Position numbers and translations under genes: made by a program. A stretch of DNA of 64,000 bases. Origin: Clostridia bacterium (lineage in GTDB: Bacteria; Bacillota; Clostridia; Oscillospirales; CAG-272). This document shows, in pieces, positions 1-64,000 of this stretch. The stretch spans positions 1 through 64,000 of the forward strand of contig JAFVQU010000003.1 of NCBI GenBank assembly GCA_017504625.1, written 5' to 3'. Under the pieces are notes generated by a model. That model had not been told where the DNA came from. It saw only the letters and a program-made list of their open reading frames with translations, and did no database searches. Numbering within the stretch: the stretch's first letter is position 1; each line of letters opens with the position of its first letter.

Positions 1-279
1 AAAATAAGATAGAGTTTTATCAACTTTTCTTTCAAATTCGCCGCTGCCGTGAAATTTTGCTGTATACCAGATCTCATCATTATAATCCATCAAGTACACA
101 ATCTCTTTAATATCTTCATCAGTTCTTATTTTTTCGGTAAGCTCGTTTATATATTCTCCTCTTTTGAGCTGCTGATTCTTCATCCATTGTATCAAACTAA
201 AAACTCCACCTATAATCACAACAAAAACCGATACCGCTGTTAAAACATCACCTATGTTATATGTGTTTTCAAATATCAT
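1..279 (-). CDS. Partial hypothetical membrane protein (3' end beyond window)
   Basis: An open frame runs on the minus strand from ATG at 279 to the window edge without a stop, so only the first 93 residues are visible. It starts MIFENTYNIGDVLTAVSVF and has one hydrophobic segment (about residues 11-31) followed by a basic, then charged soluble region. A GGAGTG ribosome site lies 6 nt before the ATG, which decides the start. The layout (short outside end, one membrane helix, charged cytosolic domain) resembles small DUF4760-like proteins of Bacillota, but I cannot confirm a family. The AT-rich sequence matches the adjacent insertion sequence more than the rest of the window, so this may be accessory DNA. 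Confidence 0.6.
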   Translation of the reverse strand, partial: MIFENTYNIGDVLTAVSVFVVIIGGVFSLIQWMKNQQLKRGEYINELTEKIRTDEDIKEIVYLMDYNDEIWYTAKFHGSGEFERKVDKTLSYF

Positions 280-478
280 TCAATCACTCCTAATAATGAT
301 TTGCTTTGGATTTCTTTCCTTTTGGAAAGGCTTCCAATCTTTCGGAACTTTTCTTCGATAAATTTTTATCGGGCGCTTGAAATGTGTATCCCTCAAACAT
401 GCAAGTGACATACTTCGACTTATTCCGTTTATAATTATACCATATTTTTACGCCTTTTTCAATTCTTTTTGAATATAC

Positions 479-513
479 CATGATATAATTTTCAAAAGGA
501 GGATTATATCATG
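479..513 (+). promoter_or_regulatory. Inverted repeat enclosing SD and start codon of the IS transposase
   Basis: Perfect 11-bp inverted repeat: CATGATATAAT (479-489) and ATTATATCATG (503-513), with a 13-nt loop that contains the AGGAGG SD (497-502). The right arm contains the transposase ATG (511). The left arm contains a TATAAT -10 (484-489). A native transcript would start near 496 and lack the left arm; read-through RNA from outside would carry both arms and fold the start codon into the stem. Confidence 0.75.
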
Positions 514-1665
514 AAATCAAAATTTGCTTATGAAGAAAAACGAGAAATCTTGGAGCGTTACATATTAAGATCCGAGTCACCCACAAGTATTATCAAATCA
601 GTCGGCATTTCAAAAAGCACTTTTTACAAATGGCTATCGGATTATAGATCAGAACAAGCGGAAGCGAAACGAAAAGGCTTAACTTTGCGAAACTTCAATT
701 TGCTTGAAGCTAAAGTCAAACGGTTAGAGGGTATTATCGAAATTATCAAAAAGGCGAATGTGTTGCCTAATGCCCCTTTACAGCAAAGGCTTTATGTAGC
801 CGAGAAGTTGTCTAGTGAATATAGTATTCATATGGTATGCGATGCATTAGATATTGCTCGAGGCACTTATTACAACCACATTCTTCGTAACAAAAGGGAT
901 AATACGTGGTATGCTAAACGGCGCGAATCTTTGCGCATCCAAATACAAGAGGTTTTCGATGAAAACAGCCAAATTTTCGGTGCCAGAAAAATAACTGCCG
1001 TTTTGCGAAACAAAGGTGTTAAGGTAGGAGAGGCAATGGTGAGAGAACTAATGAACGATATGGGACTTGTAAGCATTCGGCAGGAAGCAAAAAAGCTTTA
1101 TGCTGATGAAATTCAAAGACACAAAAATTATTTGAATCAAGAATTTGATCCGGATGCTCCCAATCAAGTATGGGTAAGTGATGTCACCTATTTTAAATGC
1201 AACGGAAAATCGTATTATATTTGCGTTATCATCGACTTGTATGCGCGAAAAGTGATTGCTTATAAAGTAGGCAAGAAAAACAGCACGCAGCTAATTAAAA
1301 CAACATTCAAAAAAGCCTATGAAAATCGACAGCCGCTATCCTCTTTGATTTTTCATACCGACCGAGGGGCTAACTACTGCTCCAAAACGCTAAATGAATA
1401 CATAAAAACATTGGGAGTTACTCGTTCTTTTTCACGCCCATATGTTCCTTATGATAATTCCGTCGTCGAGTCTTTCTTCGCTTCTTTAAAGAGAGAAGAA
1501 TTGTATAGAAAGAAATATCGCACAGAGGGAGAACTCCTCCAATCTATTGATGATTATATGGAATTTTACAACACACGCCGTCCTCATGCCAAGATCCAAT
1601 ACAAGACTCCTGAACAAAAGGAGCGTGAATATTCAGCAATATTCGGGGATATTGATAATGTGTAA
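511..1665 (+). mobile_element. IS3-family insertion sequence, single-frame OrfAB transposase
   Basis: A 384-residue DDE transposase. Residues 5-45 form an OrfA-like helix-turn-helix (KSTFYKWLSDYR), 65-85 a leucine/isoleucine-rich coiled coil, 115-195 the HTH_21-type region, and 215-370 the retroviral-integrase-like catalytic core. The catalytic triad is visible as D224 (WVSDVT), D284 (FHTDRG) and E320 (YDNSVVESF), giving DD(35)E spacing typical of IS3. In most IS3 elements OrfA and OrfB are joined by a -1 frameshift; here both halves are in one uninterrupted frame. The frame is intact, so the element may be active. I looked for terminal inverted repeats on both sides and could not identify convincing ends, so element borders are not given. 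Translation is probably controlled by the inverted repeat around the start codon. Confidence 0.9.
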
Positions 1666-1751
1666 TCAGACTGTGGGGGTTCGGAAATAAGCGTTTGATC
1701 TAAACTATATGCCGATTTTGCATTTTTCTGTTTTGAAGTCCGATTGAAAAA

Positions 1752-1779
1752 TAAAAAATGCGACCCCCAAAAGCCGCAT
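1752..1779 (-). terminator. Second terminator-like hairpin downstream of tRNA-Gln
   Basis: On the minus strand ATGCGGC and GTCGCAT pair (7 bp, one G-U) around TTTTGGGG and are followed by six T. It lies beyond the first tRNA-Gln terminator and could also stop antisense transcription into the IS. Confidence 0.5.
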
Positions 1780-1793
1780 AAAATAAGGATTTA

Positions 1794-1846
1794 TAAAGAA
1801 AACACCATTGTCATTCGAACTTAGAGGGTTCGGATTTCAATGGTGT
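1794..1846 (-). terminator. Terminator of tRNA-Gln
   Basis: On the minus strand ACACCATTG (1838-1846) pairs with CAATGGTGT (1802-1810), extended by a CGAAC/GTTCG inner stem, and is followed by a TTTTCTTT run. Confidence 0.7.
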
Positions 1847-1853
1847 ATTCATA

Positions 1854-1929
1854 TGGCTGGGGTGCAGGGATTCGAACCCCGGAAATGTCAGAGTCAGAGT
1901 CTGATGCCTTACCGCTTGGCGACACCCCA
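1854..1929 (-). tRNA. tRNA-Gln (anticodon CUG)
   Basis: Cloverleaf: acceptor TGGGGTG/CACCCCA, D stem GCC/GGC, anticodon stem TCAGA/TCTGA with loop CTCTGAC (anticodon CTG, U33 present), and a T arm with TTCGAAT. The discriminator G and a genomically encoded CCA end are at 1854-1857. A promoter and terminator of its own make it a monocistronic unit. The anticodon arm is almost identical to that of the neighbouring tRNA-Arg. Confidence 0.93.
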
Positions 1930-1947
1930 ATATTTTCAACAGACGAT

Positions 1948-1976
1948 ATTATATCACATCGAACTCGCTTTGTCAA
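1948..1976 (-). promoter_or_regulatory. Promoter of tRNA-Gln
   Basis: Minus strand TTGACA (1971-1976), 17-nt spacer, TATAAT (1948-1953): full sigma-A consensus, with the start point about 10 nt before the tRNA. Confidence 0.85.
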
Positions 1977-2049
1977 TACCTATTTTAAACTTTTTTGAAA
2001 AAATTATTCAACTTTTCTGCTTTTTTCAAAAAATTCGACCTTTTTTTAC

Positions 2050-2078
2050 TTTACAAAATATGTTTTTTGTGATACAAT
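2050..2078 (+). promoter_or_regulatory. Promoter of tRNA-Arg
   Basis: TTTACA (2050-2055), 17-nt spacer, TACAAT (2073-2078), 19 nt before the tRNA. Confidence 0.75.
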
Positions 2079-2097
2079 ACATAAGTCAATCTTATAT

Positions 2098-2174
2098 CTA
2101 CCCGTGGCACAGCTGGATAGCGCGTCAGACTCCGACTCTGAAGGCCGCAGGTTCAAATCCTGTCGGGTAGGCCA
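2098..2174 (+). tRNA. tRNA-Arg (anticodon CCG)
   Basis: Cloverleaf: acceptor CTACCCG/CGGGTAG, D arm GCAC/GCGC, anticodon stem TCAGA/TCTGA with loop CTCCGAC (anticodon CCG, reads CGG), T arm GCAGG/CCTGT with TTCAAAT. Discriminator G and encoded CCA at 2171-2174. Confidence 0.93.
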
Positions 2175-2178
2175 AGTA

Positions 2179-2206
2179 AAAGCGAGGGAATTATCCCTCG
2201 CTTTTC
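2179..2206. terminator. Bidirectional terminator between tRNA-Arg and the CPBP gene
   Basis: AAGCGAGGGA (2180-2189) and TCCCTCGCTT (2194-2203) form a perfect 10-bp stem with loop ATTA. A run on one side and T run on the other serve both strands. Confidence 0.85.
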
Positions 2207-2209
2207 GCT

Positions 2210-3214
2210 TTATATTATTCCGATTACGGTTATCGCCGCGTAAAGCGCGAGCGTGACTATTCCCGAGATAAGCGTTGGTTTATATGAGAAGATTTGCTTT
2301 ATATCGCTCCATATATCCTTTATACCGTGACTTTTCTTGGGCTCGGGTGATGCCGTCTTGTTTGTTTTCTCTTGTTTTTCAAGCGCACGCGCGCGGTATA
2401 TTCTTGCCGCCTCCGAGAAGAACAGTGCGCCTGACAACAGCCACGCAAGTATAACTATGGTGACAAACAGTGTGGTATTTGGCGAGGATGTGAAATAAAC
2501 CGACATATTCGTTTGCAGGAAAAGTCTGAACAGTCCGACTGCTATATGTACTATTACAGATGAGAGCAGGGAATCAGTCGTCAGATATACGAAGATGAAT
2601 ATGAGCGAGCATATTATCGCATCGGGAAGCTGTGCGGGGCTGAAGAAGAACAGCGCGGAGATAAGCGTTGACAAAGCTATTGCCGCGCGGAGTCCCGAGC
2701 TTTTCAAATGACCGAAGATGACGCCGCGGAATACTATTTCCTCGATAATTGCGGGGATGATTGCGTATGCGAGTGCAAGGTATGGAGAGGATACCGAAAA
2801 ATCATTTTCGCCTGCATTGAAAATGCCGAACAGAGTAAAGCCCTTGGCCGCCGCGTACGTGCCGCCGAAGAGCATATTGAAAAGCAAGGACGTGCATATC
2901 GCGAAGAATGCAGTAAATACAAGCAGGAAAATATATTCTGCGCGAAGCGGTTTGATTCCCATAAGCAAAAGCTTTTTTTCACGGCTTTCACGTCCCCACG
3001 ATAAAGTTATGAGAATATATGCGGGTACAAGCAGTATAAGTGCCTGCGCGATTATTGGCGAGAGCGGCTCGTTTCCAAAGGGGAAAATAAACTTGTCGAT
3101 TATAAGAGCGATGAGTATGACGGTCATTGAAACGGCAGAAAGAAGCAAGCACAAAAGCGGCTCGTATCTCGGCTCTGCAGACTCGTTTTTGATGTTTTTT
3201 ACTTGGTTGTTCAT
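2210..3214 (-). CDS. CPBP-family intramembrane glutamic protease
   Basis: A 334-residue polytopic membrane protein. The CPBP/CAAX-protease signature is visible in the middle: the paired-glutamate motif EEIVFRG in a membrane segment, then a second motif with a conserved histidine (SSVIVHIAVGLF) about 65 residues later. These are the catalytic residues of the family, which cleaves substrates in the membrane or serves in bacteriocin immunity and protein maturation. A charged C-terminal stretch (about 270-300) precedes one last helix. It follows the DJ-1 gene with 12 nt between that gene's stop and this ATG, so both probably share one message. The substrate cannot be told from sequence. Confidence 0.85.
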   Translation of the reverse strand: MNNQVKNIKNESAEPRYEPLLCLLLSAVSMTVILIALIIDKFIFPFGNEPLSPIIAQALILLVPAYILITLSWGRESREKKLLLMGIKPLRAEYIFLLVFTAFFAICTSLLFNMLFGGTYAAAKGFTLFGIFNAGENDFSVSSPYLALAYAIIPAIIEEIVFRGVIFGHLKSSGLRAAIALSTLISALFFFSPAQLPDAIICSLIFIFVYLTTDSLLSSVIVHIAVGLFRLFLQTNMSVYFTSSPNTTLFVTIVILAWLLSGALFFSEAARIYRARALEKQEKTNKTASPEPKKSHGIKDIWSDIKQIFSYKPTLISGIVTLALYAAITVIGII

Positions 3215-3226
3215 ACTGAATACCGC

Positions 3227-3772
3227 TTATTCGTAAAATACCGACGCGCTTATTTTGTCCGCGGTGGAGTCGTCCTTGAGCGCGCGTACAAGCTCAAGAC
3301 CAAAGGGGAAAGCCGCGCCCATGCCCTTTGCCGTGATAATATTGCCGTCACGGACTACGGTTTTGTCCTCAACTACGGTCGCGCCTTCAAGGTATTCCTC
3401 AAATCCGGGGAAGCAAACGGCTTTCTTGCCCTCAAGCAATCCACGCTTTCCAAGCACGAAGGGGGCGGCACAGATGGCGCAGAGATACGCGCCGTTTCTC
3501 GCTCCCGCGCGGATAGCGGCATCCACTATCTTGGACTTATCAAGATTGTCCGCGCCGGGCATACCGCCGGGCAAAATTATCATGTCGGGAGTAGAGTCGC
3601 GGTACATAACGTCAATGATGTCGGTCTGTACGGTTATGCCGTGAGCGCCTCGTATCATATCTCTGCCGCCGATGCCGACCGTTGTTACCTCAAGTCCCGC
3701 GCGGCGCAGAATATCGAGAGGGCAGAGTGCCTCGACCTCCTCAAAGCCGTCGGCTAAAAACATATATATCAT
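3227..3772 (-). CDS. DJ-1/PfpI (ThiJ/YajL-type) family protein
   Basis: A 181-residue single-domain protein of the DJ-1/ThiJ class I glutaminase-like fold. The N-terminal FLADGFEEVEA carries the conserved glutamate, ILPGGMPGA is the family glycine loop, and AYLCAICAAPFVLG carries the nucleophile cysteine at the elbow (AIC). Members act as deglycase, chaperone or redox-stress proteins; the exact activity is not settled even for well-studied members. The start is fixed by GGAAGGAG eight nucleotides before the ATG. It is the first gene of a two-gene unit with the CPBP protease and has its own promoter. Confidence 0.9.
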   Translation of the reverse strand: MIYMFLADGFEEVEALCPLDILRRAGLEVTTVGIGGRDMIRGAHGITVQTDIIDVMYRDSTPDMIILPGGMPGADNLDKSKIVDAAIRAGARNGAYLCAICAAPFVLGKRGLLEGKKAVCFPGFEEYLEGATVVEDKTVVRDGNIITAKGMGAAFPFGLELVRALKDDSTADKISASVFYE

Positions 3773-3804
3773 GGGAAATCTCCTTCCGTTTTTTTACTGA
3801 ATAA

Positions 3805-3834
3805 ATTATATCATATGCCAGCCTCCTTTGTCAA
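3805..3834 (-). promoter_or_regulatory. Promoter of the DJ-1/CPBP operon
   Basis: Minus strand TTGACA (3829-3834), 18-nt spacer, TATAAT (3805-3810). Confidence 0.8.
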
Positions 3835-3889
3835 TCTATGGATTAAATTTCGCCAACAGGATTATATTGATATTATTCTGAAAAATCCC

Positions 3890-3917
3890 TTGACAATTGA
3901 AAAAGTAGGTTTATAAT
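3890..3917 (+). promoter_or_regulatory. Promoter of the MATE gene
   Basis: TTGACA (3890-3895), 16-nt spacer, TATAAT (3912-3917); it diverges from the DJ-1 promoter about 55 bp away. Confidence 0.8.
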
Positions 3918-3979
3918 TAACATGGGAGAGGATTGCGAACGCATTCCTTTTACACAAGCTTTTTTATTCGGAGGTCAAT

Positions 3980-5371
3980 GTGGCACACAGAATAAAGACA
4001 AACCAAAGCATGACCGAGGGACCGCTTTTCGGCAAGATGATGCGCTTTACCCTGCCGATAATCGTCACGGGACTTTTACAAGTACTCTACAACGCGTCGG
4101 ATATGATCGTCGTGGGCAACTTTTCCCCCAAGGGCGGCATCTCAATGGGTGCTGTCGGATCGTGCGGATCACTCATTAACCTTATTGTAAATACCTTTCT
4201 CGGTCTGTCGGTAGGCGTCGGAATTGCCGTTGCCCAGCAGATAGGCGCGGGAAGACTTGAAAAGGTCAAAAAAACGATACATACCGCCGCACTTATGGGC
4301 GTTGTTTGCGGATTTGCAATCGCAATATTCGGTTTTTTCATGGCAGAGCCCTTGCTTCGCCTGATGTCAACTCCAGAGGAGGCGCTGTTTGAGGCAGTTC
4401 CTTATATGAAGGCGTATTTCGTCGGCGTTCCCGCAGGACTTGTATACAATTTTCTCGCGGCGGGACTTCGCTCGTCGGGAGATACGAAGCGTCCGCTTAT
4501 ATTCCTTTCACTGTCAGGACTTCTTAACGTAATAGTCAACGTTATCATGGTTGTAGGATTTGGAATGGGCGCGGTCGGCGTCGGTATTGCAACCACGGTT
4601 GCGCAGTATGCCTCCATGATAATGATAATCGTATACATGAGTAAGCTCGACGGCCCATGCAAGCTTATCTTCAGAGAGATAGGAATAGATAAGAAGAGTA
4701 TGATGTTCATCGTTCGGAACGGACTTCCCGCGGGACTTCAGTCGCTCGTCTTCTCGCTTTCAAACGTGCTTATTCAGTCAACGGTGAATACCTACGGCGA
4801 AATAACCTACACGGGTAACGCCGCGGCGGCAAATATTGAGGGCTTTATCTACGTCGCGATGAATGCCTTTTATCAGGCGGCGATGACGTTTACAGGTCAA
4901 AATGTAGGCGCGGGTAAGCTCAAGCGAGTAAAGAGGATCGCGCTGATTGCGATTGCAAGCGTTACGGTCGTCGGGCTTGTACTTGGCGGCGCGGCAACTC
5001 TTTTACACGAGCCTCTGCTTTCAATCTACGAGCCGGGACAGAGTGCAGATCAGATTGCGGTAAGAGCCGCGGGAACGCTTCGAATGGAGATAATTTGCCT
5101 GATGTATTTCCTTTGCGGCATTATGGACGTGCTTGGCGGAATAATGAGGGGAATGGGCAAGCCGGTTATGCCGATGGTGGTGTCTGTGCTTGGCTCGTGC
5201 GTGCTTCGTATAATTTGGATATATACCGTATGCCCGCTCTTCCCGGGACAAATATCAATGCTCTATATCGCGTACCCTGTCACGTGGACGGTTACAGCGC
5301 TTGGTCATCTTTTCTGCTGTCTTGTGACGTATAAGAGGATGAAAAAGGATTTTTTACCCGTTATTTCGTAG
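3980..5371 (+). CDS. MATE family efflux transporter
   Basis: A 463-residue membrane protein with about twelve hydrophobic segments in two halves, the layout of the MATE (multidrug and toxin extrusion) NorM/DinF-like superfamily. Recognisable family stretches are the N-terminal PLFGKMMRFTLPIIV, then ASDMIVVGNF in the first helix pair, and SGDTKRPL in the cytosolic loop before helix 5. Such transporters export cationic drugs, dyes or metabolites in exchange for Na+ or H+. The start is a GTG at 3980, chosen because GGAGGT lies directly upstream; the ATG two bases earlier is out of frame. Substrate unknown. Confidence 0.92.
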   Translation: MAHRIKTNQSMTEGPLFGKMMRFTLPIIVTGLLQVLYNASDMIVVGNFSPKGGISMGAVGSCGSLINLIVNTFLGLSVGVGIAVAQQIGAGRLEKVKKTIHTAALMGVVCGFAIAIFGFFMAEPLLRLMSTPEEALFEAVPYMKAYFVGVPAGLVYNFLAAGLRSSGDTKRPLIFLSLSGLLNVIVNVIMVVGFGMGAVGVGIATTVAQYASMIMIIVYMSKLDGPCKLIFREIGIDKKSMMFIVRNGLPAGLQSLVFSLSNVLIQSTVNTYGEITYTGNAAAANIEGFIYVAMNAFYQAAMTFTGQNVGAGKLKRVKRIALIAIASVTVVGLVLGGAATLLHEPLLSIYEPGQSADQIAVRAAGTLRMEIICLMYFLCGIMDVLGGIMRGMGKPVMPMVVSVLGSCVLRIIWIYTVCPLFPGQISMLYIAYPVTWTVTALGHLFCCLVTYKRMKKDFLPVIS

Positions 5372-5416
5372 TTTGAGGGAAAAAAGCATTTTTTGGTGGG
5401 TTTGTTGCAAAAAAGC

Positions 5417-5468
5417 TATAATAAAATATGAAAATTTTACTTAATATCTCTTGATAAAATGAGATATT
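5417..5468 (+). promoter_or_regulatory. pgk-tpiA upstream region: -10 and operator-like dyad
   Basis: TATAAT at 5417-5422 (weak -35 TTGGTG at 5393-5398), followed by a perfect 8-bp dyad AATATCTC (5443-5450) / GAGATATT (5461-5468) with a 10-nt spacer, placed like an operator in the leader. Confidence 0.45.
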
Positions 5469-5541
5469 TGTGATAAACTATAACTTGGTTAAAAATTTTT
5501 GCGCGAGGAAACTCGCAGATATAAGAAAGGTGGATCATAAC

Positions 5542-6861
5542 ATGACCTACAACAAGAAGTCTATTGAAGACGTAGTAATCAATGCCGGCACAAAGGTTTT
5601 CGTTCGTTGCGACTTCAACGTTCCCTCCAAGGACGGCGTTATCACCTCCGATAAGAGAATCGTAGAGGCGCTTCCCACTATCAAGTACCTTATGGCAAAG
5701 GGTGCTAAGGTTATCCTTGCATCTCACATGGGCAAGCCCCACAACGTATTTACCCCCGGCTTCAAGCTCACTAAGAAGGAGCTTAAGAAGGTAGCAGAGC
5801 TTCCCGAAGCAGAGCAGGAAGCGGCAACCGCAGAATATCTTGAAAAGGCGAAGAAGGACGTTAAGAAGTTCTCGCTCAAGATCGTTGCAGACAGACTTAA
5901 CGAATATCTTGACGGTAAGGTTGCATTCGCTACCGATATCGTAGGCGACGATGCTAAGGCAAAGATCGCCGCTATGGAAAACGGTACCTGCGTGCTTCTC
6001 GAAAACGTTCGTTTCGACGCAGGTGAAGAGAAGAACAAGCCCGAGTTTGCAAAGGCACTTGCTGACCTCTGCGGCGAAGGTGGACTTTACGTAAACGACG
6101 CGTTCGGCACCGCGCACAGAGCGCATGCTTCTACCGCAGGCGTAGCTGCATATCTTCCCGCAGTTTGCGGTTACCTTATCGGCAAGGAGATCGGCGTTAT
6201 GGGCAAGGCTCTCGCTGATCCCGAAAGACCCTTCGTTGCTATTCTCGGTGGCGCAAAGGTATCCGATAAGCTCAACGTTATCAACAACCTTCTCTCTAAG
6301 GTTGATACACTTATCATCGGCGGCGGTATGGCATACACCTTCCTCGCAGCTAAGGGATATGGCGTAGGTAACTCTCTCCTTGACACCGACAAGATCGAAT
6401 ACTGCAAGGAAATGATGGCAAAGGCAGAAGCTAACGGCGTTCAGCTTCTTCTTCCTATTGATACTACTATTGCTGCAGGATTCCCCAACCCCATCGACGC
6501 TCCTGTTGACGTTGAGGTAGTTGATTCGGACAAGATCCCTGCTGACAAGGAGGGTCTGGACATCGGTACCAAGACCATGGCACTCTATGCGGATGCGGTT
6601 AAGAACGCAAAGACTGTTGTTTGGAACGGTCCTATGGGTGTATTTGAGAACCCCACTCTTGCAAAGGGAACAATTTCCGTAGCACAGGCACTTGCTGACA
6701 GCGATTGCATTTCTATCGTAGGCGGCGGTGACTCTGCGGCTGCTTGTGAAACTCTCGGCTTTGCTGACAGAATCACTCACATCTCCACCGGCGGCGGCGC
6801 ATCTCTCGAGTTCCTTGAGGGCCTTGAGCTTCCCGGTATTGCGGCACTTCAGGATAAGTAA
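5542..6861 (+). CDS. pgk: Phosphoglycerate kinase
   Basis: Transfers phosphate between 1,3-bisphosphoglycerate and ADP in glycolysis, in the cytosol. Family signatures are [12 protein letters not shown] at the N terminus, [34 protein letters not shown] and the C-terminal nucleotide loop [13 protein letters not shown]. The ATG at 5542 is used because AAAGGTGG precedes it; an upstream in-frame ATG has no ribosome site. At 439 residues it is about 40 longer than the usual 395-400. The extra length is a lysine/glutamate-rich insertion (about residues 72-110) between the SHMGKP motif and [10 protein letters not shown] in the N-terminal substrate domain. tpiA follows after 22 nt. Confidence 0.97.
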
Positions 6862-6883
6862 TATTATAAAGAGGTATACAACA

Positions 6884-7639
6884 ATGAGAAGATACGTAAT
6901 TGCAGGAAACTGGAAAATGAATATGACCCCCAACGGCGCAAAGGCTCTTATCAATGAGATGAAGCCTCTCGTTGCGGGCAAGGAAAATTGTGATGTAGTA
7001 CTCTGCGTTCCCGCTATTGACATTCCCGCCGCAGTTGAGGCTGCTGCAGGCTCTAATATCAAGATCGGTGCAGAGAACGTTCACTTCAAGGCTTCGGGCG
7101 CATACACCGGCGAGATCTCCGCAGAGATGCTCTGCGAGGCAGGTGTTGAGTACGTTGTAATCGGTCACTCTGAGAGAAGACAGTACTTCGGCGAGACCGA
7201 CCAGACCGTCAACCTCCGCACTCTTGCGGCTTTGAACGCCGGTCTTAAGGCTATCGTTTGCGTTGGTGAAACTCTTGAGCAGAGAGAGCTCGGCTACACC
7301 GAAACTCTCCTCAAGTTCCAGACCAAGATGGCACTCACAAACGTAACCGCTGAGCAGATGAAGAACGTTATCGTCGCTTACGAGCCCGTTTGGGCAATCG
7401 GTACCGGCGTTACCGCTACCGCTGATCAGGCAGATGAGGGTAACGGCTACGTAAGAGCTGCTATCGCTGAAATGTTCGGCGCAGAGGTTGCTGAGGCAAC
7501 CACCGTTCAGTACGGCGGCTCTATGAACGACAAGAACGCGGCAGAGCTTCTCTCCAAGGAGAACGTTGACGGCGGTCTTATCGGCGGTGCATCGCTCAAG
7601 AGCGCAGCCTTCGCAGCTATCGTTGAAGCAGCACAGTAA
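6884..7639 (+). CDS. tpiA: Triose-phosphate isomerase
   Basis: Interconverts dihydroxyacetone phosphate and glyceraldehyde-3-phosphate. The 251-residue TIM barrel shows AGNWKMN (catalytic Lys), GHSERRQYFGE (catalytic His), AYEPVWAIGTG (catalytic Glu, then the mobile loop) and the phosphate-binding QYGGSMN and GLIGGASL motifs. The ATG at 6884 follows GAGGT. It is co-transcribed with pgk. DHAP made by the microcompartment aldolase at 52740-53555 would enter glycolysis through this enzyme. Confidence 0.98.
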   Translation: MRRYVIAGNWKMNMTPNGAKALINEMKPLVAGKENCDVVLCVPAIDIPAAVEAAAGSNIKIGAENVHFKASGAYTGEISAEMLCEAGVEYVVIGHSERRQYFGETDQTVNLRTLAALNAGLKAIVCVGETLEQRELGYTETLLKFQTKMALTNVTAEQMKNVIVAYEPVWAIGTGVTATADQADEGNGYVRAAIAEMFGAEVAEATTVQYGGSMNDKNAAELLSKENVDGGLIGGASLKSAAFAAIVEAAQ

Positions 7640-7662
7640 TATTAGATAAATAGAAATGCAAA

Positions 7663-7737
7663 GAGGGGAGAAGGAGCTTTTTGAAAAAAGCTTCCTTCTC
7701 CCCTCTCTGCACTCTCCCCTCATCCTCAAAAACTTCT
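7663..7737 (+). repeat. Hairpin repeat copy 1 (AAACTTTTT family)
   Basis: Long near-perfect palindrome GAGGGGAGAAGGAGC-TTTTT / AAAAA-GCTTCCTTCTCCCCTC (7663-7705, one bulged T), then a spacer rich in C and T and the tail CAAAAACTTCT (7727-7737). Same structure as the copies at 57420 and 61637. It may serve as terminator for tpiA. Confidence 0.75.
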
Positions 7738-7818
7738 AAAGAAAAGGGAATAAGGACGCCGAGAGATAAATTATATTATAATGAAGACGACACACGAGCC
7801 AGAGCCGCACCGCAGGTG

Positions 7819-7881
7819 CCTTTTTGAAAAAAGGGTTTCCTCCCTCTCCATTTACCCTCACCCACCTGCCAAAAACTTCTC
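7819..7881 (+). repeat. Hairpin repeat copy 1b, degenerate
   Basis: Short palindrome CCTTTTTGAAAAAAGG (7819-7834), followed by the pyrimidine-rich spacer and CCAAAAACTTCTCG (7869-7881). Outer stem arms are lost. The 328-nt gap 7640-7967 holds the two repeats and the next promoter and nothing else I recognise. Confidence 0.55.
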
Positions 7882-7910
7882 GAAAAAGGGAATGGGCACA
7901 GCAAGATGTA

Positions 7911-7939
7911 TTGACAAAAACGGTTTTTTATTGTATAAT
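7911..7939 (+). promoter_or_regulatory. Consensus promoter of the beta-helix gene
   Basis: TTGACA (7911-7916), exactly 17 nt, TATAAT (7934-7939). A TGCATT-T-AATGCA dyad (7942-7954) sits on the start point and may be an operator. Confidence 0.85.
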
Positions 7940-7967
7940 ATATGCATTTAATGCAATAGGGGTGCTT

Positions 7968-9170
7968 ATGAGTTCGAGACGCAGAAAAAGTAAATTATTG
8001 AAAAGATTAATGAAGAATAAGGTGGCAGTAGTTTGTATCCTTGCAACAATTCTTTCTTGTTCGATGACGATGTATATGGGTGCCTATATTATCGACAAAG
8101 AGTATGTTGGAATAGATGGTGCAAACGGTAAAAGCGCATACGAAATTGCTGTAGAGAATGGATTTTCGGGAACTGTTGAAGATTGGCTTGAATCATTAAA
8201 GGGAACAGCAGAGGGGAACGAGTTTAGTGTCCAGGAACTTCCATTGAAAGTGACTGTAGGTCAGAACGCTGATTATGAAACTATCAATGAAGCGCTTGAA
8301 TATTTGTCAGCCTATTATCCAATGTATAAACAGGGAGGCGTTGAATTTACAGTAGAAATTCAGGGTGGTACGATCATTAACGAGCAGATTATGGTAGATA
8401 AAATCGATCTTTCCTATATAACAATAACAACAAACGCACCCGATAATACCGTAAAGGTTGACGTTAGCGGTTGGGGAGGAGTAACACATGATACGAGAGG
8501 AAACAGGCCGTTCTTTTCTGCAGAAAACGGCGGGCGACTTCCCGCAATTGGTTGTTTGTTTAGCTGTATAGCGCCCAAAGAGGGTTGGAACGATAACAAC
8601 TATGCGGTTGGGTATTTTTGCAACAGGGGATCAACGGGAGTTATAATGGGCTCGGTTGGTGCTAACGGAGTGCTGAAAAATGTAGGGCTTGAGGGTTTTT
8701 ACGACAATGTCATAGCAAACAATAACAGCGAGATAGTTTTGCGCGAAGCTATATGCAGAAATGCCGCGAGGTACGGCGTGCTTTCAAGACATATCAGCAG
8801 GGTTTCTGCCAGAAGTGCCGATCTTACAAATTGCGGTGATATTGCCGCATATGCCGACAGAGCATCTATGATGGATGTTAGACATGCCGATATGTCGGGT
8901 AGTGGACGAGCGATAGTTGCCTATCATGCGTCAACTGTAACCGCAAACGAGGCTAATGCCAATAATATGCGAGGTAGTTGGACTATTGATTCAAGACAAG
9001 GATCGATTATTAATTGCCAGGGAATTAAGATAAATGGGGCCAATAGCATATTCCATATTGATGAGGGCGGCACAATAATTGCAACCGGATATGTTGCAGA
9101 AAACATAGAGCATTCAATATTTAGCTCAACTCCCAATGAAACATCTAAAGAGGGTATAATATATAACTAA
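7968..9170 (+). CDS. Membrane-anchored protein with collagen-associated motif and beta-helix domain
   Basis: A 400-residue protein. A very basic N terminus is followed by one membrane helix (about 19-41), so it is probably a type II surface protein. Residues 55-80 (GKSAYEIAVENGFSG, then WLESLKG) match a short motif widespread in phage tail-fibre and collagen-like surface proteins of Bacillota. Residues 95-395 have the periodic N/G/I-rich pattern of a right-handed parallel beta-helix (YETINEALEYL, DLSYITITTNAP, then short repeating turns), as in pectate-lyase-like and tail-spike proteins. The ATG at 7968 is preferred over an upstream in-frame ATG because it follows the promoter and GGGGTG. A carbohydrate-binding or adhesion role is inferred; no catalytic motif is evident. 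Confidence 0.75.
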   Translation: MSSRRRKSKLLKRLMKNKVAVVCILATILSCSMTMYMGAYIIDKEYVGIDGANGKSAYEIAVENGFSGTVEDWLESLKGTAEGNEFSVQELPLKVTVGQNADYETINEALEYLSAYYPMYKQGGVEFTVEIQGGTIINEQIMVDKIDLSYITITTNAPDNTVKVDVSGWGGVTHDTRGNRPFFSAENGGRLPAIGCLFSCIAPKEGWNDNNYAVGYFCNRGSTGVIMGSVGANGVLKNVGLEGFYDNVIANNNSEIVLREAICRNAARYGVLSRHISRVSARSADLTNCGDIAAYADRASMMDVRHADMSGSGRAIVAYHASTVTANEANANNMRGSWTIDSRQGSIINCQGIKINGANSIFHIDEGGTIIATGYVAENIEHSIFSSTPNETSKEGIIYN

Positions 9171-9210
9171 AAAAGATGCAAACCGTTATTTTGCGGTTTG
9201 CATCTTTTTT
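9171..9210 (+). terminator. Terminator of the beta-helix gene
   Basis: AAAAAGATGCAAACCG / CGGTTTGCATCTTTTTT stem with loop TTATTTTG and a T run. Confidence 0.9.
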
Positions 9211-9296
9211 AGTTATATAAAACCTTTATATTACAAGCACTTTTTAAAAGTCTACCAAAAAAGTTGAAATTTTTTAAATTTTTTTCAAAAAACCTA

Positions 9297-9345
9297 TTGA
9301 CAAGCCGATTTTGTTGTGATATAATCAAAGTGTACCAAGGAGGTA
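9297..9345 (+). promoter_or_regulatory. Promoter and dyad of the Rrf2-rubrerythrin operon
   Basis: TTGACA (9297-9302), 17 nt, TATAAT (9320-9325). Just downstream TACC-AAGGA-GGTA (9333-9345) is a small dyad, and a GTCTACC copy at 9250-9256 mirrors GGTAGAC at 9342-9348. These are candidate autoregulatory sites for Rrf2. Confidence 0.65.
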
Positions 9346-9377
9346 GACATTAAAACACACGAAGGAGGCAAGTCAAT

Positions 9378-9827
9378 ATGAGAGTAACGCAAGAAGCAGA
9401 CTATGCCATCCGTATGTGTCTGATCCTTGACAGTATCGGAGAGAAGACCGGCGCGGCGACACTTGCCGATCTCGCCTGTATCACTCCAAAGATAGCCTTA
9501 AAGGTGCTAAGAAAATTGCACGAAGGAGGGTTTGTAAGATCCTACAAGGGAGTGCAGGGAGGTTACGAGCTTGTGCGTTCGGGCGACGAGGTCAAGGTGC
9601 TTGATATAATAGAATTGATAGACGGCCCTGTCAGAATCTCGAAATGCCTTGAGTGTGACCACGATTGCTCGCGAAACCCTTGCAAGACAGACTGCAAGAT
9701 GCACATAGCGTTTGGCGCTATCAACAAAAAATTAATTGACAATCTCGGCAAGATAACGGTGCGAATGCTCCACGACAAGAGTGTGAGCGACTCCGACATC
9801 GCCGACATTATTAACTCAAAAAAATAA
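9378..9827 (+). CDS. Rrf2-family transcriptional regulator with cysteine cluster
   Basis: A 149-residue regulator of the IscR/NsrR/CymR family. Residues 1-65 form the winged helix (QEADYAIRMCLIL, then ITPKIALKVLRKL recognition helix, GGYELVR wing). Residues 90-113 contain a Cys-rich block (C-L-E-C, D-H-D-C, N-P-C, T-D-C) that could hold an Fe-S cluster, more cysteines than the usual three. The start follows GGAGG. It directly precedes reverse rubrerythrin (46 nt), so it probably senses redox or iron-sulfur state and controls its own operon. That target is an inference from position. Confidence 0.88.
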   Translation: MRVTQEADYAIRMCLILDSIGEKTGAATLADLACITPKIALKVLRKLHEGGFVRSYKGVQGGYELVRSGDEVKVLDIIELIDGPVRISKCLECDHDCSRNPCKTDCKMHIAFGAINKKLIDNLGKITVRMLHDKSVSDSDIADIINSKK

Positions 9828-9873
9828 AAAATTAAAAATAAAAATTACATTTACTTAAAAGGAGATCATGATT

Positions 9874-10461
9874 ATGAAAAAGTTTGTTTGTTCCGTTTGT
9901 GGTTACGTTCACGAGGGTGAGTCCGCACCCGAAAAGTGCCCCGTATGTAAGGTTCCCGCTGAAAAGTTCAAGGAAATGCAGGAGGGCGCAGCTCTCAAAG
10001 CAGAGCACGAGTACGGCATCTACGCAAAGACCGTAAAGAACAATGCTGATATTAGCGAAGAAGACAAGAAGTACATCTTTGAGCAGCTTATGGCTAACTT
10101 CAACGGCGAGTGCTCTGAGGTTGGTATGTACCTCTGCATGGCACGCATCGCGCACCGCGAGGGCTACCCCGAGATCGGTCTTTACTGGGAGAAGGCAGCA
10201 TGGGAAGAGGCAGAGCACGCAGCTAAGTTTGCAGAGCTTCTCGGCGCAGACCTCGAGCCCAACATGAAGGCTACCACAAAGGACAATCTTGCATGGAGAG
10301 TTGACTGTGAGTACGGTGCAACCGCAGGCAAGTTTGACCTTGCAGCATGCGCAAAGAAGAACGGTCTCGACGCAATCCACGACACCGTTCACGAGATGGC
10401 ACGCGACGAAGCAAGACACGGCAAGGCTCTCGAGGGACTTCTCAAGAGATACTTCAAGTAA
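9874..10461 (+). CDS. Reverse rubrerythrin
   Basis: A non-haem iron peroxidase reducing H2O2 (and O2) in anaerobes. Domain order is reversed from classic rubrerythrin. The N-terminal rubredoxin knot (residues 1-40) has CSVCGYVH and CPVCKVP as the two CxxC iron ligands. The four-helix ferritin-like diiron domain follows with [16 protein letters not shown] and [11 protein letters not shown] supplying Glu/His ligands. Two in-frame ATGs exist (9868 and 9874); AAGGAG is 3 nt from the first but 9 nt from the second, so 9874 is chosen. Co-transcribed with the Rrf2 gene and ended by a strong terminator; an oxidative-stress unit. Confidence 0.95.
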
Positions 10462-10502
10462 TATTAAAATAGTATAATCCCCTTTAAACATAAAACATTT
10501 TT

Positions 10503-10535
10503 GAGAACAGGGCTTCGGCTCTGTTCTCTTTTTTG
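10503..10535 (+). terminator. Terminator of the rubrerythrin operon
   Basis: GAGAACAGGGC-TTCG-GCTCTGTTCTC (11 bp, one G-U, UUCG tetraloop) followed by six T. Confidence 0.92.
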
Positions 10536-10562
10536 TTTGGCGAGGAAAGGGGGAATAAGGCT

Positions 10563-10690
10563 CAAAAAAGTGGAATTTTATTGGAAGTTCCAATGCTTTT
10601 TTGATGTCTGAAAATCTCACTTTGGAAAGCGTTTTGGAAGCTATTTTTTGCTAATATGGGGTTTACAAAATGTAATGCTAATGATATAAT
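10563..10690 (+). promoter_or_regulatory. Upstream region of the barnase-barstar island
   Basis: A hairpin CAAAAAAG...TGGAA / TTCCA...CTTTTTTG (10563-10603) with inner TTGGAA-G-TTCCAA, then promoter TTTACA (10662-10667), 17 nt, TATAAT (10685-10690) and a perfect AGAAC-AAAA-GTTCT dyad (10691-10704). A second TTGACA (10753-10758), 17 nt, TACAAT (10776-10781) lies so close to the toxin gene that its transcript would lack the SD. Nothing else is seen in 10462-10793. Confidence 0.6.
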
Positions 10691-10793
10691 AGAACAAAAG
10701 TTCTGAATGGTTGCTTTCTGGGGAGAAAGACGGCCTTTTAGAATTTGAATAATTGACAAAATGAAAAAAATATTATACAATATAGGAGGGAAA

Positions 10794-11366
10794 ATGACTG
10801 AAACCCCGATAGAAAATTTAATAAATAATCTTTTACAAGATAGAAATTTACAAGGATATAGCGAAAAATGGGCGAATTGGGAGTCGCAGCTATTGCCAAC
10901 TTCTTGCAGATATTGTGTAGAGCAACACGGAAAAATTTTTGACATCTCAGTTTTGGATAATAAAACTGAGGTTCAAGCTCGCCCAAATTGCAAATGTGTG
11001 TACGTTTCAATGCGGACAAAATTAGTTGGGACAGCTACAGATTTGGGAATTGACGGTGTAGATATGTTTATAGCTGATTATGGATATTTGCCTGATTATT
11101 ATATTCCGTTTAGTATTGCGGAAGATGCCGGATGGCGAAGTAAAAAGGGAAACCTAGATAAGGTGCTTCCCGGAAAGATGATTGGTGGAGATGTTTACAA
11201 GAATAAGGATGGAAAGCTTCCACAATCGCTGGGGAGAGTTTGGTATGAGGCCGATATAAATTATGAAGGTGGATATAGAAACCGTCAAAGAATTTTATAT
11301 TCAAATGACGGATTGATGTTTGTTAGTTACGACCACTATCAGACATTTTACGAAATAACAAATTAA
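10794..11366 (+). CDS. Barnase-type ribonuclease toxin with MuF-like cysteine motif
   Basis: A 190-residue protein in two parts. Residues 82-190 follow Bacillus barnase closely: MFIADYGYLPDYYI, GWRSKKGNL, LPGKMIGGDVY, LGRVWYEADINY, RNRQRILYS, DHYQTF. The catalytic residues corresponding to barnase Glu73, Arg83, Arg87 and His102 are E152, R162, R166 and H181. The active-site Lys27 is replaced by F106. Residues 25-72 carry W...C38-x2-C41 ... N-C66-x-C68, resembling the C-terminal C..C/P-N-C-x-C motif of phage Mu gpF-like head proteins. No signal peptide or membrane segment is seen, so it would act in the cytosol or be delivered another way. GGAGGG decides the ATG at 10794. Two barstar-like genes follow, as expected for a toxin with its inhibitors. 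Confidence 0.88.
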   Translation: MTETPIENLINNLLQDRNLQGYSEKWANWESQLLPTSCRYCVEQHGKIFDISVLDNKTEVQARPNCKCVYVSMRTKLVGTATDLGIDGVDMFIADYGYLPDYYIPFSIAEDAGWRSKKGNLDKVLPGKMIGGDVYKNKDGKLPQSLGRVWYEADINYEGGYRNRQRILYSNDGLMFVSYDHYQTFYEITN

Positions 11367-11376
11367 GGAGATGACT

Positions 11377-11703
11377 ATGTACGAATTTAAAGAGCTCTAT
11401 ACTATTGATTTTTCGAATGTAGAATATTATATGGAGATACACCACATAATTCAAAAGGCATTAAATTTTCCCGATTATTATGGCGGCAGCTTAGATGCCT
11501 TGTGGGATTGTTTGAGGGATATGGTTGGAGAACCTATTCATATTGAAATACTGGGACTTGATGTGGTTGAGCGAAAGTTTGGAAATTATGCCCTCAAATT
11601 GATTGAAACGTTTAAAGAATTGAAGCATTATCGAAACGACAAATATTCTCAAGAAATACAAATTGAAATTGTCAGCGGAGATGCTCGCGTATCACTAAAT
11701 TGA
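11377..11703 (+). CDS. Barstar-like ribonuclease inhibitor, copy 1
   Basis: A 108-residue barstar-family protein expected to bind and block the barnase-like toxin encoded 10 nt upstream. The interface helix is clear: FPDYYGGSLDALWDCL, where D40, W43 and D44 correspond to barstar Asp35, Trp38 and Asp39, the main contacts in the barnase active site. The position of barstar Asn33 is serine. The second ATG (11377) is chosen because AAGGAG is 6 nt away; it abuts the first ATG (11371). Copy 2 follows after 10 nt. Confidence 0.88.
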   Translation: MYEFKELYTIDFSNVEYYMEIHHIIQKALNFPDYYGGSLDALWDCLRDMVGEPIHIEILGLDVVERKFGNYALKLIETFKELKHYRNDKYSQEIQIEIVSGDARVSLN

Positions 11704-11713
11704 GGATAATTAG

Positions 11714-12034
11714 ATGATCAAAAAATATACAATAGATTTCACTAACGTAAATTATTATTTAGAAATGCACGCTGTAATTTGGAAAGCACTTGATTTTCCC
11801 GATTATTACGGTTGCAATTGGTCAGCATTTTGGGACTGTTTAACAGATATGTATGGAGATCCTATACATATTGAGATCATCGGTCTTGATGTTATCGAAC
11901 GCAAATTTGGTGCGGATACAACACAAAAAATGCTAGAGATTTTGAAGCGATTCAAGCATTTCAACAACGATTTGTTTTCTGATAGCATAAAAATAGAACT
12001 TGTCAGCGGAGATGTTCGAGTTGAGTTGGAATAA
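11714..12034 (+). CDS. Barstar-like ribonuclease inhibitor, copy 2
   Basis: A 106-residue paralogue of the preceding gene: both share the TIDF start, FPDYYG, FWDCL/LWDCL, PIHIEI, GLDV-ERKFG and SGD-RV blocks. The helix reads FPDYYGCNWSAFWDCL: barstar Asn33 is kept (N35) and Asp39 is kept (D41), but Asp35 is serine (S37). The two copies thus lose opposite contact residues. It may neutralise the same toxin, a related external toxin, or act as an orphan immunity gene; position favours the first. Base composition is AT-rich like the toxin and unlike the flanking genes, suggesting the island was acquired. Confidence 0.85.
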   Translation: MIKKYTIDFTNVNYYLEMHAVIWKALDFPDYYGCNWSAFWDCLTDMYGDPIHIEIIGLDVIERKFGADTTQKMLEILKRFKHFNNDLFSDSIKIELVSGDVRVELE

Positions 12035-12120
12035 TAATCGACAATGGCAAAAAGTCGACAGTTATATAAGTATGCTTATCTATAAATACTTATTATTTCA
12101 TTTTTTGAGGAGGAAACAGC

Positions 12121-13281
12121 ATGGGCAACAATTACGTACCCGAAATTGACAAGGCAAGCAGCGACTATTACGTTGCCTGTCACTATTTTCCCGGCTGGAA
12201 CGTTTACCCAAACGGGTACTCGGCAATGGCGGACATCTTGGATTTTCCGGAGCGCACACCCTTGATCGGATATTATGACGAAGCAGATCCTGAGGTGATA
12301 GACTGGGAGATCAAGTGGGCGCTTGAGCATGGAATTCAGTGCTTTATCTATTGCTGGTACCGCGCTTTTGCAAACGTTGGACATCCTGTGACCAACGATG
12401 GCCTCAAGCTTAATCACGCGCTTATGGCGCGCAAGAAATCGCGCTACGTCAAAATGATGGATTACGCTATTATGTGGGAGATCGACAACGCGGGTGGCGT
12501 GGCGGATATTGACGACGTGACAAACAATCTCGTGCCGTTTTGGTGCCAAGAATATTTTTCGGACGATAACTATCTGAAAATCGACGATAAACCCGTGCTG
12601 TTCGTGTACGACTGCCGCTGGAGATGGAACAGACAGTACACGGGAAACGAAACGATGGCGGATATATTGGCGGCGATTGATAAAAGGGCGAGAGAGCTCG
12701 GCTTTAAGGGCGTTCATTTTATGGTGGAGCATCGCAACAAAAGCACGGCGCTGTTTGGGAAATACAGGGAGATAGGGTATCAAAATTCCTTCGCATATTG
12801 TTATCATACAGAGGAGCGAAAGCCTTCTCAAGAGACGATTATCAATACTCAGGTCGAGATTATGAACGAGCAAATAAAGGCTGACCCGTATTTCCCGTTG
12901 TTGACCTGCTCGCAGGCGTGGGATCCGTATCCATGGTATCGTCACTCGCAAACACCGGAGCAGCTTGCGCGGATAACTCAGTGGAAGCTGACGCCCGAAA
13001 ATTGGAAAATACTTCTTACAAAGGTCAAAGCGCTGTCAGATTCGATGCCAAGTGATGCGCTAGGGCACCGAATGATCATCCTTGACAATTGGAACGAATG
13101 GTGCGAGGGGCACTATATTGCGCCGCACCGCTCGGGCGGCTTTAAATATCTGCAGGCGGTACGCGAGGTGCTTACGCATTGTGATAATCTTCCCGATTAC
13201 CGACTTCCTCGCGATATTGGGCTTGGCCCGTATGACGAAAAGATCAATTTCGACGCGGAGCGTATTTGGTATTCGTTTTAA
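12121..13281 (+). CDS. WbsX-like / GH99-like glycan protein
   Basis: A 386-residue soluble protein of the WbsX family (Glyco_tran_WbsX), a (beta/alpha)8-type fold related to GH99. Family hallmarks are the early CHYFPGW, WEIKWALEHGIQCFIYCWY, FMVEHRN in the middle and the C-terminal LDNWNEWCEGHYIAPH. No signal peptide is present. Relatives occur in O-antigen/polysaccharide loci and next to glycan-degradation genes, where they are annotated either as glycosyltransferases or as glycosidases; which holds here is open. GAGGAGG precedes the ATG. It stands alone between the barstar island and uridine kinase, with no other polysaccharide genes in the window. Confidence 0.8.
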   Translation: MGNNYVPEIDKASSDYYVACHYFPGWNVYPNGYSAMADILDFPERTPLIGYYDEADPEVIDWEIKWALEHGIQCFIYCWYRAFANVGHPVTNDGLKLNHALMARKKSRYVKMMDYAIMWEIDNAGGVADIDDVTNNLVPFWCQEYFSDDNYLKIDDKPVLFVYDCRWRWNRQYTGNETMADILAAIDKRARELGFKGVHFMVEHRNKSTALFGKYREIGYQNSFAYCYHTEERKPSQETIINTQVEIMNEQIKADPYFPLLTCSQAWDPYPWYRHSQTPEQLARITQWKLTPENWKILLTKVKALSDSMPSDALGHRMIILDNWNEWCEGHYIAPHRSGGFKYLQAVREVLTHCDNLPDYRLPRDIGLGPYDEKINFDAERIWYSF

Positions 13282-13306
13282 ATTTTTCCTCTACGTGTAA
13301 TGTGGA

Positions 13307-13335
13307 TTGACAAAAGGAAAGAAGTGTGCTATACT
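13307..13335 (+). promoter_or_regulatory. Promoter of the uridine kinase gene
   Basis: TTGACA (13307-13312), 17 nt, TATACT (13330-13335). Confidence 0.8.
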
Positions 13336-13364
13336 CAACGTATAACGCACATGGGAGAATAATT

Positions 13365-13979
13365 ATGGCAACACCGATGTTAATAGGAATCGCGGGAGGC
13401 ACGGGATCGGGAAAATCCACCTTTGCAAATGGGCTCAAGAAGCTTTTTCCTGACGAGATAACCATTATTTCTTACGATAATTATTATAAGGCGCAGGATC
13501 ATCTTACGATGGAGGAGAGAGTCAAGACGAATTACGACTGTCCCGACGCGCTTGATACCGATCTGCTTGTAAAGCATCTCCGACAGCTTCTTTCGGGCGA
13601 ATGCGTTGACGTGCCGAATTACGACTTCTGCATACATACAAGATGCCCTGAGGTTACGCGCCTTTGTCCGACGCCCGTCATTATTATTGACGGTATTCTG
13701 ACCTTTCACGACGAGCGATTGCGCGAGCTTTTTGACATTAAGATTTTTGCGGACGCCGATGCCGACGAGCGCATTCTGCGCCGACTTCGCCGCGACGTGA
13801 CTGAGAGAGGACGCGATATTGACGGAGTTATCAGCCAGTACGTCAGCACGGTCAAGGTCATGCACGGTATTTACGTTGAGCCGACGAAGAAATATGCGGA
13901 TATTATTATCAACGGCGGCAGAAATTCGGTCGCGCTTGATATCGTTGCTTCGAGGATCAAGAGAAAATTGGGTAAATAA
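13365..13979 (+). CDS. udk: Uridine kinase
   Basis: Phosphorylates uridine/cytidine to UMP/CMP in pyrimidine salvage. The 204-residue P-loop protein of the phosphoribulokinase/uridine kinase family has Walker A GGTGSGKST (residues 10-18), SYDNYYK with the substrate-binding Asp/Tyr, NYDCPDALD, VPNYDF and the lid R-R-D-x-x-E-R-G-R-D motif. The ATG at 13365 follows GGAGAA. It has its own promoter; cdd at 33898 belongs to the same salvage pathway but is not linked. Confidence 0.9.
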   Translation: MATPMLIGIAGGTGSGKSTFANGLKKLFPDEITIISYDNYYKAQDHLTMEERVKTNYDCPDALDTDLLVKHLRQLLSGECVDVPNYDFCIHTRCPEVTRLCPTPVIIIDGILTFHDERLRELFDIKIFADADADERILRRLRRDVTERGRDIDGVISQYVSTVKVMHGIYVEPTKKYADIIINGGRNSVALDIVASRIKRKLGK

Positions 13980-13984
13980 TAAAC

Positions 13985-14008
13985 AACGGCGGATTTAAGT
14001 CCGCCGTT
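13985..14008 (+). terminator. Hairpin after udk
   Basis: AACGGCGGA-TTTAAG-TCCGCCGTT, perfect 9-bp stem but only a weak T tract (TTACTTATT). Confidence 0.6.
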
Positions 14009-14020
14009 ACTTATTGCGTG

Positions 14021-14047
14021 AAAAGGGAGGAGCATTAAGCTCCTCCC
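14021..14047 (-). terminator. Terminator of the secreted nuclease gene
   Basis: Minus strand GGGAGGAGC / GCTCCTCCC with 5-nt loop, followed by TTTT. Confidence 0.8.
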
Positions 14048-14063
14048 TGAGTTTTATCTTGGA

Positions 14064-17000
14064 TTAGTCTTCTTTTTTCTTGAAAACAACTGCAACCAAG
14101 CCCATGCACAATACGGAGATCATCAAAGCTCCGCCTGTGATGCTGGAACCGCATCCGTCGTCCTTAGTAGGAGCGGGTGCCTCTGTGGGCTGCTCTGCCT
14201 TAGGATCAGTCTCAACAGGATCAGTTTCAACAGGATCGGTCTCAACGGGATCAGTCTCAACGGGATCAGTCTCAACGGGATCGGTTTCAACAGGATCGGT
14301 TTCAACAGGATCGGTCTCAACGGGATCGGTTTCAACAGGATCGGTCTCAACAGGATCGGTTTCAACGGGATCAGTTTCAACAGGATCAGTCTCAACAGGA
14401 TCGGTCTCAACGGGATCAGTTTCAACGGGATCAGTCTCAACGGGATCGGTCTCAACGGGATCGGTCTCAACGGGATCGGTTTCAACGGGATCGGTCTCTT
14501 CAGGCTCAGCCTGACCGTTAATAACCGCGGTTGCGCCCTGAGCGATCTGTCTGTCGTCGTTGTAGGTATCCATCTTACCGGTTACGGTGATGATGTCGCC
14601 TACTTCAACCTTAGTAGAAAGTCTGTAGATGTAAAGGGTGTTGCCTTCTTCATCCTCAATGGTAACGGTGATATTGCCGTAGCTGTCGCTCCAAGGTGTG
14701 TTGATCTCTGCAACAGTACCCTTAACGATAACGAAGGTCTCGTCGGGAAGAACGATTGCCTCGGGGATAGAAACCTCGGCGTAATCGGGGCCTTCTACTT
14801 CCTTGTGACCGGTGATCTCTGCGGTTGCGCCCTGAGCGATCTGCTTTGCGCCGTTGTAAGAGCCTACCTTACCGGTAATGGTAATGATATCTCCAACCTT
14901 AACGTCAGTTGAAAGTCTGTAGACGTAAAGGGTGTTGCCATCTTCGTCTGCGATGGTGACAGTGATATTGCCGTATGCGGCATTCCAAGGAGTGTTGATC
15001 TCTACAACGGTACCGCTGACGATAACCTTAGTATCGTCGGGGAGAGCGATTGCCTCGGGGATAGAAACCTCGGGCGTCTCGGGCTCAACGATCTCGACGT
15101 GGTCGAGGAGAATTGCGGTTGCGCCCGCAGCTATCTGGTTCTTGCCGTTGTAAGAGCCTATCGAGCCCTTAACGGAAATAACGTCGCCGACTTCAACCTC
15201 GGTCGCAAGCTTGTAAACATAGAAGGTCTTGCCGATTGCGTTGGTAATGGTAACCGACATGCAATATGTGCTGTCGCTCCAAGGAGTATCTATTGAGGTA
15301 ACTGTACCCTTAAGGATGACTCTTGTTCCGCTGGGAAGAGCGTTTGCAGCCGAGAAGGTTGTTTCAACGTATTCGCTGCTGGAGGGAGGAGGAGCAGATC
15401 CACCGTCGCCTTCCTTGTAGGTTACTTCGATGCCGGTAACGCGAACCTGCTTGCCATCAGAACCGTTCTTTACGGAATTAAGAACAATGTAAGAGCCGGA
15501 AGCGGGAACGGTCGTGTTGCCGATATCGGTGCTATTGCCACTTACACAGAGGTGTGCGTAGGTTCCTTCAAGGGTGGAAACCTTAACCGAAACAAGCTCA
15601 TATCCTTCAGCCAAATAAATGGTAAGAGAACCTGCGGGGGAATCGGTTGCATAAATACGGATATGGTTGCCGCTGTATGCTTTACCGGAGTTTGCGCCAC
15701 CGTCAACGCGTACGGTTACGACGTCGTCTAGGTCGAATTCCTGACCTACGGTCGTGTTATCCCAACCGTTAGCGGAGATCAACTCTGACATAGTCTTGCT
15801 TACGGTGATTTCGCCCTCGCTGGGCTCGGTGGTCTCGCCCTCGCTGGGCTCGGTGGTTTCTTCGGGAGCAGTGGTTTCGGAATCATCAGATCCGCCGGGG
15901 ATATGTTCGATGAGCCAACCGCTCTTCATCTGGGGTGTGTCGTTATACCGACCAATGATGCCGTATACTGTTATGGTGTCACCTGCAACAGGCTTAACGG
16001 TCATAGCATCATATCTGGTGTTGCCGTCCGCACTGTAGATTCCGTATACGGTAAAGATGTTACCTGCGGCATCGGTGATTGTCGAGTTGCCGTACTGGGT
16101 GTTGTAAACCTCGGTAATAACGCCGGTTACGTAATACTTGCCGGGAGTATAAGTGTTATGCTCCATGGAGTTACCGAGTGCAATTACTTCCGGAATGGTC
16201 AGAGTGGAGTCTGCCTCGGGGTAAGTAGGAGTCTCAGGCTCGGTAGGAGGAGTAGGAGTATCAGGCTCGGTAGGAGGAGTAGGAGTTTCTCCGCCGGTAG
16301 TTTCATTCAACTTGTACAATGTGAAGTCGCTAGGATACTTGGTAGTATCGCCGGCGGTTGAATTCTTGTAACCGCGGAACTTAAGATACTGAGCATCTGA
16401 ATTGAATGCAAACGTTACTGTATCAGCATCAGCACTCTTAATCTTGAACGTGCCGTTGTTACAGGTAATAGTCCAATTATAAGTGCCGCTCTTAATACCG
16501 TTAGTGTTTGCTGCCTTAGGAGCAATGGACGCGCCGTTTGCATCAGTCAAAATCACTCCGGAGTCGCTAACGGTGATAGTCCAAATAAATCCTGTTGCGT
16601 TTTCAACGCTGATGATATCACCTGTAACGGTGGGCTGACCTGCTTCTACCCAAGGGCTGGAACCAGAGCCGAGAATAGTGGGTGCATAGCCGTTGCTGGC
16701 AACTATAACATACTTGCCGGTGGTAAGCTCGGCCAAGGTAGTGATCTTGTTATATGCGCTCTCGGTAGTAGGAGTATCGGGCTGCTCTGTGGGTTCCTCG
16801 GTGGTATCCTCAGTGGTATCCTCGGTGGTATCCTCAGTGGTATCCTCGGTAGGAGCCTCAGTGGGAGCCTCGGTGGGAGCCTCGGTGGGAGCCTCGGTAG
16901 GAGCCTCGGTGGGAGCCTCGGTAGGAGCCTCGGTAGGAGCCTCGGTAGGAGCCTCGGTAGGAGCCTCGGTGGGAGCCTCGGTAGGAGCCTCGGTAGGAGC

Positions 17001-18419
17001 CTCGGTAGGAGCCTCGGTGGGAGTCTCGGGGTCGGTAGTTTCGCCGCCTGCAACAAAGAACTCGATCTTGTCGATCATGCATCTCTTTCCGCTGGTAACG
17101 GAGAACGAAACAGTCTTGGAAGAAGAAGTGTCAACTTCTATCGCATCATACTCACCGTCGTTGCTGGACTTGGTGAGAGCGGTTGCCGTTCCGTTAACAG
17201 TAACGGTTGCGTTGTTTGCCTTATACTTTGCGGCATAGATAATTACCTTCTCTACGTCAGCGGGAGCAGTGAAGGAGAAGCTTCCTGCTACGGAGCCGGT
17301 ACCAAGCTTCAATGCGGAGTTACCTGTTAAATCTCTTGCATTGGCGTATACTTTTGTAAGGTTTGTCAGAGTAAGAGTGTAGGCTCCCTCTGTGTAAGAT
17401 TTAGAGCCGGTAATTTCAGACCCGTCGGCGTGGCTTGCCGCGCCGTTTGCGCCAAAGTCAAAGGTTGCCGCAGCGGTGTTTCCTGCGGGAGTGTCTGGCT
17501 GGGTGGGTTCGTTGCCTTCGGGCTGGTTAGAGCCGCTTCCGCTACCGCCCTCGGTAGGAGTATAAACGTTGCCTGCCTTAGCCTGTCCGGAGGGAGTTTC
17601 CATATTGGCGGGAACTTCCTCATCGAAGAGCTGCCAAGCAAGCTCGGGGTAGTCAATGAATACGTTTCTGTTACCCTGAATGCTTTCGACCGAGTCGTTT
17701 CTGCCCATTTCCCAGGTGTCAACGGGGTCAAGCTCGCACCAGTCGAGAAGAACGTCAACGCTCTCAAATACCTTGGTAACGCTTGTTGCGCCCCAATCGG
17801 AGTTCCATCTTACGTAAACGTAGAGGATGATTCTCGCAACGTCGCCCTTAGCATAGTCTTCGGGTTCGTAATATCCGGAGGATTCGCCGAATTTCTTGCT
17901 GCTTCTATCACCGTTCACTCCCGCATTTTCGGGTCTGATGTGATGAAGGTCAGCACCGCCACCCGAGGTGTTACCACCGCCAAGGCTCTGGGGCCATACG
18001 TGCTCACGGTTGCAAGCCCAAACGCCGTCCCATTGAGAAGGTACCATGGAGACGTCGGTGTAAAGAAGGGTTGCCTTCGTTGTGTCGCCGCCCTCACAGT
18101 CGGTATTCCAAACGAAATTCTTGCAATCGGTGTAACTTGCAGTCTCGTGACCTGCCTTCATGAGTGCATTCAGCGCGGATTGCAGCTCAGTGGGGGTTTT
18201 TGTTATAAGATTGTTATACGTATTGCTACCGGTGTAATAGTCAACGGCGTTGTCTGACAACTCAGTACACGTTTCGTGACGCGTACCCCAGTTATCTATA
18301 ACACTCGGATCATCGGGGGTGATGCTGACCCCATCTGCCGATGCCATCAAAGGCAGGCTGGATATAATTATCACAACCGCCATTAAGAAGGCAAGTAATT
18401 TGATGTTTTTGACTTTCAT
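14064..18419 (-). CDS. Giant secreted endonuclease I-family protein with OB-folds and repeat stalks
   Basis: 1,451 residues. Order: signal peptide (1-28); endonuclease I domain (about 40-275) with the catalytic NREHVWPQS (137-145) and DLHHIRP (157-163); a beta-sandwich domain (about 310-455); a stalk of TEAP/DTTE repeats (about 465-550); a beta-rich domain; an OB-fold (YNTQYGNSTI); another beta domain; three more OB-folds, the last two nearly duplicates (EINTPW...YGNITVTI); a second stalk of about 19 ETDPV repeats; then a GCGSS-hydrophobic-KKKED C-terminal anchor. It should degrade extracellular DNA or RNA at the cell surface. The second ATG (18419) is used because GGAGGT overlaps the first. 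Promoter and terminator make it monocistronic. Confidence 0.88.
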   Translation of the reverse strand: MKVKNIKLLAFLMAVVIIISSLPLMASADGVSITPDDPSVIDNWGTRHETCTELSDNAVDYYTGSNTYNNLITKTPTELQSALNALMKAGHETASYTDCKNFVWNTDCEGGDTTKATLLYTDVSMVPSQWDGVWACNREHVWPQSLGGGNTSGGGADLHHIRPENAGVNGDRSSKKFGESSGYYEPEDYAKGDVARIILYVYVRWNSDWGATSVTKVFESVDVLLDWCELDPVDTWEMGRNDSVESIQGNRNVFIDYPELAWQLFDEEVPANMETPSGQAKAGNVYTPTEGGSGSGSNQPEGNEPTQPDTPAGNTAAATFDFGANGAASHADGSEITGSKSYTEGAYTLTLTNLTKVYANARDLTGNSALKLGTGSVAGSFSFTAPADVEKVIIYAAKYKANNATVTVNGTATALTKSSNDGEYDAIEVDTSSSKTVSFSVTSGKRCMIDKIEFFVAGGETTDPETPTEAPTEAPTEAPTEAPTEAPTEAPTEAPTEAPTEAPTEAPTEAPTEAPTEAPTEAPTEDTTEDTTEDTTEDTTEEPTEQPDTPTTESAYNKITTLAELTTGKYVIVASNGYAPTILGSGSSPWVEAGQPTVTGDIISVENATGFIWTITVSDSGVILTDANGASIAPKAANTNGIKSGTYNWTITCNNGTFKIKSADADTVTFAFNSDAQYLKFRGYKNSTAGDTTKYPSDFTLYKLNETTGGETPTPPTEPDTPTPPTEPETPTYPEADSTLTIPEVIALGNSMEHNTYTPGKYYVTGVITEVYNTQYGNSTITDAAGNIFTVYGIYSADGNTRYDAMTVKPVAGDTITVYGIIGRYNDTPQMKSGWLIEHIPGGSDDSETTAPEETTEPSEGETTEPSEGEITVSKTMSELISANGWDNTTVGQEFDLDDVVTVRVDGGANSGKAYSGNHIRIYATDSPAGSLTIYLAEGYELVSVKVSTLEGTYAHLCVSGNSTDIGNTTVPASGSYIVLNSVKNGSDGKQVRVTGIEVTYKEGDGGSAPPPSSSEYVETTFSAANALPSGTRVILKGTVTSIDTPWSDSTYCMSVTITNAIGKTFYVYKLATEVEVGDVISVKGSIGSYNGKNQIAAGATAILLDHVEIVEPETPEVSIPEAIALPDDTKVIVSGTVVEINTPWNAAYGNITVTIADEDGNTLYVYRLSTDVKVGDIITITGKVGSYNGAKQIAQGATAEITGHKEVEGPDYAEVSIPEAIVLPDETFVIVKGTVAEINTPWSDSYGNITVTIEDEEGNTLYIYRLSTKVEVGDIITVTGKMDTYNDDRQIAQGATAVINGQAEPEETDPVETDPVETDPVETDPVETDPVETDPVETDPVETDPVETDPVETDPVETDPVETDPVETDPVETDPVETDPVETDPVETDPVETDPVETDPVETDPKAEQPTEAPAPTKDDGCGSSITGGALMISVLCMGLVAVVFKKKED
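14205..14505 (-). repeat. In-frame 15-bp tandem repeats encoding ETDPV
   Basis: About 19 units of a 15-bp repeat (minus strand reads Glu-Thr-Asp-Pro-Val), differing only at third positions. It forms the negatively charged second stalk of the nuclease; it is coding, not CRISPR. Confidence 0.9.
16848..17030 (-). repeat. In-frame 12-bp tandem repeats encoding TEAP
   Basis: About 14 or more units of GGAGCCTCGGTN (plus strand), coding Pro-Thr-Glu-Ala on the minus strand, followed by 15-bp DTTE units (16800-16847). A flexible, possibly glycosylated surface linker. Confidence 0.9.
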
Positions 18420-18455
18420 TTCTACCTCCATAGAATGTTTATTTGGTCACCTTCT

Positions 18456-18484
18456 ATTATGGCACATCCTGTCGAATTTGTCAA
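18456..18484 (-). promoter_or_regulatory. Promoter of the nuclease gene
   Basis: Minus strand TTGACA (18479-18484), 17 nt, CATAAT (18456-18461). Confidence 0.8.
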
Positions 18485-18630
18485 TAATATTTTATATATA
18501 TATATAACTTTGTATACATTGTCCCACAGGATTGTGCATTAGTGACAAAATCTCGCAGGGCTTATTTTCACGCAAAAGGGAAGACGTTCAAATTACCAAT
18601 AAAAAATGATGAAAAAAGATGTTTTCACCA

Positions 18631-18659
18631 TTGAAATATTTTTTTTCGTATGTTATAAT
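18631..18659 (+). promoter_or_regulatory. Promoter of the FAD protein gene
   Basis: TTGAAA (18631-18636), 17 nt, TATAAT (18654-18659) with an extended TGT. The gap 18420-18723 otherwise holds only AT-rich sequence and the divergent nuclease promoter. Confidence 0.75.
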
Positions 18660-18723
18660 GAACTTAGCTAATGCAATTGAGGGCACTATATGTAAATATT
18701 AAATTTTAAAAGAGGTAGATTGA

Positions 18724-20088
18724 ATGAACTACGACATAATCATTATCGGCGCGGGCCCCGGAGGAATTTTTGCGGCATACGAGCTGATGCAAAAAAAGCC
18801 AAGCTTGAAGGTGGCTGTATTCGAGGCAGGGCATATGCTCAGCCGTCGTCACTGCCCCATTGACGGCGATAAGATAAAGACCTGTATCGGATGTAAGAGC
18901 TGTTCTATAATGAGTGGCTTTGGCGGCGCGGGAGCTTTTTCCGACGGAAAATATAATATCACAAACGATTTCGGCGGCTCGCTTTACGAGTACATAGGAA
19001 GAAAGCGCGCGCTTGATCTTATGCACTACGTTGACGAAATAAATATGAGCTACGGCGGCGACGGATGCAAGCTTTACAGCACTGCGGGTACTCGCTTTAA
19101 GACGGTCTGCATTCAGAACGATCTGCATTTGCTTGATGCGTCGGTACGACATCTCGGCACCGATATCAACTACGTCGTTCTTGAAAATCTCTACGCCTTT
19201 TTGGAGAGCAAGGTGGACTTTTTCTTTGACACTCCCGTAGAGACCATCGAGGTCATTGACGGAGGTTATTCTGTCAAATGTAAGGGTGCAATATACTCTT
19301 GTGAAAAATGCATAGTTTCTGTGGGAAGAAGCGGCAGTAAATGGATGGAAAAGGTTTGCAAGGAGCTTAAAATTCCCACCAAATCCAACCGCGTTGATAT
19401 CGGCGTTCGCGTTGAGCTTCCCGCATCTGTATTCGCGCATCTGACCGACGAATTGTATGAAAGTAAGATCGTATACCGCACCGAGACCTACGGTGACAAG
19501 GTGCGTACCTTCTGTATGAACCCCAAGGGTGCGGTCGTAAACGAGAACACCAACGGAATTATAACCGTCAACGGTCACAGCTATGAGGATCCCGCAAAGC
19601 AGACCGAAAATACTAACTTTGCACTGCTTGTGGCAAAGCATTTTTCAGAGCCCTTTAAGGATTCCAACGGATACGGCGAGTCTATCGCAAGACTCAGCAA
19701 TATGCTTGGCGGTGGAGTTATCGTACAGCGCTTTGGCGATCTTATCCGCGGCAGACGCTCAACTCCCAAGAGAATTGAGGAAGCCTTTATCACGCCTACG
19801 CTTCAGGCAACTCCCGGCGACCTCAGCCTCGTTCTTCCCAAGCGAATTCTTGACGGTATTATCGAGATGATCTACGCGCTTGATAAGGTAGCCCCCGGTA
19901 CTGCTAACGAGGATACCTTGCTTTACGGTGTAGAGGTCAAGTTCTACAATATGGAGGTCGAGGTCAACGAAAAGCTTGAGAGCTGTTACCCCGGACTTTA
20001 TATTATCGGTGACGGCAGCGGAATTACTCACTCGCTCTCGCACGCATCGGCAAGCGGCGTTCACGTTGCAAGAGATATTACACAGTAA
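18724..20088 (+). CDS. COG2509-type FAD-dependent oxidoreductase
   Basis: A 454-residue flavoprotein. The N-terminal dinucleotide fold is IIIIGAGPGGIFAAYEL with the acidic FAD-ribose residue in VAVFEAGH; the C-terminal FAD motif is LYIIGDGSGITHSLSHASASG. A Cys pair and a single Cys (C-I-G-C-K-S-C, around 58-64) follow the first Rossmann segment and could be redox active. It matches the widely distributed but uncharacterised FAD-dependent dehydrogenases of COG2509. The substrate is unknown. AGAGGTAG precedes the ATG. It stands alone between its own promoter and a shared terminator. Confidence 0.85.
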   Translation: MNYDIIIIGAGPGGIFAAYELMQKKPSLKVAVFEAGHMLSRRHCPIDGDKIKTCIGCKSCSIMSGFGGAGAFSDGKYNITNDFGGSLYEYIGRKRALDLMHYVDEINMSYGGDGCKLYSTAGTRFKTVCIQNDLHLLDASVRHLGTDINYVVLENLYAFLESKVDFFFDTPVETIEVIDGGYSVKCKGAIYSCEKCIVSVGRSGSKWMEKVCKELKIPTKSNRVDIGVRVELPASVFAHLTDELYESKIVYRTETYGDKVRTFCMNPKGAVVNENTNGIITVNGHSYEDPAKQTENTNFALLVAKHFSEPFKDSNGYGESIARLSNMLGGGVIVQRFGDLIRGRRSTPKRIEEAFITPTLQATPGDLSLVLPKRILDGIIEMIYALDKVAPGTANEDTLLYGVEVKFYNMEVEVNEKLESCYPGLYIIGDGSGITHSLSHASASGVHVARDITQ

Positions 20089-20099
20089 CAAACATAATA

Positions 20100-20131
20100 A
20101 AAAAAGCAGACCTCGTGTGAGGTCTGCTTTT
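20100..20131. terminator. Bidirectional terminator
   Basis: AAAAGCAGACCTC-GTGT-GAGGTCTGCTTTT, a perfect 13-bp stem between convergent genes. Confidence 0.93.
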
Positions 20132-20136
20132 GTTTT

Positions 20137-22308
20137 TTATTTTTCAGGGAAATTAAGTGTGTTGCAGGTCTTTGTTCCGTCCTCTTCGATAACTGCAAGA
20201 ACGCACCCACGGTAGGAGGTCTTGGAGTTCCAGTTACAGGGAGCAATCTCAACGGTTATCTCCTGGTCTTTGAATTCCTTGAGCCAGTTGTACTGACTTG
20301 CGCTCGAGGAATAGAGAAGTATCTTGGTGCTTCCGCTTGTAACGTAGATGTTCGTATAGTACTGAGCTTCAACAACCTCTATGCTTGCCTTGAACACGTA
20401 TACCTCTGCGCCGTGGTCCTCGTTGTAGTCAAGGGCGTAGAAGTCCTGCGCGGTCTTATCGGTAATAAAGGAAACGGTAGAGTAGTCGTGAGAGCCGTAA
20501 TTGTTTACGAGAACCTCGCAAGCATCAATGTTGGTTTGGCCGAAGCCCGAAGAACCGTCCTTAAGTCTGATGGCTCTCGTACCTCTGATGATAACCTCGT
20601 TACCAAGCTGAACCTTAGAGAGCTGCTCCTCGTCCATAATGACCGCGATAGCACCGCTCTCGTCGATGAGGTAGAAACCGGACTGGTTAACGAGAGAAGG
20701 ACCAACGATACCCTTAACGGTGATGATCTCGCCAACGGTTGATCCGATAGCCTCACCAACGGTGATCGAGGGGATCTCCTCTTCGGAAATAGTAACGTTT
20801 ACGGTCACGGTGTCAGAGGCGGTGACGCCGTTATAGGAAGCGGTTACTGTAACGGTAGCGGTTCCGCTATTATTACAGTGCATTATGATCTTGCCTTCCT
20901 CGTTTGCAATAGAGATGACGTTCTCGTCGCTCGATGCGTAAGTAAGAGTTGCGTTCTCAAATCCGAGAAGAACAGAGGAAACGCTATCTACAAGCTCAAG
21001 CGCGGGGTCGCCTGTGTAGTTTGCTTCAAACTGGGGAACGCCGTAATACTTAACTGCGTGCTCTGCGGCGTTGTTTACGTCAAAGGTGAAGCCTTCGTCA
21101 ACAACCTTTACGGGGAGGAAACGGAATACGCATCCTGCTACGGTTGACTTTGCGTTGAGGGCTACGAGATATACGGTGCATACCTTGCCGTCAAATGCGT
21201 CAAGCCAAGCAAAATCGCCGCCGTTGCACTGGGTGTAGGTGTAGGATCCCGTGGTTTCATCGAGATCGTTGATGTAGTAGTTAACAAATCCGCTACCGGG
21301 AACCTTCTTTACAAGAGCGGTGACCTTGAAAATCTGGGTGGTGATGTCCTCGGATACGGGAGTGTCGAGAATATCCTTAACGGTGGATACGGGGAAGGAA
21401 GCATCAGTCCAGTCATGGTTGCCATCGTCGTTGGAGATGAGAGTTACGCCTTCAAGCTGGTTACATCCAACGTATCCGTGCTTTGCTGCATTGTAGGACT
21501 CGTCAGCGAGTATCCAGTATGTCTTGGATGCCGCGATTTCTATCTTGTTGCCGATCTTAACTCTTGCGGCTGCGTCGCCATCGTAAACGTAGATGGAATC
21601 CGCGCCGTTAACGAGAATAAATCCGCAAGGCTTCATGCCGTTTGCGTATGTGATTCTTGCAACGATACCGCTAACGCGTACCTTTTCGCCCTCAGCGGCA
21701 GCTCTTGCCTCTGCAATAGTTGCCTCGGGGTATTCGGAAACGTCGACGTTGCCCTGATTTGACTCAAAGGAGATAAGTCTTGCGTTCTGTACCTCGGGAG
21801 TTCCGTTATAGTTCTGAAGAATACAGTGGAGAATTACAGTGTCGCCCTTGTATGGTATCTCGTCAAGCTCGCTGTATCTGAGTGCGCCGTCTACGCTGTA
21901 CGTGCCGTAGACCGAGATCTCGCCGGTCTCGTCGGTGATTACCATTCCGCCGTAAGTGGGATTGGTAACGGTCTTGATGGTGGCGCGGATGTAGTATCTT
22001 TCCTCGGTGATGTTGCCGGGCTCTCCGCAAAGCTCAATAGCTTCGGCGATAGTGATAAAGTCGTATTCGGGTTCGGGAGTAGTTGATTCGCTCTCATCCG
22101 TGGGCTCCTCGGTAGGCTCTTCGGAGGGCTCCTCGGAGGGAGTTTCTGTGGGAGCTTCGCTGGGAGTTTCGGAAGGCTCGTTCGTGGGCTCTTCTGTGGG
22201 AGCGTTTGTGGGCTCTTCTGTGGTCGTCTCTTCAACTATGCCACAGGCTACTGCCGATACGATCATGAGAAGTACAAGCAAGAGGGATAAGATTCTTGAA
22301 ATTTTCAT
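20137..22308 (-). CDS. OB-fold / Ig-like surface lipoprotein
   Basis: A 723-residue lipoprotein: signal peptide ending VSAVAC (lipobox, about residues 17-22), a proline/threonine/glutamate stalk (about 25-80), several OB-fold-type domains (for example the one with YGGMVITDETGEISVYG, and the later ITVKGIVGPS and VIIRGTRAI strands), and a bacterial Ig-like (Big_2) domain around 440-520 (ATVTVTASYNGVTASDTV). Its first OB domain resembles the fourth-from-last OB domain of the secreted nuclease at 14064, so the two share modules. No nuclease motif is present. It may bind nucleic acid or glycans at the cell surface. GGAG precedes the ATG. Confidence 0.8.
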   Translation of the reverse strand: MKISRILSLLLVLLMIVSAVACGIVEETTTEEPTNAPTEEPTNEPSETPSEAPTETPSEEPSEEPTEEPTDESESTTPEPEYDFITIAEAIELCGEPGNITEERYYIRATIKTVTNPTYGGMVITDETGEISVYGTYSVDGALRYSELDEIPYKGDTVILHCILQNYNGTPEVQNARLISFESNQGNVDVSEYPEATIAEARAAAEGEKVRVSGIVARITYANGMKPCGFILVNGADSIYVYDGDAAARVKIGNKIEIAASKTYWILADESYNAAKHGYVGCNQLEGVTLISNDDGNHDWTDASFPVSTVKDILDTPVSEDITTQIFKVTALVKKVPGSGFVNYYINDLDETTGSYTYTQCNGGDFAWLDAFDGKVCTVYLVALNAKSTVAGCVFRFLPVKVVDEGFTFDVNNAAEHAVKYYGVPQFEANYTGDPALELVDSVSSVLLGFENATLTYASSDENVISIANEEGKIIMHCNNSGTATVTVTASYNGVTASDTVTVNVTISEEEIPSITVGEAIGSTVGEIITVKGIVGPSLVNQSGFYLIDESGAIAVIMDEEQLSKVQLGNEVIIRGTRAIRLKDGSSGFGQTNIDACEVLVNNYGSHDYSTVSFITDKTAQDFYALDYNEDHGAEVYVFKASIEVVEAQYYTNIYVTSGSTKILLYSSSASQYNWLKEFKDQEITVEIAPCNWNSKTSYRGCVLAVIEEDGTKTCNTLNFPEK

Positions 22309-22340
22309 ATAATTCTCCTTAATAAAATATGTGCGTATAT

Positions 22341-22369
22341 ATTTTACATTAAAAGAGCGGTAAAGTCAA
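22341..22369 (-). promoter_or_regulatory. Promoter of the OB-fold lipoprotein
   Basis: Minus strand TTGACT (22364-22369), 17 nt, TAAAAT (22341-22346). Confidence 0.7.
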
Positions 22370-22479
22370 CATAAAACACGATATTTCAGCAAAAAAACCG
22401 TCTTTTTTTATATTTTGTTTCAACAACCAAGGTGAGAACTGCAAGTTTGATCCCAATACGACTTTAAGTGCTAAAAAAC

Positions 22480-22508
22480 TTGACAAAAACGGTAAAATCT
22501 AATATAAT
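22480..22508 (+). promoter_or_regulatory. Promoter of the unknown-rbfA-nrnA operon
   Basis: TTGACA (22480-22485), 17 nt, TATAAT (22503-22508). Confidence 0.85.
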
Positions 22509-22538
22509 TGTCTTAGTAAAAAGCTTGGAGGCGTTAGA

Positions 22539-23450
22539 GTGAGGATAATTCGCGATAATATCTATCTTTTTTCGGTCGCAAGGTCTTGCCCCGGCAAAAT
22601 CGTGGCGTGTCGCACGAATGATGGCGACGGCGCGGTAGGGAAGAATATCAACGACGTTATCGCGTTTGACAAAGTTGATCTTGATTATGCCTTTTCGCGC
22701 GAGGGCAACGAGGAGTACAGGAGCGTATGTCTTTCCTGTCAATATCGCGGAGAGAGGAAAGCGGTCGCGTTTTTCGACTTCATGTGCCGTTCGTCATCCT
22801 TGTGCCTTGCAGTAGTATTTGATTTTGAAATATCTTCCTCAGCGAAGGCGATGAATGCGCTCGGTTACGGTAATGCCGACCTTGCCCCTTCGCTCACAAG
22901 GCTTTGCGATGACAGCTTTTCAATCGCAGATCACGAGGCTTTTATGTATATAGCCTACGTTTACGGCTGCATTGCGCCGCTTGGCGAGCTTCGGGCGTGT
23001 CGTTCGTTTAACAGTGCTGAATTGCTGCGCAGATACGTTAATTTAGCCGCCGATTTCATTGGAGTTGAGGTCGAATACTCGACCAAAAACGACCAAAATA
23101 TTACATACTTCAATGACGAAAGATCAGTTTTTGCGGGCGGAATATGCGCCTCAGCTATACTGATCTCGTCAATACTTGCCCGTAAATTCTCAGATCTTGG
23201 CATGCTTTACGTTGAGGTCGTAATGGGTCGTGACGGCGCGTCTGTCTGCTTTGGGATAGATACAAAAAACGCTCTTGCGTTTGACAGCGCGAAATTCCTT
23301 GGCGACGTCGCGGATTCTTACGGTGTTTTGCTTGACAGGATCACCACGCGGCAGGGAGTGTCGCTCTTGCTCGTTCCGTTCTACGTTGACGTAGGTCTTG
23401 CGGAGGTCAAGGAGCGCGATATGTATCCGAGCATATCGGAATTTCTTTAA
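22539..23450 (+). CDS. Hypothetical protein, first gene of the rbfA operon
   Basis: A 303-residue soluble protein that I do not recognise. It starts at GTG 22539, preceded by TTGGAGG. It has alternating hydrophobic strands and helices, ten or so scattered cysteines, and no signal peptide or membrane helix. The region YGCIAPLGELRACRSFNSAELLRR and the later FAGGICASAILISSILARK look like helix-forming cores. From residue 160 on the pattern (two alpha/beta segments, then VSLLLVPFYVDVG) is loosely like a GHKL/regulator fold, but no nucleotide-binding boxes are present, so no function is assigned. It has its own promoter and is 78 nt from rbfA. Confidence 0.75.
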   Translation: MRIIRDNIYLFSVARSCPGKIVACRTNDGDGAVGKNINDVIAFDKVDLDYAFSREGNEEYRSVCLSCQYRGERKAVAFFDFMCRSSSLCLAVVFDFEISSSAKAMNALGYGNADLAPSLTRLCDDSFSIADHEAFMYIAYVYGCIAPLGELRACRSFNSAELLRRYVNLAADFIGVEVEYSTKNDQNITYFNDERSVFAGGICASAILISSILARKFSDLGMLYVEVVMGRDGASVCFGIDTKNALAFDSAKFLGDVADSYGVLLDRITTRQGVSLLLVPFYVDVGLAEVKERDMYPSISEFL

Positions 23451-23528
23451 TATCGGAATAACGAAGAAAATAATAAGACAATAATAGAAAATGAGAAATG
23501 TCGCTAAAGCGGCAGAGAGGAAAGCAAC

Positions 23529-23906
23529 ATGGCAAAATACAGAAGAGAGAGAATAAACGACGAATTCAGAAACGAGATCGCGATCATACTCCGTGAGGTC
23601 AAGGATCCAAGAGTTGCAAAGGCTTTTGTCAGCGTGACCGCGGCGGAGGTGACTCCCGATCTTAAGTTTGCGAAGGTATACTATTCGTCGCTTATGGGAG
23701 ATAAAAAAGAGGTCAAGCGCGGACTTATCTCAAGTGCGGGATTTATCAGAGGTCAGATCGCGAAGAGAATGAATCTTCGCGTAACCCCCGAGATAAGCTT
23801 CGTTGAGGACGGTTCTATAGAGTATGGAGCAAAGATCTCTAAGATACTTGAGGGAATTACAATCACAGACCCCGACGGAGAAGACGAAACCGACGGAGAG
23901 AACTGA
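23529..23906 (+). CDS. rbfA: 30S ribosome-binding factor A
   Basis: A 125-residue KH-fold protein that helps mature the 30S subunit and 16S rRNA 5' end. Family features are the N-terminal RRERINDEFRNEIAIIL, VKDPRVAKAFVSVTAAEVTPD and the C-terminal LRVTPEISFVEDGSIEYGAKI. AGAGGAAAG precedes the ATG. nrnA follows 3 nt after the stop, an arrangement common in Bacillota. Confidence 0.96.
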   Translation: MAKYRRERINDEFRNEIAIILREVKDPRVAKAFVSVTAAEVTPDLKFAKVYYSSLMGDKKEVKRGLISSAGFIRGQIAKRMNLRVTPEISFVEDGSIEYGAKISKILEGITITDPDGEDETDGEN

Positions 23907-23909
23907 TAA

Positions 23910-24926
23910 ATGAACGATGTAGCAGAGTTTGTCGCGCTTAGCGCAAGTGACGTTGCCGAAGCACTTTGTAAGAAGGACAATATACTTATACTTTTTCATC
24001 ATAATCCCGACGGCGATGCGTCAGGAAGCGCGTTTGCACTCAAAAGCTTTCTTGATAGCGTAGGAAAGAGAGCGGTATGCCTCTGTCCCGATGAGATGCC
24101 CGAAAGATTACTGTTTATTTCTGACGGATTGCAGGAGAAGGTTACCGCAGAGGCGTTGCCCGAGGACTTTGTTCCCGAGCTTATACTTTCGGTGGACACG
24201 GCATCGCCCTCGCAGCTCGGAACACTCTACGAGAGCTATCGGGGCAAGATCGACGCTATGATAGATCATCACGGCAAGGGAACTCCGTACGCGGACAACT
24301 ATATAGTGCCCACGGCGTCGTCGTGCGGCGAGGTTCTGTACGGTGTGATACGCGATATGGCTCAACGGCTTGGAGTAGATATTCCGCTTCGCACTAAAAG
24401 CCTTATCTACACTGCGATAAGCTCAGATACGGGATGCTTCAGATACAGCAACGTGGCGCCTTCAACTCACAACGTTGCGGCAGAGCTTATTGAGAGCGGA
24501 GTTGACTCGGCGGATATAAACCACAAGCTTTTCGGCATGAAGAGCCTAAAGCAGATGCAGGTAGAGCATGCGGGCTTTGAGAGAATGAATATGCACCTTG
24601 GCGGAAAGCTGGCGATAATTACGTTCCCGTATGATCTTAAGGAACAGTACGGTGCGGAAAACGAGCATCTTGAAACGCTTGTTGACGTTGCGAGATGTAT
24701 TCGCGGAGTTGAGGTGGCGGCGGTTATCAAGCAACCCGAGGCTGAGAACAGATTTCGCGTATCAATGCGATCCTCATGCGATCTTGACGTTTCGGAAATA
24801 TGCGCGCTTTACGGCGGAGGTGGACACGTCCGCGCGGCAGGATGCACGATAGTGGCGGATTCGATACTTTCTGCGGAAATGACGGTAGTTCTCGCAATAG
24901 AGCAGCGGATGCTCGAGGAAGAATAA
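23910..24926 (+). CDS. nrnA: NrnA: bifunctional oligoribonuclease / pAp phosphatase
   Basis: A 338-residue DHH/DHHA1 phosphoesterase. It degrades nano-RNA and dephosphorylates pAp. Metal-binding motifs: HHNPDGDASGSA (about residues 30-41), a central Asp (VDTASPSQ), MIDHHGKG (DHH) and SDTGCFRYSN; the DHHA1 half ends with YGGGGHVRAAGCTI. It closes the operon with rbfA. Confidence 0.94.
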   Translation: MNDVAEFVALSASDVAEALCKKDNILILFHHNPDGDASGSAFALKSFLDSVGKRAVCLCPDEMPERLLFISDGLQEKVTAEALPEDFVPELILSVDTASPSQLGTLYESYRGKIDAMIDHHGKGTPYADNYIVPTASSCGEVLYGVIRDMAQRLGVDIPLRTKSLIYTAISSDTGCFRYSNVAPSTHNVAAELIESGVDSADINHKLFGMKSLKQMQVEHAGFERMNMHLGGKLAIITFPYDLKEQYGAENEHLETLVDVARCIRGVEVAAVIKQPEAENRFRVSMRSSCDLDVSEICALYGGGGHVRAAGCTIVADSILSAEMTVVLAIEQRMLEEE

Positions 24927-24956
24927 AAAAGGAATTGCAATCGCAATTCCTTTTTT
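24925..24956. terminator. Bidirectional terminator
   Basis: AAAAAAGGAATTGC-AATC-GCAATTCCTTTTTT, perfect 14-bp stem between nrnA and the LRR gene. Confidence 0.93.
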
Positions 24957-24971
24957 GTTTATTTGATCTTA

Positions 24972-25787
24972 TTATTCGGCCTCGGTAGCATCCTCGGCTA
25001 CGTTTCTCATTTCCGCAACGTACTTAGCGGCGTAAGAATCTGCGGGTGCAGTGATATAATCCTTATTGATTCCGCTGAACGCGAATTCACCGATGCTCTC
25101 GATAGAAGCGGAGAGCTTGATAGCACCCTCGCTGTTAAGTGCGGTGCAATCGGCAAACGCGAGGTCACCGATGGACTTGAGAGCTTCGGAAGCGGTAAAT
25201 GCGGTAAGCTTTTCGCAGTTGTTGAACGCGAAAACGCCGATAGAGCTTACGCTTTCGGGAAGAGCAACAGTTTCAAGAGCTGAGCAGTTCATAAAGGTGT
25301 AATCCGCGATGGCGGTAATGCCATCACCCTCGAACACGACAGATTTAAGATTGGTACATCCCATAAATGCGCCCTTGCCGATAGAGGTAACGGATGCGGG
25401 GATAACGATAGTTTCAAGCGAGGTGCAACCCGCAAAAGCCCAGTCACCGATAGAGGTAACAGTGTCGGGAATAGTAAATGCGGTAGCTGCGGTAGTATAA
25501 TAGAAGGCTTCGTTTCCAATCGCAACAACGGTACGCTCACCGCGGTTAGCATCACCGACCTTTGCGGGAATTACTATCTCGTGCTCGGTGTAAAGACCGA
25601 CGTAATCGGTAATAGATGCGTTCTCACCGCCGACCGACTTGAAGGAAAGAGTTCCGGTTTCGATCTTATGCTCGGTAGAGGGCGCAACGTAATCGTTTAT
25701 AGAAGTGAAATCCTGTTGCTCCTTAGCGCAGGACGCGAACGCAAAAATAAGCATTATTGCGGCAAGGATAATTGCAATTTTCTTCAT
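24972..25787 (-). CDS. BspA-type leucine-rich-repeat lipoprotein
   Basis: A 271-residue lipoprotein. The signal peptide ends FAFASC-AKE (lipobox). Residues 90-250 are LRR_5 repeats of about 23 residues with the pattern IP.TVTSIG..AF.GCTSLETI.IP. Such proteins sit on the outer face of the membrane and mediate binding to host or to other cells. The ATG at 25787 is chosen because GGAGG is 8 nt upstream; a longer in-frame start has none. It has its own consensus promoter. The six-residue glycine-poor C terminus has no sortase signal. Confidence 0.9.
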   Translation of the reverse strand: MKKIAIILAAIMLIFAFASCAKEQQDFTSINDYVAPSTEHKIETGTLSFKSVGGENASITDYVGLYTEHEIVIPAKVGDANRGERTVVAIGNEAFYYTTAATAFTIPDTVTSIGDWAFAGCTSLETIVIPASVTSIGKGAFMGCTNLKSVVFEGDGITAIADYTFMNCSALETVALPESVSSIGVFAFNNCEKLTAFTASEALKSIGDLAFADCTALNSEGAIKLSASIESIGEFAFSGINKDYITAPADSYAAKYVAEMRNVAEDATEAE

Positions 25788-25828
25788 TTGTAAGCCTCCG
25801 TTATAGATAAAATAAACCATACACAAAA

Positions 25829-25857
25829 ATTATACAACAAAACGACTCAAATGTCAA
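25829..25857 (-). promoter_or_regulatory. Promoter of the LRR lipoprotein
   Basis: Minus strand TTGACA (25852-25857), 17 nt, TATAAT (25829-25834). Confidence 0.88.
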
Positions 25858-25925
25858 GGCTTTAGCTTTATTTTTGAACAAGTGTTTATCAATATTTTAG
25901 CATAGGCGGTTTTTTTGCCTCCATA

Positions 25926-25954
25926 TTGAAAAAAACCGAAATGTGTGCTATAAT
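25926..25954 (+). promoter_or_regulatory. Promoter of comM
   Basis: TTGAAA (25926-25931), 17 nt, TATAAT (25949-25954) with extended TGC. Confidence 0.78.
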
Positions 25955-26014
25955 GAGGTATATTTGAGTATGATCGTCCCATAAATAACGATATGGGGCA
26001 GGAAAGGATGAAAA

Positions 26015-27568
26015 ATGCTATCTTCGGTTTTCAGCGCAGGAATCTTCGGTATTGACGGATATATAGTTACCGTTGAGGCGGATGCTCAGCCCCGCCTTCC
26101 CAATTTCGAGCTTGTCGGACTTCCCGATATGGCAGTCAAGGAGGCGAAGGAGAGAGTCAGAACTGCGTGCATTAACAGTGGCTTTCGCTTTCCCGAGCTT
26201 GCTTTTATGCTCAATCTCGCGCCTGCTGACCGCAAGAAAGAGGGCTCGGCGTACGACGTGGCGATATTGCTTGGAATAATGATCTCGTCGGGCATTATAC
26301 GCTCCGACGTTGACGTTTCCGATAAATGCTTTGTCGGAGAGCTTTCGCTTTCGGGCTCGCTTCGAGGAGTGAGAGGAGCGCTTTCAATGTGCGTTGCGGC
26401 AAGAGATGCCGGATTTAAAGAGTTTTACGCACCTGCGGAGAACGCTCACGAGGCGGCGGCAGTTGAGGGAATTGTAGTTTATCCCGTTGAAAATATAAGG
26501 CAGATAGTGTCGCACCTGAACGGAAGCGAGCCGCTTTCGCCAATTAATTACGACAGAAGCGGGTTTATCGAGGCTACAGCTACCTACGGAATAGACTTTT
26601 CCGACGTCAAGGGACAAGCGCAGGCAAAAAGAGCGATGGAGATAGCCGCAACGGGCGGACACAACATCGTGCTTATCGGCCCTCCCGGCACGGGTAAGTC
26701 GATGCTTGCAAAGAGATTGCCTACGATTTTACCCCCGCTTTCCTTTGGAGAGGCAATAGAAACGACCAAGGTGCATTCGGTTTCGGGAACGCTGCCCGAG
26801 GGTACGTCGCTTATGTCGGTGCGCCCATTCCGTTCTCCTCATCACACGATGAGCGCGGTCAGTCTTGTTGGCGGCGGTATAAATCCTATGCCCGGAGAGG
26901 TTTCGCTTGCGCACAACGGAGTGCTTTTTCTTGACGAGCTTCCCGAGTTTCCAAAGCAGGTCACAGACGCTCTCCGTCAGCCTCTTGAGGATAGAAGGGT
27001 TACTATAACACGCGCAAGCGGACGCGTAACCTTTCCGTGCAGCTTTATGCTCGTCGGCGCAATGAACCCTTGCCGATGCGGCTATTTCGGACACCCCACA
27101 CGCCCTTGCACGTGTAAGCCTATTGACGTTAAGAGATACGTGTCGCGAATAAGCGGCCCTATGCTTGACAGAATAGATATCCAAATCGAGCTCCCCTCGC
27201 TTTCCTACGGTGAGCTTGCAGACAGAAGCGAGAGCGGAGAGAGAAGTGAGGTAATAAGAGCAAGAGTTATCGAGGCGCGTGAGTTTGCGAGAAGGAGAAT
27301 GGGTGAGAATAGCCCGTACATCAACAACGCAAGCCTTGACAGCGCGGGTATCCGTAAATATTGCGTGGCGGATGACGACGCTATGGAGCTTCTCCGCGTC
27401 GCGTACGATACAATGGGCTTATCGGCGCGCGGCTACGACAGAATAATGCGAGTTGCGAGAACTATTGCCGACCTTGCAAAGAGTGAGATCATTCGCGCGG
27501 AGCATATTGCCGAGGCAATACAGTTCCGCAGTCTTGACAGAAAATACTGGGGCGGTGACGATGAATAA
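26015..27568 (+). CDS. comM: ComM/YifB-family AAA+ ATPase (Mg-chelatase-like)
   Basis: 517 residues: an N-terminal ChlI-like domain (LVGLPDMAVKEAKERVR, APADRKKEGSAYD), a central AAA+ module with Walker A GPPGTGKS (about 221-228), Walker B VLFLDELPEF, sensor MNPCRCGYFG with paired cysteines, and a C-terminal Mg-chelatase-type helical domain. ComM is a hexameric helicase that promotes branch migration of single strands in natural transformation. GGAAAGGATG precedes the ATG. The CDF gene follows after 40 nt and may be co-transcribed. Confidence 0.93.
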   Translation: MLSSVFSAGIFGIDGYIVTVEADAQPRLPNFELVGLPDMAVKEAKERVRTACINSGFRFPELAFMLNLAPADRKKEGSAYDVAILLGIMISSGIIRSDVDVSDKCFVGELSLSGSLRGVRGALSMCVAARDAGFKEFYAPAENAHEAAAVEGIVVYPVENIRQIVSHLNGSEPLSPINYDRSGFIEATATYGIDFSDVKGQAQAKRAMEIAATGGHNIVLIGPPGTGKSMLAKRLPTILPPLSFGEAIETTKVHSVSGTLPEGTSLMSVRPFRSPHHTMSAVSLVGGGINPMPGEVSLAHNGVLFLDELPEFPKQVTDALRQPLEDRRVTITRASGRVTFPCSFMLVGAMNPCRCGYFGHPTRPCTCKPIDVKRYVSRISGPMLDRIDIQIELPSLSYGELADRSESGERSEVIRARVIEAREFARRRMGENSPYINNASLDSAGIRKYCVADDDAMELLRVAYDTMGLSARGYDRIMRVARTIADLAKSEIIRAEHIAEAIQFRSLDRKYWGGDDE

Positions 27569-27608
27569 TTCACACGCGACCAAATAAAGCAGAAAAGAGG
27601 GTTTGTCC

Positions 27609-28778
27609 TTGACAGAATTGTTGTGTAAGCTGTTTGTCAAAAACAGAGATAATATTGGCTCGCCTGAGGTCAGACGGGCATACGGAACGCTTGCGAGCGT
27701 TGTCGGAATAATAGTCAATCTTTTGCTCGCGACAGGAAAGATCGCGGTCGGATTGCTTTTCGGAGCGATCTCGCTTGCGGGTGACGGAATCAATAATCTT
27801 TCCGACGCGGGCTCGCAGATCATATCCTTTATAAGCTTTAAGATGGCGGCAAAGCCCGCCGATCGCGATCACCCGTTTGGTCACGCGAGAATAGAGTACG
27901 TCGCGTCGATGATAGTATCGTTCTTCATTATGCTCGTTGGCTTTAATCTTTTCCGCGAGTCGCTTGAAAAAATACTTGACGACGGACAGGTGACAAACGA
28001 TTCAAATATCTGGCTTATGGTAGCAGTTCTTGCCGTGTCGATACTCTTTAAGCTCTGGCTCGTGCTTTTCAACCGTAGGATAGCTAAGAAGATAGACTCG
28101 TCGGTAATGCGCGCGACGGCGGCAGACAGTCTGTCCGACGCGGGAGCAAGTACGGCGGTGCTTATCGCAATGCTGATCTTCAAATTCACCGGAGTTGATA
28201 TCGACGGATATATGGGTATTCTCGTTGCGGTGGTGATCTTTATAGCGGGGATAAAGATACTTAACGATACCAAGAACGCGATACTCGGCGAAGCTCCGTC
28301 AGAGGAGATAATTGAGCGTATAAAGGCAGTTATTGCCGAATATCCCGACGCGCTTGGAATACACGATATGGTTGTGCATAGCTACGGGCCCGGACGCACG
28401 ATGGCGACCTTGCACATTGAGGTCGACGGCTCGAAGTGCGTGTTTGAATCACACGATATGATAGACCTTATAGAGCGTAGGCTTTACGAGGAATGCTCTG
28501 TTCAGGCAAGCATACACATGGATCCGATAGTTGCCGACGACGAGGAGGTAAACAAGATGCGTGCGCTTGTAATAGAGAAGATCAAGAGCATCGACAGTCG
28601 CTTTGATATTCACGATTTCAGATTTGTCAAGGGTGTGACTCATACAAATCTGATATTCGACGTTTACGTTCCTTTTGAAATAAAGGAGAGCGATGACCAG
28701 GTCAAAAAGGCAATCGCTGATAAGATTTTTGAAATTGATAAGAGCTATTTTACCGTTGTGACGGTAGACAGAGGATGA
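27609..28778 (+). CDS. Cation diffusion facilitator (CDF) metal transporter
   Basis: About 389 residues: six membrane helices (about 25-225) then a cytosolic ferredoxin-like ZT_dimer domain and an extra C-terminal extension. The metal sites are visible as D-x-x-x-D in AGDGINNLSDAG (helix 2) and ADSLSDAGAS (helix 5), with the HPFGHAR loop after helix 2. Members export Zn, Fe, Mn or Co by proton exchange; the metal cannot be assigned. No ATG is available: the TTG at 27609 lies 7 nt after AGAGGG, whereas the TTG at 27603 is too close. Confidence 0.9.
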   Translation: MTELLCKLFVKNRDNIGSPEVRRAYGTLASVVGIIVNLLLATGKIAVGLLFGAISLAGDGINNLSDAGSQIISFISFKMAAKPADRDHPFGHARIEYVASMIVSFFIMLVGFNLFRESLEKILDDGQVTNDSNIWLMVAVLAVSILFKLWLVLFNRRIAKKIDSSVMRATAADSLSDAGASTAVLIAMLIFKFTGVDIDGYMGILVAVVIFIAGIKILNDTKNAILGEAPSEEIIERIKAVIAEYPDALGIHDMVVHSYGPGRTMATLHIEVDGSKCVFESHDMIDLIERRLYEECSVQASIHMDPIVADDEEVNKMRALVIEKIKSIDSRFDIHDFRFVKGVTHTNLIFDVYVPFEIKESDDQVKKAIADKIFEIDKSYFTVVTVDRG

Positions 28779-28784
28779 TTTATC

Positions 28785-28812
28785 AAAAAAGGCGGCACTG
28801 CCGCCTTTTTTG
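28785..28812 (+). terminator. Terminator after the CDF gene
   Basis: AAAAAAGGCGG-CACTG-CCGCCTTTTTT. Confidence 0.92.
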
Positions 28813-28904
28813 AATGCATATGCATTGAGCTATCACGTTTCTTGCAATTTTTGAATATAATAGCAACGTATATAGCCATTTTGTGAAAGTTTACAATTTG
28901 TTAA

Positions 28905-28934
28905 TTGCAAAATAAGGCAAAAAAGTGATATAAT
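28905..28934 (+). promoter_or_regulatory. Promoter of citrate synthase
   Basis: TTGCAA (28905-28910), 18 nt, TATAAT (28929-28934) preceded by TGA. Confidence 0.65.
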
Positions 28935-28966
28935 AGGGCATTAGTTGTTTTGAAAGGAGATCAAAA

Positions 28967-30355
28967 ATGCAGGTCTATTCCAAAAATCACTCAAGCGACC
29001 GCGACGAAGAGCTTGAGTGTGAATTTCAATCTATGTTCAACGACGCAAAGTCTGCATATATGATTCCCAAAGAGGCATTTGATAGCTATCGGGTAAAAAG
29101 AGGACTTCGTGAGGCGGACGGCACGGGTGTTACCGCCGGTGTTACCAGAATTGCCAACGCGCACGGATATATGATGTACGAGGGAGATAAATATCCCGAC
29201 GACGGTAAGCTTGAATACCGCGGTTATGAGATAAGCACGCTTATAAATAACTTTGTTGAGGACGGAAGATTTGGGTTTGAGGAATGCGCGTTCTTGCTCT
29301 TCTTCGGTCACCTTCCCACCGAGCAGGAGCTTTTCGAATTCAACGATATTCTCGCGGCGTACAGAAGACTCCCCCCGAGATTTACCGAGGACATTATTAT
29401 GAAGGCGCCCTCAAGGTCTATTATGAACAAGATGGCAAGCTCGGTGCTTTCTCTATATTCTTACGATGACAATCCCGACGATACCGGACTTGAAAATATG
29501 CTCCATCAGAGCATGGAGCTGCTTTCGCGTCTGCCGGTTATCGCGGCGCAGTCCTACGCGGTATATCAGAGCGCGTTTAACGACAAGAGCCTGAACATCC
29601 ACAACCCTTCAAGCAGACTCTCAACCGCGGAGAACTTTTTGCGCGTTCTCCGTCCCGATAAGAGCTATACCGAGGAGGAGGCAAAGCTCCTTGACGTATG
29701 CCTTGTCGTTCACGCGGAGCACGGCGGAGGTAACTGCTCGACATTTACCTGTCGAGTGCTTTCGAGCTCGGGCTCTGATACCTATTCGGCAATCAGCGCG
29801 GCGATAGGCGCGCTTAAGGGTCCCAGACACGGCGGCGCAAATATCAAGGTGCAGGAGATGTTCGATTGTATCAAGGAAAACGTCAAAAATCCCAAGGATG
29901 ATGCCGAGCTTTCCGCATTTCTTCTTAAAATACTTAAGGGCGAGGCATACGACGGCTCGGGCCTTATCTACGGCATGGGACACGCGATATATACAAAATC
30001 CGATCCCCGTGCGGTCATGCTCAAAAAATACGCGCGCGAGCTTGCGTATAAGAAGGGATATGGCGACGATTTCGAGCTTCTTGAGAGCATCGAGCGATTG
30101 ACACCCGGACTTTTCAACGCATACAAGGGAACGGATAAGGCAATGTGCGCAAACGTCGACCTTTATTCCGGTCTCGTTTACAGAATGCTCGATATTCCCG
30201 TTGAGATGTATACGCCTCTTTTCGCAATCGCGAGAGTTGCGGGCTGGTGCGCTCACAGAATGGAGGAATATTGCACGGCAAACAAGATAATTCGTCCTGC
30301 GTATAAGTGCATTTCAAGACCCCGTCCTTACGTTTCGTTGGATGACAGAAGTTAA
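28967..30355 (+). CDS. gltA: Citrate synthase
   Basis: 462 residues. Condenses oxaloacetate with acetyl-CoA. Family motifs are LEYRGYEISTL near residue 84, VVHAEHGGGNCSTFTCRVLSS with the oxaloacetate-binding His, GPRHGGANIKV, YGMGHAIYTKSDPRA with the catalytic His, and the C-terminal ANVDLYSGLVYRML with the catalytic Asp. AAAGGAGATC precedes the ATG. It is monocistronic; no aconitase or isocitrate dehydrogenase gene is nearby, so it likely feeds glutamate synthesis through a partial oxidative branch. A 2-methylcitrate activity cannot be excluded given the propionyl-CoA made by the microcompartment. Confidence 0.93.
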   Translation: MQVYSKNHSSDRDEELECEFQSMFNDAKSAYMIPKEAFDSYRVKRGLREADGTGVTAGVTRIANAHGYMMYEGDKYPDDGKLEYRGYEISTLINNFVEDGRFGFEECAFLLFFGHLPTEQELFEFNDILAAYRRLPPRFTEDIIMKAPSRSIMNKMASSVLSLYSYDDNPDDTGLENMLHQSMELLSRLPVIAAQSYAVYQSAFNDKSLNIHNPSSRLSTAENFLRVLRPDKSYTEEEAKLLDVCLVVHAEHGGGNCSTFTCRVLSSSGSDTYSAISAAIGALKGPRHGGANIKVQEMFDCIKENVKNPKDDAELSAFLLKILKGEAYDGSGLIYGMGHAIYTKSDPRAVMLKKYARELAYKKGYGDDFELLESIERLTPGLFNAYKGTDKAMCANVDLYSGLVYRMLDIPVEMYTPLFAIARVAGWCAHRMEEYCTANKIIRPAYKCISRPRPYVSLDDRS

Positions 30356-30375
30356 TATGTAAAATATCTTTCCCC

Positions 30376-30414
30376 TTACGGCGTGCTTTGCGAGAGCGCG
30401 CCGTAAAATTTTAT
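30376..30414 (+). terminator. Terminator of citrate synthase
   Basis: TTACGGCG (30376-30383) / CGCCGTAA (30399-30406) with an inner GC-rich stem, followed by ATTTTATT. Confidence 0.8.
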
Positions 30415-30530
30415 TCCTTGTCCTAAAAAGGCTTGTCGCACCATATATTTTTATATAGACGAACAAGCATCAAGGGGGGATATTTACGCAAACAGGATAT
30501 GAAAAGGGAGCAGAAAAAAAGCTTGACACG

Positions 30531-33188
30531 GTGCGAGGGCTAAGCACGGCTGAGATTGAGGAGTCACGCAAAAAGCACGGTACTAATACAATGTCGAGGG
30601 CGAAGGGGAAGTCCTTTATCTCTCGTTTTTTGTCAAATCTCGGCGATCCCGTAGTCAAGATACTTATAGGCGCGCTTGTCTTAAATCTGATATTTACGTT
30701 CAGACACGCCGACTGGTTTGAGGTCGGAGGAATTGCCGTGTCAATATTTCTTGCCACACTTATTTCCACCGTGTCAGAGCACGGCTCGGAGGCGGCGTTT
30801 GTAAAGCTGAAGGAGGCAAGTGAGAGGCAAAAAGTACGTGCGTGGCGCGACGGCGAGCTTTGTGAGATAAATATCTCCGACGTTGTGGTTGGTGACGTTG
30901 TTGCAATAGGCGCTGGCGAGCAAATAGCCGCCGACGGCTTTCTTTTGTCGGGCGAGGTTGGAGTCGATCAATCCGCCATGACCGGCGAGAGCCGCGAGGT
31001 TTATAAAAAACCAATGCAGGACGACGATGAGAGAGGCCCTGCCTCGCCGTCATATTGTCTGCGCGGATGCACCGTCGTGTCGGGAGAGGGAAGAATGAAG
31101 GTCGACAGAGTGGGTGACGGAACCTTTCTCGGCGGCATATCGCGTGAGATTCAGGAGGAAACCAGGGAAAGTCCGCTGAAAATAAGGCTTACTAAGCTTG
31201 CAAAGCAAATAAGCGTGCTTGGATATATTGCCGCGGCACTTGTGGCAATTGTCTATCTTTTTAATGTTTTTGTCGCTGATAGCGCGTTTGATCCCGAAAT
31301 AATAAGATACAAGATCTCAAATTTTTCATTCCTCTCGTCACACCTCTTTCATGCGTTGACACTCGGTCTTACTGTCATTGTCGTAGCCGTCCCCGAGGGC
31401 CTGCCGATGATGATCGCGGTGGTTCTTTCCTCCAACGTCAAAAAAATGGTCAAGGACAACGTGCTTATACGCAAGGGAGTAGGAATCGAGGCGGCGGGAA
31501 GTATGAATATACTTTTTACCGACAAAACAGGCACGCTTACCGAGGGGAAGCTTATGCTTGGCAGTATATTTCTCGGTGACGGAAGTGAGATGGAGAATAT
31601 CACGTCGCTATCACGCGCAGAAAGGCTGTACGACCGTTTTTGGATTAACGCGAGAGCAAATAACTCAGCTACGCTCGGCCGTGGGGAGAATGGCAAAATT
31701 CAAGCCCTTGGAGGAAATTCGACCGATCGAGCCTTGCTATCTGCAATAGCGCGTGACGGCAAGAAAAAAATAGATTTTTCAATCATCGGCAAGCTGCCGT
31801 TTGAAAGTGAGCGCAAATATTCCACCGCGCTTGTTGACGAGCGAGGGAAACGCCGTTTGCTTGTCAAGGGAGCCCCCGAAAAATTGCTTCCATATATAGT
31901 GAGCTTTCTTGACCGTGACGGTGTGGAGAGAGTCTTTTCGCGCGAGATTGTTGATGGGCTTTGCAAAAAGCTCTCGGGCGAAGGGAAGCGATTGCTTGCA
32001 ATAGCCGAGTCGAGCGATCGAATAATACCGCAGGAAACGGCGAACGGCGAGCTTTGTGATCTGACGCTTATAGCCCTCGTTGTGCTTGAGGACAAAGTGC
32101 GGCGGGAGGCAGTATCGTCGGTCAAAAAGCTTCGCGGCGCGGGAGTTCACGTTGTTATGATTACGGGAGATAACCGCGACACTGCGGCATATATTGCCCA
32201 GAGGTGCGGTATTATTGACGGTAAAACCGATATTGTGCTTACAAGCGGAGAGCTTGCAAAGCTTTCCGATACGAGCCTTAAGGAGCTTTTGCCGCGCCTT
32301 GCCGTAGTTGCGCGCGCGCTTCCCAACGATAAGAGCAGGCTCGTACGTATTTCACAGGAGCTTAATATGGTCGTGGGAATGACGGGCGACGGCATAAACG
32401 ATGCTCCCGCGCTGAAGCGCGCCGACGTCGGATTTGCAATGGGAAGCGGCACGGAGGTTGCAAAGGATGCGGGCGATATAATAATACTTGACGATAACTT
32501 GAAATCGGTCGTCAAGGCGGTGCTTTACGGCAGAAATATTTTCAAAAGCATCAGAAAATTCATATCACTTCAGCTCACGATGAATCTGTGCGCCGTCGGA
32601 GTGTCTATGATATGTCCGTTTTTGGGAGTCGATTCACCCGTTACGGTCGTGCAGATGCTTTGGATCAATATAATTATGGATACGCTTGGCGGTCTTGCCT
32701 TTGCGGGTGAGCCCGCGCTCGAAGCCTGTATGGATGAGCCGCCTAAACGGCGTGACGAGCCGATTCTCAACGGATATATGATAAACGAGATACTCTGGAA
32801 TGGGGGATTCACCGTAGGACTTTGCATTGCGTTTTTGAAGCTCCCCGCGATAAGCTCGCTTTTTCGCTATTCTCCCGATAACATATACCTGCTTACAGCT
32901 TTCTTCGCGCTCTTTATATTTGCGTCGGTATTCAATTGCTTCAACGCAAGGACTGATCGCGTGAAAACCTTTTCACATATTACGAAAAACCGAGCCTTTA
33001 TCGTAATAATGGCGGCGATATTGGCAATACAGATAGTCTTTGTGTACCTTGGAGGGCAGGTGCTTCGTACTGTTCCTCTGACGGCAAGGGAATTGCTCGT
33101 CACTTTGCTCTTGGCCCTGACGGTTTTCCCCGCGGATATACTGCGAAAGCTGTTGTGGAGGGCATTGTTTGGCAAACGAGGATATTGA
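30531..33188 (+). CDS. Calcium-translocating P-type ATPase (P2 type)
   Basis: At least 885 residues. Pumps Ca2+ out of the cytosol. Visible: N-terminal cation-ATPase segment (GLSTAEIEESRKKHGTN), actuator TGES (MTGESREV), the helix-4 motif VPEGLPMMIAVVLS, phosphorylation site DKTGTLTEG, nucleotide-domain KGAPEK, hinge TGDGINDAPALKRADVG, and a six-helix C-terminal transport domain (NLCAVGVS, MLWINIIMDTLGGLA). GTG 30531 is the first conventional start in frame but has no SD nearby. The frame stays open to 30459. A strong AAGGGGGG (30472-30479) stands 6 nt before an in-frame ACG (30486), which would add 15 residues and restore the usual N-terminal length. Confidence 0.92.
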   Translation: MRGLSTAEIEESRKKHGTNTMSRAKGKSFISRFLSNLGDPVVKILIGALVLNLIFTFRHADWFEVGGIAVSIFLATLISTVSEHGSEAAFVKLKEASERQKVRAWRDGELCEINISDVVVGDVVAIGAGEQIAADGFLLSGEVGVDQSAMTGESREVYKKPMQDDDERGPASPSYCLRGCTVVSGEGRMKVDRVGDGTFLGGISREIQEETRESPLKIRLTKLAKQISVLGYIAAALVAIVYLFNVFVADSAFDPEIIRYKISNFSFLSSHLFHALTLGLTVIVVAVPEGLPMMIAVVLSSNVKKMVKDNVLIRKGVGIEAAGSMNILFTDKTGTLTEGKLMLGSIFLGDGSEMENITSLSRAERLYDRFWINARANNSATLGRGENGKIQALGGNSTDRALLSAIARDGKKKIDFSIIGKLPFESERKYSTALVDERGKRRLLVKGAPEKLLPYIVSFLDRDGVERVFSREIVDGLCKKLSGEGKRLLAIAESSDRIIPQETANGELCDLTLIALVVLEDKVRREAVSSVKKLRGAGVHVVMITGDNRDTAAYIAQRCGIIDGKTDIVLTSGELAKLSDTSLKELLPRLAVVARALPNDKSRLVRISQELNMVVGMTGDGINDAPALKRADVGFAMGSGTEVAKDAGDIIILDDNLKSVVKAVLYGRNIFKSIRKFISLQLTMNLCAVGVSMICPFLGVDSPVTVVQMLWINIIMDTLGGLAFAGEPALEACMDEPPKRRDEPILNGYMINEILWNGGFTVGLCIAFLKLPAISSLFRYSPDNIYLLTAFFALFIFASVFNCFNARTDRVKTFSHITKNRAFIVIMAAILAIQIVFVYLGGQVLRTVPLTARELLVTLLLALTVFPADILRKLLWRALFGKRGY

Positions 33189-33191
33189 CAG

Positions 33192-33220
33192 AAAAAACGG
33201 CGGCACAGTCCGCCGTTTTT
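33192..33220 (+). terminator. Terminator of the Ca-ATPase gene
   Basis: AAAAACGGCGG-CACAGT-CCGCCGTTTTT. Confidence 0.92.
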
Positions 33221-33231
33221 GACCTTTTCAC

Positions 33232-33260
33232 TTGACAAAAGAAAAGCGTTTTGATACAAT
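33232..33260 (+). promoter_or_regulatory. Promoter of the HD-cdd-VanY operon
   Basis: TTGACA (33232-33237), 17 nt, TACAAT (33255-33260). Confidence 0.82.
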
Positions 33261-33295
33261 ATAAAATAGATAAGAATTTATTGCGGAGTGTTAAT

Positions 33296-33883
33296 ATGAC
33301 CAACAAGGAAAGATTTATTGAAATATTCAAAACAAATATAAAAAGAGATGGAGCGGAAAATCTGCTTAATTTCCTGCTTTCAGATGCGAGTGACTTTTTC
33401 ACGGCTCCCGCAAGCACGAGATATCACGGTGCTTACGAGGGCGGACTTTTAGAGCATACCCTTAACGTATACGACTGCCTTGTCGATATACTGAAGCGGC
33501 CGAGAATAAAAGAGGTGTACGGCATTCAGTATTCCGACGAGAGTATAGCTATTGCCGCGCTTTTGCACGACTTGTGCAAGATAAATTTCTATAAGGTCAG
33601 CTTCAGAAACGCAAAGAATGCCGAGGGCAGATGGGAGTCGGTGCCCTACTATACGATAGAGGACTCGCTTCCTTACGGTCACGGTGAAAAGTCGGTATAT
33701 ATCGCCTCGGGATATATGCGTCTGACTCGTGACGAGGCGTTTGCCATCCGTTATCACATGGGCTTTTCGACCAACGACGACCCAGGAAACGTAGGCAAAT
33801 CGCTTGAAATGTTCCCGCTTGCCTTTTTCCTTAATTGCGCGGATACCGAGGCGGCATATTACCTTGAGGGTTCAAATAAATAA
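33296..33883 (+). CDS. HD-domain hydrolase
   Basis: A 195-residue HD-superfamily phosphohydrolase. Metal-ligand motifs are in order: H in LLEHTLNVYD, then HD in ALLHDLCKINF, H in YGHGEKSV and H in RYHMGFS, with a C-terminal Asp in LNCADTEA. This pattern resembles the HD part of YhaM-type 3'-5' exonucleases and related nucleotidases, but the OB-fold of YhaM is absent. The ATG at 33296 follows GGAGTG. First gene of a six-gene operon. Confidence 0.83.
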   Translation: MTNKERFIEIFKTNIKRDGAENLLNFLLSDASDFFTAPASTRYHGAYEGGLLEHTLNVYDCLVDILKRPRIKEVYGIQYSDESIAIAALLHDLCKINFYKVSFRNAKNAEGRWESVPYYTIEDSLPYGHGEKSVYIASGYMRLTRDEAFAIRYHMGFSTNDDPGNVGKSLEMFPLAFFLNCADTEAAYYLEGSNK

Positions 33884-33897
33884 AAGGATTTTTGGCT

Positions 33898-34311
33898 ATG
33901 ATAGACAGAAAAATGCTTGTTGACGCGGCGCTTGGGGCAAGAGCGGGCGCGTATTCTCCCTATTCAAAATTCTGCGTAGGCGCGGCACTTCTTTGCGCTG
34001 ACGGAGAGGTCATAATCGGTGCAAACGTGGAAAACAGCTCGTACGGTGGTACTATTTGCGCGGAAAGAGTTGCCTTGACTTCTGCGGTCGTCAACGGCAA
34101 ACGCGATTTTAAGGCTATCGCCATAGTAGGCGCACCGTGCGGTGAGTCGGTTGGCGCATATTGCGCTCCCTGCGGTATTTGCAGACAGTTTATGGCGGAA
34201 TTCTGCGCGGGAGATTTTGAGATTCTTCTCTTTGACGGCAAGGAGATAAAGGCTTATACGCTTGACACGCTGCTTCCCGCGGCGTTTACCAAAAAGGATC
34301 TCGAAATCTGA
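33898..34311 (+). CDS. cdd: Cytidine deaminase
   Basis: A 137-residue tetrameric zinc deaminase turning cytidine/deoxycytidine into uridine. Zinc ligands and catalytic Glu: CAERVAL (Cys, Glu) and PCGICRQF (two Cys). The N-terminal AYSPYSKFCVGAALL and NVENSSYGGTICAE complete the family signature. AAGGA is 9 nt before the ATG at 33898. It lies 14 nt after the HD gene; a pyrimidine salvage enzyme in a mixed operon. Confidence 0.96.
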   Translation: MIDRKMLVDAALGARAGAYSPYSKFCVGAALLCADGEVIIGANVENSSYGGTICAERVALTSAVVNGKRDFKAIAIVGAPCGESVGAYCAPCGICRQFMAEFCAGDFEILLFDGKEIKAYTLDTLLPAAFTKKDLEI

Positions 34312-34323
34312 CGGAGAAAAGAT

Positions 34324-34533
34324 ATGCCTATAAACAAGGATATAAATAAGCCCGTAAGCGCGGGCAGATGTGAGGATTGCGAATTCTACGACTATGATGA
34401 GGAGTGGGAGGAGTATATCTGCTCAATGTCGCTTGACGAGGACGAAATGATAAACTTTTTGTCGCGTAATACGGGCAGGTGTCCGTATTACAGATATTAC
34501 GACGAATATAAGAGCGTAAGAAAGCAAAATTGA
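34324..34533 (+). CDS. Small cysteine-containing protein (DUF6472-like)
   Basis: 69 residues, strongly acidic. Pattern CEDCEFYDYDEEWEEYIC ... LDEDEM ... CPYY suggests a small metal-binding (CxxC, C, C) protein; it looks like the DUF6472 family found in Clostridia, from memory and unverified. 12 nt after cdd, with GGAGAAAAG before the ATG. Function unknown. Confidence 0.75.
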   Translation: MPINKDINKPVSAGRCEDCEFYDYDEEWEEYICSMSLDEDEMINFLSRNTGRCPYYRYYDEYKSVRKQN

Positions 34534-34551
34534 TCTTTAAAGGAATCAAAA

Positions 34552-35058
34552 ATGAAGAAAAAGAAGATAAATGCGTTCAGAGCGACATTTGCGGCGGCGG
34601 TTTGCTGTGCAGTGATGGGAATAATGCTCTATTTACATAATAATCAGGTGCAGGATCTGATGGCGAAGATTGCCGAAAAGGGAAACCTTGCAAACGTTGA
34701 ATGGCTGGTCAAATACCTTTCGTATATCTTGCCGATCGTGCCCGTGATCATTGCCCTTACCGTGTATTATACGGTATTCAAGGACGATGCTATCGTGATG
34801 CATAAGGAAAAAACTCTTGCATCAATCGTGCTTATAGCTTTCACCTACGCGTTCTTGCTTCCTGTCGTAGCGTCAAAAAAGGAGCCTATCGGTGAGAGCG
34901 AGAAGACTATGCTTGATATTTCTGTCAATTGGTTTGCTTTCCAGGCGGTGCCTATGCTTGTAATGCTTCTCTATCACTCGTCCATGACCGAGGAGGAAAC
35001 TGACTTGGCGGAAGAAAAAGAAGAATCGTCCCCCGAAGAGAAGAAGGAAGAAGAATGA
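34552..35058 (+). CDS. Hypothetical membrane protein
   Basis: 168 residues with four hydrophobic segments (about 10-28, 55-72, 85-105, 125-142) and a disordered, very acidic C-terminal tail of E/S/P/K (about 145-168). Homology not recognised. It is translationally coupled to the next gene, whose ATG overlaps its stop (ATGA). Confidence 0.75.
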   Translation: MKKKKINAFRATFAAAVCCAVMGIMLYLHNNQVQDLMAKIAEKGNLANVEWLVKYLSYILPIVPVIIALTVYYTVFKDDAIVMHKEKTLASIVLIAFTYAFLLPVVASKKEPIGESEKTMLDISVNWFAFQAVPMLVMLLYHSSMTEEETDLAEEKEESSPEEKKEEE

Positions 35059-36254
35059 AAATAAAAGGATATATAAAGCTTTTTTGCATTGTGTGTGCGC
35101 TTGCTATAAGTCTTTCGGCATGTCTGCCGCGCCCCGCTAACAACGGCGTGTCAAACGAGGGTGGCGAATATACCGAAAAGGAGTTTACTCCTGCGGTTGA
35201 CAACGGAAAAGACAGTGAGCTTGGCTCAGAATACCGTGAGATATTCGCACTTGTTGAAGCCGGAGAGGGAATCACGCTTGCCACAGATGCGGATTTCAAC
35301 TACAAAGACGTTGAAGGCGGAGTCAAGATCACGAAATATATCGGGAATTACGAGGGTGAAAATGGATATCTCATTCTTGCCATTCCCGAAACTATAGGTG
35401 ATAAGAGAGTCGTTTCTATCGGAAAAGAGGCGTTTGCCATTGCGTCAAAGCTTGACGGAGTTATCATTCCCGACGGCGTAAGGACGATTGAAAGCCTTTG
35501 CTTTTACGGATGCAATTATCTCAAATACGTTAAGATAGGAAGCGGACTTGAAACGGTAGGGGACTACGCGTTTTCGATGTGTAACCGACTTTTTGAGATC
35601 GATCTTTCAACGGTTGAGAGCATCGGACTCGGCGCGCTTACGAGATGTGAGTCTATAAACACAGTAAAATTATCATTTATCGGCGGCACGGTCGATAAAA
35701 ACACCTATCTCGGATATATATTCGGGGCAAGCAATTCCGATTTTAATTCGGAGTATATCCCCACTTCGCTCCGAAATATTATCTTGAGTGACGAGTGTAA
35801 ATCTATCCCCGATCTTGCGTTCTACGGATGCGAAAACCTCACCTTTGTAATTATCCCCGATAGCGTTGAGAGTATTGGGATCAGAGCCTTTTATAAGTGC
35901 CGTTCGCTTACCGAGATCAAGCTTGGAAACGGTGTAAGAACTGTTGGTGACGACGCATTTTTCGGTTGTGACAGTCTTAAGTCGGCAACGCTTGGAGCTT
36001 CACTTGAAGGTCTTGGTATGCAAGCATTTTTCGGTTGCTCCACGCTCGAAAACATAAGCCTTTCGGCAAAGCTTGACGAGATAAAAAGCTCAACCTTTTA
36101 CGGATGCAGATCACTTAAGACAATTGATCTTCTAAACGTGAGGGTAATTGGCGAGGATGCATTTTACGGCTGTGATATGCTGACTCCTCCTGACACCTCG
36201 CGCGTTGAAACTATCGCACAGGGAAACGGCAGTCTTAGAAGCTCTGAGCAGTAA
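35055..36254 (+). CDS. BspA-type leucine-rich-repeat lipoprotein
   Basis: 399 residues. The signal peptide ends ISLSAC-LPR (lipobox). From about residue 105 on there are LRR_5 repeats (SIGKEAFAIASKLDGVIIPDG, then units of about 23 residues with F.GC..L). Surface-located; likely adhesion or ligand binding. Same family as the gene at 24972 but not a recent copy. The next gene starts 5 nt after its stop. Confidence 0.9.
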   Translation: MKIKGYIKLFCIVCALAISLSACLPRPANNGVSNEGGEYTEKEFTPAVDNGKDSELGSEYREIFALVEAGEGITLATDADFNYKDVEGGVKITKYIGNYEGENGYLILAIPETIGDKRVVSIGKEAFAIASKLDGVIIPDGVRTIESLCFYGCNYLKYVKIGSGLETVGDYAFSMCNRLFEIDLSTVESIGLGALTRCESINTVKLSFIGGTVDKNTYLGYIFGASNSDFNSEYIPTSLRNIILSDECKSIPDLAFYGCENLTFVIIPDSVESIGIRAFYKCRSLTEIKLGNGVRTVGDDAFFGCDSLKSATLGASLEGLGMQAFFGCSTLENISLSAKLDEIKSSTFYGCRSLKTIDLLNVRVIGEDAFYGCDMLTPPDTSRVETIAQGNGSLRSSEQ

Positions 36255-36259
36255 TCAAA

Positions 36260-37129
36260 ATGAACAACAAAAAGAAGCTGATAAAAATATTAGTTATTAC
36301 GGCGGCAGCCTTGCTTGTATTATTCGTGCTCTCCGCCGTGGTGGCAATAAACGCCGACAAGATATTCGTTCATATTGAGAAAAACGGCGCGTTTAAGAAA
36401 AGCATAGAGTTTAACGAGGTCGAAATCACAAGCACGACAACCTTTGAAGTGCTTTCGGACGACAGTCGCGTGAGCTTTGATCAGAGCATGATGCTTGTAA
36501 ACAAGCTCTACACCTTGCCCGATGCCTTTGAGCCGCAGATATCCGAGTATAAAAGCACTACGGTCTATATGAATAACTGTATGCTTGACGCGTATGCAGA
36601 GCTTTCGGCAGATATAAGCCGAAGATTCAGGCAAAAGCTTTATGTTTCAAGCGATTTCAGAACTGCGGACGAGCAGGCGGCACTTTATGAGGAGGATCCT
36701 CTGACCGCCACATTGCCTGGTGCGAGTGAGCATCAGACCGGACTTGCACTTGACGTTTACGTAGCAAGATTTTCAGGTGACGGCTTTATAAAATCGCCTA
36801 TCGGCCGCTTTATTAACCGCAATTCGTGGAAATACGGGTTTATTATCCGATATCCCTCGTACGGCGAGGACGTAACGGGAATTCGCTTTGAGCCGTGGCA
36901 TATCAGATACGTAGGTCATCCGCACTCCGACATAATTTACAACAATCACCTCACGCTTGAGGAATACGTAGAGTCACTTAAGCTTGGCAAATGGTACGAA
37001 ACCGAGGACTACTATATCTGCCGCATGGCGATACCTTATGAAGACGAGTTCATTTTCCCGAGTGATTTCACGTCCTGCGTTATATCTCCCGATAACACGG
37101 GAAGCTCAATTATAACCGTTAAAAAATAA
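36260..37129 (+). CDS. D-alanyl-D-alanine carboxypeptidase, VanY/M15B family
   Basis: 289 residues: a membrane anchor (about 8-30) and an extracytoplasmic zinc peptidase domain. Zinc-binding SEHQTGLALD (SxHxxGxAxD) and EPWHIRYVG (ExWH) are both intact. It trims the terminal D-Ala of peptidoglycan stem peptides. Nothing of a van resistance cluster surrounds it, so a housekeeping cell-wall role is more likely. Last gene of the operon. Confidence 0.92.
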   Translation: MNNKKKLIKILVITAAALLVLFVLSAVVAINADKIFVHIEKNGAFKKSIEFNEVEITSTTTFEVLSDDSRVSFDQSMMLVNKLYTLPDAFEPQISEYKSTTVYMNNCMLDAYAELSADISRRFRQKLYVSSDFRTADEQAALYEEDPLTATLPGASEHQTGLALDVYVARFSGDGFIKSPIGRFINRNSWKYGFIIRYPSYGEDVTGIRFEPWHIRYVGHPHSDIIYNNHLTLEEYVESLKLGKWYETEDYYICRMAIPYEDEFIFPSDFTSCVISPDNTGSSIITVKK

Positions 37130-37163
37130 AGAAGATCCCGACAGTGTCGGGATCTTCTTTTTA
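37129..37163. terminator. Bidirectional terminator
   Basis: AAAGAAGATCCCGACA / TGTCGGGATCTTCTTTTT stem between vanY and the metal ATPase gene. Confidence 0.92.
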
Positions 37164-39050
37164 CTTTTTCAAATTTCTCATTGAATTAAGAATTGCGATA
37201 ACGGCAACACCGACGTCGGCAAAGACGGCGGCATTAAGTCCGACCAAGCCACACGCACCAAGCACAAGCACGGCGGCTTTGACACCGAGTGCGAATACGA
37301 TATTTTGAATTACGATCCTGCGGGTGCGGCGCGCAAGCGTTATCGTATCGGTTATCTTTGAAAGCTCGTCATCCATAAGCACGATGTCAGCGGCTTCAAT
37401 TGCCGCATCAGATCCCAAAGCTCCCATAGCGATGCCAACGTCCGCGCGCGTGATTACGGGCGCGTCGTTGATGCCATCGCCAACGTAAGCGACCTTTTTT
37501 TCGTTCTTTTGCGATGCAATAATCTTCTCAATAGCGCTTACCTTGCCGTCGGGCAAAAGCTCGGTGTAGATCTCGTCAATACCAAGCTGCTTTCCAATCT
37601 GGTTTCCTGCGGCGGCTCTGTCGCCCGTAAGCATAACTGTTTTTTCAATACCTGCGCGACGAAGTGAAGCCAACGCCTCACGCGCCCCTGATTTTTCCTT
37701 GTCGGATATAAAGATATATCCAAGATAAAGACCGTTTTTCGCGACGTGAACGACGGTGCTGTGATCGGTATTTGCCAGAGGGATAATACCAAATTTTTTT
37801 ATAAGCTTGTCGTTTCCAACAAGCAAAATGTCGCCATCGACACTTGCCTTGACACCGTGCCCGAATATTTCCTCTACGGTCGTGGGGGTGCTTGAATCTA
37901 TCTCACCCGCCGCCTCGACGATCGAGCGAGAAATCGGGTGATTTGAAAATTGCTCGGCAAGAGCTGCAAGTCTTAAAAGCTCTTTTGGATCAATATTGCT
38001 TGCTAAATGTACCTCGTCAATCCGAAAGCGACCTTCGGTAAGTGTTCCGGTTTTGTCAAAAACTATAGTGTCACAATGTGCCAGAGTGTCAAGATAAGCC
38101 GATCCCTTGATCAAAATTCCGCGCGAGGAAGCCGAACCGATGCCGCTGAAATATGAAAGCGGAACCGAGATTACCAGCGCGCAGGGACAGCTGATGACGA
38201 GGAAGGTCAGCGCGCGGTAAACCCACTCCTTCCACACGGAAGAATCACCGATGCCGATAAAGAGTGGAGGAAGAATTGCCAGCAATGCCGCCGCTATAAC
38301 CACGGCGGGAGTGTAAAAACGAGCAAATTTTGTAATAAAGCTCTCGCTTTTTGATTTGTTTTGAGCCGAGTCCTCCACAAGCGAAAGAATTTTTGACACC
38401 GTCGATTCCTCGTATCGTTTGGTAACATCGGCGTAAATAACGCCGCCGAGATTTATGCATCCACTGTGTATCTCGTCGCCAACAGATACCTCGCGCGGTA
38501 AGCTTTCTCCCGTGAGCGCGGAGGTGTCTACCGTGCTTTCTCCCTCGCAAATTTTCGCGTCAAGCGGTATTTTCTCGCCCGGACGGACAAGAATCCTCTC
38601 GCCGACCTCGACGCAGTCGCAATCGACCGTAAAGCTTTCTCCGTTGCGGATAACGGTAGCCTCATCAGACTGAAGAGAGAGCAGAGCCTTGATAGAATTG
38701 CGACTTTTTCCAACCGCGATATGCTCGAATAATTCGCCAACGCTATAAAAGAGCATTACGAAAACGCCCTCGGCATATTCGCCCGTGCAGAATGCTCCTA
38801 TCGTGGCAATTCCCATAAGGAAGTTTTCGTCAAAAACCTGACCGTGAATGATGCCTTGGAGCGCTTCTTTAAGCACTCCGCCGCCTATTATGACGTATGG
38901 GATTAGGTAGAGAGCGAGTATAAGGGGCGTAAAACCGCTAAATTCAAGCACGCCCGATAAAATACCAACGTGATCAACCACGACCGCCACAGCAAGTAAA
39001 ATCGCCGATAAAACAATGCGATAAAGGCGCTTTTTATCCTTTTTCTTCAT
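37161..39050 (-). CDS. cadA: Heavy-metal P1B-type ATPase (Cd/Zn/Pb class)
   Basis: 629 residues. The transport motif SCPCALVISVP (CPC) in the sixth helix, actuator TGES (LTGESLPREV), DKTGTLTEG, the HP locus (FSNHPISR), VGDGINDAPV and a C-terminal pair of helices define a Zn/Cd/Pb exporter. The N terminus starts directly with the first helices: no HMA domain is fused; it is encoded by the adjacent 73-residue gene instead. The ATG lies one base after the stop of that gene (TGAGATG), so they are translationally coupled. Regulated with the ArsR repressor upstream. Confidence 0.93.
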   Translation of the reverse strand: MKKKDKKRLYRIVLSAILLAVAVVVDHVGILSGVLEFSGFTPLILALYLIPYVIIGGGVLKEALQGIIHGQVFDENFLMGIATIGAFCTGEYAEGVFVMLFYSVGELFEHIAVGKSRNSIKALLSLQSDEATVIRNGESFTVDCDCVEVGERILVRPGEKIPLDAKICEGESTVDTSALTGESLPREVSVGDEIHSGCINLGGVIYADVTKRYEESTVSKILSLVEDSAQNKSKSESFITKFARFYTPAVVIAAALLAILPPLFIGIGDSSVWKEWVYRALTFLVISCPCALVISVPLSYFSGIGSASSRGILIKGSAYLDTLAHCDTIVFDKTGTLTEGRFRIDEVHLASNIDPKELLRLAALAEQFSNHPISRSIVEAAGEIDSSTPTTVEEIFGHGVKASVDGDILLVGNDKLIKKFGIIPLANTDHSTVVHVAKNGLYLGYIFISDKEKSGAREALASLRRAGIEKTVMLTGDRAAAGNQIGKQLGIDEIYTELLPDGKVSAIEKIIASQKNEKKVAYVGDGINDAPVITRADVGIAMGALGSDAAIEAADIVLMDDELSKITDTITLARRTRRIVIQNIVFALGVKAAVLVLGACGLVGLNAAVFADVGVAVIAILNSMRNLKK

Positions 39051-39051
39051 C

Positions 39052-39273
39052 TCACTTTGCGATTATGCGGCAGTCGGAATCGATTTTTGATACCACCTTC
39101 TGCGCCTCTTTGAGTATTCTGTCAAAATCGTTTTCGCTCGCCTCAATAGTGAGCTTCTGCGTCATAAAGCTGACAGATGCCGAGATAACGCCCTCAATTT
39201 CGTTTATTTTTCTTTCCATTCTTGCCGCGCAATTTGCGCAGTCAACCTCGTCAAGTGTAAAAGTCTTTTTCAT
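39052..39273 (-). CDS. Stand-alone HMA metal-binding protein
   Basis: 73 residues, a single heavy-metal-associated ferredoxin-like domain with DCANCAARMERKI (CxxC metal site, here with an Asp before it, common in Zn/Cd carriers) and the typical ASVSFMTQKL strand. It would hand metal to the coupled ATPase or act as the detached regulatory domain. GAGGAG is 7 nt before the ATG at 39273; an upstream in-frame ATG is less well placed. Confidence 0.9.
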   Translation of the reverse strand: MKKTFTLDEVDCANCAARMERKINEIEGVISASVSFMTQKLTIEASENDFDRILKEAQKVVSKIDSDCRIIAK

Positions 39274-39277
39274 AAAA

Positions 39278-39637
39278 TTACTCCTCAATATGTTCAACAC
39301 CCATGTTGATTATAGTTTTCACGTGCTCATCGTCAAGAGAGTAGAGCACAGACTTGCCTATCTTGCGATATTTTACGAGCCTTGCGTCCTTGAGTATGCG
39401 GAGCTGGTGTGAGATAGCCGACATGCTCATCGAGAGCTTTTCTGATATGTCGCATACGCACATTTCGCCCTCAAAGAGCAGGTAGAGAATTTTTATGCGA
39501 GTGCTATCGCCCATCACCGAGAAAAACTCGGCAAGGCAGAAGAAATGTTCATCTTCAGGTAAGCTTATGCTGTCAATGATCTCGTGATGCGCCTCGTGAG
39601 AGTCGCAAAGCGGTAAATTTCCGTGTTCGTGAGCCAT
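39278..39637 (-). CDS. ArsR/SmtB-family metal-sensing repressor (CadC-like)
   Basis: 119 residues: a short N-terminal arm with Cys and several His (HEHGNLPLCDSHEAHHE), then a winged helix: FSVMGDSTRIKILYLL, ELCVCD-like EMCVCDISEKL (alpha3 cysteines), SMSAISHQLRIL recognition helix, and a C-terminal His/Glu helix. It should bind DNA without metal and release when Cd, Zn or Pb binds. GGAGG is 6 nt before the ATG at 39637. It lies directly downstream of a dyad that overlaps its start point. Confidence 0.92.
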   Translation of the reverse strand: MAHEHGNLPLCDSHEAHHEIIDSISLPEDEHFFCLAEFFSVMGDSTRIKILYLLFEGEMCVCDISEKLSMSMSAISHQLRILKDARLVKYRKIGKSVLYSLDDEHVKTIINMGVEHIEE

Positions 39638-39663
39638 TTTTGACCTCCATTTTCCAACAACAA

Positions 39664-39716
39664 TTGAACAGTTGTTCAACTATTGTTATTATATCATCAA
39701 AAACAAAAAATGTCAA
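39664..39716 (-). promoter_or_regulatory. Promoter and ArsR operator of the metal efflux operon
   Basis: Minus strand TTGACA (39711-39716), 17 nt, TATAAT (39688-39693); then the perfect dyad TTGAACA-GT-TGTTCAA (39664-39679) on the initially transcribed region. Longer imperfect flanks (CAATAG/CAATTG) resemble the usual 12-2-12 ArsR/SmtB operator. Confidence 0.82.
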
Positions 39717-39717
39717 T

Positions 39718-39748
39718 AAAAAACGGAGAATTTTCATTCTCCGTTTTT
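39718..39748. terminator. Terminator at the end of the microcompartment operon
   Basis: AAAAAACGGAGAA-TTTTCA-TTCTCCGTTTTT; stops the operon coming from 54.8 kb before the ArsR promoter. Confidence 0.9.
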
Positions 39749-39760
39749 GAAATATTAAAA

Positions 39761-40168
39761 TTAAAGCAAATGAGTGGGCATTTTGCCGCCGATCTGAACT
39801 ATCTCAACTGCTTCCTTTTCATTGTGCCCGATTACTGCCGCCACGGTTTCGGGTGCTACGTTTGTAAGAACCGCGGTTTCAACGGTTTTAGCGGGAGCTT
39901 CGCTGGGGGGAGTAACCGTTTCCTTGACGGTTTCCTTTTTGGTCGCGGTCTTCTTTGCAGCAGGCTTTTTAGCGGTAGCTGTGGGAGCCTTTGCCTCTGT
40001 CTTTTGTGCGGTAGTCTTAGCGGGAGCCTTCTTTGTGGTTGTAGTCTTCTTGGCAGGAGCCTTTTGGGGTGCTGCCGCAACAGTTGCTACAAGCTCGGGC
40101 GCGATGTTCTTTTCTTCGGTGGTGGTCTTTGCCACTCTCTTTGTGATGCTATCCTTACCTATCGGCAT
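39761..40168 (-). CDS. Lysine/alanine/proline-rich low-complexity protein, ParA partner candidate
   Basis: 135 residues with about 22 lysines. The basic N terminus MPIGKDSITKRVAK is followed by a histone-H1-like, disordered core (about 30-95) of AKK, TKK, PAAKK and APAK units, and a C-terminal stretch (about 100-135) that could form an amphipathic helix, ending IVQIGGKMPTHLL. Its ATG lies 14 nt inside the end of the ParA gene, so the two are made together. Basic tails like this are found on proteins that contact the nucleoid, and ParA-stimulating peptides are often N-terminal and basic. I infer an adaptor between ParA/nucleoid and a cargo. It could instead be a generic ParA partner unrelated to the compartment. 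Confidence 0.7.
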   Translation of the reverse strand: MPIGKDSITKRVAKTTTEEKNIAPELVATVAAAPQKAPAKKTTTTKKAPAKTTAQKTEAKAPTATAKKPAAKKTATKKETVKETVTPPSEAPAKTVETAVLTNVAPETVAAVIGHNEKEAVEIVQIGGKMPTHLL

Positions 40169-40946
40169 ATTTCATAATCTCCTTTGCCATTTCCATATAT
40201 TCCTGAGCCGCGCGGCTGGTTTTCTTGTAAGCCATAACGGGTTTGCTGTTGTCCTGCGACCACTCGACCGTGCTGTCGATCCTGATTATAGATTCGAGAA
40301 GTCTTACGTTGTCGAGAGAGGACAGAGTTTCAATGGTCTGCTTGAAATAATTTTTGCGCTCGCTTGCCTTAGTAACGGCAATTCCGAGAATCTCAATCGA
40401 GGGAGAAATAAGCTTGACCTGCTCGTAAAATTCAAACATATTTGCAAGTCCGAAAAGTCCCCAAGGCGACGCCTCAACGGGAATTATAAGATAATCGGAT
40501 GCGCACATAATGTTCATTACCCAGCAACCGAGTGTAGGAGGCGAGTCGATAAGAATGTAGTCGTACTTGCCCGATTCCTTGATCTTCTTAAGCCCCTGAC
40601 GGAGAATAAACTCTCTTTGCCACTTGGAAAAGAGCTGGAATTCGATACTGCTCATAAGCGTGGAGGAAGGTATGAGATCAAGTCCCTCGTACTCGGTCTG
40701 AACGATGTATTCGGAAAGATCCCTCTGCTCAACGATACCCGTGTAGATGTTCTTTCCACTCTGAGCCATTTCAAGCGACTTCTCGTCGTCAAAATAGGAT
40801 AAGGTAAGATTCATCTGCATATCAGAGTCAATAAGAAGCACCTTTTTGCCAAGTGTGCTCATAGCGTAGCCAACGTTGGCGCAGGTAGTCGATTTTCCGC
40901 TTCCGCCCTTGTTGTTGGCAAAGCAGATGGTTGTCGTTTGAGCCAT
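40155..40946 (-). CDS. ParA-family ATPase
   Basis: 263 residues. Deviant Walker A NNKGGSGKST (signature Lys13, Lys18), DSDMQMNLT (A' motif), IDSPPTLGCW (Walker B) and a C-terminal basic patch (KKTSRAAQEY) typical of nucleoid-binding ParA. These ATPases form gradients on the nucleoid that position plasmids, chemoreceptor arrays and carboxysomes. It begins 15 nt after the EutP/PduV stop, preceded by AGGACGG, inside the microcompartment operon, not near a replication origin or plasmid genes. The cargo is inferred, not shown. Confidence 0.93.
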   Translation of the reverse strand: MAQTTTICFANNKGGSGKSTTCANVGYAMSTLGKKVLLIDSDMQMNLTLSYFDDEKSLEMAQSGKNIYTGIVEQRDLSEYIVQTEYEGLDLIPSSTLMSSIEFQLFSKWQREFILRQGLKKIKESGKYDYILIDSPPTLGCWVMNIMCASDYLIIPVEASPWGLFGLANMFEFYEQVKLISPSIEILGIAVTKASERKNYFKQTIETLSSLDNVRLLESIIRIDSTVEWSQDNSKPVMAYKKTSRAAQEYMEMAKEIMKYADR

Positions 40947-40961
40947 TTTTTTGTCCGTCCT

Positions 40962-41396
40962 TTATTCCTGATTTAAATAATCGATTATTTTGTCAAGTCC
41001 CTCACCCGTATAGGAGCTTACGTAAAAGATTTTCTCGGGCTTAAGTCCGCAGTTATGAAGCCATCTTTCAGCAAGGGGTACGTTAGCATCCTCCTTGTCA
41101 ATTCCCGAAATTATGCCTATAACGTCACGGTTTACGTGGTGAGTGCAGTTGGGGGGGAATACGCAGAAGGGCTCGTTCGCGCTTACGACGAGTCCTATAA
41201 CGTCTGCTTCGTACGAATAGACTGCCAAAGCCGCCGCCAAGGTGTGTACCTCGGTGTATTCGCCGGGCGTGTCTATTATCGTATCCATATAGGTGATATA
41301 TTGAGTTTTGCAGTAGTGTATCTGCTCACCCTTCAAGGCTTGGGTTAAGGTTGTTTTTCCAGCGGCAACCCTTCCCATCAAAATAAGTTTCTTCAT
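40962..41396 (-). CDS. pduV: EutP/PduV-like small GTPase
   Basis: About 144 residues with Walker A GRVAAGKTT, the switch region IDTPGEYTEV (DxxG equivalent) and a Ras-like fold ending in a TxGEGLDKII helix. EutP/PduV proteins accompany ethanolamine and propanediol compartments and PduV has been linked to compartment movement. The ATG at 41396 shares a base with the stop of the preceding gene (TAATG), so it is translationally coupled; a longer start 21 nt upstream has no SD. Confidence 0.9.
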   Translation of the reverse strand: MKKLILMGRVAAGKTTLTQALKGEQIHYCKTQYITYMDTIIDTPGEYTEVHTLAAALAVYSYEADVIGLVVSANEPFCVFPPNCTHHVNRDVIGIISGIDKEDANVPLAERWLHNCGLKPEKIFYVSSYTGEGLDKIIDYLNQE

Positions 41397-41767
41397 TACG
41401 TGCGGGTCATTTCGCATACAGAAAATTTAAGAACGTTTCTGAAATATTCTGTAATTGCAGTAAATGATGCCTCAACCTCTGCAACCTTACCCGTGATGAT
41501 GAGCGTACCCGAGAATCTGTCAACGAAACCGAGGTCTGCGCCCGAGGACTTGAGAGCAATATCTGCGGTAATGACTGCGGTTTCCGCGGGGCTTACCGTA
41601 AGCACGCCGATCGCCGCCTTCTCGTAATCAAGCTTGGGATCAAGACCGAGCTTCTGATAGAGTGTGGGGTCGGGATTTGCGATAATATGAGCAAGAGTGA
41701 TCTGACGACCGGGCACCAGCTCCTGCACTATTCTCATTTTATCTTGAAATTCAAAATTGTTTGACAT
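41396..41767 (-). CDS. pduU: PduU/EutS-type shell protein
   Basis: 123 residues; circularly permuted BMC-H domain of the PduU/EutS class: N-terminal RIVQELVPGRQITLAHIIANP forms the beta-barrel strand, then AIGVLTVSPAETAVITADIALKSS and DRFSGTLIITGKVAEVEAS. It forms hexamers in the shell with a plugged pore. GGAGG precedes the ATG. Confidence 0.93.
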   Translation of the reverse strand: MSNNFEFQDKMRIVQELVPGRQITLAHIIANPDPTLYQKLGLDPKLDYEKAAIGVLTVSPAETAVITADIALKSSGADLGFVDRFSGTLIITGKVAEVEASFTAITEYFRNVLKFSVCEMTRT

Positions 41768-41769
41768 AA

Positions 41770-42567
41770 TTATCCTCCGATCTGGACGTGAAGCTTAGTT
41801 GACGCGCCCTCAGCCGCCTTAAGAAGCATATTCATATGCTCGTTTGCGGGAGGAGCGATGCCGTCCATAAGATAGGTGCGGCCAAGACCTGCATACTTGT
41901 CCTGACCAAGTCTGTGGTAAGGAAGCAGATGCATTTCGGTCACGTTAGGGAGAGAATCGGCAAATCTTGCAATTGCCGCGATCTCTGCGGGCGTGTCGTT
42001 GAAGGTCGGCACGACGGGTACACGGATAATAAGGTGATTTGCGTTTTCTGCAATATATTTGGCGTTTTCAAGGATCTGCCCGTTCTCCTGAGTGGTAAAT
42101 TCCTTGTGCTTTGCGCTGTCCATGTGCTTGATGTCCATTAAGAAGTGGTCAACGTGGGGAAGTAAGCTCTGTACGACCTCGCGGTGAGCAAACGCAGTCG
42201 TTTCAATTGCGGTCGAGAAGCCAAATTCATGCGCCGCACGGAGAAGAGCCTCAGCAAACTCGGGCTGAGCCATGCACTCGCCGCCCGAAAGAGTAAGACC
42301 GCCTCCACTCTTTGCATAATAGATTCGATCCTTAAGGACTTCCTCCATTACCTCGGCAACTGTCACGTCGCGGCCCATTATCTCAACCTTGCCGCCACGC
42401 GTCATTTCTTCTATTTTGTATTCCTGTGATTCGGGATTGCAGCACCACTTGCAACGAAGATAGCAACCCTTGAGGAATACTATCGTTCTTATTCCGGGAC
42501 CGTCGTGCAACGAATATCTCTGAATATCAAAGATACGCCCCGTCTGTTCAAATATGTTCTTTGCCAC
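41770..42567 (-). CDS. Glycyl-radical enzyme activating enzyme (radical SAM)
   Basis: 265 residues. C35-x3-C39-x2-C42 (GCYLRCKWCCNPES) binds the [4Fe-4S] cluster that cleaves S-adenosylmethionine; SLHDGPGIRTIVFLKGC and GGGLTLSGGEC are family motifs. It abstracts hydrogen from the glycine of the dehydratase. The extra ferredoxin-like insert (two more clusters) seen in many dehydratase activases of about 300 residues is absent here; the enzyme has only the minimal pyruvate-formate-lyase-activase-like build. It is separated from the dehydratase gene by a 236-nt region full of hairpins. Confidence 0.93.
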   Translation of the reverse strand: MAKNIFEQTGRIFDIQRYSLHDGPGIRTIVFLKGCYLRCKWCCNPESQEYKIEEMTRGGKVEIMGRDVTVAEVMEEVLKDRIYYAKSGGGLTLSGGECMAQPEFAEALLRAAHEFGFSTAIETTAFAHREVVQSLLPHVDHFLMDIKHMDSAKHKEFTTQENGQILENAKYIAENANHLIIRVPVVPTFNDTPAEIAAIARFADSLPNVTEMHLLPYHRLGQDKYAGLGRTYLMDGIAPPANEHMNMLLKAAEGASTKLHVQIGG

Positions 42568-42601
42568 GTCGGTCTCCTTTCTTCAGATTTGCCTTCTTCG
42601 A

Positions 42602-42650
42602 CTTAAGAAACTTTTTGAAAAAAGTTTCTTAAGAATCTTCAAAAACCTTA
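42602..42650 (+). repeat. Hairpin repeat copy 2
   Basis: CTTAAGAAACTTTTT (42602-42616) and AAAAAGTTTCTTAAG (42619-42633): perfect 15-bp arms, loop GA, then tail CTTCAAAAACCTT (42638-42650). Confidence 0.8.
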
Positions 42651-42691
42651 AACAAGAAAAGTAATAAATATCATTCATTACTACTCTTGTT
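42651..42691. repeat. Central palindrome between repeat copies 2 and 3
   Basis: AACAAGA..AGTAAT..AT / AT..ATTACT..TCTTGTT imperfect palindrome. With copies 2 and 3 on its sides the whole interval 42602-42783 is one large nested inverted repeat. Confidence 0.6.
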
Positions 42692-42738
42692 CGAAGTTTT
42701 TGTGGACTGTATGGCTACAACCAAGTCCCTTTATGTGT

Positions 42739-42783
42739 GAAATTTTTGAGGGGCTTGGGGAACTTTTTTTTAAAGTTCCCCAA
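42739..42783 (-). repeat. Hairpin repeat copy 3
   Basis: Minus orientation: TTGGGGAACTTT / AAAGTTCCCCAA (42755-42766 with 42772-42783), then tail CCTCAAAAATTTC (42739-42751). Faces copy 2, tails inward. Confidence 0.7.
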
Positions 42784-42803
42784 ACGCGTCCCCTCGTGTC
42801 CCC

Positions 42804-45335
42804 TTATAATCCGCCTTGCTCGGTACGGTTGATGATATCGTCCTGAAGCGAGCGGGAGAGGGTAGTGAAGAGTGCGCTATAACCTGCAACTCTTACTACG
42901 AGAGTTTTATACTTTTCGGGATTCTTCTGCGCGTCGATAAGAGTTTCTCTCGAAACTACGTTATACTGAACGTGCATACCCTTCTGATCGAAGTATCCGC
43001 GGAGGTAAGCCACGAACTTTTCAAGGCTTGACATGCTCGAAAGAGCGGAGGGATGGAACTTCTGGTTGAAGAGCGTACCGTTAGATGCGATACCGTGGTC
43101 AAGGCGCGCAACAGAGTTTGCAGTAGCGGTCGGACCCTTGATATCTCTGCCCGAAGCGGGGCCTACGCCGTCCGCAATGGGAGTGTACGCCAATCTTCCG
43201 TCAGGAGTAGCGCCGGTCTGATATCCGAGCGGGACGTTAGCCGATACGGGATAAAGACCTGCTTGGAAGATGCCTCCACGGGGATTGGTGAAATTCTCGA
43301 AGGGCTTGGTGTATGTGTTGCCAACCTCACGCGCAAACGCGTCAACCTCGGTAATATCGTTACCGTACTTGGGGAGAGCCTCGATCATTCGGAGGATCTC
43401 GTCGTATCTTGCTTTTTTATCTGCAGAAATATGAGAAGCGTTGATAAGACCGTTGTAGATCTCCTTGATAACGGCTTCGTTGATAGCAATACCCTCGGCT
43501 GCAAGATTCTTTGCAACCTCAACTGTAAGCTCGCTAGCCTTCTTGGGAATGAATCCCTTACCGAAGTTGTCGGCAAGTGCCTGCTTCATCTCAGCCATGG
43601 TAACTTTCTTTTCCTCGAAGACGAGAGTCTTGATCGCAAGAAGAGCGTCTGTCATATTTGCAATACCGAATCCCTGAGGACCGGTGAAGTTGTAGTGCGC
43701 GCCACCTTCCTGAAGCGAAACACCGCGCTCAATGCAATCGTTGCAGAGGCAGGACTGGAAGGGGAGAGGACAACGAACGCTGTGAGCATAGTCAACCGCG
43801 TTGTCGGCATGTACCATCATTTCTATAAAGTGAAGCTCCTGAGCCTTGTACGCATCAAAGAACTCTTCAAACGTGGTCATCTTTTCAACGTCACCGGTCT
43901 GAAGACCGATAAGCTCGCCCTTGTCGTAGCCGTTCGAGAAAACAAGCTCGAGAGGACGGCACATATTGAAGAATGCCGCATCGTGCCAGCCGTCGGTTCT
44001 TGCGCCCTTCTGAGGCTCAACGCAACCGATTATACAGTAATCACGCGCATCCTGAAGGGTAAGACCTCTTGCCATAATAGCGGGGATAATGACCTCGTCG
44101 TTGTAGAACGCGGGAACGCCAAGGCCCTCTCTCGTAACTGCCGCCGCCTTTATAAGAAGATCGTGGGGAGTGCAGTTCCATACACGGATGGAAAGCGAAG
44201 GCTGGGGAAGACGAACGTGCATCGTTGCTTCCATACACATGTAGGAAAGCTCGTTGGTAACGTCAACACCGTCCTCGTTCTGACCGCCTACGATAAGGTT
44301 CTGGAAGAGTCCGTATCCTGCAAATCCTTCTGCGGATGCCGCATCTCTTACCTTGGTAAGATCGTTAAGCTTTACCCAAATACAGTCAAGGTATTCCTGC
44401 GCCTCTTCAAGTGTGATAGTACCGTTGTCAAGATCCTTCTTGAAGAGAGGATACATATACTGGTCAAAACGACCGGGGGAGATCGAGTGTCCGCTTGATT
44501 CGCACTGAATAAGCTGCTGAACGAACCAGAACGCCTGGCAAGCCTCGTAGAAGTTGCGCGCGGGTTTTGCGGGAACTCTGTCACAGGTCTCTGCAATGCG
44601 GAGAAGCTCTGCCTTACGAACGCTGTCGGTGCATTTACCTGCTTCCTTAAGAGCAAGCTCGGAGTAGCGGCGAGCGTAGAAAATTACTGCCTCACAGCTT
44701 TCAATTACAGACTCAAGGAAGTTCTTGCGGCTAAGATAATCGCCGTTACCGATGTAGAGCTTTGCCATTGCTTGACGAGCTTCTTCAATAACGCCCTCAA
44801 GACCTTTGTATATAACCTTTGCGTAGTCAACGTTGATGTGACCGATACCGTTGTAGAAGTAGTTTCCTACGGTGAAGATTCCATGGTTAAGAAACACGTC
44901 AAGAACCTCGGGGTCCATAGACTGTGCCGCGAGATCGCTTACAGTCTTACCCTTCCAGTAAGGATGTACCTTCTTAAGTCTTTCAACGGTTTCGGGAGAG
45001 ATGTAGAAGCGGTCTGCATCTCTTGTTGCGATTGTATCGTATTCACCCTCAAGCCATTCAAACGAGTACTCGGGGAAGGTCTGACAGCTACGGGGAACTA
45101 TCGAGTTGCTTCCGACGATAAGCTCTTCGGGACGAATGACTATCGGAATGTTCTCAAGTATGTGGCGAAAAGCTGCAGAACGACGCTTCACTATCGGAAG
45201 ACCTTCAGTCTGCTTGTAGCTTTCGGTGATCAGCTCGGCTCTGTCTGCCTCGATCTGAGGTGTAGCCGCATAAAGATGATCGATAAGCCTCTGAATTCTT
45301 GGGCTTTTTTCTATAACGAATTTAATTTGATTCAT
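42804..45335 (-). CDS. Glycyl-radical 1,2-propanediol dehydratase
   Basis: 843 residues. Converts (S)-1,2-propanediol to propanal without B12. The active-site set of the glycerol/propanediol dehydratase subclass is present: H166 (GIGHINVDY), C438 and E440 (IIGCVEPQ), D452 (GWHDAAFFN), and glycyl-radical site G818 (RVAGYSA). Pyruvate formate-lyase would have a Cys-Cys pair, and choline lyase differs around the HDAAFFN block. The gene context (class II aldolase, propanal-type dehydrogenase, PduL) favours propanediol from fucose/rhamnose over glycerol. The gene is oxygen sensitive and needs the activase at 41770. Hairpin repeats flank it on both sides. Confidence 0.93.
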   Translation of the reverse strand: MNQIKFVIEKSPRIQRLIDHLYAATPQIEADRAELITESYKQTEGLPIVKRRSAAFRHILENIPIVIRPEELIVGSNSIVPRSCQTFPEYSFEWLEGEYDTIATRDADRFYISPETVERLKKVHPYWKGKTVSDLAAQSMDPEVLDVFLNHGIFTVGNYFYNGIGHINVDYAKVIYKGLEGVIEEARQAMAKLYIGNGDYLSRKNFLESVIESCEAVIFYARRYSELALKEAGKCTDSVRKAELLRIAETCDRVPAKPARNFYEACQAFWFVQQLIQCESSGHSISPGRFDQYMYPLFKKDLDNGTITLEEAQEYLDCIWVKLNDLTKVRDAASAEGFAGYGLFQNLIVGGQNEDGVDVTNELSYMCMEATMHVRLPQPSLSIRVWNCTPHDLLIKAAAVTREGLGVPAFYNDEVIIPAIMARGLTLQDARDYCIIGCVEPQKGARTDGWHDAAFFNMCRPLELVFSNGYDKGELIGLQTGDVEKMTTFEEFFDAYKAQELHFIEMMVHADNAVDYAHSVRCPLPFQSCLCNDCIERGVSLQEGGAHYNFTGPQGFGIANMTDALLAIKTLVFEEKKVTMAEMKQALADNFGKGFIPKKASELTVEVAKNLAAEGIAINEAVIKEIYNGLINASHISADKKARYDEILRMIEALPKYGNDITEVDAFAREVGNTYTKPFENFTNPRGGIFQAGLYPVSANVPLGYQTGATPDGRLAYTPIADGVGPASGRDIKGPTATANSVARLDHGIASNGTLFNQKFHPSALSSMSSLEKFVAYLRGYFDQKGMHVQYNVVSRETLIDAQKNPEKYKTLVVRVAGYSALFTTLSRSLQDDIINRTEQGGL

Positions 45336-45360
45336 AGTTAGTTTATTTCTCCTTTTTTTC

Positions 45361-45403
45361 TTGGAACTATTTTAAGAAAGGTTCCAAACCTCCAAAAACT
45401 TTC
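45361..45403 (+). repeat. Hairpin repeat copy 4
   Basis: TTGGAAC (45361-45367) / GTTCCAA (45381-45387) and tail CTCCAAAAACTTTC (45390-45403); shorter arms than other copies. Confidence 0.6.
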
Positions 45404-45465
45404 AAAAAGTATTCAGAGCTTAAACTTTAGGGGGTAAACTGTCTTTTCTTGCCTTTGTTTGCAAG

Positions 45466-45511
45466 TAAGTTTTTGAAGAGCTCGAGAAACTTTTTATAAA
45501 AAGTTTCTCGA
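45466..45511 (-). repeat. Hairpin repeat copy 5
   Basis: TCGAGAAACTTTTT (45482-45495) / AAAAAGTTTCTCGA (45498-45511), perfect 14-bp arms, loop AT; tail CTTCAAAAACTTAC in minus orientation (45466-45479). Faces copy 4. Confidence 0.8.
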
Positions 45512-45524
45512 ACGCCTCTCTTCA

Positions 45525-46070
45525 TTAAATCTGCGCCCAGAGCTCTGCGTGGGGAGCAGGTATAACGGTTGAGCCGAAGAATACACCCTGATCCTTAGCG
45601 TGCTGAGAGCCTGCCTCAACAGCTGCGGTGACGTCGCCAACGTCGCCGGTTACAAGGCAAACGCCCTTACCGCCCATACCGCGAGAGGTACGAAGTTCGA
45701 AGATGGAAACCTTTGCGGTCTTTACTGCGATATCAGCCGCCTTTATGATAGAAGCAGCAGAGAATGTTTCAATAATTCCAAGGCTGCCCTTCTTCTCAGA
45801 GGGCTCTGTGCCGAAGAGGGCGGTAACCACCTGGGGATCGATGCGTCCCATAATGGAGTAGTCAACAAGCTTTTCATCGAATCTGCCTCTTACGTGGTCA
45901 ACAGCCGCAGTAACGTCGGAGATAGAGCCGGTGAGGATTATCTCATACTTACCGGGACAAGCTGCGTGTGCGGAAATAAGGCTGATGCCTGCGCTCTTGA
46001 GAGCTGCGTCGGTTGCCTCAATGCCTTTTGCTATACTTTTAAGTTCAATTACACCTATTGCGTGATACAT
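45525..46070 (-). CDS. pduT: PduT-type trimeric shell protein with Fe-S cysteine
   Basis: 181 residues: two tandem BMC domains (residues 1-90, MYHAIGVIELKSIAKGIEA; and 95-181, GSLGIIETFSAASIIKAAD), giving a trimer. C38 in ACPGKYEI matches the cysteine that places a [4Fe-4S] cluster in the central pore of Salmonella PduT. It probably passes electrons across the shell to the flavoprotein-like PduS encoded next to it. A ribosome site AAAGGG precedes the ATG. Confidence 0.94.
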   Translation of the reverse strand: MYHAIGVIELKSIAKGIEATDAALKSAGISLISAHAACPGKYEIILTGSISDVTAAVDHVRGRFDEKLVDYSIMGRIDPQVVTALFGTEPSEKKGSLGIIETFSAASIIKAADIAVKTAKVSIFELRTSRGMGGKGVCLVTGDVGDVTAAVEAGSQHAKDQGVFFGSTVIPAPHAELWAQI

Positions 46071-46100
46071 ATTTATTACCCTTTTTCCTTATTTGATGAA

Positions 46101-47426
46101 TTACGCCTCAATTACTATCTTTGTGGGATCTACGAATACGACCTTACCCGAGATCGACGCGTGCTGGGGAACCGAAAGTCCTGTGCCAAGTCCCGCGATA
46201 ACCTGTCCTTCGGTAACTACGTCGCCTACATTTACGCAGGGAACGGAGGGAGCGCCGATGTGCTGAGACATCTTGATCTCAACGCGAGAAGCCTTGATCT
46301 TTTTGGGGAGGTATTTGGGAACAACGTCGTATTTATGTACTCCGAGAATGTCTTCCCACTTTGCAGATTGGATCATACGGTACTCTCTGTCAGAGCTTAC
46401 CTTATATTCTTCGTTGCCTGCAACGAATCTCATCTTATTCTTTGCGAGAATGCCCTTGAGATTGAGAATGACGTCCTTGGGTGAGATCTCCTGGCAGCAG
46501 ACCTCTGCGCAAATGCCGCAAGAGCAACAAAGGGAAGCAGTCTTGATAAGGTCGGGATGATCTTCAGCAGCTGCATTGAGCGCAACTCTGATCATCTTAT
46601 GAGGCTCAAGAGGATATCCGAGAAGGTGTCTGGGACACATTTCGGTACATCTGGTACATCCGCAACAAGCGGAGCTTGCGCGGCGAAGCATATCGTCCAT
46701 AGCAACTCTCTTGTTCTTTACGCAACGAGCGCTGTCGGGAATGATAAGAAGCGATTTTGTGGTTTTTGTAATAACCGCGACTGCGGGATCGACGATCTTA
46801 CCCATTGAAGGGCCGCCGTCGAACATGATCTGATCATCCTTAAGACGAACGCCGAGAATATCGAAAAGCTCCGAAACTCTCATGCCTACGGGAACCTTAA
46901 CGACGTATCTTTCGGGAAGATCACCGCCAATGGTAACCCACTTTTCAGTAACGGGCTTACCTTCCTTAACCGCTTCGCATACGTTGTATACCGTCTCGCC
47001 GTTGAGAACGATAACTCCTGCAGTGATAGGAAGATTGCCGGGCTTGACAATGCGTCCGGTTGCCTGATAGATGAGAGAGATTTCATCGCCCATCGGGTAA
47101 ACGTTGGGAAGAAGCTTTACGCTAACGTCCTTACCGAGCATCTGATCGTCGGAGTAACCGAGCATGTGTGCGCGATGCTCCTTTATTGCAACGTAGGTGT
47201 GCTTGATTCCGGTATACGCCATAACTGCCTGCGCGCCCTCAACGATCTTGCTCATTTCTTCGCGCATAAGCATATAGTCGGTATACATAAGGGGCTCACA
47301 TTCTGCACAGTTGATGCAGAGAATGTCGGCTCCGTCCGCCAGCTTTCCAAAGGAGGGGAAGCCTGCGCCGCCCGCGCCTACGATACTGCTATTCTGCATT
47401 AAAGATTTTAAATCAAATTTTGTCAT
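46101..47426 (-). CDS. pduS: PduS-type cobalamin-reductase-like / RnfC-like electron-transfer protein
   Basis: 441 residues. N-terminal RnfC-like region with GAGGAGFPSFGKL and ECEPLMYTDY (flavin/NADH-binding part related to NuoF), an SLBB-type middle, two [4Fe-4S] motifs CCGCTRCTEMCP and CCSCGICAEVCC, and a C-terminal biotinyl/sandwich-hybrid domain. In a B12-independent system its likely task is regenerating NAD+ or moving electrons through PduT rather than reducing cobalamin; this is inference from the neighbour gene. Confidence 0.92.
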   Translation of the reverse strand: MTKFDLKSLMQNSSIVGAGGAGFPSFGKLADGADILCINCAECEPLMYTDYMLMREEMSKIVEGAQAVMAYTGIKHTYVAIKEHRAHMLGYSDDQMLGKDVSVKLLPNVYPMGDEISLIYQATGRIVKPGNLPITAGVIVLNGETVYNVCEAVKEGKPVTEKWVTIGGDLPERYVVKVPVGMRVSELFDILGVRLKDDQIMFDGGPSMGKIVDPAVAVITKTTKSLLIIPDSARCVKNKRVAMDDMLRRASSACCGCTRCTEMCPRHLLGYPLEPHKMIRVALNAAAEDHPDLIKTASLCCSCGICAEVCCQEISPKDVILNLKGILAKNKMRFVAGNEEYKVSSDREYRMIQSAKWEDILGVHKYDVVPKYLPKKIKASRVEIKMSQHIGAPSVPCVNVGDVVTEGQVIAGLGTGLSVPQHASISGKVVFVDPTKIVIEA

Positions 47427-47486
47427 TGCTTTGTCGCGCTGTGATAGCGCATTCCTTTCGGGTAAGATGCTTTGCGTTTTTTAAGC

Positions 47487-47750
47487 TTACGCCTGCTTTT
47501 TATCTACAATTCCGACTACCGCCGCGTCAACGGGAATGTCCTGATTGCCAACGGCAACTCTTGCGCCGCTGCCGGTAGTTACGAGAACTTCCTCTCCGAT
47601 GCCTGCGCTTACGGTGCGATCAACCGCCACTATGTACTTGTCGGTAAGCTCCTGATTTTCAATAAGCTGGATCTCAAGGAACTTGAAGCCGATAAGTTTG
47701 TCGAGCTTATTGGTCGAAACGATATTTCCAACTACTTTTCCTTTTAACAT
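47487..47750 (-). CDS. eutN: EutN/CcmL-type pentameric vertex protein (BMC-P)
   Basis: 87 residues; MLKGKVVGNIVSTNK start, KFLEIQLIE and the conserved VDAAVVGIVD end. Pentamers cap the corners of the shell. 18 nt separate its stop from the next upstream unit; the gene lies between PduL and PduS genes. Confidence 0.95.
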   Translation of the reverse strand: MLKGKVVGNIVSTNKLDKLIGFKFLEIQLIENQELTDKYIVAVDRTVSAGIGEEVLVTTGSGARVAVGNQDIPVDAAVVGIVDKKQA

Positions 47751-47768
47751 TTTCTATACCTCTGAAAT

Positions 47769-48431
47769 TTAATCTTTTACAACGGTAACCTTGCTGCCGT
47801 TTTTGAAGCCGACTGCGTTTGCATCGTCGGTGTCAACGTGCATTTCAAGGCGGAAGTCCTTGTGAACTCTGACCTGAACGTCAAACCATCTTGTCCTCTT
47901 GGTTCCGGACATAGCATCAACGTCGATGTAATCGTTGTCCTTAACTCCGAAGCGAGTCGCGTCGTCGGGACTCATGTGGATGTGACGGTTAGCGATGATA
48001 CAACCCTGCGAGAGCTTAACTATACCCTTAGGGCCGATGATCGTGATGGGAGAGGATCCCGTAAGGCTTCCCGATTCACGAACGGGGGGCTTTACCTTAA
48101 GAACGTAGGAATCAGTGACCGATATCTCGACCTGACTTGCTTTTCTCAGCGGGCCAAGAACTCTTACGCCTTCAATTGCCTTCATGGAAGGACCTACGAT
48201 AGTCAAGGTCTCCTTGCAAGCGTACTGACCGGGCTGGGAGAGATCCTTTAAGTGTGTAAGCTCGTAGCCCGTGCCGAAGAGCGTTTCAAGATCTTCTTTT
48301 GTCAGGTGAATGTGTCTGTTAGAAATACCAACGGGAATTTCAAGCGCACCGCCGTTACATGATGCGGTGCCAGTCATTTCATTTACGATCTTTTTTACGA
48401 TGCTTTCAATATCCTGTGTCGAAATGCTCAT
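47769..48431 (-). CDS. pduL: PduL phosphotransacylase
   Basis: 220 residues. Converts propionyl-CoA (or acetyl-CoA) and phosphate into acyl phosphate and CoA, recycling CoA inside the compartment. Metal ligands: VGISNRHIHLTKEDL and IANRHIHMSPDDATRFG, and MHVDTDDANAVGF near the end. Residues 1-20 (TQDIESIVKKIVNEM) form an amphipathic helix of the encapsulation-peptide type, then a linker. Preceded by a 168-nt spacer with strong hairpins. Confidence 0.95.
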   Translation of the reverse strand: MSISTQDIESIVKKIVNEMTGTASCNGGALEIPVGISNRHIHLTKEDLETLFGTGYELTHLKDLSQPGQYACKETLTIVGPSMKAIEGVRVLGPLRKASQVEISVTDSYVLKVKPPVRESGSLTGSSPITIIGPKGIVKLSQGCIIANRHIHMSPDDATRFGVKDNDYIDVDAMSGTKRTRWFDVQVRVHKDFRLEMHVDTDDANAVGFKNGSKVTVVKD

Positions 48432-48463
48432 AGTATTTTGATTCCTTTCGATTGATTGCCATA

Positions 48464-48596
48464 ATTTTCATATAAAAACGGTTAAAAATGCAAATTTAAT
48501 CGCTTTTATACGAAAATTATTTTGTTGGTGTGTCTTGCCCGAGGATTTCGGGCAAGACACATAGCAAGCCTCACGGCAGAATTGCCGTATTTCTCG
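48464..48596 (-). promoter_or_regulatory. Intercistronic hairpins between BMC-H and PduL genes
   Basis: Three structures: GTGTCTTGCCCGA / TCGGGCAAGACAC (about 48530-48562, 13-bp stem), CGGCA-GAAT-TGCCG (about 48575-48590), and an AT-rich ATAATTTTC.TATAAAA / TTTTATA.GAAAATTAT arm pair (48464-48514). No T run follows the strong stem, so mRNA stabilisation or partial processing is likelier than termination. Confidence 0.6.
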
Positions 48597-48599
48597 ATA

Positions 48600-48875
48600 T
48601 TAGCCGAGAGTGGGGAGGAGCTTGTTAACGTCAGTGTGAGGTCTGGGGATAACGTGAGTTGCAATAACCTCGCCGAGAGCGGAAGCTGCTGCGCCGCCTG
48701 CCTCAACTGCTGCCTTTACTGCACCAACGTCGCCGCGAACCATAACGGATACGAGTCCGCTACCGATCTTCTCGGAACCGATAAGCTGTACGTTTGCTGC
48801 CTTAACCATAGCATCTGCTGCCTCGATTGCTGCTACGAGACCTCTGGTCTCTACCATTCCCAATGCTTCATTCAT
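48600..48875 (-). CDS. Hexameric shell protein BMC-H, copy A
   Basis: 91 residues, PduA/EutM-like: [28 protein letters not shown], then [22 protein letters not shown] and the VIPRPHTDV end. Forms facet hexamers with small pores. Differs from the copy at 49313 by one residue (Ala versus Arg in the ASALGEV stretch). Confidence 0.96.
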
Positions 48876-48931
48876 AGTTTTAAATCTCCTTTTGGATTAT
48901 TTTTTTAAAATTTGTTTCAGGACTTTGGCGA

Positions 48932-49216
48932 TTAAACGCCTTTGTCAGTTTTAATGAATCTGATAATGTCGGGATGAGGACGTGCAATAACTTCCTTACA
49001 CATAACCTGACCGACTGCCTGCGCGGCTTCGACACCCGCCTCAAGAGCGGCAGTAACTGCCGAAACGTTACCTTCAACGACAACTGTCACAAGTCTTCCG
49101 CCCAAGCGCTTTTCAACGTGGATAAGCTTAACGTTTGCAGCCTTGACCATAGCGTCAAGACCAACGATAGCCGTTACCATTGCTTGAACTTCAAGCAGTG
49201 CAATTGCATTTTCCAT
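48932..49216 (-). CDS. Hexameric shell protein BMC-H, divergent
   Basis: 94 residues; [31 protein letters not shown] with KRLGGRLVTVVVEGNVSAV. The usual pore-loop glycine sequence (KIGSG) is replaced by KRLGG, implying a different, more positively charged pore. Lies between the two near-identical BMC-H copies. Confidence 0.94.
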   Translation of the reverse strand: MENAIALLEVQAMVTAIVGLDAMVKAANVKLIHVEKRLGGRLVTVVVEGNVSAVTAALEAGVEAAQAVGQVMCKEVIARPHPDIIRFIKTDKGV

Positions 49217-49243
49217 AGTTTTTTCTCCTATCGTTTTGTGATC

Positions 49244-49284
49244 TGTCCACGGACAAGTCTTTTATGTAACTTGTCCATAGGACA
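49244..49284 (-). promoter_or_regulatory. Intercistronic hairpin upstream of the divergent BMC-H
   Basis: TGTCC..GGACAAGT (from 49244) pairs with ACTTGTCC..GGACA (to 49284), a two-part stem in the 96-nt spacer, similar in placement to that at 48464-48596. Confidence 0.6.
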
Positions 49285-49312
49285 AATTCACCTGATGGTC
49301 GGTAATTTTAGA

Positions 49313-49588
49313 TTAACCGAGAGTGGGGAGAAGCTTGTTAACGTCGGTGTGAGGTCTGGGGATAACGTGAGTAGCGATAACCTCGCCGAGTCTGGAAGCT
49401 GCTGCTCCGCCTGCCTCAACTGCCGCCTTTACCGCGCCAACGTCGCCGCGAACCATAACGGATACGAGTCCGCTACCGATCTTTTCGGAACCGATAAGCT
49501 GTACGTTTGCTGCCTTAACCATAGCATCTGCTGCCTCGATTGCTGCTACGAGACCTCTGGTCTCTACCATTCCCAATGCTTCATTCAT
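49313..49588 (-). CDS. Hexameric shell protein BMC-H, copy B
   Basis: 91 residues, nearly identical to copy A at 48600. Nucleotide differences are unevenly spread: one in the first 142 coding bases, about twelve in the rest. Likely recent duplication with partial homogenisation. Doubling the main facet protein would raise its dose. Confidence 0.96.
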
Positions 49589-49645
49589 GATTGTAAATCT
49601 CCTTTTTTATAAATACAAATTTTTAAAAACTTTTTTGTGTGGACC

Positions 49646-49978
49646 TTATTTATCCATGTTTCTGAGCTTATCCTTACCGGTTGCGGTAAGATCTGCAAAC
49701 CACTGTACCTGATCGTCAAGACCTGCGATCATCTTGGAGGTGATGTAAAGACCGCGTCTTTTCGCCTCCTCAACGCCTGCGTCGAGAGCCGACTGAACTG
49801 CTCCCGCGTTGCCCTGGAACTTAACTACCATAACCAGCGGTACCGCGCACTGCTCTGCGTTTGCGGGTTTGTTTTTGTCAATGGCTACAACCTTGACGTC
49901 GGCGGTTTTTGCCACCAAGTCTGCTACTACTATTGAGGTGGTGTAGCCGTAAACCTCAATCATACCAAGTGCTGCCAT
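49646..49978 (-). CDS. BMC-domain shell protein, variant
   Basis: 110 residues with one BMC domain: MAALGMIEVYGYTTSIVVADLVAKTADVKVVAID, then an unusual longer loop (NKPANAEQCAVPLVMVVKF) where BMC-H pores lie, and a C-terminal extension WFADLTATGKDKLRNMDK. A cysteine sits in the loop. Probably a minor facet hexamer with altered pore. Confidence 0.92.
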   Translation of the reverse strand: MAALGMIEVYGYTTSIVVADLVAKTADVKVVAIDKNKPANAEQCAVPLVMVVKFQGNAGAVQSALDAGVEEAKRRGLYITSKMIAGLDDQVQWFADLTATGKDKLRNMDK

Positions 49979-49990
49979 AATTAACTCCTA

Positions 49991-51217
49991 TCAGTTTTCG
50001 TTGATATAGCAGATCTTGATACCCTTCTGCGCTACGTTGGTTTCCATAGCCTCATTCATCTTGTCGAGAGGGAAGGAATGAGTGATAAGCTCTTCGATCG
50101 GTATGTTCATTTCCTGACACTGCTTTAAGAATGCCACGGTCTTGGGGTAGTCCTCAGCGGAGTAATCCCAAGAGCCTACGATATCGATCTCCTTGTTACA
50201 CATAGCAAAGTGGGGATTTACCTGATATTCTCCGTTGTTTACGAAGAAGCCCATCTCGCACATACCGCCGCCGCGACGGATGTAGCTGTAGATGTCTGCA
50301 GCCGCTATGGGAGCGCCGGTGCACTGGAAAGCAAAGTCAACGCCAACGTTATTAGCGATAGCCTTTACCTTTGCAACTCTCTTGTCAAGCGTGTCCTCGT
50401 CGGGACGACGGAAGCAGATAGTTGTCTTTGCGCCCATTCTCTGTGCGACCTTGAGTCTGTCCTCGTTACCGTCAACCGCGATGATGTGGTTGATACCTGC
50501 AGCGCGGAGAACCGTGATCATAACAAGACCTACGGGGCCGCAGCCCTGAACGAGAACCTTAGAGCCGAAGTTGAGAAGACCGGTCTTCTGACCTCTCTCG
50601 AGTGCGTGTACGCATACGCAAGCAAGCTCGAGGATCATTCTCTGCTTGAGGTTAAGCTCGTTAACCTGGAAATATGTAACGCCGTGTCCGCCCTTGATCA
50701 CCATGTAATCTGCGAACCAGCCGTTAACTCTGTTGCCCTCAGCCGTTCCTCTCTTATCACCGATAAGACCGAAAACGCCCTGATTGTCACAAAGATTTGT
50801 TCTGCCGGGAACCATACGGCAAGCGTAGCAATCGCCACAGCTGAGAACCGAGGTGACGATCTTGTCGCCAACCCTAAGGGGCTTGCCCGCGGTGTCGCTT
50901 GTTACGTTCTTTCCTACCGCAACGACCTCGCCCGTGCCCTCGTGACCGAGAATTACGGGAATAAGTCCGAAGGGATCGGCTTTCCATTCATGTACGTCAG
51001 TTCCGCAAACGCCTGCACCTTCAACCTTAACGAGAATATCGTTATCGCCAAGTGCGGGGATCGGGATCTTTTGTACTTCTATCTTTTTCTGACCGACAAG
51101 CATTGCAACGTTAGCAGTGGTGGGGATGGGGCCCTGTGCCTTTGCGGTAGCGCCTGTACCCATCGAGCTGATAACCGAGCGAACGATGCTTTCGATCTGA
51201 GAAGCTGTGATATCCAT
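49991..51217 (-). CDS. Zinc-dependent alcohol dehydrogenase (MDR family), encapsulated
   Basis: 408 residues. Residues 1-20 (TASQIESIVRSVISSMG) are an amphipathic encapsulation-type helix and linker. Then medium-chain dehydrogenase: catalytic-zinc CGTDVHEWK and GHEGTGEVVAVG, structural-zinc cysteines (CGDCYACRMVPGRTNLC), nucleotide fold VQGCGPVGLVMITVL. It would reduce lactaldehyde to 1,2-propanediol and/or propanal to propanol, regenerating NAD+. Many propanediol compartments use an iron-type PduQ instead. Confidence 0.9.
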   Translation of the reverse strand: MDITASQIESIVRSVISSMGTGATAKAQGPIPTTANVAMLVGQKKIEVQKIPIPALGDNDILVKVEGAGVCGTDVHEWKADPFGLIPVILGHEGTGEVVAVGKNVTSDTAGKPLRVGDKIVTSVLSCGDCYACRMVPGRTNLCDNQGVFGLIGDKRGTAEGNRVNGWFADYMVIKGGHGVTYFQVNELNLKQRMILELACVCVHALERGQKTGLLNFGSKVLVQGCGPVGLVMITVLRAAGINHIIAVDGNEDRLKVAQRMGAKTTICFRRPDEDTLDKRVAKVKAIANNVGVDFAFQCTGAPIAAADIYSYIRRGGGMCEMGFFVNNGEYQVNPHFAMCNKEIDIVGSWDYSAEDYPKTVAFLKQCQEMNIPIEELITHSFPLDKMNEAMETNVAQKGIKICYINEN

Positions 51218-51247
51218 CTCTTAAATGTATCCTTTCGTGAGATTTGA

Positions 51248-52708
51248 TCAGATAATTCTGAAGCTGTCCACCATTACGCAACGGCGCTTTCTTGTGAAGG
51301 AACGAGCCGAGGTGATACCCTCGCCGGTAGGACCTGCGATGGTAAAGGTGGTGTGTCCCTCGCCGCCGAAGCCGATGCCTGCATAGGAGGGAGCGTTCTT
51401 AACGAAGATAGTCGTTTCAACCGCACGGGCGAACGCGGTGAGGTTGTCGATGTTCTTCGAATGCATGTGAGCGGTGTGGCGGTTGCCGTGCTCAGCCTTA
51501 ACAGCCAAGTCAATAGCCTCGTCGATGTCCTTTACGCGAACGATACCGAGAATAGGCATCATAAGCTCTTCCTGCACGAAGTCGTGCTCGAAGGGAACCT
51601 CAGCGATAGCGCAACGGATCTCGGGACCGACCTTGATGCCGATCTTCTCAAGGATCACGCGGCAGTCACGACCTACACAGTCGCGGTTGACCGACTTGGT
51701 TATCTTACCATTCTTGCCTTCCTTTTCAACAAGGACAACCTTTGCAAGAGCGTCTGCCTGAGCCTTCGTAAGAAGGATACAGCCGTTCTTCTTCATGCCT
51801 GCGATAAGTCTGTCGGCAACGTTGTTAAATACGAAAACTTCCTTTTCGGCGATACAGGGGAGGTTGTTATCGAAGGTACATCCGTCGATAATATCCTTTG
51901 CTGCCTTATCGATGTCAGCCGTGTCGTCGACGATAACGGGAGGGTTACCCGCGCCCGCGCCGATAGCCTTCTTGCCCGAGGAGAGAACCGCGCGAACAAC
52001 GCCGGGGCCACCCGTGCAAACGAGGAGCTTGATCGAAGGATGCTTATACATAACGTTTGCGGTATCAAGCGTAGGCTTGACAACGCTTGCAACGAGCACG
52101 CGGGGACCGCCTGCCGATGCTACTGCGCGGTTAACGAGGTCAACGGCGTAGTTGGATGTAGCGATAGCGCCGGGGTGGGGGTTGAAAACAACGCCGTTTC
52201 CTGCCGCTATCATACCGATACTGTTACAGATAACAGTTTCGGAGGGATTGGTCGAGGGTGTGATCGCACCGACTACTCCGAAGGGAGCCATTTCAGTGAG
52301 AGTCAAGCCACAGTCACCTGTTCTTGCCTCTTCGATGATATCCTCGGTACCGGGAGTCTTGTCAGCCACGAGAAGATGCTTTGCATACTTGTGATCAACG
52401 CGACCCATCTTGGTTTCAGCAACTCCGAGAGCCGCCAGGGTCTGAGCCTCGGCTCTGGTAAGCTCTCTGATTGCCGTAATGATCTTTTCTCTCTGAGCTA
52501 CCGTCATGGAGCGAACTGCCTTGTATCCTGCGTTTGCTACCTCGATGGCTTCTTCCATCGTTTCGTAAACACCGATAAGGCGGCGTCCGCGGTACTGGGT
52601 GGAATCCCATTCCTTAACTGCGGTTGACGGAGCAGAGGGCTTTTTGAATTCCGATACAACGCGAGCAACGATTTCGTTGATCTGCGCCTCGGTCAAATTA
52701 TTAACCAT
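51248..52708 (-). CDS. pduP: CoA-acylating propionaldehyde dehydrogenase (PduP-like)
   Basis: 486 residues. Oxidises propanal (or acetaldehyde) with NAD+ and CoA to propionyl-CoA. Catalytic Cys in DNNLPCIAEKEVF; nucleotide-binding TGGPGVVRAVLSSGKKAIGAG; TPSTNPSETVICN. N-terminal helix LTEAQINEIVARVVSEFKK is a typical encapsulation peptide, followed by a P/S/A linker. GGAG lies upstream of the ATG. Confidence 0.95.
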   Translation of the reverse strand: MVNNLTEAQINEIVARVVSEFKKPSAPSTAVKEWDSTQYRGRRLIGVYETMEEAIEVANAGYKAVRSMTVAQREKIITAIRELTRAEAQTLAALGVAETKMGRVDHKYAKHLLVADKTPGTEDIIEEARTGDCGLTLTEMAPFGVVGAITPSTNPSETVICNSIGMIAAGNGVVFNPHPGAIATSNYAVDLVNRAVASAGGPRVLVASVVKPTLDTANVMYKHPSIKLLVCTGGPGVVRAVLSSGKKAIGAGAGNPPVIVDDTADIDKAAKDIIDGCTFDNNLPCIAEKEVFVFNNVADRLIAGMKKNGCILLTKAQADALAKVVLVEKEGKNGKITKSVNRDCVGRDCRVILEKIGIKVGPEIRCAIAEVPFEHDFVQEELMMPILGIVRVKDIDEAIDLAVKAEHGNRHTAHMHSKNIDNLTAFARAVETTIFVKNAPSYAGIGFGGEGHTTFTIAGPTGEGITSARSFTRKRRCVMVDSFRII

Positions 52709-52739
52709 TTTGCAATGCTCCTTATTTATAGATTAGGAA

Positions 52740-53555
52740 TTACTTACCGAGAGCTGCGATAACCTTTCTGGTGATCTCAGCTACGAGATCGTCACCTGCG
52801 GGAGCAGAGTGAGAGCCGCAGTCACACTTGCCGTCAGCACACTTGCAGTTTGGAGTACCCTTGTTGGGGCAGGACTTGCATCCGGGATGCTTGCCGGGGA
52901 GACCCATCTTCTTACGAAGCTCCATAAGTCTCTCAAGCTCGTGGCAGGAGATCTCGTCGATGCGGCTGTTTGCGCCTGCACCGATCTGACGAGCGTAAAG
53001 GTTGATCTTTGCGTTGAACTCTACCTCTTCCATGGTGAAGCAAGCTCTGAGAAGAGTGTTACCAACGGTAAGAGCACCGTGGTTCTTAAGAAGGAACGCG
53101 TCGTGCTTCTGGATATAGGGCATAAGGGAGTCGGGAATCTCCATGGTGGAGGGCATACCGTAGTCACAGGTAGGAACGTTACCGATGGTGAGAATTGCCT
53201 CGGGAAGAATGTACTGGTCGAGCTCTACGCCTGCAACGGTGAATGCGGTTGCAACGGGGGGATGAGCGTGAACGACAGCGTTAACGTCGGGACGCTCCTG
53301 ATAAACTCTCATGTGCATCTTGATCTCGGAGGAGGGGTTGAGTCTACCTTCAACCTTGTTGCCGTTGCCGTCGATCTTGATGATCATGTCGGGGGTCATG
53401 TAGCCCTTGGATACACCGGTAGGGGTGCAGTAATACTCGTTGGGGCCAACCTTAACGGAAATGTTACCGTCGTTTGCTGCTACGAAACCGTGATCGTAAA
53501 TTCTCTTACCGATGTCACAGATTTCTCTCTTGATTTCAAAGGGTGATCTTGCCAT
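52740..53555 (-). CDS. Class II sugar-phosphate aldolase (fuculose/rhamnulose-1-P) with Cys-rich tail
   Basis: 271 residues. Splits L-fuculose- or L-rhamnulose-1-phosphate into DHAP and lactaldehyde. Zinc ligands: HAHPP (two His), LKNHGALTVG (third His); substrate motif NDGNISVKVG. Ordinary enzymes stop near 215; this one adds a tail with six cysteines in 21 residues (C226, 229, 237, 239, 244, 246) and then GDDLVAEITRKVIAALG, an amphipathic encapsulation-type helix. The Cys knot may bind metal or an Fe-S cluster or hold the targeting helix away from the core. AAAGGAAAT precedes the start. Confidence 0.92.
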   Translation of the reverse strand: MARSPFEIKREICDIGKRIYDHGFVAANDGNISVKVGPNEYYCTPTGVSKGYMTPDMIIKIDGNGNKVEGRLNPSSEIKMHMRVYQERPDVNAVVHAHPPVATAFTVAGVELDQYILPEAILTIGNVPTCDYGMPSTMEIPDSLMPYIQKHDAFLLKNHGALTVGNTLLRACFTMEEVEFNAKINLYARQIGAGANSRIDEISCHELERLMELRKKMGLPGKHPGCKSCPNKGTPNCKCADGKCDCGSHSAPAGDDLVAEITRKVIAALGK

Positions 53556-53596
53556 TTTGTTGATTTCCTTTCGTTTATATCAATTTTTTATTTGCT

Positions 53597-54790
53597 TTAT
53601 TTAACCAGCTCAAAGGTATCGGACGCGATCATATATTCCTCGTCTGTGGGAATTACGACTACCTTTACCTTGGAGTCGGGAGCACTGATTATAAGATTTT
53701 CGCCTCTGGGGCCGTTCATGTTGGCCTCGCGGTCGAGCTTGATGCCGAAGAACTCAAGATTGTCGCCGATAAGCTGACGGGTGAGTCTGTCATTTTCACC
53801 AAGACCTGCGGTGAAGATAAGAACGTCAATTCCGTTCATCTCTGCAACGTAAGAGCCGATGATCTTCTTTGCGTAGTGAACAAGAAGCTCCATAGCGAGC
53901 TTTGCTCTTTCGTTACCCTGGTCTGCAGCTGCCCAAACGTCACGCGCGTCGTTGGAAACGCCCGAAACGCCGAGAAGTCCCGACTTTTTGTTCATAATAT
54001 CGTTGACCTCAGCGGCAGTCATGCCGGTTTGCTCTATTATGTAAGGGATGATAGAGGGGTCGATAGAACCGCAACGGGTACCCATGGGAAGTCCCTCCTG
54101 AGGAGTGAATCCGAGAGAGGTATCAATTGCCTTACCGCAGTCAACCGCTGTGATAGAGGATCCTGAGCCGATATGGCAGGAAACTATCTTGGTGCTGTTA
54201 TAGTCAAGACCGAGGAACTTACAAGCCTCAGCGGAAACATAGCGGTGGCTTGTTCCGTGGAAGCCGTAGCGGCGAACACCGTACTTTTCATACCACTCAT
54301 AGGGGAGGGGATAGATGTAGGTCTTTGGCTCGAAGCCTGAATAGAAGGAGGTGTCGAATACGCCTGCCTGAGGAGTGTCGGGCATAAGAGCCATACAAGC
54401 GGCAACGCCCTTAAGCGCGGGAGGTCCGTGGAGGGGATTGATGGGTATGATCGATTCGATATACTTGATCTCCTCTTCGCCGAGAAGGCAGGACTTGTTG
54501 AGCTTGCCTCCGTGAGCAAATCTGTGTCCTACTGCGCTGATCTCGCTGACGTCGGCGATAACGCCGTATTCTGCGTCGGTGAGAAGCTTGAGGACGAGAG
54601 CGATAGCTTCGTTGTGGGTAGGCATGGGGTAATCTGCTTCGTAGTTTTCCTTACCGGGACGCTTGTGGGTGATAGCACCGCTGAGTCCTATTTTTTCGCA
54701 AAGACCCTTTGCAAGCACCTTGCCGCTTTCCATATCAAAGAGCTGATACTTAAGCGAGCTGCTTCCGGCATTGATTACCAGAATTTTCAT
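53597..54790 (-). CDS. ackA: Acetate/propionate kinase
   Basis: 397 residues, ASKHA fold. Acyl phosphate plus ADP gives carboxylate plus ATP; with PduL it completes propionate formation. Motifs: NAGSSSLKYQLF, VGHRFAHGG, VFDTSFYSG, RRYGFHGTSHRYV, CHIGSGSS and GGLGEND-like AGLGENDRLTR. GGAAAGGAA stands 12 nt before the ATG. First gene of the microcompartment operon after a long leader, so acetate kinase levels are tied to the compartment. A specificity choice between acetate and propionate is not possible from sequence. Confidence 0.93.
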   Translation of the reverse strand: MKILVINAGSSSLKYQLFDMESGKVLAKGLCEKIGLSGAITHKRPGKENYEADYPMPTHNEAIALVLKLLTDAEYGVIADVSEISAVGHRFAHGGKLNKSCLLGEEEIKYIESIIPINPLHGPPALKGVAACMALMPDTPQAGVFDTSFYSGFEPKTYIYPLPYEWYEKYGVRRYGFHGTSHRYVSAEACKFLGLDYNSTKIVSCHIGSGSSITAVDCGKAIDTSLGFTPQEGLPMGTRCGSIDPSIIPYIIEQTGMTAAEVNDIMNKKSGLLGVSGVSNDARDVWAAADQGNERAKLAMELLVHYAKKIIGSYVAEMNGIDVLIFTAGLGENDRLTRQLIGDNLEFFGIKLDREANMNGPRGENLIISAPDSKVKVVVIPTDEEYMIASDTFELVK

Positions 54791-54922
54791 GTGTCTTGAC
54801 CGTTCCTTTCCTGAGACCTCGTCAGGCGTACAGTCGCCGTCGGGGGTGGATCAAAATGTTAGTAAAAGATTGGGCGGGGCCGCAGAAAAAGTGTTTTTTT
54901 CGGCAGATGCCCTTCAAAATAT

Positions 54923-54951
54923 ATTATAACAAAAAAATAATAAAATTGCAA
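54923..54951 (-). promoter_or_regulatory. Promoter of the microcompartment operon
   Basis: Minus strand TTGCAA (54946-54951), 17 nt, TATAAT (54923-54928). It gives a leader of about 125 nt before ackA, with a CCTGA..TCAGG hairpin close to the SD. Confidence 0.6.
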
Positions 54952-55237
54952 TAGGTCAAATAAAAAAGAAACGGCAGAATACACAAAAAAATCTCGTCAA
55001 TGTTTTGCACTTTATATAAAATTTTGCCACTGATAAAAAATTATCAAAGAATTGTGATAATTAATTAACAAACATAGCCTAATTATATACATTATTACCA
55101 ATTTATACAAATTAATATAAAAAATTACATTGATATAATTTTAACGAGAAAGGCCCCGAAAAAAGGCTTTTTTGCCCCTCGATAAACACAATTTTGAAAA
55201 AATAAAAATACCTATTGTAAAGCGCGGAAAAATTTGG
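54952..55237. other. AT-rich divergent control region
   Basis: No gene is seen between 54791 and 55422. TGATAA-AAAA-TTATCA (55031-55046) is a perfect dyad, with another TGATAA at 55055-55060: candidate operator for the compartment operon. A weak hairpin with T run lies at 55152-55178. No regulator gene is adjacent. Confidence 0.45.
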
Positions 55238-55243
55238 TATAAT
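55215..55243 (+). promoter_or_regulatory. Promoter of metG
   Basis: TTGTAA (55215-55220), 17 nt, TATAAT (55238-55243). The leader is about 170 nt and has a perfect CACGCG / CGCGTG hairpin (55388-55393 with 55404-55409) close to the ribosome site. Confidence 0.7.
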
Positions 55244-55422
55244 ATATTATGTATTGCTTGATTTTCGGACGTTTCGGTGCGCACACGCATGCGTATATAT
55301 AATAAAAAGGAAAAATTCCGACAAGTTCAAGCTGAATAATCAACGAAGTCAATAAAAACAAACAAGATATAAACAATCAAAGAAAGGCACGCGGCCCATT
55401 CGTCGCGTGTATGGTGACTGAC

Positions 55423-57405
55423 ATGTCAGAAAAGCAGAAGTATTACGTTACGACGGCGATAGCCTACGCCTCAAAGAAGCCTCATTTCGGCAATACCTAC
55501 GAGGCTATTATGACCGACGCAATGGCTCGCTACAAGAGAGAGATGGGCTTCGACGTATTCATGTGTACGGGTACGGACGAGCACGGACAGAAGATCGAGG
55601 ATCTTGCAAAGGATGCAGGTATCACTCCCAAAGCATACGTTGACGGTGTTGCGGGCGAGATCAAAGAGCTTTGGGATAAGATGAACGTAAGCTATGATTA
55701 CTTCATCCGTACTACCGACGATTATCACGAAGCCGCTGTTCAGAAGATATTCAAGAAATTCTACGAGCAGGGCGACATATACAAGGGCAAATACGAGGGC
55801 TGGTACTGTACTCCCTGCGAGTCCTTCTTTACCGAAACTCAGGCAGAGGGCGGAAAGTGCCCCGACTGTGGCAGAGAAGTGCAGAAGGCAGAGGAGGAGG
55901 CTTACTTCTTCAAGATGAGCAAGTATGCCGACAGACTTATGGCGCACATCGACGCAAATCCCGAGTTCATTCAGCCCGAGTCGCGTAAAAAGGAAATGGT
56001 AAACAACTTCCTCAAGGTTGAGGGCGGTCTTCAGGATCTTTGCGTATCCCGTACCTCTTTCTCCTGGGGTATTCCCGTTGATTTCGATACCCGCCACGTA
56101 ACTTACGTTTGGCTTGACGCGCTTACCAACTACATCACTGCTATCGGCTTCGATCCCGATAAGTCCTACGACGAGCAGAGCGAGCATTTCAAGAAGTATT
56201 GGCCCGCGGACGTTCACGTTATCGGCAAGGATATTCTCCGTTTCCACACTATCTATTGGCCTATTTTCCTTATGGCTCTTGATATCCCGCTTCCCAAGCA
56301 GATTTTCGGTCACCCTTGGTTCAACTTCGGCGCCGATAAGATGTCAAAGTCGCGCGGAAACGTTATTTATGCCGATGAGCTTGCCGAGCGCTTCGGCGTT
56401 GACGGCGTAAGATATTACGCGCTTGCGGAAATGCCCTTTGCCAACGACGGAAGCATCACCTATGAAACCGTAATCAAGAGATTTAACACCGACCTTGTAA
56501 ACAACCTCGGAAATCTTGTTAAGAGAACTCTTGATATGCAGAAGAAGTACTTTGACAAGGTAGTTCAGGCACCCGTTGAGTGCGAGGAGCTTGACGGTGA
56601 GCTTAAATCTGCTTGCGTTAAGGCTTACGATGGCGTTATCAAGAATATGGATAGCTTCCATATTGCCGACGCGCTTGAGTGCATCTTTGAGATGCTTTCG
56701 CGCGCGAATAAGTATATTGATGAAACTACGCCTTGGACGCTTGCAAAGGACGAAACAAAGCAGGCAAGACTTGGCACCGTTCTCTATAATCTTCTTGAAG
56801 CGATCCGTTGGGGCGCTGTAATGCTCAATCCCTTTATTCCCGAAACCTCGAACGAGATCCTCAATATGCTCGGCACGGACAAGATTGGATACGAGAGCAT
56901 TGGCACGACCGACGAGTTTGGCGGCATAGCTGCGGGTAGCACGGTTGGTGATTCCAAAGTGCTTTTCGCAAGAATCGACGAGGCAAAGCTTCTTTCTGAG
57001 CTTGAAGCAGAAATGGCGGCGAAGAAGGCTGCGGCTGAGGCTGCTGCAAAGGCAAACGAGATCCCCGAAAAGCCCGAGGGATGCGCGCTTATCGGAATTG
57101 AGGACTTTATGGGCGTTGAGCTTCGCACCGCAAAGATCCTTGAGTGCGAAAAGGTGCCGAAGGCAAAGAAGCTTCTCAAGCTCCAGATCGACCTTGGATA
57201 TGAAAAGCGTCAGGTCGTATCGGGAATTGCTAAGTGGTATCAGCCCGAGGACCTTATCGGTAAGAAGATAATCGTAGTTGCAAATCTCAAGCCCGCAACA
57301 CTTTGCGGTATTGAGTCGAACGGTATGATACTCGCATCGGGCGAGGAGACCGTGCGTGTCGTATTCCTTGACAAAGATACTCCTCTTGGAGAGAGAGTTA
57401 GATAA
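55423..57405 (+). CDS. metG: Methionyl-tRNA synthetase
   Basis: 660 residues. Charges tRNA-Met. Class I signatures: HFGN (the HIGH motif in SKKPHFGNTYE), zinc knuckle CTPCESFF / CPDCGREV, and KMSKS in GADKMSKSRG; an anticodon-binding helical domain; a C-terminal OB-fold tRNA-binding domain (EDFMGVELRTAKILECEKVPKAKKLLKL) like the EMAPII/Trbp111 type. GGTGA lies 5 nt before the ATG at 55423; an ATG 12 nt upstream has no ribosome site and forms part of it. No T-box is recognised in the leader. Confidence 0.96.
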   Translation: MSEKQKYYVTTAIAYASKKPHFGNTYEAIMTDAMARYKREMGFDVFMCTGTDEHGQKIEDLAKDAGITPKAYVDGVAGEIKELWDKMNVSYDYFIRTTDDYHEAAVQKIFKKFYEQGDIYKGKYEGWYCTPCESFFTETQAEGGKCPDCGREVQKAEEEAYFFKMSKYADRLMAHIDANPEFIQPESRKKEMVNNFLKVEGGLQDLCVSRTSFSWGIPVDFDTRHVTYVWLDALTNYITAIGFDPDKSYDEQSEHFKKYWPADVHVIGKDILRFHTIYWPIFLMALDIPLPKQIFGHPWFNFGADKMSKSRGNVIYADELAERFGVDGVRYYALAEMPFANDGSITYETVIKRFNTDLVNNLGNLVKRTLDMQKKYFDKVVQAPVECEELDGELKSACVKAYDGVIKNMDSFHIADALECIFEMLSRANKYIDETTPWTLAKDETKQARLGTVLYNLLEAIRWGAVMLNPFIPETSNEILNMLGTDKIGYESIGTTDEFGGIAAGSTVGDSKVLFARIDEAKLLSELEAEMAAKKAAAEAAAKANEIPEKPEGCALIGIEDFMGVELRTAKILECEKVPKAKKLLKLQIDLGYEKRQVVSGIAKWYQPEDLIGKKIIVVANLKPATLCGIESNGMILASGEETVRVVFLDKDTPLGERVR

Positions 57406-57419
57406 TTGGATAAAAAAGC

Positions 57420-57490
57420 AGGGAGGGAGAGAAACTTTTTGGGAAAAAGTTTCTCTCCCTCCCTTCACCCACCCTCTTTTCAAAAACTCT
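57420..57490 (+). repeat. Hairpin repeat copy 6
   Basis: AGGGAGGGAGAGAAACTTTT-T (57420-57440) and its exact reverse complement (57444-57464): perfect 21-bp arms, loop GGG, then CACCCACCCTC spacer and CAAAAACTCTCT tail. Nearly identical to copy 7 at 61637 in opposite orientation. Confidence 0.85.
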
Positions 57491-57502
57491 CTAAAAGCAA
57501 GT

Positions 57503-57527
57503 AAAGCGCCGCAGGGCGCTTTTTTTA
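57503..57527 (+). terminator. Terminator of metG
   Basis: AAAGCGCC-GCAG-GGCGCTTT followed by T run. Confidence 0.88.
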
Positions 57528-57556
57528 TTGACACAATATCTGCTATATGATAAAAT
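57528..57556 (+). promoter_or_regulatory. Promoter of the ECF sigma operon
   Basis: TTGACA (57528-57533), 17 nt, TAAAAT (57551-57556), starting directly at the end of the metG terminator. Confidence 0.7.
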
Positions 57557-57657
57557 AAGGTAAAGAAAAGATCCGAGAAAAATTTTCTTTAACAGTGTAA
57601 CCATTTAAAATTTTCGGCGACATATTATATGAAGCCGGAGGAGAGGAGGCCTCAAAA

Positions 57658-58245
57658 TTGCCGACTGATAGGGAGGTCGGCACGGGATATATTATGGATG
57701 ACAGTAAAATAGTTGACCTGTTCTTTGACAGGGACGAGCGCGCCATAAGCGAATCTGACCGCAAATACGGCAGGATGCTATCGTCAATATCCTTTTCCTT
57801 GCTTGGCTCAAGCGAGGATGCCGAGGAATGTGTCAACGACACCTATCTTGACGCGTGGGGAGCAATTCCGCCCGCGCGCCCGTTACATCTCGGGGCGTTT
57901 CTCTCAAAGATCGTAAGACGCATCTCAATCGACCGCTACCGCCACAAGCACAGGGAAAAGCGAGGCGGCATTGAGGAGCTGTGCGAGGAATTATCAGATG
58001 CGATACCGTCGGGCGTGAGTGTCTATGATGAGTATGAGAACGGTAGACTGAAGGATGCGCTTAACGAATTCTTATCACTGCAGGATAAGGAAAAGCGAGT
58101 TGTCTTTGTACTGCGCTATTTCTACTTAAAGCCCGTTGGCGAGATCGCAATCAGAGTCGGCGCGAGCGAATCAAAGGTCAAAACGATGCTTCACCGCATG
58201 CGCGAAAGTCTGAAGACGTTTTTGGAGAGGAGGGATCTCTTTTGA
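57658..58245 (+). CDS. ECF-type RNA polymerase sigma factor
   Basis: 195 residues. Region 2 (about 45-110: SSEDAEECVNDTYLDAW, FLSKIVRRISIDRYR) and region 4 (about 140-190: LQDKEKRVVFVLRYFYLKPVGEIAIRVGASESKVKTMLHRMRESLK) are clear. It directs transcription in response to a signal relayed by the anti-sigma encoded next to it. Start TTG 57658 has AGGAGG 8 nt upstream; an ATG at 57694 has only a weak site, though related proteins often begin there. It overlaps the next gene by 4 nt. Confidence 0.88.
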   Translation: MPTDREVGTGYIMDDSKIVDLFFDRDERAISESDRKYGRMLSSISFSLLGSSEDAEECVNDTYLDAWGAIPPARPLHLGAFLSKIVRRISIDRYRHKHREKRGGIEELCEELSDAIPSGVSVYDEYENGRLKDALNEFLSLQDKEKRVVFVLRYFYLKPVGEIAIRVGASESKVKTMLHRMRESLKTFLERRDLF

Positions 58246-59006
58246 GCGATAAAAAAAGAAAAAGTGAATATCTCCTGTCCGAAATAGGCGGAATAGACGA
58301 AAGCATCCTCGCCGAAGCCGAGAGCTATCGCAAAAAGAGAAGTCCTATGTGGTTAAAGCCTCTCGTTGCGGTTGCGTGCGCGTGTCTTTTTGTGGCGGGA
58401 GTTTTGACTACCGTGCTGAACAAGGGCGGCGTGTTTGATAACAACGTCGGGATGGAGGCTGCACCCGAGAGCAACGATATGATCGAGGGTGATAAGAACG
58501 AAGCAAATGTCGATAAGGCGACCGAGGCGACACCTGATTTTGAGCCTGAAGAGGTCAGAAAAATCGGATTTGACGCACTTCTTTCCTTGCAGACCGAGTA
58601 CATCGACGGCGACTCGTTGACAGACGAAGGCACGCGCGAGCAGGGAAAGACATACGTTGTCGGTTATGATTCCTTTGAGGCCGTACGGAGAGAATACGGA
58701 GAGACCTATATTCTCTGGCGTCACGTTGACGGCGGCAAGCTCTTTATGAGCCGAGCGCTTGATAATGACGAGGTAGAGGCGATAAATAAGCGCCTTGGCA
58801 TAGGTCGGGCGGTTGGTACAGATTCGCCGATGCTTGAATTCAACGTTTGGATATTGCGCGGCGACGGAAGCGTGATAAGCCCCTATCTTATCGGCAGCGG
58901 CGGCAATATCGGCAGTACTCTTTTTGACTACGAGGCGGAGATAATTCCGCAGGAAGAGCTTATTGAGATCATCGGTGAAATACTTGCCGATAAGCCTCAA
59001 AATTAA
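58242..59006 (+). CDS. Membrane-anchored probable anti-sigma factor
   Basis: 254 residues: cytosolic N terminus (about 1-33, rich in K/E), one membrane helix (about 35-57), then an extracellular domain with Asp/Glu-rich linker (about 65-105) and a globular domain. It starts with TTG sharing bases with the sigma stop. Position and topology fit an anti-sigma factor that holds the sigma at the membrane; the classic zinc anti-sigma motif (HxxxCxxC) is absent, so regulation may differ. GGAGGG precedes the start. Confidence 0.7.
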   Translation: MSDKKRKSEYLLSEIGGIDESILAEAESYRKKRSPMWLKPLVAVACACLFVAGVLTTVLNKGGVFDNNVGMEAAPESNDMIEGDKNEANVDKATEATPDFEPEEVRKIGFDALLSLQTEYIDGDSLTDEGTREQGKTYVVGYDSFEAVRREYGETYILWRHVDGGKLFMSRALDNDEVEAINKRLGIGRAVGTDSPMLEFNVWILRGDGSVISPYLIGSGGNIGSTLFDYEAEIIPQEELIEIIGEILADKPQN

Positions 59007-59040
59007 TTCTCGGATCATTTTTTGAAAGGAAGGTTACACT

Positions 59041-60702
59041 ATGAAATTAACGAAGCTTATATCACTTATTCTTTCGCTTATAATGCTTATAACACTTGTC
59101 GCCTGCGCGGCAAAGAGTGGAGAAGAGGGAGTTATCGGCGACCAGGACGTTGGAAAGCCTTATCCGAATCAGTCGGAAAAAGTACCTTCGTCGGTGACAA
59201 ACTCAAGCGCGGCGGGAAATAACGTATCCAATCCCGATGTCGATTATAGCTTTTCGGCGGATATGGAGTGGGAAGAGGGCGTTATGGAGGAGCCCGCGGA
59301 GGCTCCCGATGCCGTCATGCCGCAACCGCCTGAGGGTGAGGTCGGTGACGTCAACGTGGGTGTTGCCGAAAATCCCTTTATAAAAACTCAAGACAATAAC
59401 ACATCATCCTTCTCGGCAGACGTTGATACGGCTTCCTATGCGTATTTCCGTAAGCTTGTCAACTCGGGATATTCGTTTTCCGATCTTAAATACAGTGGCA
59501 CAAGCTTCAGAACCGAGGAGTTTATAAATTATTTTAAATACGACGTAAATACTCCCGCCGAAAATGAGCTTTTCGGTGTGTATACGAGCATTACTCCTTG
59601 CCCGTGGAATGTGGAAAGCCTCCTTTTGAGAGTTACGCTTCAAGCGGAAAAGGCGGTGAATGAAAATGGCAACAACCTTGTTTTCCTTATTGACGTTTCG
59701 GGTTCTATGGGGTCAAGCGACAAGCTTCCGCTTCTCAAGCGCGCTTTTTCATACCTCGTTGACAATCTGACCGATAAGGACACCATTTCAATAGTAACCT
59801 ATTCGGGACGCGAGCAGGTTGTTCTCGAGGGCTGCAGCGGCAATAAAAAGACCGAAATAATGAACGCCATCAACTCGCTTTCTGCATCGGGCTCGACCAA
59901 TGGCGAGGCGGGACTCAAAAAAGCGTATCAGATCGCGGAAAGCTTTATGATAGAAGGCGGAAACAACCGCATAATTATGGCGTCCGACGGTGATCTTAAT
60001 GTGGGCATTTCATCGGTTGAAGAACTTAAGAGCTTTATTTCCGACAAGAGAGATCAGGGCGTTTATCTGTCGGTTCTCGGATTTGGCTCGGGCAATTATC
60101 GTGACTCGATGATGGAGACCATTGCTGATAACGGAAACGGCGTTTATTATTATATCGACGGTGAGAGCGAGGCTGAAAAGGTGTTCGCCACCGACCTTCT
60201 CGGCACTCTTTACACGGTTGCCGAGGACGTGAAGCTCCAGCTTGAATTCAACTCCGAGCTTATTGATTCTTACCGATTGATCGGTTACGAAAATCGCGTT
60301 ATGTCAAACGAGGATTTCGACAACGACAAAAAGGACGCGGGTGAGGTTGGCGCATCTCATCAGGTCACGGTTTGCTACGAGATCAAGCTTGCTGCTTATG
60401 AAAACGACAAATCTCCCGTATCACCCTTCGTGACCTTGCGCGTAAGATACAAGAACCCAGGTGAGCCTTTGAGCTTGCTTAATGAATATTACGTAACCAA
60501 TCTCGAATCGACTCCGAGTGAGGACGAGAAATTCCTCACGGCAGTAATTGAGACCTGTATGCTTCTTCGTAACAGTGAATATATTGCCAACACATCTCTT
60601 TTGGATATAGCAAATGCTCTTGATGCACTCGACCTTTCGGAATATCCTGAAAGAGCAGAATTTCGTGAGCTTATAAATACTCTTATCACGAGAGAACAGT
60701 GA
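59041..60702 (+). CDS. VWA-domain lipoprotein (YfbK-like)
   Basis: 553 residues. The signal peptide ends LVAC (lipobox). A disordered acidic segment (about 25-110) precedes the YfbK N-terminal domain (DVDTASYAYFRKLVNSG, FRTEEFINYF), a von Willebrand A domain with intact MIDAS (FLIDVSGSMGSSDKL; TNGEAG) and a C-terminal DUF3520-like domain. It likely binds protein partners at the cell surface with a divalent metal. It may be the sensor input or output for the sigma/anti-sigma pair, since it lies 34 nt downstream in the same operon. Confidence 0.9.
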   Translation: MKLTKLISLILSLIMLITLVACAAKSGEEGVIGDQDVGKPYPNQSEKVPSSVTNSSAAGNNVSNPDVDYSFSADMEWEEGVMEEPAEAPDAVMPQPPEGEVGDVNVGVAENPFIKTQDNNTSSFSADVDTASYAYFRKLVNSGYSFSDLKYSGTSFRTEEFINYFKYDVNTPAENELFGVYTSITPCPWNVESLLLRVTLQAEKAVNENGNNLVFLIDVSGSMGSSDKLPLLKRAFSYLVDNLTDKDTISIVTYSGREQVVLEGCSGNKKTEIMNAINSLSASGSTNGEAGLKKAYQIAESFMIEGGNNRIIMASDGDLNVGISSVEELKSFISDKRDQGVYLSVLGFGSGNYRDSMMETIADNGNGVYYYIDGESEAEKVFATDLLGTLYTVAEDVKLQLEFNSELIDSYRLIGYENRVMSNEDFDNDKKDAGEVGASHQVTVCYEIKLAAYENDKSPVSPFVTLRVRYKNPGEPLSLLNEYYVTNLESTPSEDEKFLTAVIETCMLLRNSEYIANTSLLDIANALDALDLSEYPERAEFRELINTLITREQ

Positions 60703-60710
60703 TAACAAAC

Positions 60711-60735
60711 AAAAAAGCGGCTATGCCGCTTTTTT
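60711..60735. terminator. Bidirectional terminator
   Basis: AAAAAAGCGG-CTATG-CCGCTTTTTT between convergent genes. Confidence 0.92.
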
Positions 60736-60749
60736 GTTTAGTTATTTAT

Positions 60750-61505
60750 TCAATTGATCTCAAGCTCAGCCCAGACGGGTGCGTGATCATTCATCCATGG
60801 CTCTGCAAGACTGCCCGCGGCGACCATTCTGATGTTTGGGGATACGAGAATGTTATCAAAGGGGCAGGGACGAACGAAACCGTCTGCGCGTATGGTATCA
60901 AACGTGCCAAATTTGCCGGCGTTTGCTCCCGTAAAACCAAGCGACTCAAATCTGCCGAACTCCTCTTTGTAGTAAAGAGTATTGCTAAGACGCTTAAAGT
61001 CGATGTAATCCTCGGGGTTGAAATCGCCCATTATAATGCAGTATTCCTGCGTTCTCGCAAAATCGAGAAGCTGTTTTAACTGCTTTGATCTCTTGTGCTT
61101 GTGTGCCCAGTCAAGATGAAGACTTATTATTGTGATCTCCTTGCCCTCAACGGTAATTGTACCACAGAGATACCACGGGTGCTGATACTCGTCGTTCTTG
61201 TATTTTACCATTCTGACATCCTCAAGCTCGAATCGCGAAAGGAATGCCTTGCCGTTATATTTCCATGTGAAGAATTTTTTGTAGTTGGGGAGTGCAGTAG
61301 AATAGATGGCATCAAAAGCCGTCTCTCCTGTTTCCTTATTAAAGAGATCAACGTCCTCCTGAAGCGCCCAAAGGTCTGCTCCAATATCGGTAAAAACCTT
61401 TCTAAAGAGCTTTTTGCTCTCCTCGCTTCCTGCGGTTGCGTTATCTCTGCCTGAATAATCGCCTACGTTATAGGTCGCAACCTTAATTCTTGCAGCCTCG
61501 CTCAT
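60750..61505 (-). CDS. Endonuclease/exonuclease/phosphatase-fold protein
   Basis: 251 residues, no signal peptide. Catalytic pattern of the EEP superfamily: NVGDY (N-terminal Asn), LQED (metal Glu), SLHLDWAHK, MGDFNPED (Asp/Asn) and NDHAPVWAEL (Asp-His). Could be a nuclease, sphingomyelinase-like or inositol-phosphate phosphatase; the cytosolic location fits a DNA- or metabolite-acting enzyme. The second ATG (61505) has proper spacing from AAAGGA; the first is too close. Confidence 0.85.
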   Translation of the reverse strand: MSEAARIKVATYNVGDYSGRDNATAGSEESKKLFRKVFTDIGADLWALQEDVDLFNKETGETAFDAIYSTALPNYKKFFTWKYNGKAFLSRFELEDVRMVKYKNDEYQHPWYLCGTITVEGKEITIISLHLDWAHKHKRSKQLKQLLDFARTQEYCIIMGDFNPEDYIDFKRLSNTLYYKEEFGRFESLGFTGANAGKFGTFDTIRADGFVRPCPFDNILVSPNIRMVAAGSLAEPWMNDHAPVWAELEIN

Positions 61506-61547
61506 AATTGTCATCCTTTCTTTATAAGCAAAAGATTTATCAAATCC

Positions 61548-61576
61548 ATTGTATCATGGCAGATAATGACTGTCAA
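61548..61576 (-). promoter_or_regulatory. Promoter of the EEP gene
   Basis: Minus strand TTGACA (61571-61576), 17 nt, TACAAT (61548-61553). Confidence 0.82.
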
Positions 61577-61636
61577 TAAATTCCCGAAAAAAAGCAAGAT
61601 TTTTGATTTCACAATTTTTGCAATATTATTTTTTTT

Positions 61637-61708
61637 CAGAAGTTTTTGAAGAGAGGGTGGGTGCAGGGAGGGAGAGAAACTTTTTTCCAAAAAGTTTCTC
61701 TCCCTCCC
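61637..61708 (-). repeat. Hairpin repeat copy 7
   Basis: GGGAGGGAGAGAAACTTTTT (61666-61685) with its exact reverse complement (61689-61708), loop TCC; tail CTTCAAAAACTTCTG in minus orientation (61637-61651). Reverse-oriented near-copy of that at 57420. Confidence 0.85.
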
Positions 61709-61723
61709 CGTATATCCAATTAA

Positions 61724-63733
61724 TTAATCCAATTCGCGTTTGCCGGTGTAAAGCTCGTAGTAGCGTCCCTTCATTTCAAGGAGCTGCTCGTGAGTGCCGC
61801 GCTCGATTATCTCGCCCTGCTCAAGCACCATAATAGCGTTTGAGTTGCGTACGGTGGAAAGTCGGTGCGCGATAACGAAGGTGGTACGCGTTGCCATAAG
61901 TCTGTCCATACCGTGCTCGATGTGTCGCTCCGTACGCGTGTCGACCGAGCTTGTCGCTTCGTCAAGCACCAGAATGGGAGCTTTCGAAAGCGCCGCGCGT
62001 GCGATATTGAGAAGCTGACGCTGACCCTGCGAAAGATTTGCGCCGTCGCCCTCAAGCATGGTGTTGTAGCCGTTTTCAAGGCGCTTGATAAAGCTGTGCG
62101 CAGATGCGGTCTTTGCCGCCGCAATTACCTCCTCGTCGGTTGCGTCGGGACGTCCGTAACGGATGTTTTCCATAACCGTTCCCGTAAAGAGATGGGTGTC
62201 CTGAAGCACCATCGCGATGTTTGAGCGCAAGCTTTCGCGCTTGATGTCGTGAATATCAACGCCGTCTATTGTGATCTTACCCGAATCTATGTCGTAGAAG
62301 CGTGAAAGAAGGTTTGTGATTGTTGTTTTTCCCGCGCCCGTAGAGCCAACGAAGGCTATCTTCTGGCCGGGGTGAGCGTAAAGCGAAATGTTCTTCAGAA
62401 TTACCTTATCGGGATTGTAGCCGAAGGTAACGTTTTCAAAGGTCACGTCGCCGCGCATATCGGGCATGTCGATAGCATTTTCGCCGTCGGGAGTTTCGGG
62501 AGCCTCGTCCATAACCGCAAAAACTCGCTCAGCTCCCGCCAAAGCCGAGAATATCGAGGCAGTCTGCTGAGAGATGTTATTTATCGGCATGCTGAACTGC
62601 TTTGAATACTGCGCGAAGAGCTGGAGCGCGCCGGGGTCAAGCTTTCCTGCCGCCATGAGTATTCCGCCTATACCGATGGTTACGGAATAGCTTATCATGC
62701 TTGTATTATGCATGATAGGACCCATGATGCCGCCGTAGAACTGCGCCTTCATCTGCTTGTCGCGGAGATCCTCATTGAGCGTGTCGAATTCCTCACAGCA
62801 AACTCCCTCGTGGTTAAATACCTTAACGACCTTCTGACCGGTAACGGTTTCCTCAATGTATCCGTTTGCCGCTCCGAGAGCCGCCTGCTGACCGCTGTAA
62901 TACTTGCGTGATGCGCCTGCGATCTTTGCTCCTCCGATTGCGAAGAAGGGGATGAATACGACAGTTATAACGGTAAGCAAGATGTTTGTGGTCACCATGA
63001 ATACAAAGGTGCCGATAAGCGAAATAACGCCCGAAACGATGCTTGTAAGCGAGTTGTTGAACATAACGTCGATGTTATCAACGTCATTTGTAAAGCGCGA
63101 CATGATCTCGCCCGTGGGATGAGTATCGAAATAACGCACGGGGAGCTTCTGAAGCTTCTGGAAAAGGTCGTTTCTGATCCTTTCTATCGCGCTTTGCGAG
63201 ATAGTCATCATTATTCTCGACTGAAGATAAGTCGTGATGATAGTGAATGCGTATATGCAAACGAGGATCATAATAGTTGCCGCGATATAGAACATTACCG
63301 CCGCCGCTCTTTCGTTAAATCCGTCGCCCACGATGTTGCCGATAAATCCGACCGCCGCATCCTTGACTGACAGAATAGCCTTGTCAAGAGCCTGATATAC
63401 CGGGCTTGAAAGGATCTCGGGATCGACCTTAAGACCTACGTATTCGGTAAGCTGATTGATTATAGGTCTTGTGAGATATCCACCAACAAGGGAGAATACG
63501 GTGTTGAGCATCATAAAGAAGAAGACTATAAAGAGCAACGCCTTGTATTTACCGACGTAGCCGAGCAATCTTCCTATGGTTTTCTTTGCGTTCTTGGGCT
63601 TGCCGCCCATTCCTGCGGGGCCTCTGCCGCGAGGGCCGGGACCGCCGCCTCCTCGTGGGCCGTGACCACCGGGGCCTGCGTGCTTTGAGCTGCTGTTATA
63701 CTGCTTTTGAAGCTCGGAAAGTGAACGTGCCAT
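61724..63733 (-). CDS. ABC exporter half-transporter (MDR-like)
   Basis: 669 residues: a Gly/Pro/Arg-rich disordered N terminus (about 18-47), six membrane helices (about 65-350), then the ATPase domain with Walker A GSTGAGKTT, signature LSQGQRQ, Walker B ILVLDEATSS and switch His in VIAHRLS. All catalytic residues are consensus. It begins 2 nt after the partner gene's stop. Together they likely form a heterodimeric exporter of drugs, lipids or peptides; the substrate is unknown. Confidence 0.93.
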   Translation of the reverse strand: MARSLSELQKQYNSSSKHAGPGGHGPRGGGGPGPRGRGPAGMGGKPKNAKKTIGRLLGYVGKYKALLFIVFFFMMLNTVFSLVGGYLTRPIINQLTEYVGLKVDPEILSSPVYQALDKAILSVKDAAVGFIGNIVGDGFNERAAAVMFYIAATIMILVCIYAFTIITTYLQSRIMMTISQSAIERIRNDLFQKLQKLPVRYFDTHPTGEIMSRFTNDVDNIDVMFNNSLTSIVSGVISLIGTFVFMVTTNILLTVITVVFIPFFAIGGAKIAGASRKYYSGQQAALGAANGYIEETVTGQKVVKVFNHEGVCCEEFDTLNEDLRDKQMKAQFYGGIMGPIMHNTSMISYSVTIGIGGILMAAGKLDPGALQLFAQYSKQFSMPINNISQQTASIFSALAGAERVFAVMDEAPETPDGENAIDMPDMRGDVTFENVTFGYNPDKVILKNISLYAHPGQKIAFVGSTGAGKTTITNLLSRFYDIDSGKITIDGVDIHDIKRESLRSNIAMVLQDTHLFTGTVMENIRYGRPDATDEEVIAAAKTASAHSFIKRLENGYNTMLEGDGANLSQGQRQLLNIARAALSKAPILVLDEATSSVDTRTERHIEHGMDRLMATRTTFVIAHRLSTVRNSNAIMVLEQGEIIERGTHEQLLEMKGRYYELYTGKRELD

Positions 63734-63735
63734 AT

Positions 63736-64000
63736 TTAGTTACCGTCCTTTCCCGAGATCTGAGAATTGTAGATTTCCTGATACTCGACGTTGTTCTGCA
63801 TAAGAGCGTCGTGTGTGCCGATGCCGGTGATCTTACCGTCGTCCATAACGACTATCATATCGGCATCCTTGACAGAGGAAATTCTCTGCGCGATTATTAT
63901 CTTTGTCGACGCGCCGAGCTCCTCACGGAACGCACGGCGTATCTGCGCCTCGGTCGCGGTGTCTACCGCGCTCGTTGAGTCATCGAGAATGATTATCTTG
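63736..64000 (-). CDS. ABC exporter half-transporter, C-terminal part (cut by window)
   Basis: The last 87 residues of an ABC exporter nucleotide-binding domain; the 5' part lies beyond the window. Visible: KIIILDDSTSAVDTAT (Walker B with Asp in place of the catalytic Glu, and D-loop) and IIIAQRISSV (switch region with Gln in place of His). Both changes mark the degenerate, non-hydrolysing site of heterodimeric exporters. It precedes the consensus half in the same transcription unit. Confidence 0.92.
   Translation of the reverse strand, partial: KIIILDDSTSAVDTATEAQIRRAFREELGASTKIIIAQRISSVKDADMIVVMDDGKITGIGTHDALMQNNVEYQEIYNSQISGKDGN

Follow-up and report, generated by a model that had tools for sequence, protein, structure and literature searches.

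A ParA-type ATPase and a small lysine-rich partner close a glycyl-radical microcompartment operon: a candidate positioning system with a possible link to ParB

Organization of the operon

The window analysed here is a stretch of 64,000 nucleotides from a Clostridia bacterium (assembly GCA_017504625.1, contig JAFVQU010000003.1, positions 1 to 64,000). Its minus strand carries a bacterial microcompartment (BMC) operon of the 1,2-propanediol glycyl-radical type, closed by genes for a ParA ATPase and a lysine-rich protein of 135 residues. The features are as follows, beginning at the downstream end.

39720..39747, minus: intrinsic terminator hairpin, 3′ of the last gene (folding energy against shuffles)
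39761..40168, minus: partner/adaptor protein, 135 residues (ORF; low-complexity middle rich in Lys, Ala, Thr and Pro; net charge +10)
39764..39799, minus: conserved C-terminal tail of the partner, VQIGGKMPTHLL-COOH (alignment; putative cargo-binding motif)
40127..40168, minus: conserved basic N terminus of the partner, MPIGKDSITKRVAK (alignment; putative ParA-activating peptide)
40155..40168, minus: overlap of the ParA and partner genes, 14 nt (ORF coordinates)
40155..40946, minus: ParA-type Walker ATPase, 263 residues (Pfam/NCBIfam ParA/AAA_31, alignment, AF2 model)
40449..40475, minus: invariant clade signature EASPWGLFG, ParA residues 158-166 (alignment)
40887..40916, minus: deviant Walker A motif NNKGGSGKST (alignment)
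40962..41417, minus: EutP/PduV GTPase-like protein (Pfam, NCBIfam)
41396..41767, minus: EutS/PduU-like BMC shell protein (Pfam, NCBIfam)
41770..42567, minus: glycyl-radical enzyme activase (Pfam, NCBIfam)
42804..45335, minus: glycyl-radical diol dehydratase (Pfam; best solved relative 5i2a, 1210 bits)
45525..46070, minus: PduT-like BMC-T shell protein (Pfam, NCBIfam)
46101..47426, minus: RnfC-type, PduS-like electron-transfer protein (Pfam, NCBIfam)
47487..47750, minus: EutN-like pentamer candidate, 87 residues, MLKGKVVGNIVST (by eye)
47769..48431, minus: phosphate propanoyltransferase, PTAC (Pfam, NCBIfam)
48600-48875, 48932-49216, 49313-49588 and 49646-49978, minus: four BMC-H-type genes (the first by Pfam, the others by sequence)
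49991..54790, minus: zinc-type alcohol dehydrogenase (database match), and what we take from sequence to be an aldehyde dehydrogenase, a class II aldolase and an acetate kinase

By the ORF coordinates, ParA starts 15 nt beyond the EutP stop codon and the 135-residue reading frame overlaps the 3′ end of ParA by 14 nt. The hairpin beyond the pair has a folding energy of -17.6 kcal/mol (z -3.9; one of 200 shuffles is equally good); a consensus scan of the window does not have it among its predictions. The original prediction placed a ParA with a deviant Walker A motif 15 nt downstream of EutP/PduV, an overlapping gene for a 135-residue protein after it and an intrinsic terminator directly after the pair, and all three are found there, the ParA also by its Pfam and NCBIfam matches. 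Seven PF00936 matches are among those listed for this genome.

Against solved structures the glycyl-radical enzyme scores 1210 bits with the diol dehydratase 5i2a and 958 bits with glycerol dehydratase, which, together with the aldolase, fits a compartment that takes fucose or rhamnose to 1,2-propanediol. The order EutS-EutP-ParA-partner is kept in all 12 genomes of the genus, this one included, and the arrangement is therefore not a matter of chance. In one genus member (G001, locus L014) ParA is split over two frames near its N terminus; either the assembly is wrong there or the gene is broken. Within the window operon the BMC-H paralogues at 48600-48875 and 49313-49588 differ by eye at one residue in 91, which suggests a recent duplication or conversion.

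Among the other features of the window, we note that a minus-strand group of genes lies downstream of the pair (37161-39716), encoding by eye an ArsR-type regulator (39278-39679), a small heavy-metal-binding protein and a P-type metal ATPase. A promoter matching the consensus at 12 of 12 positions (39716-39688) lies just beyond the terminator, and an inverted repeat can be seen by eye in the promoter region. Elsewhere, a minus-strand gene (14064-18431) encodes a 1455-residue protein with Endonuclease I and OB-fold matches and a proline-rich stretch, and a Barstar-family protein is encoded on the plus strand (11371-11703), immediately 3′ of a 201-residue ORF (10761-11366).

A distinct clade of ParA proteins

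The product of the ParA gene is a ParA/MinD-type ATPase with a deviant Walker A motif, as expected of an McdAB-like system, and the two lysines of the motif (K13 and K18) are invariant in all 22 aligned rows. The AF2 model (pLDDT 89.9) has the Soj/ParA fold in a structure search. Within the family of the window organism (f1), 19 of 146 genomes encode a close relative (E≤1.1e-100, 55-100% identity), and the next ParA among the matches listed falls to 2.2e-42 and is of the Soj type; by its sequence, the window ParA belongs to a distinct clade. Since the same genome has a separate Soj gene followed by a ParB with both ParB_N and HTH_ParB, the window protein is not the chromosome-segregation ParA. 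Of 35 loci with a ParA of the Soj type, 34 have a ParB gene beside it, and none of the Soj-type ParA rows listed for f1 is near EutP; one (G078) shares a contig with it, 69 kb away.

A ParA profile matches the solved chains in the order ParA 8ray (4.6e-40), Soj (1.7e-32) and Cyanothece McdA (1.8e-17), and the first McdA stands at rank 17 in a fold search with the ParA model. The protein thus stands nearer to other members of the ParA family than to McdA, the comparison covering McdA of Cyanothece, of the beta type. Such affinity for ParA and Soj is what would be expected if the genes were a DNA partition system, of a plasmid or an integrated element, lying by chance beside the BMC operon, and the ParB_N domains in partners of the deep lineages (see below) point the same way. 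We nevertheless consider this explanation very improbable, as the ParA is linked to BMC-bearing genomes both in f1 and in the Lachnospiraceae, and HTH_ParB is absent from the window partner and from the seven ParB_N partners scanned. Further, in the plasmid and phage collections none of the records matched at E≤1e-20 (1085 and 51, respectively) reaches 60% identity, the best of those listed being 40% for plasmids and 35% for phages. An origin of the ParA from a mobile element was rejected for want of close relatives in these two collections.

Two ParA proteins from the small family f57 (L138 and L152, genomes G243 and G558) group with Lachnospiraceae rows, apart from the other f57 rows; judged by this placement, horizontal transfer is possible.

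The partner protein has conserved ends and a variable middle

The partner survey drew on 147 loci with 120 distinct ParA sequences. Picking by position and an N-terminal GK, with the C-terminal tail left out as a criterion, gave partners at 133 loci, so the GK is invariant among these by construction. Two picks are false (L179 and L182, an AraC-type gene) and were dropped before the count of 104 distinct complete partners, and five divergent partners with GR, GT or GA in place of GK stand outside it. When the downstream ORFs of the first 28 family and genus loci are taken without a motif filter, all 28 are the same kind of gene with the same conserved ends. The offset of the overlap with ParA is identical in 112 of the 133 picked loci.

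The 104 partners range from 63 to 375 residues in length, and 103 of them have [ML]-P-x-[YFWH]-L-[LM] as their extreme C terminus, the exception (L186) ending in F. Residue -3 is Y in 66, H in 15, F in 14 and W in 9, such that Y, F or W occupies it in 89 of 104; the window partner is among the 15 with His, and its tail has no Trp. An acidic residue is present at -7 or -8 in 78 of 104. Among the five divergent partners the strict tail is kept in L165 and L178, altered to I at -6 in L170, and missing from L184 and L188. The motif is rare in other frames: among the 379 frames of at least 60 residues in the window it matches only the partner itself, and a slightly wider pattern matches just one of 8746 frames of at least 30 residues in 31 other loci, a 40-residue frame (L206) that we take to be spurious. 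On these alignments the C terminus of the partner is a short, fixed tail motif.

The linker, by comparison, differs in length, composition and charge, with net charges from -6 to +28 across partners; in the seven f57 partners the median is -2 and both ends are still kept. From its composition, the linker would be disordered. Selection on the two ends with a variable middle gives the protein the layout of a tether.

The original prediction described the partner as having a basic N terminus, which stands (28 of 28 loci without a motif filter), and a histone-H1-like core, which does not survive as more than a matter of composition. No Pfam family is matched at its cut-off by the window partner (39761-40168); it scores 21.7 bits with the NCBIfam Hc2 model (cut-off 135) and 14.1 with Pfam HC2 (cut-off 40). 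These faint composition matches, along with the net charge of +10, are what could suggest a histone-like DNA binder tying compartments straight to the nucleoid. That both Hc2 scores fall far under their cut-offs, that charge varies so widely and is slightly negative in f57 with the ends maintained, and that conservation is confined to those ends make such a role scarcely credible, and the histone-like reading of the partner was rejected.

Linkage to microcompartment genes

All 19 clade ParA genes of f1 have a true EutP gene (E≤1.2e-43) no more than 140 nt away, and such a EutP is present in 34 of the 146 genomes (P=6e-15 for co-occurrence). A EutS-type shell gene is in the same short stretch at the 12 genus loci (three of them within the f1 sample) and at 16 of 16 others. 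Relatives of the ParA in genomes of named species were found in 520 stretches, of which the best 80 (at least 65% identity) were retained. EutP is upstream in 68 of these 80, with a gap of 6-676 nt; the remaining 12 are mostly from Lachnospiraceae, with one (L132) cut by a contig end, and BMC genes are present in all 12 genomes.

EutP was rejected as an obligate companion of ParA, because nine loci (L107, L110, L117, L120, L123, L127, L129, L130 and L133) have no adjoining EutP; two of these (L129 and L130) are still inside a BMC locus, and L110 directly follows a glycyl-radical enzyme and its activase. With pairs occurring where no EutP is nearby, the pair is unlikely to need it, and the suggestion that PduU or PduV is the shell target of the basic protein finds no support.

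A second sample comprises 299 genomes of Lachnospiraceae, the family of Konateibacter massiliensis, a known positive on which the sample is centred. Clade ParA is encoded by 34 of these, and all 34 have BMC genes, compared with 92 of 299 overall (hypergeometric P 2.5e-20, a value that ignores kinship); the 35 ParA sequences concerned fall into nine clusters at 75% identity. One genome (G604) is BMC-positive by a single gene, and discounting it leaves 33 of 34 (P=2e-18). In at least 12 of the 34 the listed coordinates put ParA no more than 20 kb from a BMC gene; among the others, those that can be placed from the matches listed have it farther away or on another contig.

In f57 the ParA is present in nine of nine genomes and BMC genes in eight. 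The BMC matches are on different contigs from ParA, though in G243 the contig of ParA also has some, at a distance of about 104 kb; the ninth genome (G557), whose partner has ParB_N, yielded no BMC genes and is 76% complete. A class-wide sample contains the clade in three of 391 genomes, all three BMC-positive (113 of 391 overall), too few for a statistical test.

In the genomes sampled, the predicted co-location with microcompartments is thus upheld, by 19 of 19 loci beside EutP in f1, 68 of the best 80 and 34 of 34 BMC-positive Lachnospiraceae, with the pair often away from the BMC locus in Lachnospiraceae and f57. One of the strains carrying both the pair and BMC genes is a named one, K. 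massiliensis Marseille-P3773 (L127). At five BMC loci (L091, L093, L094, L114, L116) a clade ParA is beside EutP, and about 10 kb of upstream sequence yields no glycyl-radical enzyme; here the pair may also act in compartments with another chemistry.

Compartments without the pair and ParA without a partner

Of the 34 f1 genomes with EutP, 15 do not have the clade ParA. EutS and a glycyl-radical enzyme are found around EutP in 15 of 15, and no tail-bearing frame was found in these surroundings. These genomes hold the compartment without the pair, which is therefore an accessory of this compartment type.

A ParA without an adjacent partner is seen at 11 of the 147 loci, two from f57 (L138, L152) and nine from Lachnospiraceae (L113, L134, L172-L174, L179, L180, L182 and L185). 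In the latter the ParA adjoins what we presume, by eye, to be an AraC-type gene, a rhamnulokinase or a glycyl-radical enzyme (two being upstream of the enzyme gene). BMC stretches from all 11 genomes contain BMC genes, and a tail-bearing protein hidden within the operon was rejected, as no candidate is convincing and the lone match is the L206 frame mentioned above. The partner of the ParA-only Lachnospiraceae may have been lost, replaced or located elsewhere.

A different role for the pair would be in compartment assembly, in which ParA would regulate condensation or compartment number and the tail would be a peptide for encapsulation or for assembly of the shell. The tail and the BMC linkage would fit such a role equally well, and the partner is a low-complexity protein with a short terminal motif. 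Yet BMC stretches without the pair keep their other usual genes, the two-ended layout of the partner matches that of ParA partners, and we know of no ParA ATPase that is required for encapsulation; we regard an assembly role as unlikely. A protein linking shell and cargo does have a counterpart in EutQ, to which this function is attributed (PMC12487888).

A possible connection to ParB

In nine partners, seven from f57 and two from Lachnospiraceae (L159 and L177), the two conserved ends flank a ParB N-terminal domain. PF02195 (ParB_N) is matched in seven of seven partners scanned at 36-54 bits (cut-off 26.3), with L154 and L157 assigned by alignment, and Pfam finds HTH_ParB neither in these seven nor in the window partner. 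The L158 partner has a lysine-, alanine- and proline-rich stretch as well as ParB_N. Fold prediction for an f57 partner is of moderate quality (mean pLDDT 66.7, core blocks 73-89); the top fold matches of the model are ParB and Noc, and PadC (6ryk) is at rank 32. By eye, the GERR arginine patch is kept as GHKR and ENxQR is lost, both of which we take to be ParB motifs, and the loss of the latter makes the use of CTP by these partners doubtful. A ParB_N remnant in the window partner was looked for and rejected, there being no Pfam match. With a profile built from f57 partners, L159 and L177 score strongly and other partners, among the matches listed, weakly, as shared ends and composition would give.

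Two ParA trees were built, the first from 40 genome-collection rows and all others, the second from 71 hand-chosen rows with a bootstrap that has not settled. In the second, the seven f57 rows with ParB_N partners are outside a group, supported by 99/100, of all other clade rows used. The L159 and L177 rows are inside this group, so that at least four changes in ParB_N are needed on the tree. A very long stem, of 4.2 changes per column, and low support where the deepest rows part from one another (92/16, 94/70) leave the root within the clade unsure. Our reading of these sequences is that ParB_N is probably ancestral in the partners and was lost several times.

A plausible scenario, which we lean towards by a modest degree, is that the adaptor is a converted ParB, in which the parS-binding HTH was lost and the PxYLL tail gained, with the pair moving into the BMC operon. 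The ParB_N (CTPase-fold) domain would later have been replaced by a low-complexity, lysine-rich linker in most descendants, including the window partner. With ParABS the system shares the fold and motifs of its ParA, a partner that begins with a short basic segment and, in deep partner relatives, ParB_N; it differs in its BMC linkage and in that the partners scanned have a protein tail in the place of HTH_ParB.

The nearest relative in the plasmid and phage collections (40%) is from Acetoanaerobium noterae, in a BMC-bearing record. Its ParA is paired with a protein with both ParB_N and HTH_ParB and sits on a very long branch; we therefore give its BMC no weight and draw the ParB origin of the adaptor from f57, L159 and L177. 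The record (L220, NZ_CP154629.1), which has 11 BMC-domain matches, is described as a plasmid; its size of 2.6 Mb suggests a mislabelled chromosome.

PadC is a protein of Myxococcus, a member of another phylum, and we know of no PxYLL tail in it. In other respects it offers a parallel, as a ParB-type domain and ParA are likewise brought together on a protein structure: PadC has the ParB-CTPase fold and recruits ParA to bactofilin (PMC12704722), whereas the f57 partner would act with a microcompartment. The same survey of the fold does not mention microcompartment, carboxysome or McdB in the text accessible to a term search. We found no description of a ParB-domain BMC adaptor in the available literature on ParB together with microcompartments, shell proteins or McdB, the key tables of McdB-like proteins lying beyond the reach of this search. 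In one case, EutK, a ParB-like action has been speculated upon (PMC12487888).

Comparison with McdAB and a proposed mechanism

Like the alpha and beta McdAB systems, the pair joins a ParA-family ATPase to a small partner encoded next to it, whose N terminus is basic and whose C terminus carries a known or, here, putative cargo motif, with the genes lying inside a BMC operon or close to one (PMC6328274, PMC8262871, PMC11321042). The aromatic residue that this motif holds in McdAB has a counterpart in Y, F or W at -3 in 89 of 104 partners, the window partner having His. In Halothiobacillus McdB the N-terminal 20 residues, foremost K7, bind McdA (PMC12204374), and the C-terminal W of McdB binds carboxysomes (PMC11321042).

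There are also several differences. The window ParA is nearer to ParA and Soj chains than to the one McdA compared, from Cyanothece, and keeps the signature lysine that McdA of S. elongatus does not have (PMC6328274). Unlike McdB, the partners finish in P-x-[YFWH]-L-L, with W at -3 rare (9 of 104), and the window partner does not have the invariant C-terminal Trp of carboxysome McdB. Further, McdB is reported to lack any similarity to ParB (PMC6328274), whereas deep relatives of the window partner carry ParB_N.

ParA genes in BMC loci have been noted before (PMC4207490), as have McdAB-like genes near EUT and PDU operons (PMC13052382); McdB-like proteins whose C terminus holds an aromatic residue are described in PMC8262871. 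At PDU and GRM loci such proteins have Y or F among the last five residues (PMC11321042) and, like the partners of this clade, are BMC-linked and have acidic residues nearby. Compared on the basis of these published descriptions, the window partner is very probably of the same predicted kind, and since McdB-like proteins had already been predicted at such loci the idea of positioning is not new. What we add to the descriptions in PMC11321042 and PMC8262871, so far as their available parts extend, is the clade, the exact tail, the pairs away from the BMC locus and the ParB_N forms; we rate the ParB link of the adaptor as the new part. ParA is not named in the portion of PMC3557285, on the fucose/rhamnose BMC of C. 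phytofermentans, covered by a term search. Counting against positioning, Pdu BMCs of Salmonella are reported to be unaffected by McdAB, ParA or MinD (PMC12866334).

We consider it likely that the pair positions the glycyl-radical (fucose/rhamnose, 1,2-propanediol) microcompartment in the manner of McdAB. The layout of the genes, the clade, the BMC linkage and the conserved ends of the partner all support the McdAB-like role that had been proposed for it, from which the positioning itself is inferred. ATP-bound ParA dimers would coat the nucleoid and the partner would serve as a tether, its C-terminal tail docking on the compartment surface and its low-complexity linker bridging the gap between compartment and ParA. 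The basic N terminus of the partner would reach the ParA dimer interface, stimulate ATP hydrolysis and release ParA. We propose that, with ParA released in this way, compartments would move along gradients of ParA, become distributed over the length of the nucleoid and be shared out at division. Nucleoid binding, ATPase stimulation, shell binding and positioning are thus predicted functions of the pair, modelled on McdAB as described in the available text of PMC6328274, PMC12204374 and PMC11321042.

Implications

How metabolosomes are placed and inherited has been called unclear (PMC8262871). The tail motif and the ATPase family of the clade are both defined, and the pair and BMC genes are carried together by at least one named strain. 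Should the ParB link be right, the origin of BMC adaptors would be explained for one class at least, and extant genomes would show a partition system switching its cargo stepwise, from DNA to a protein organelle.
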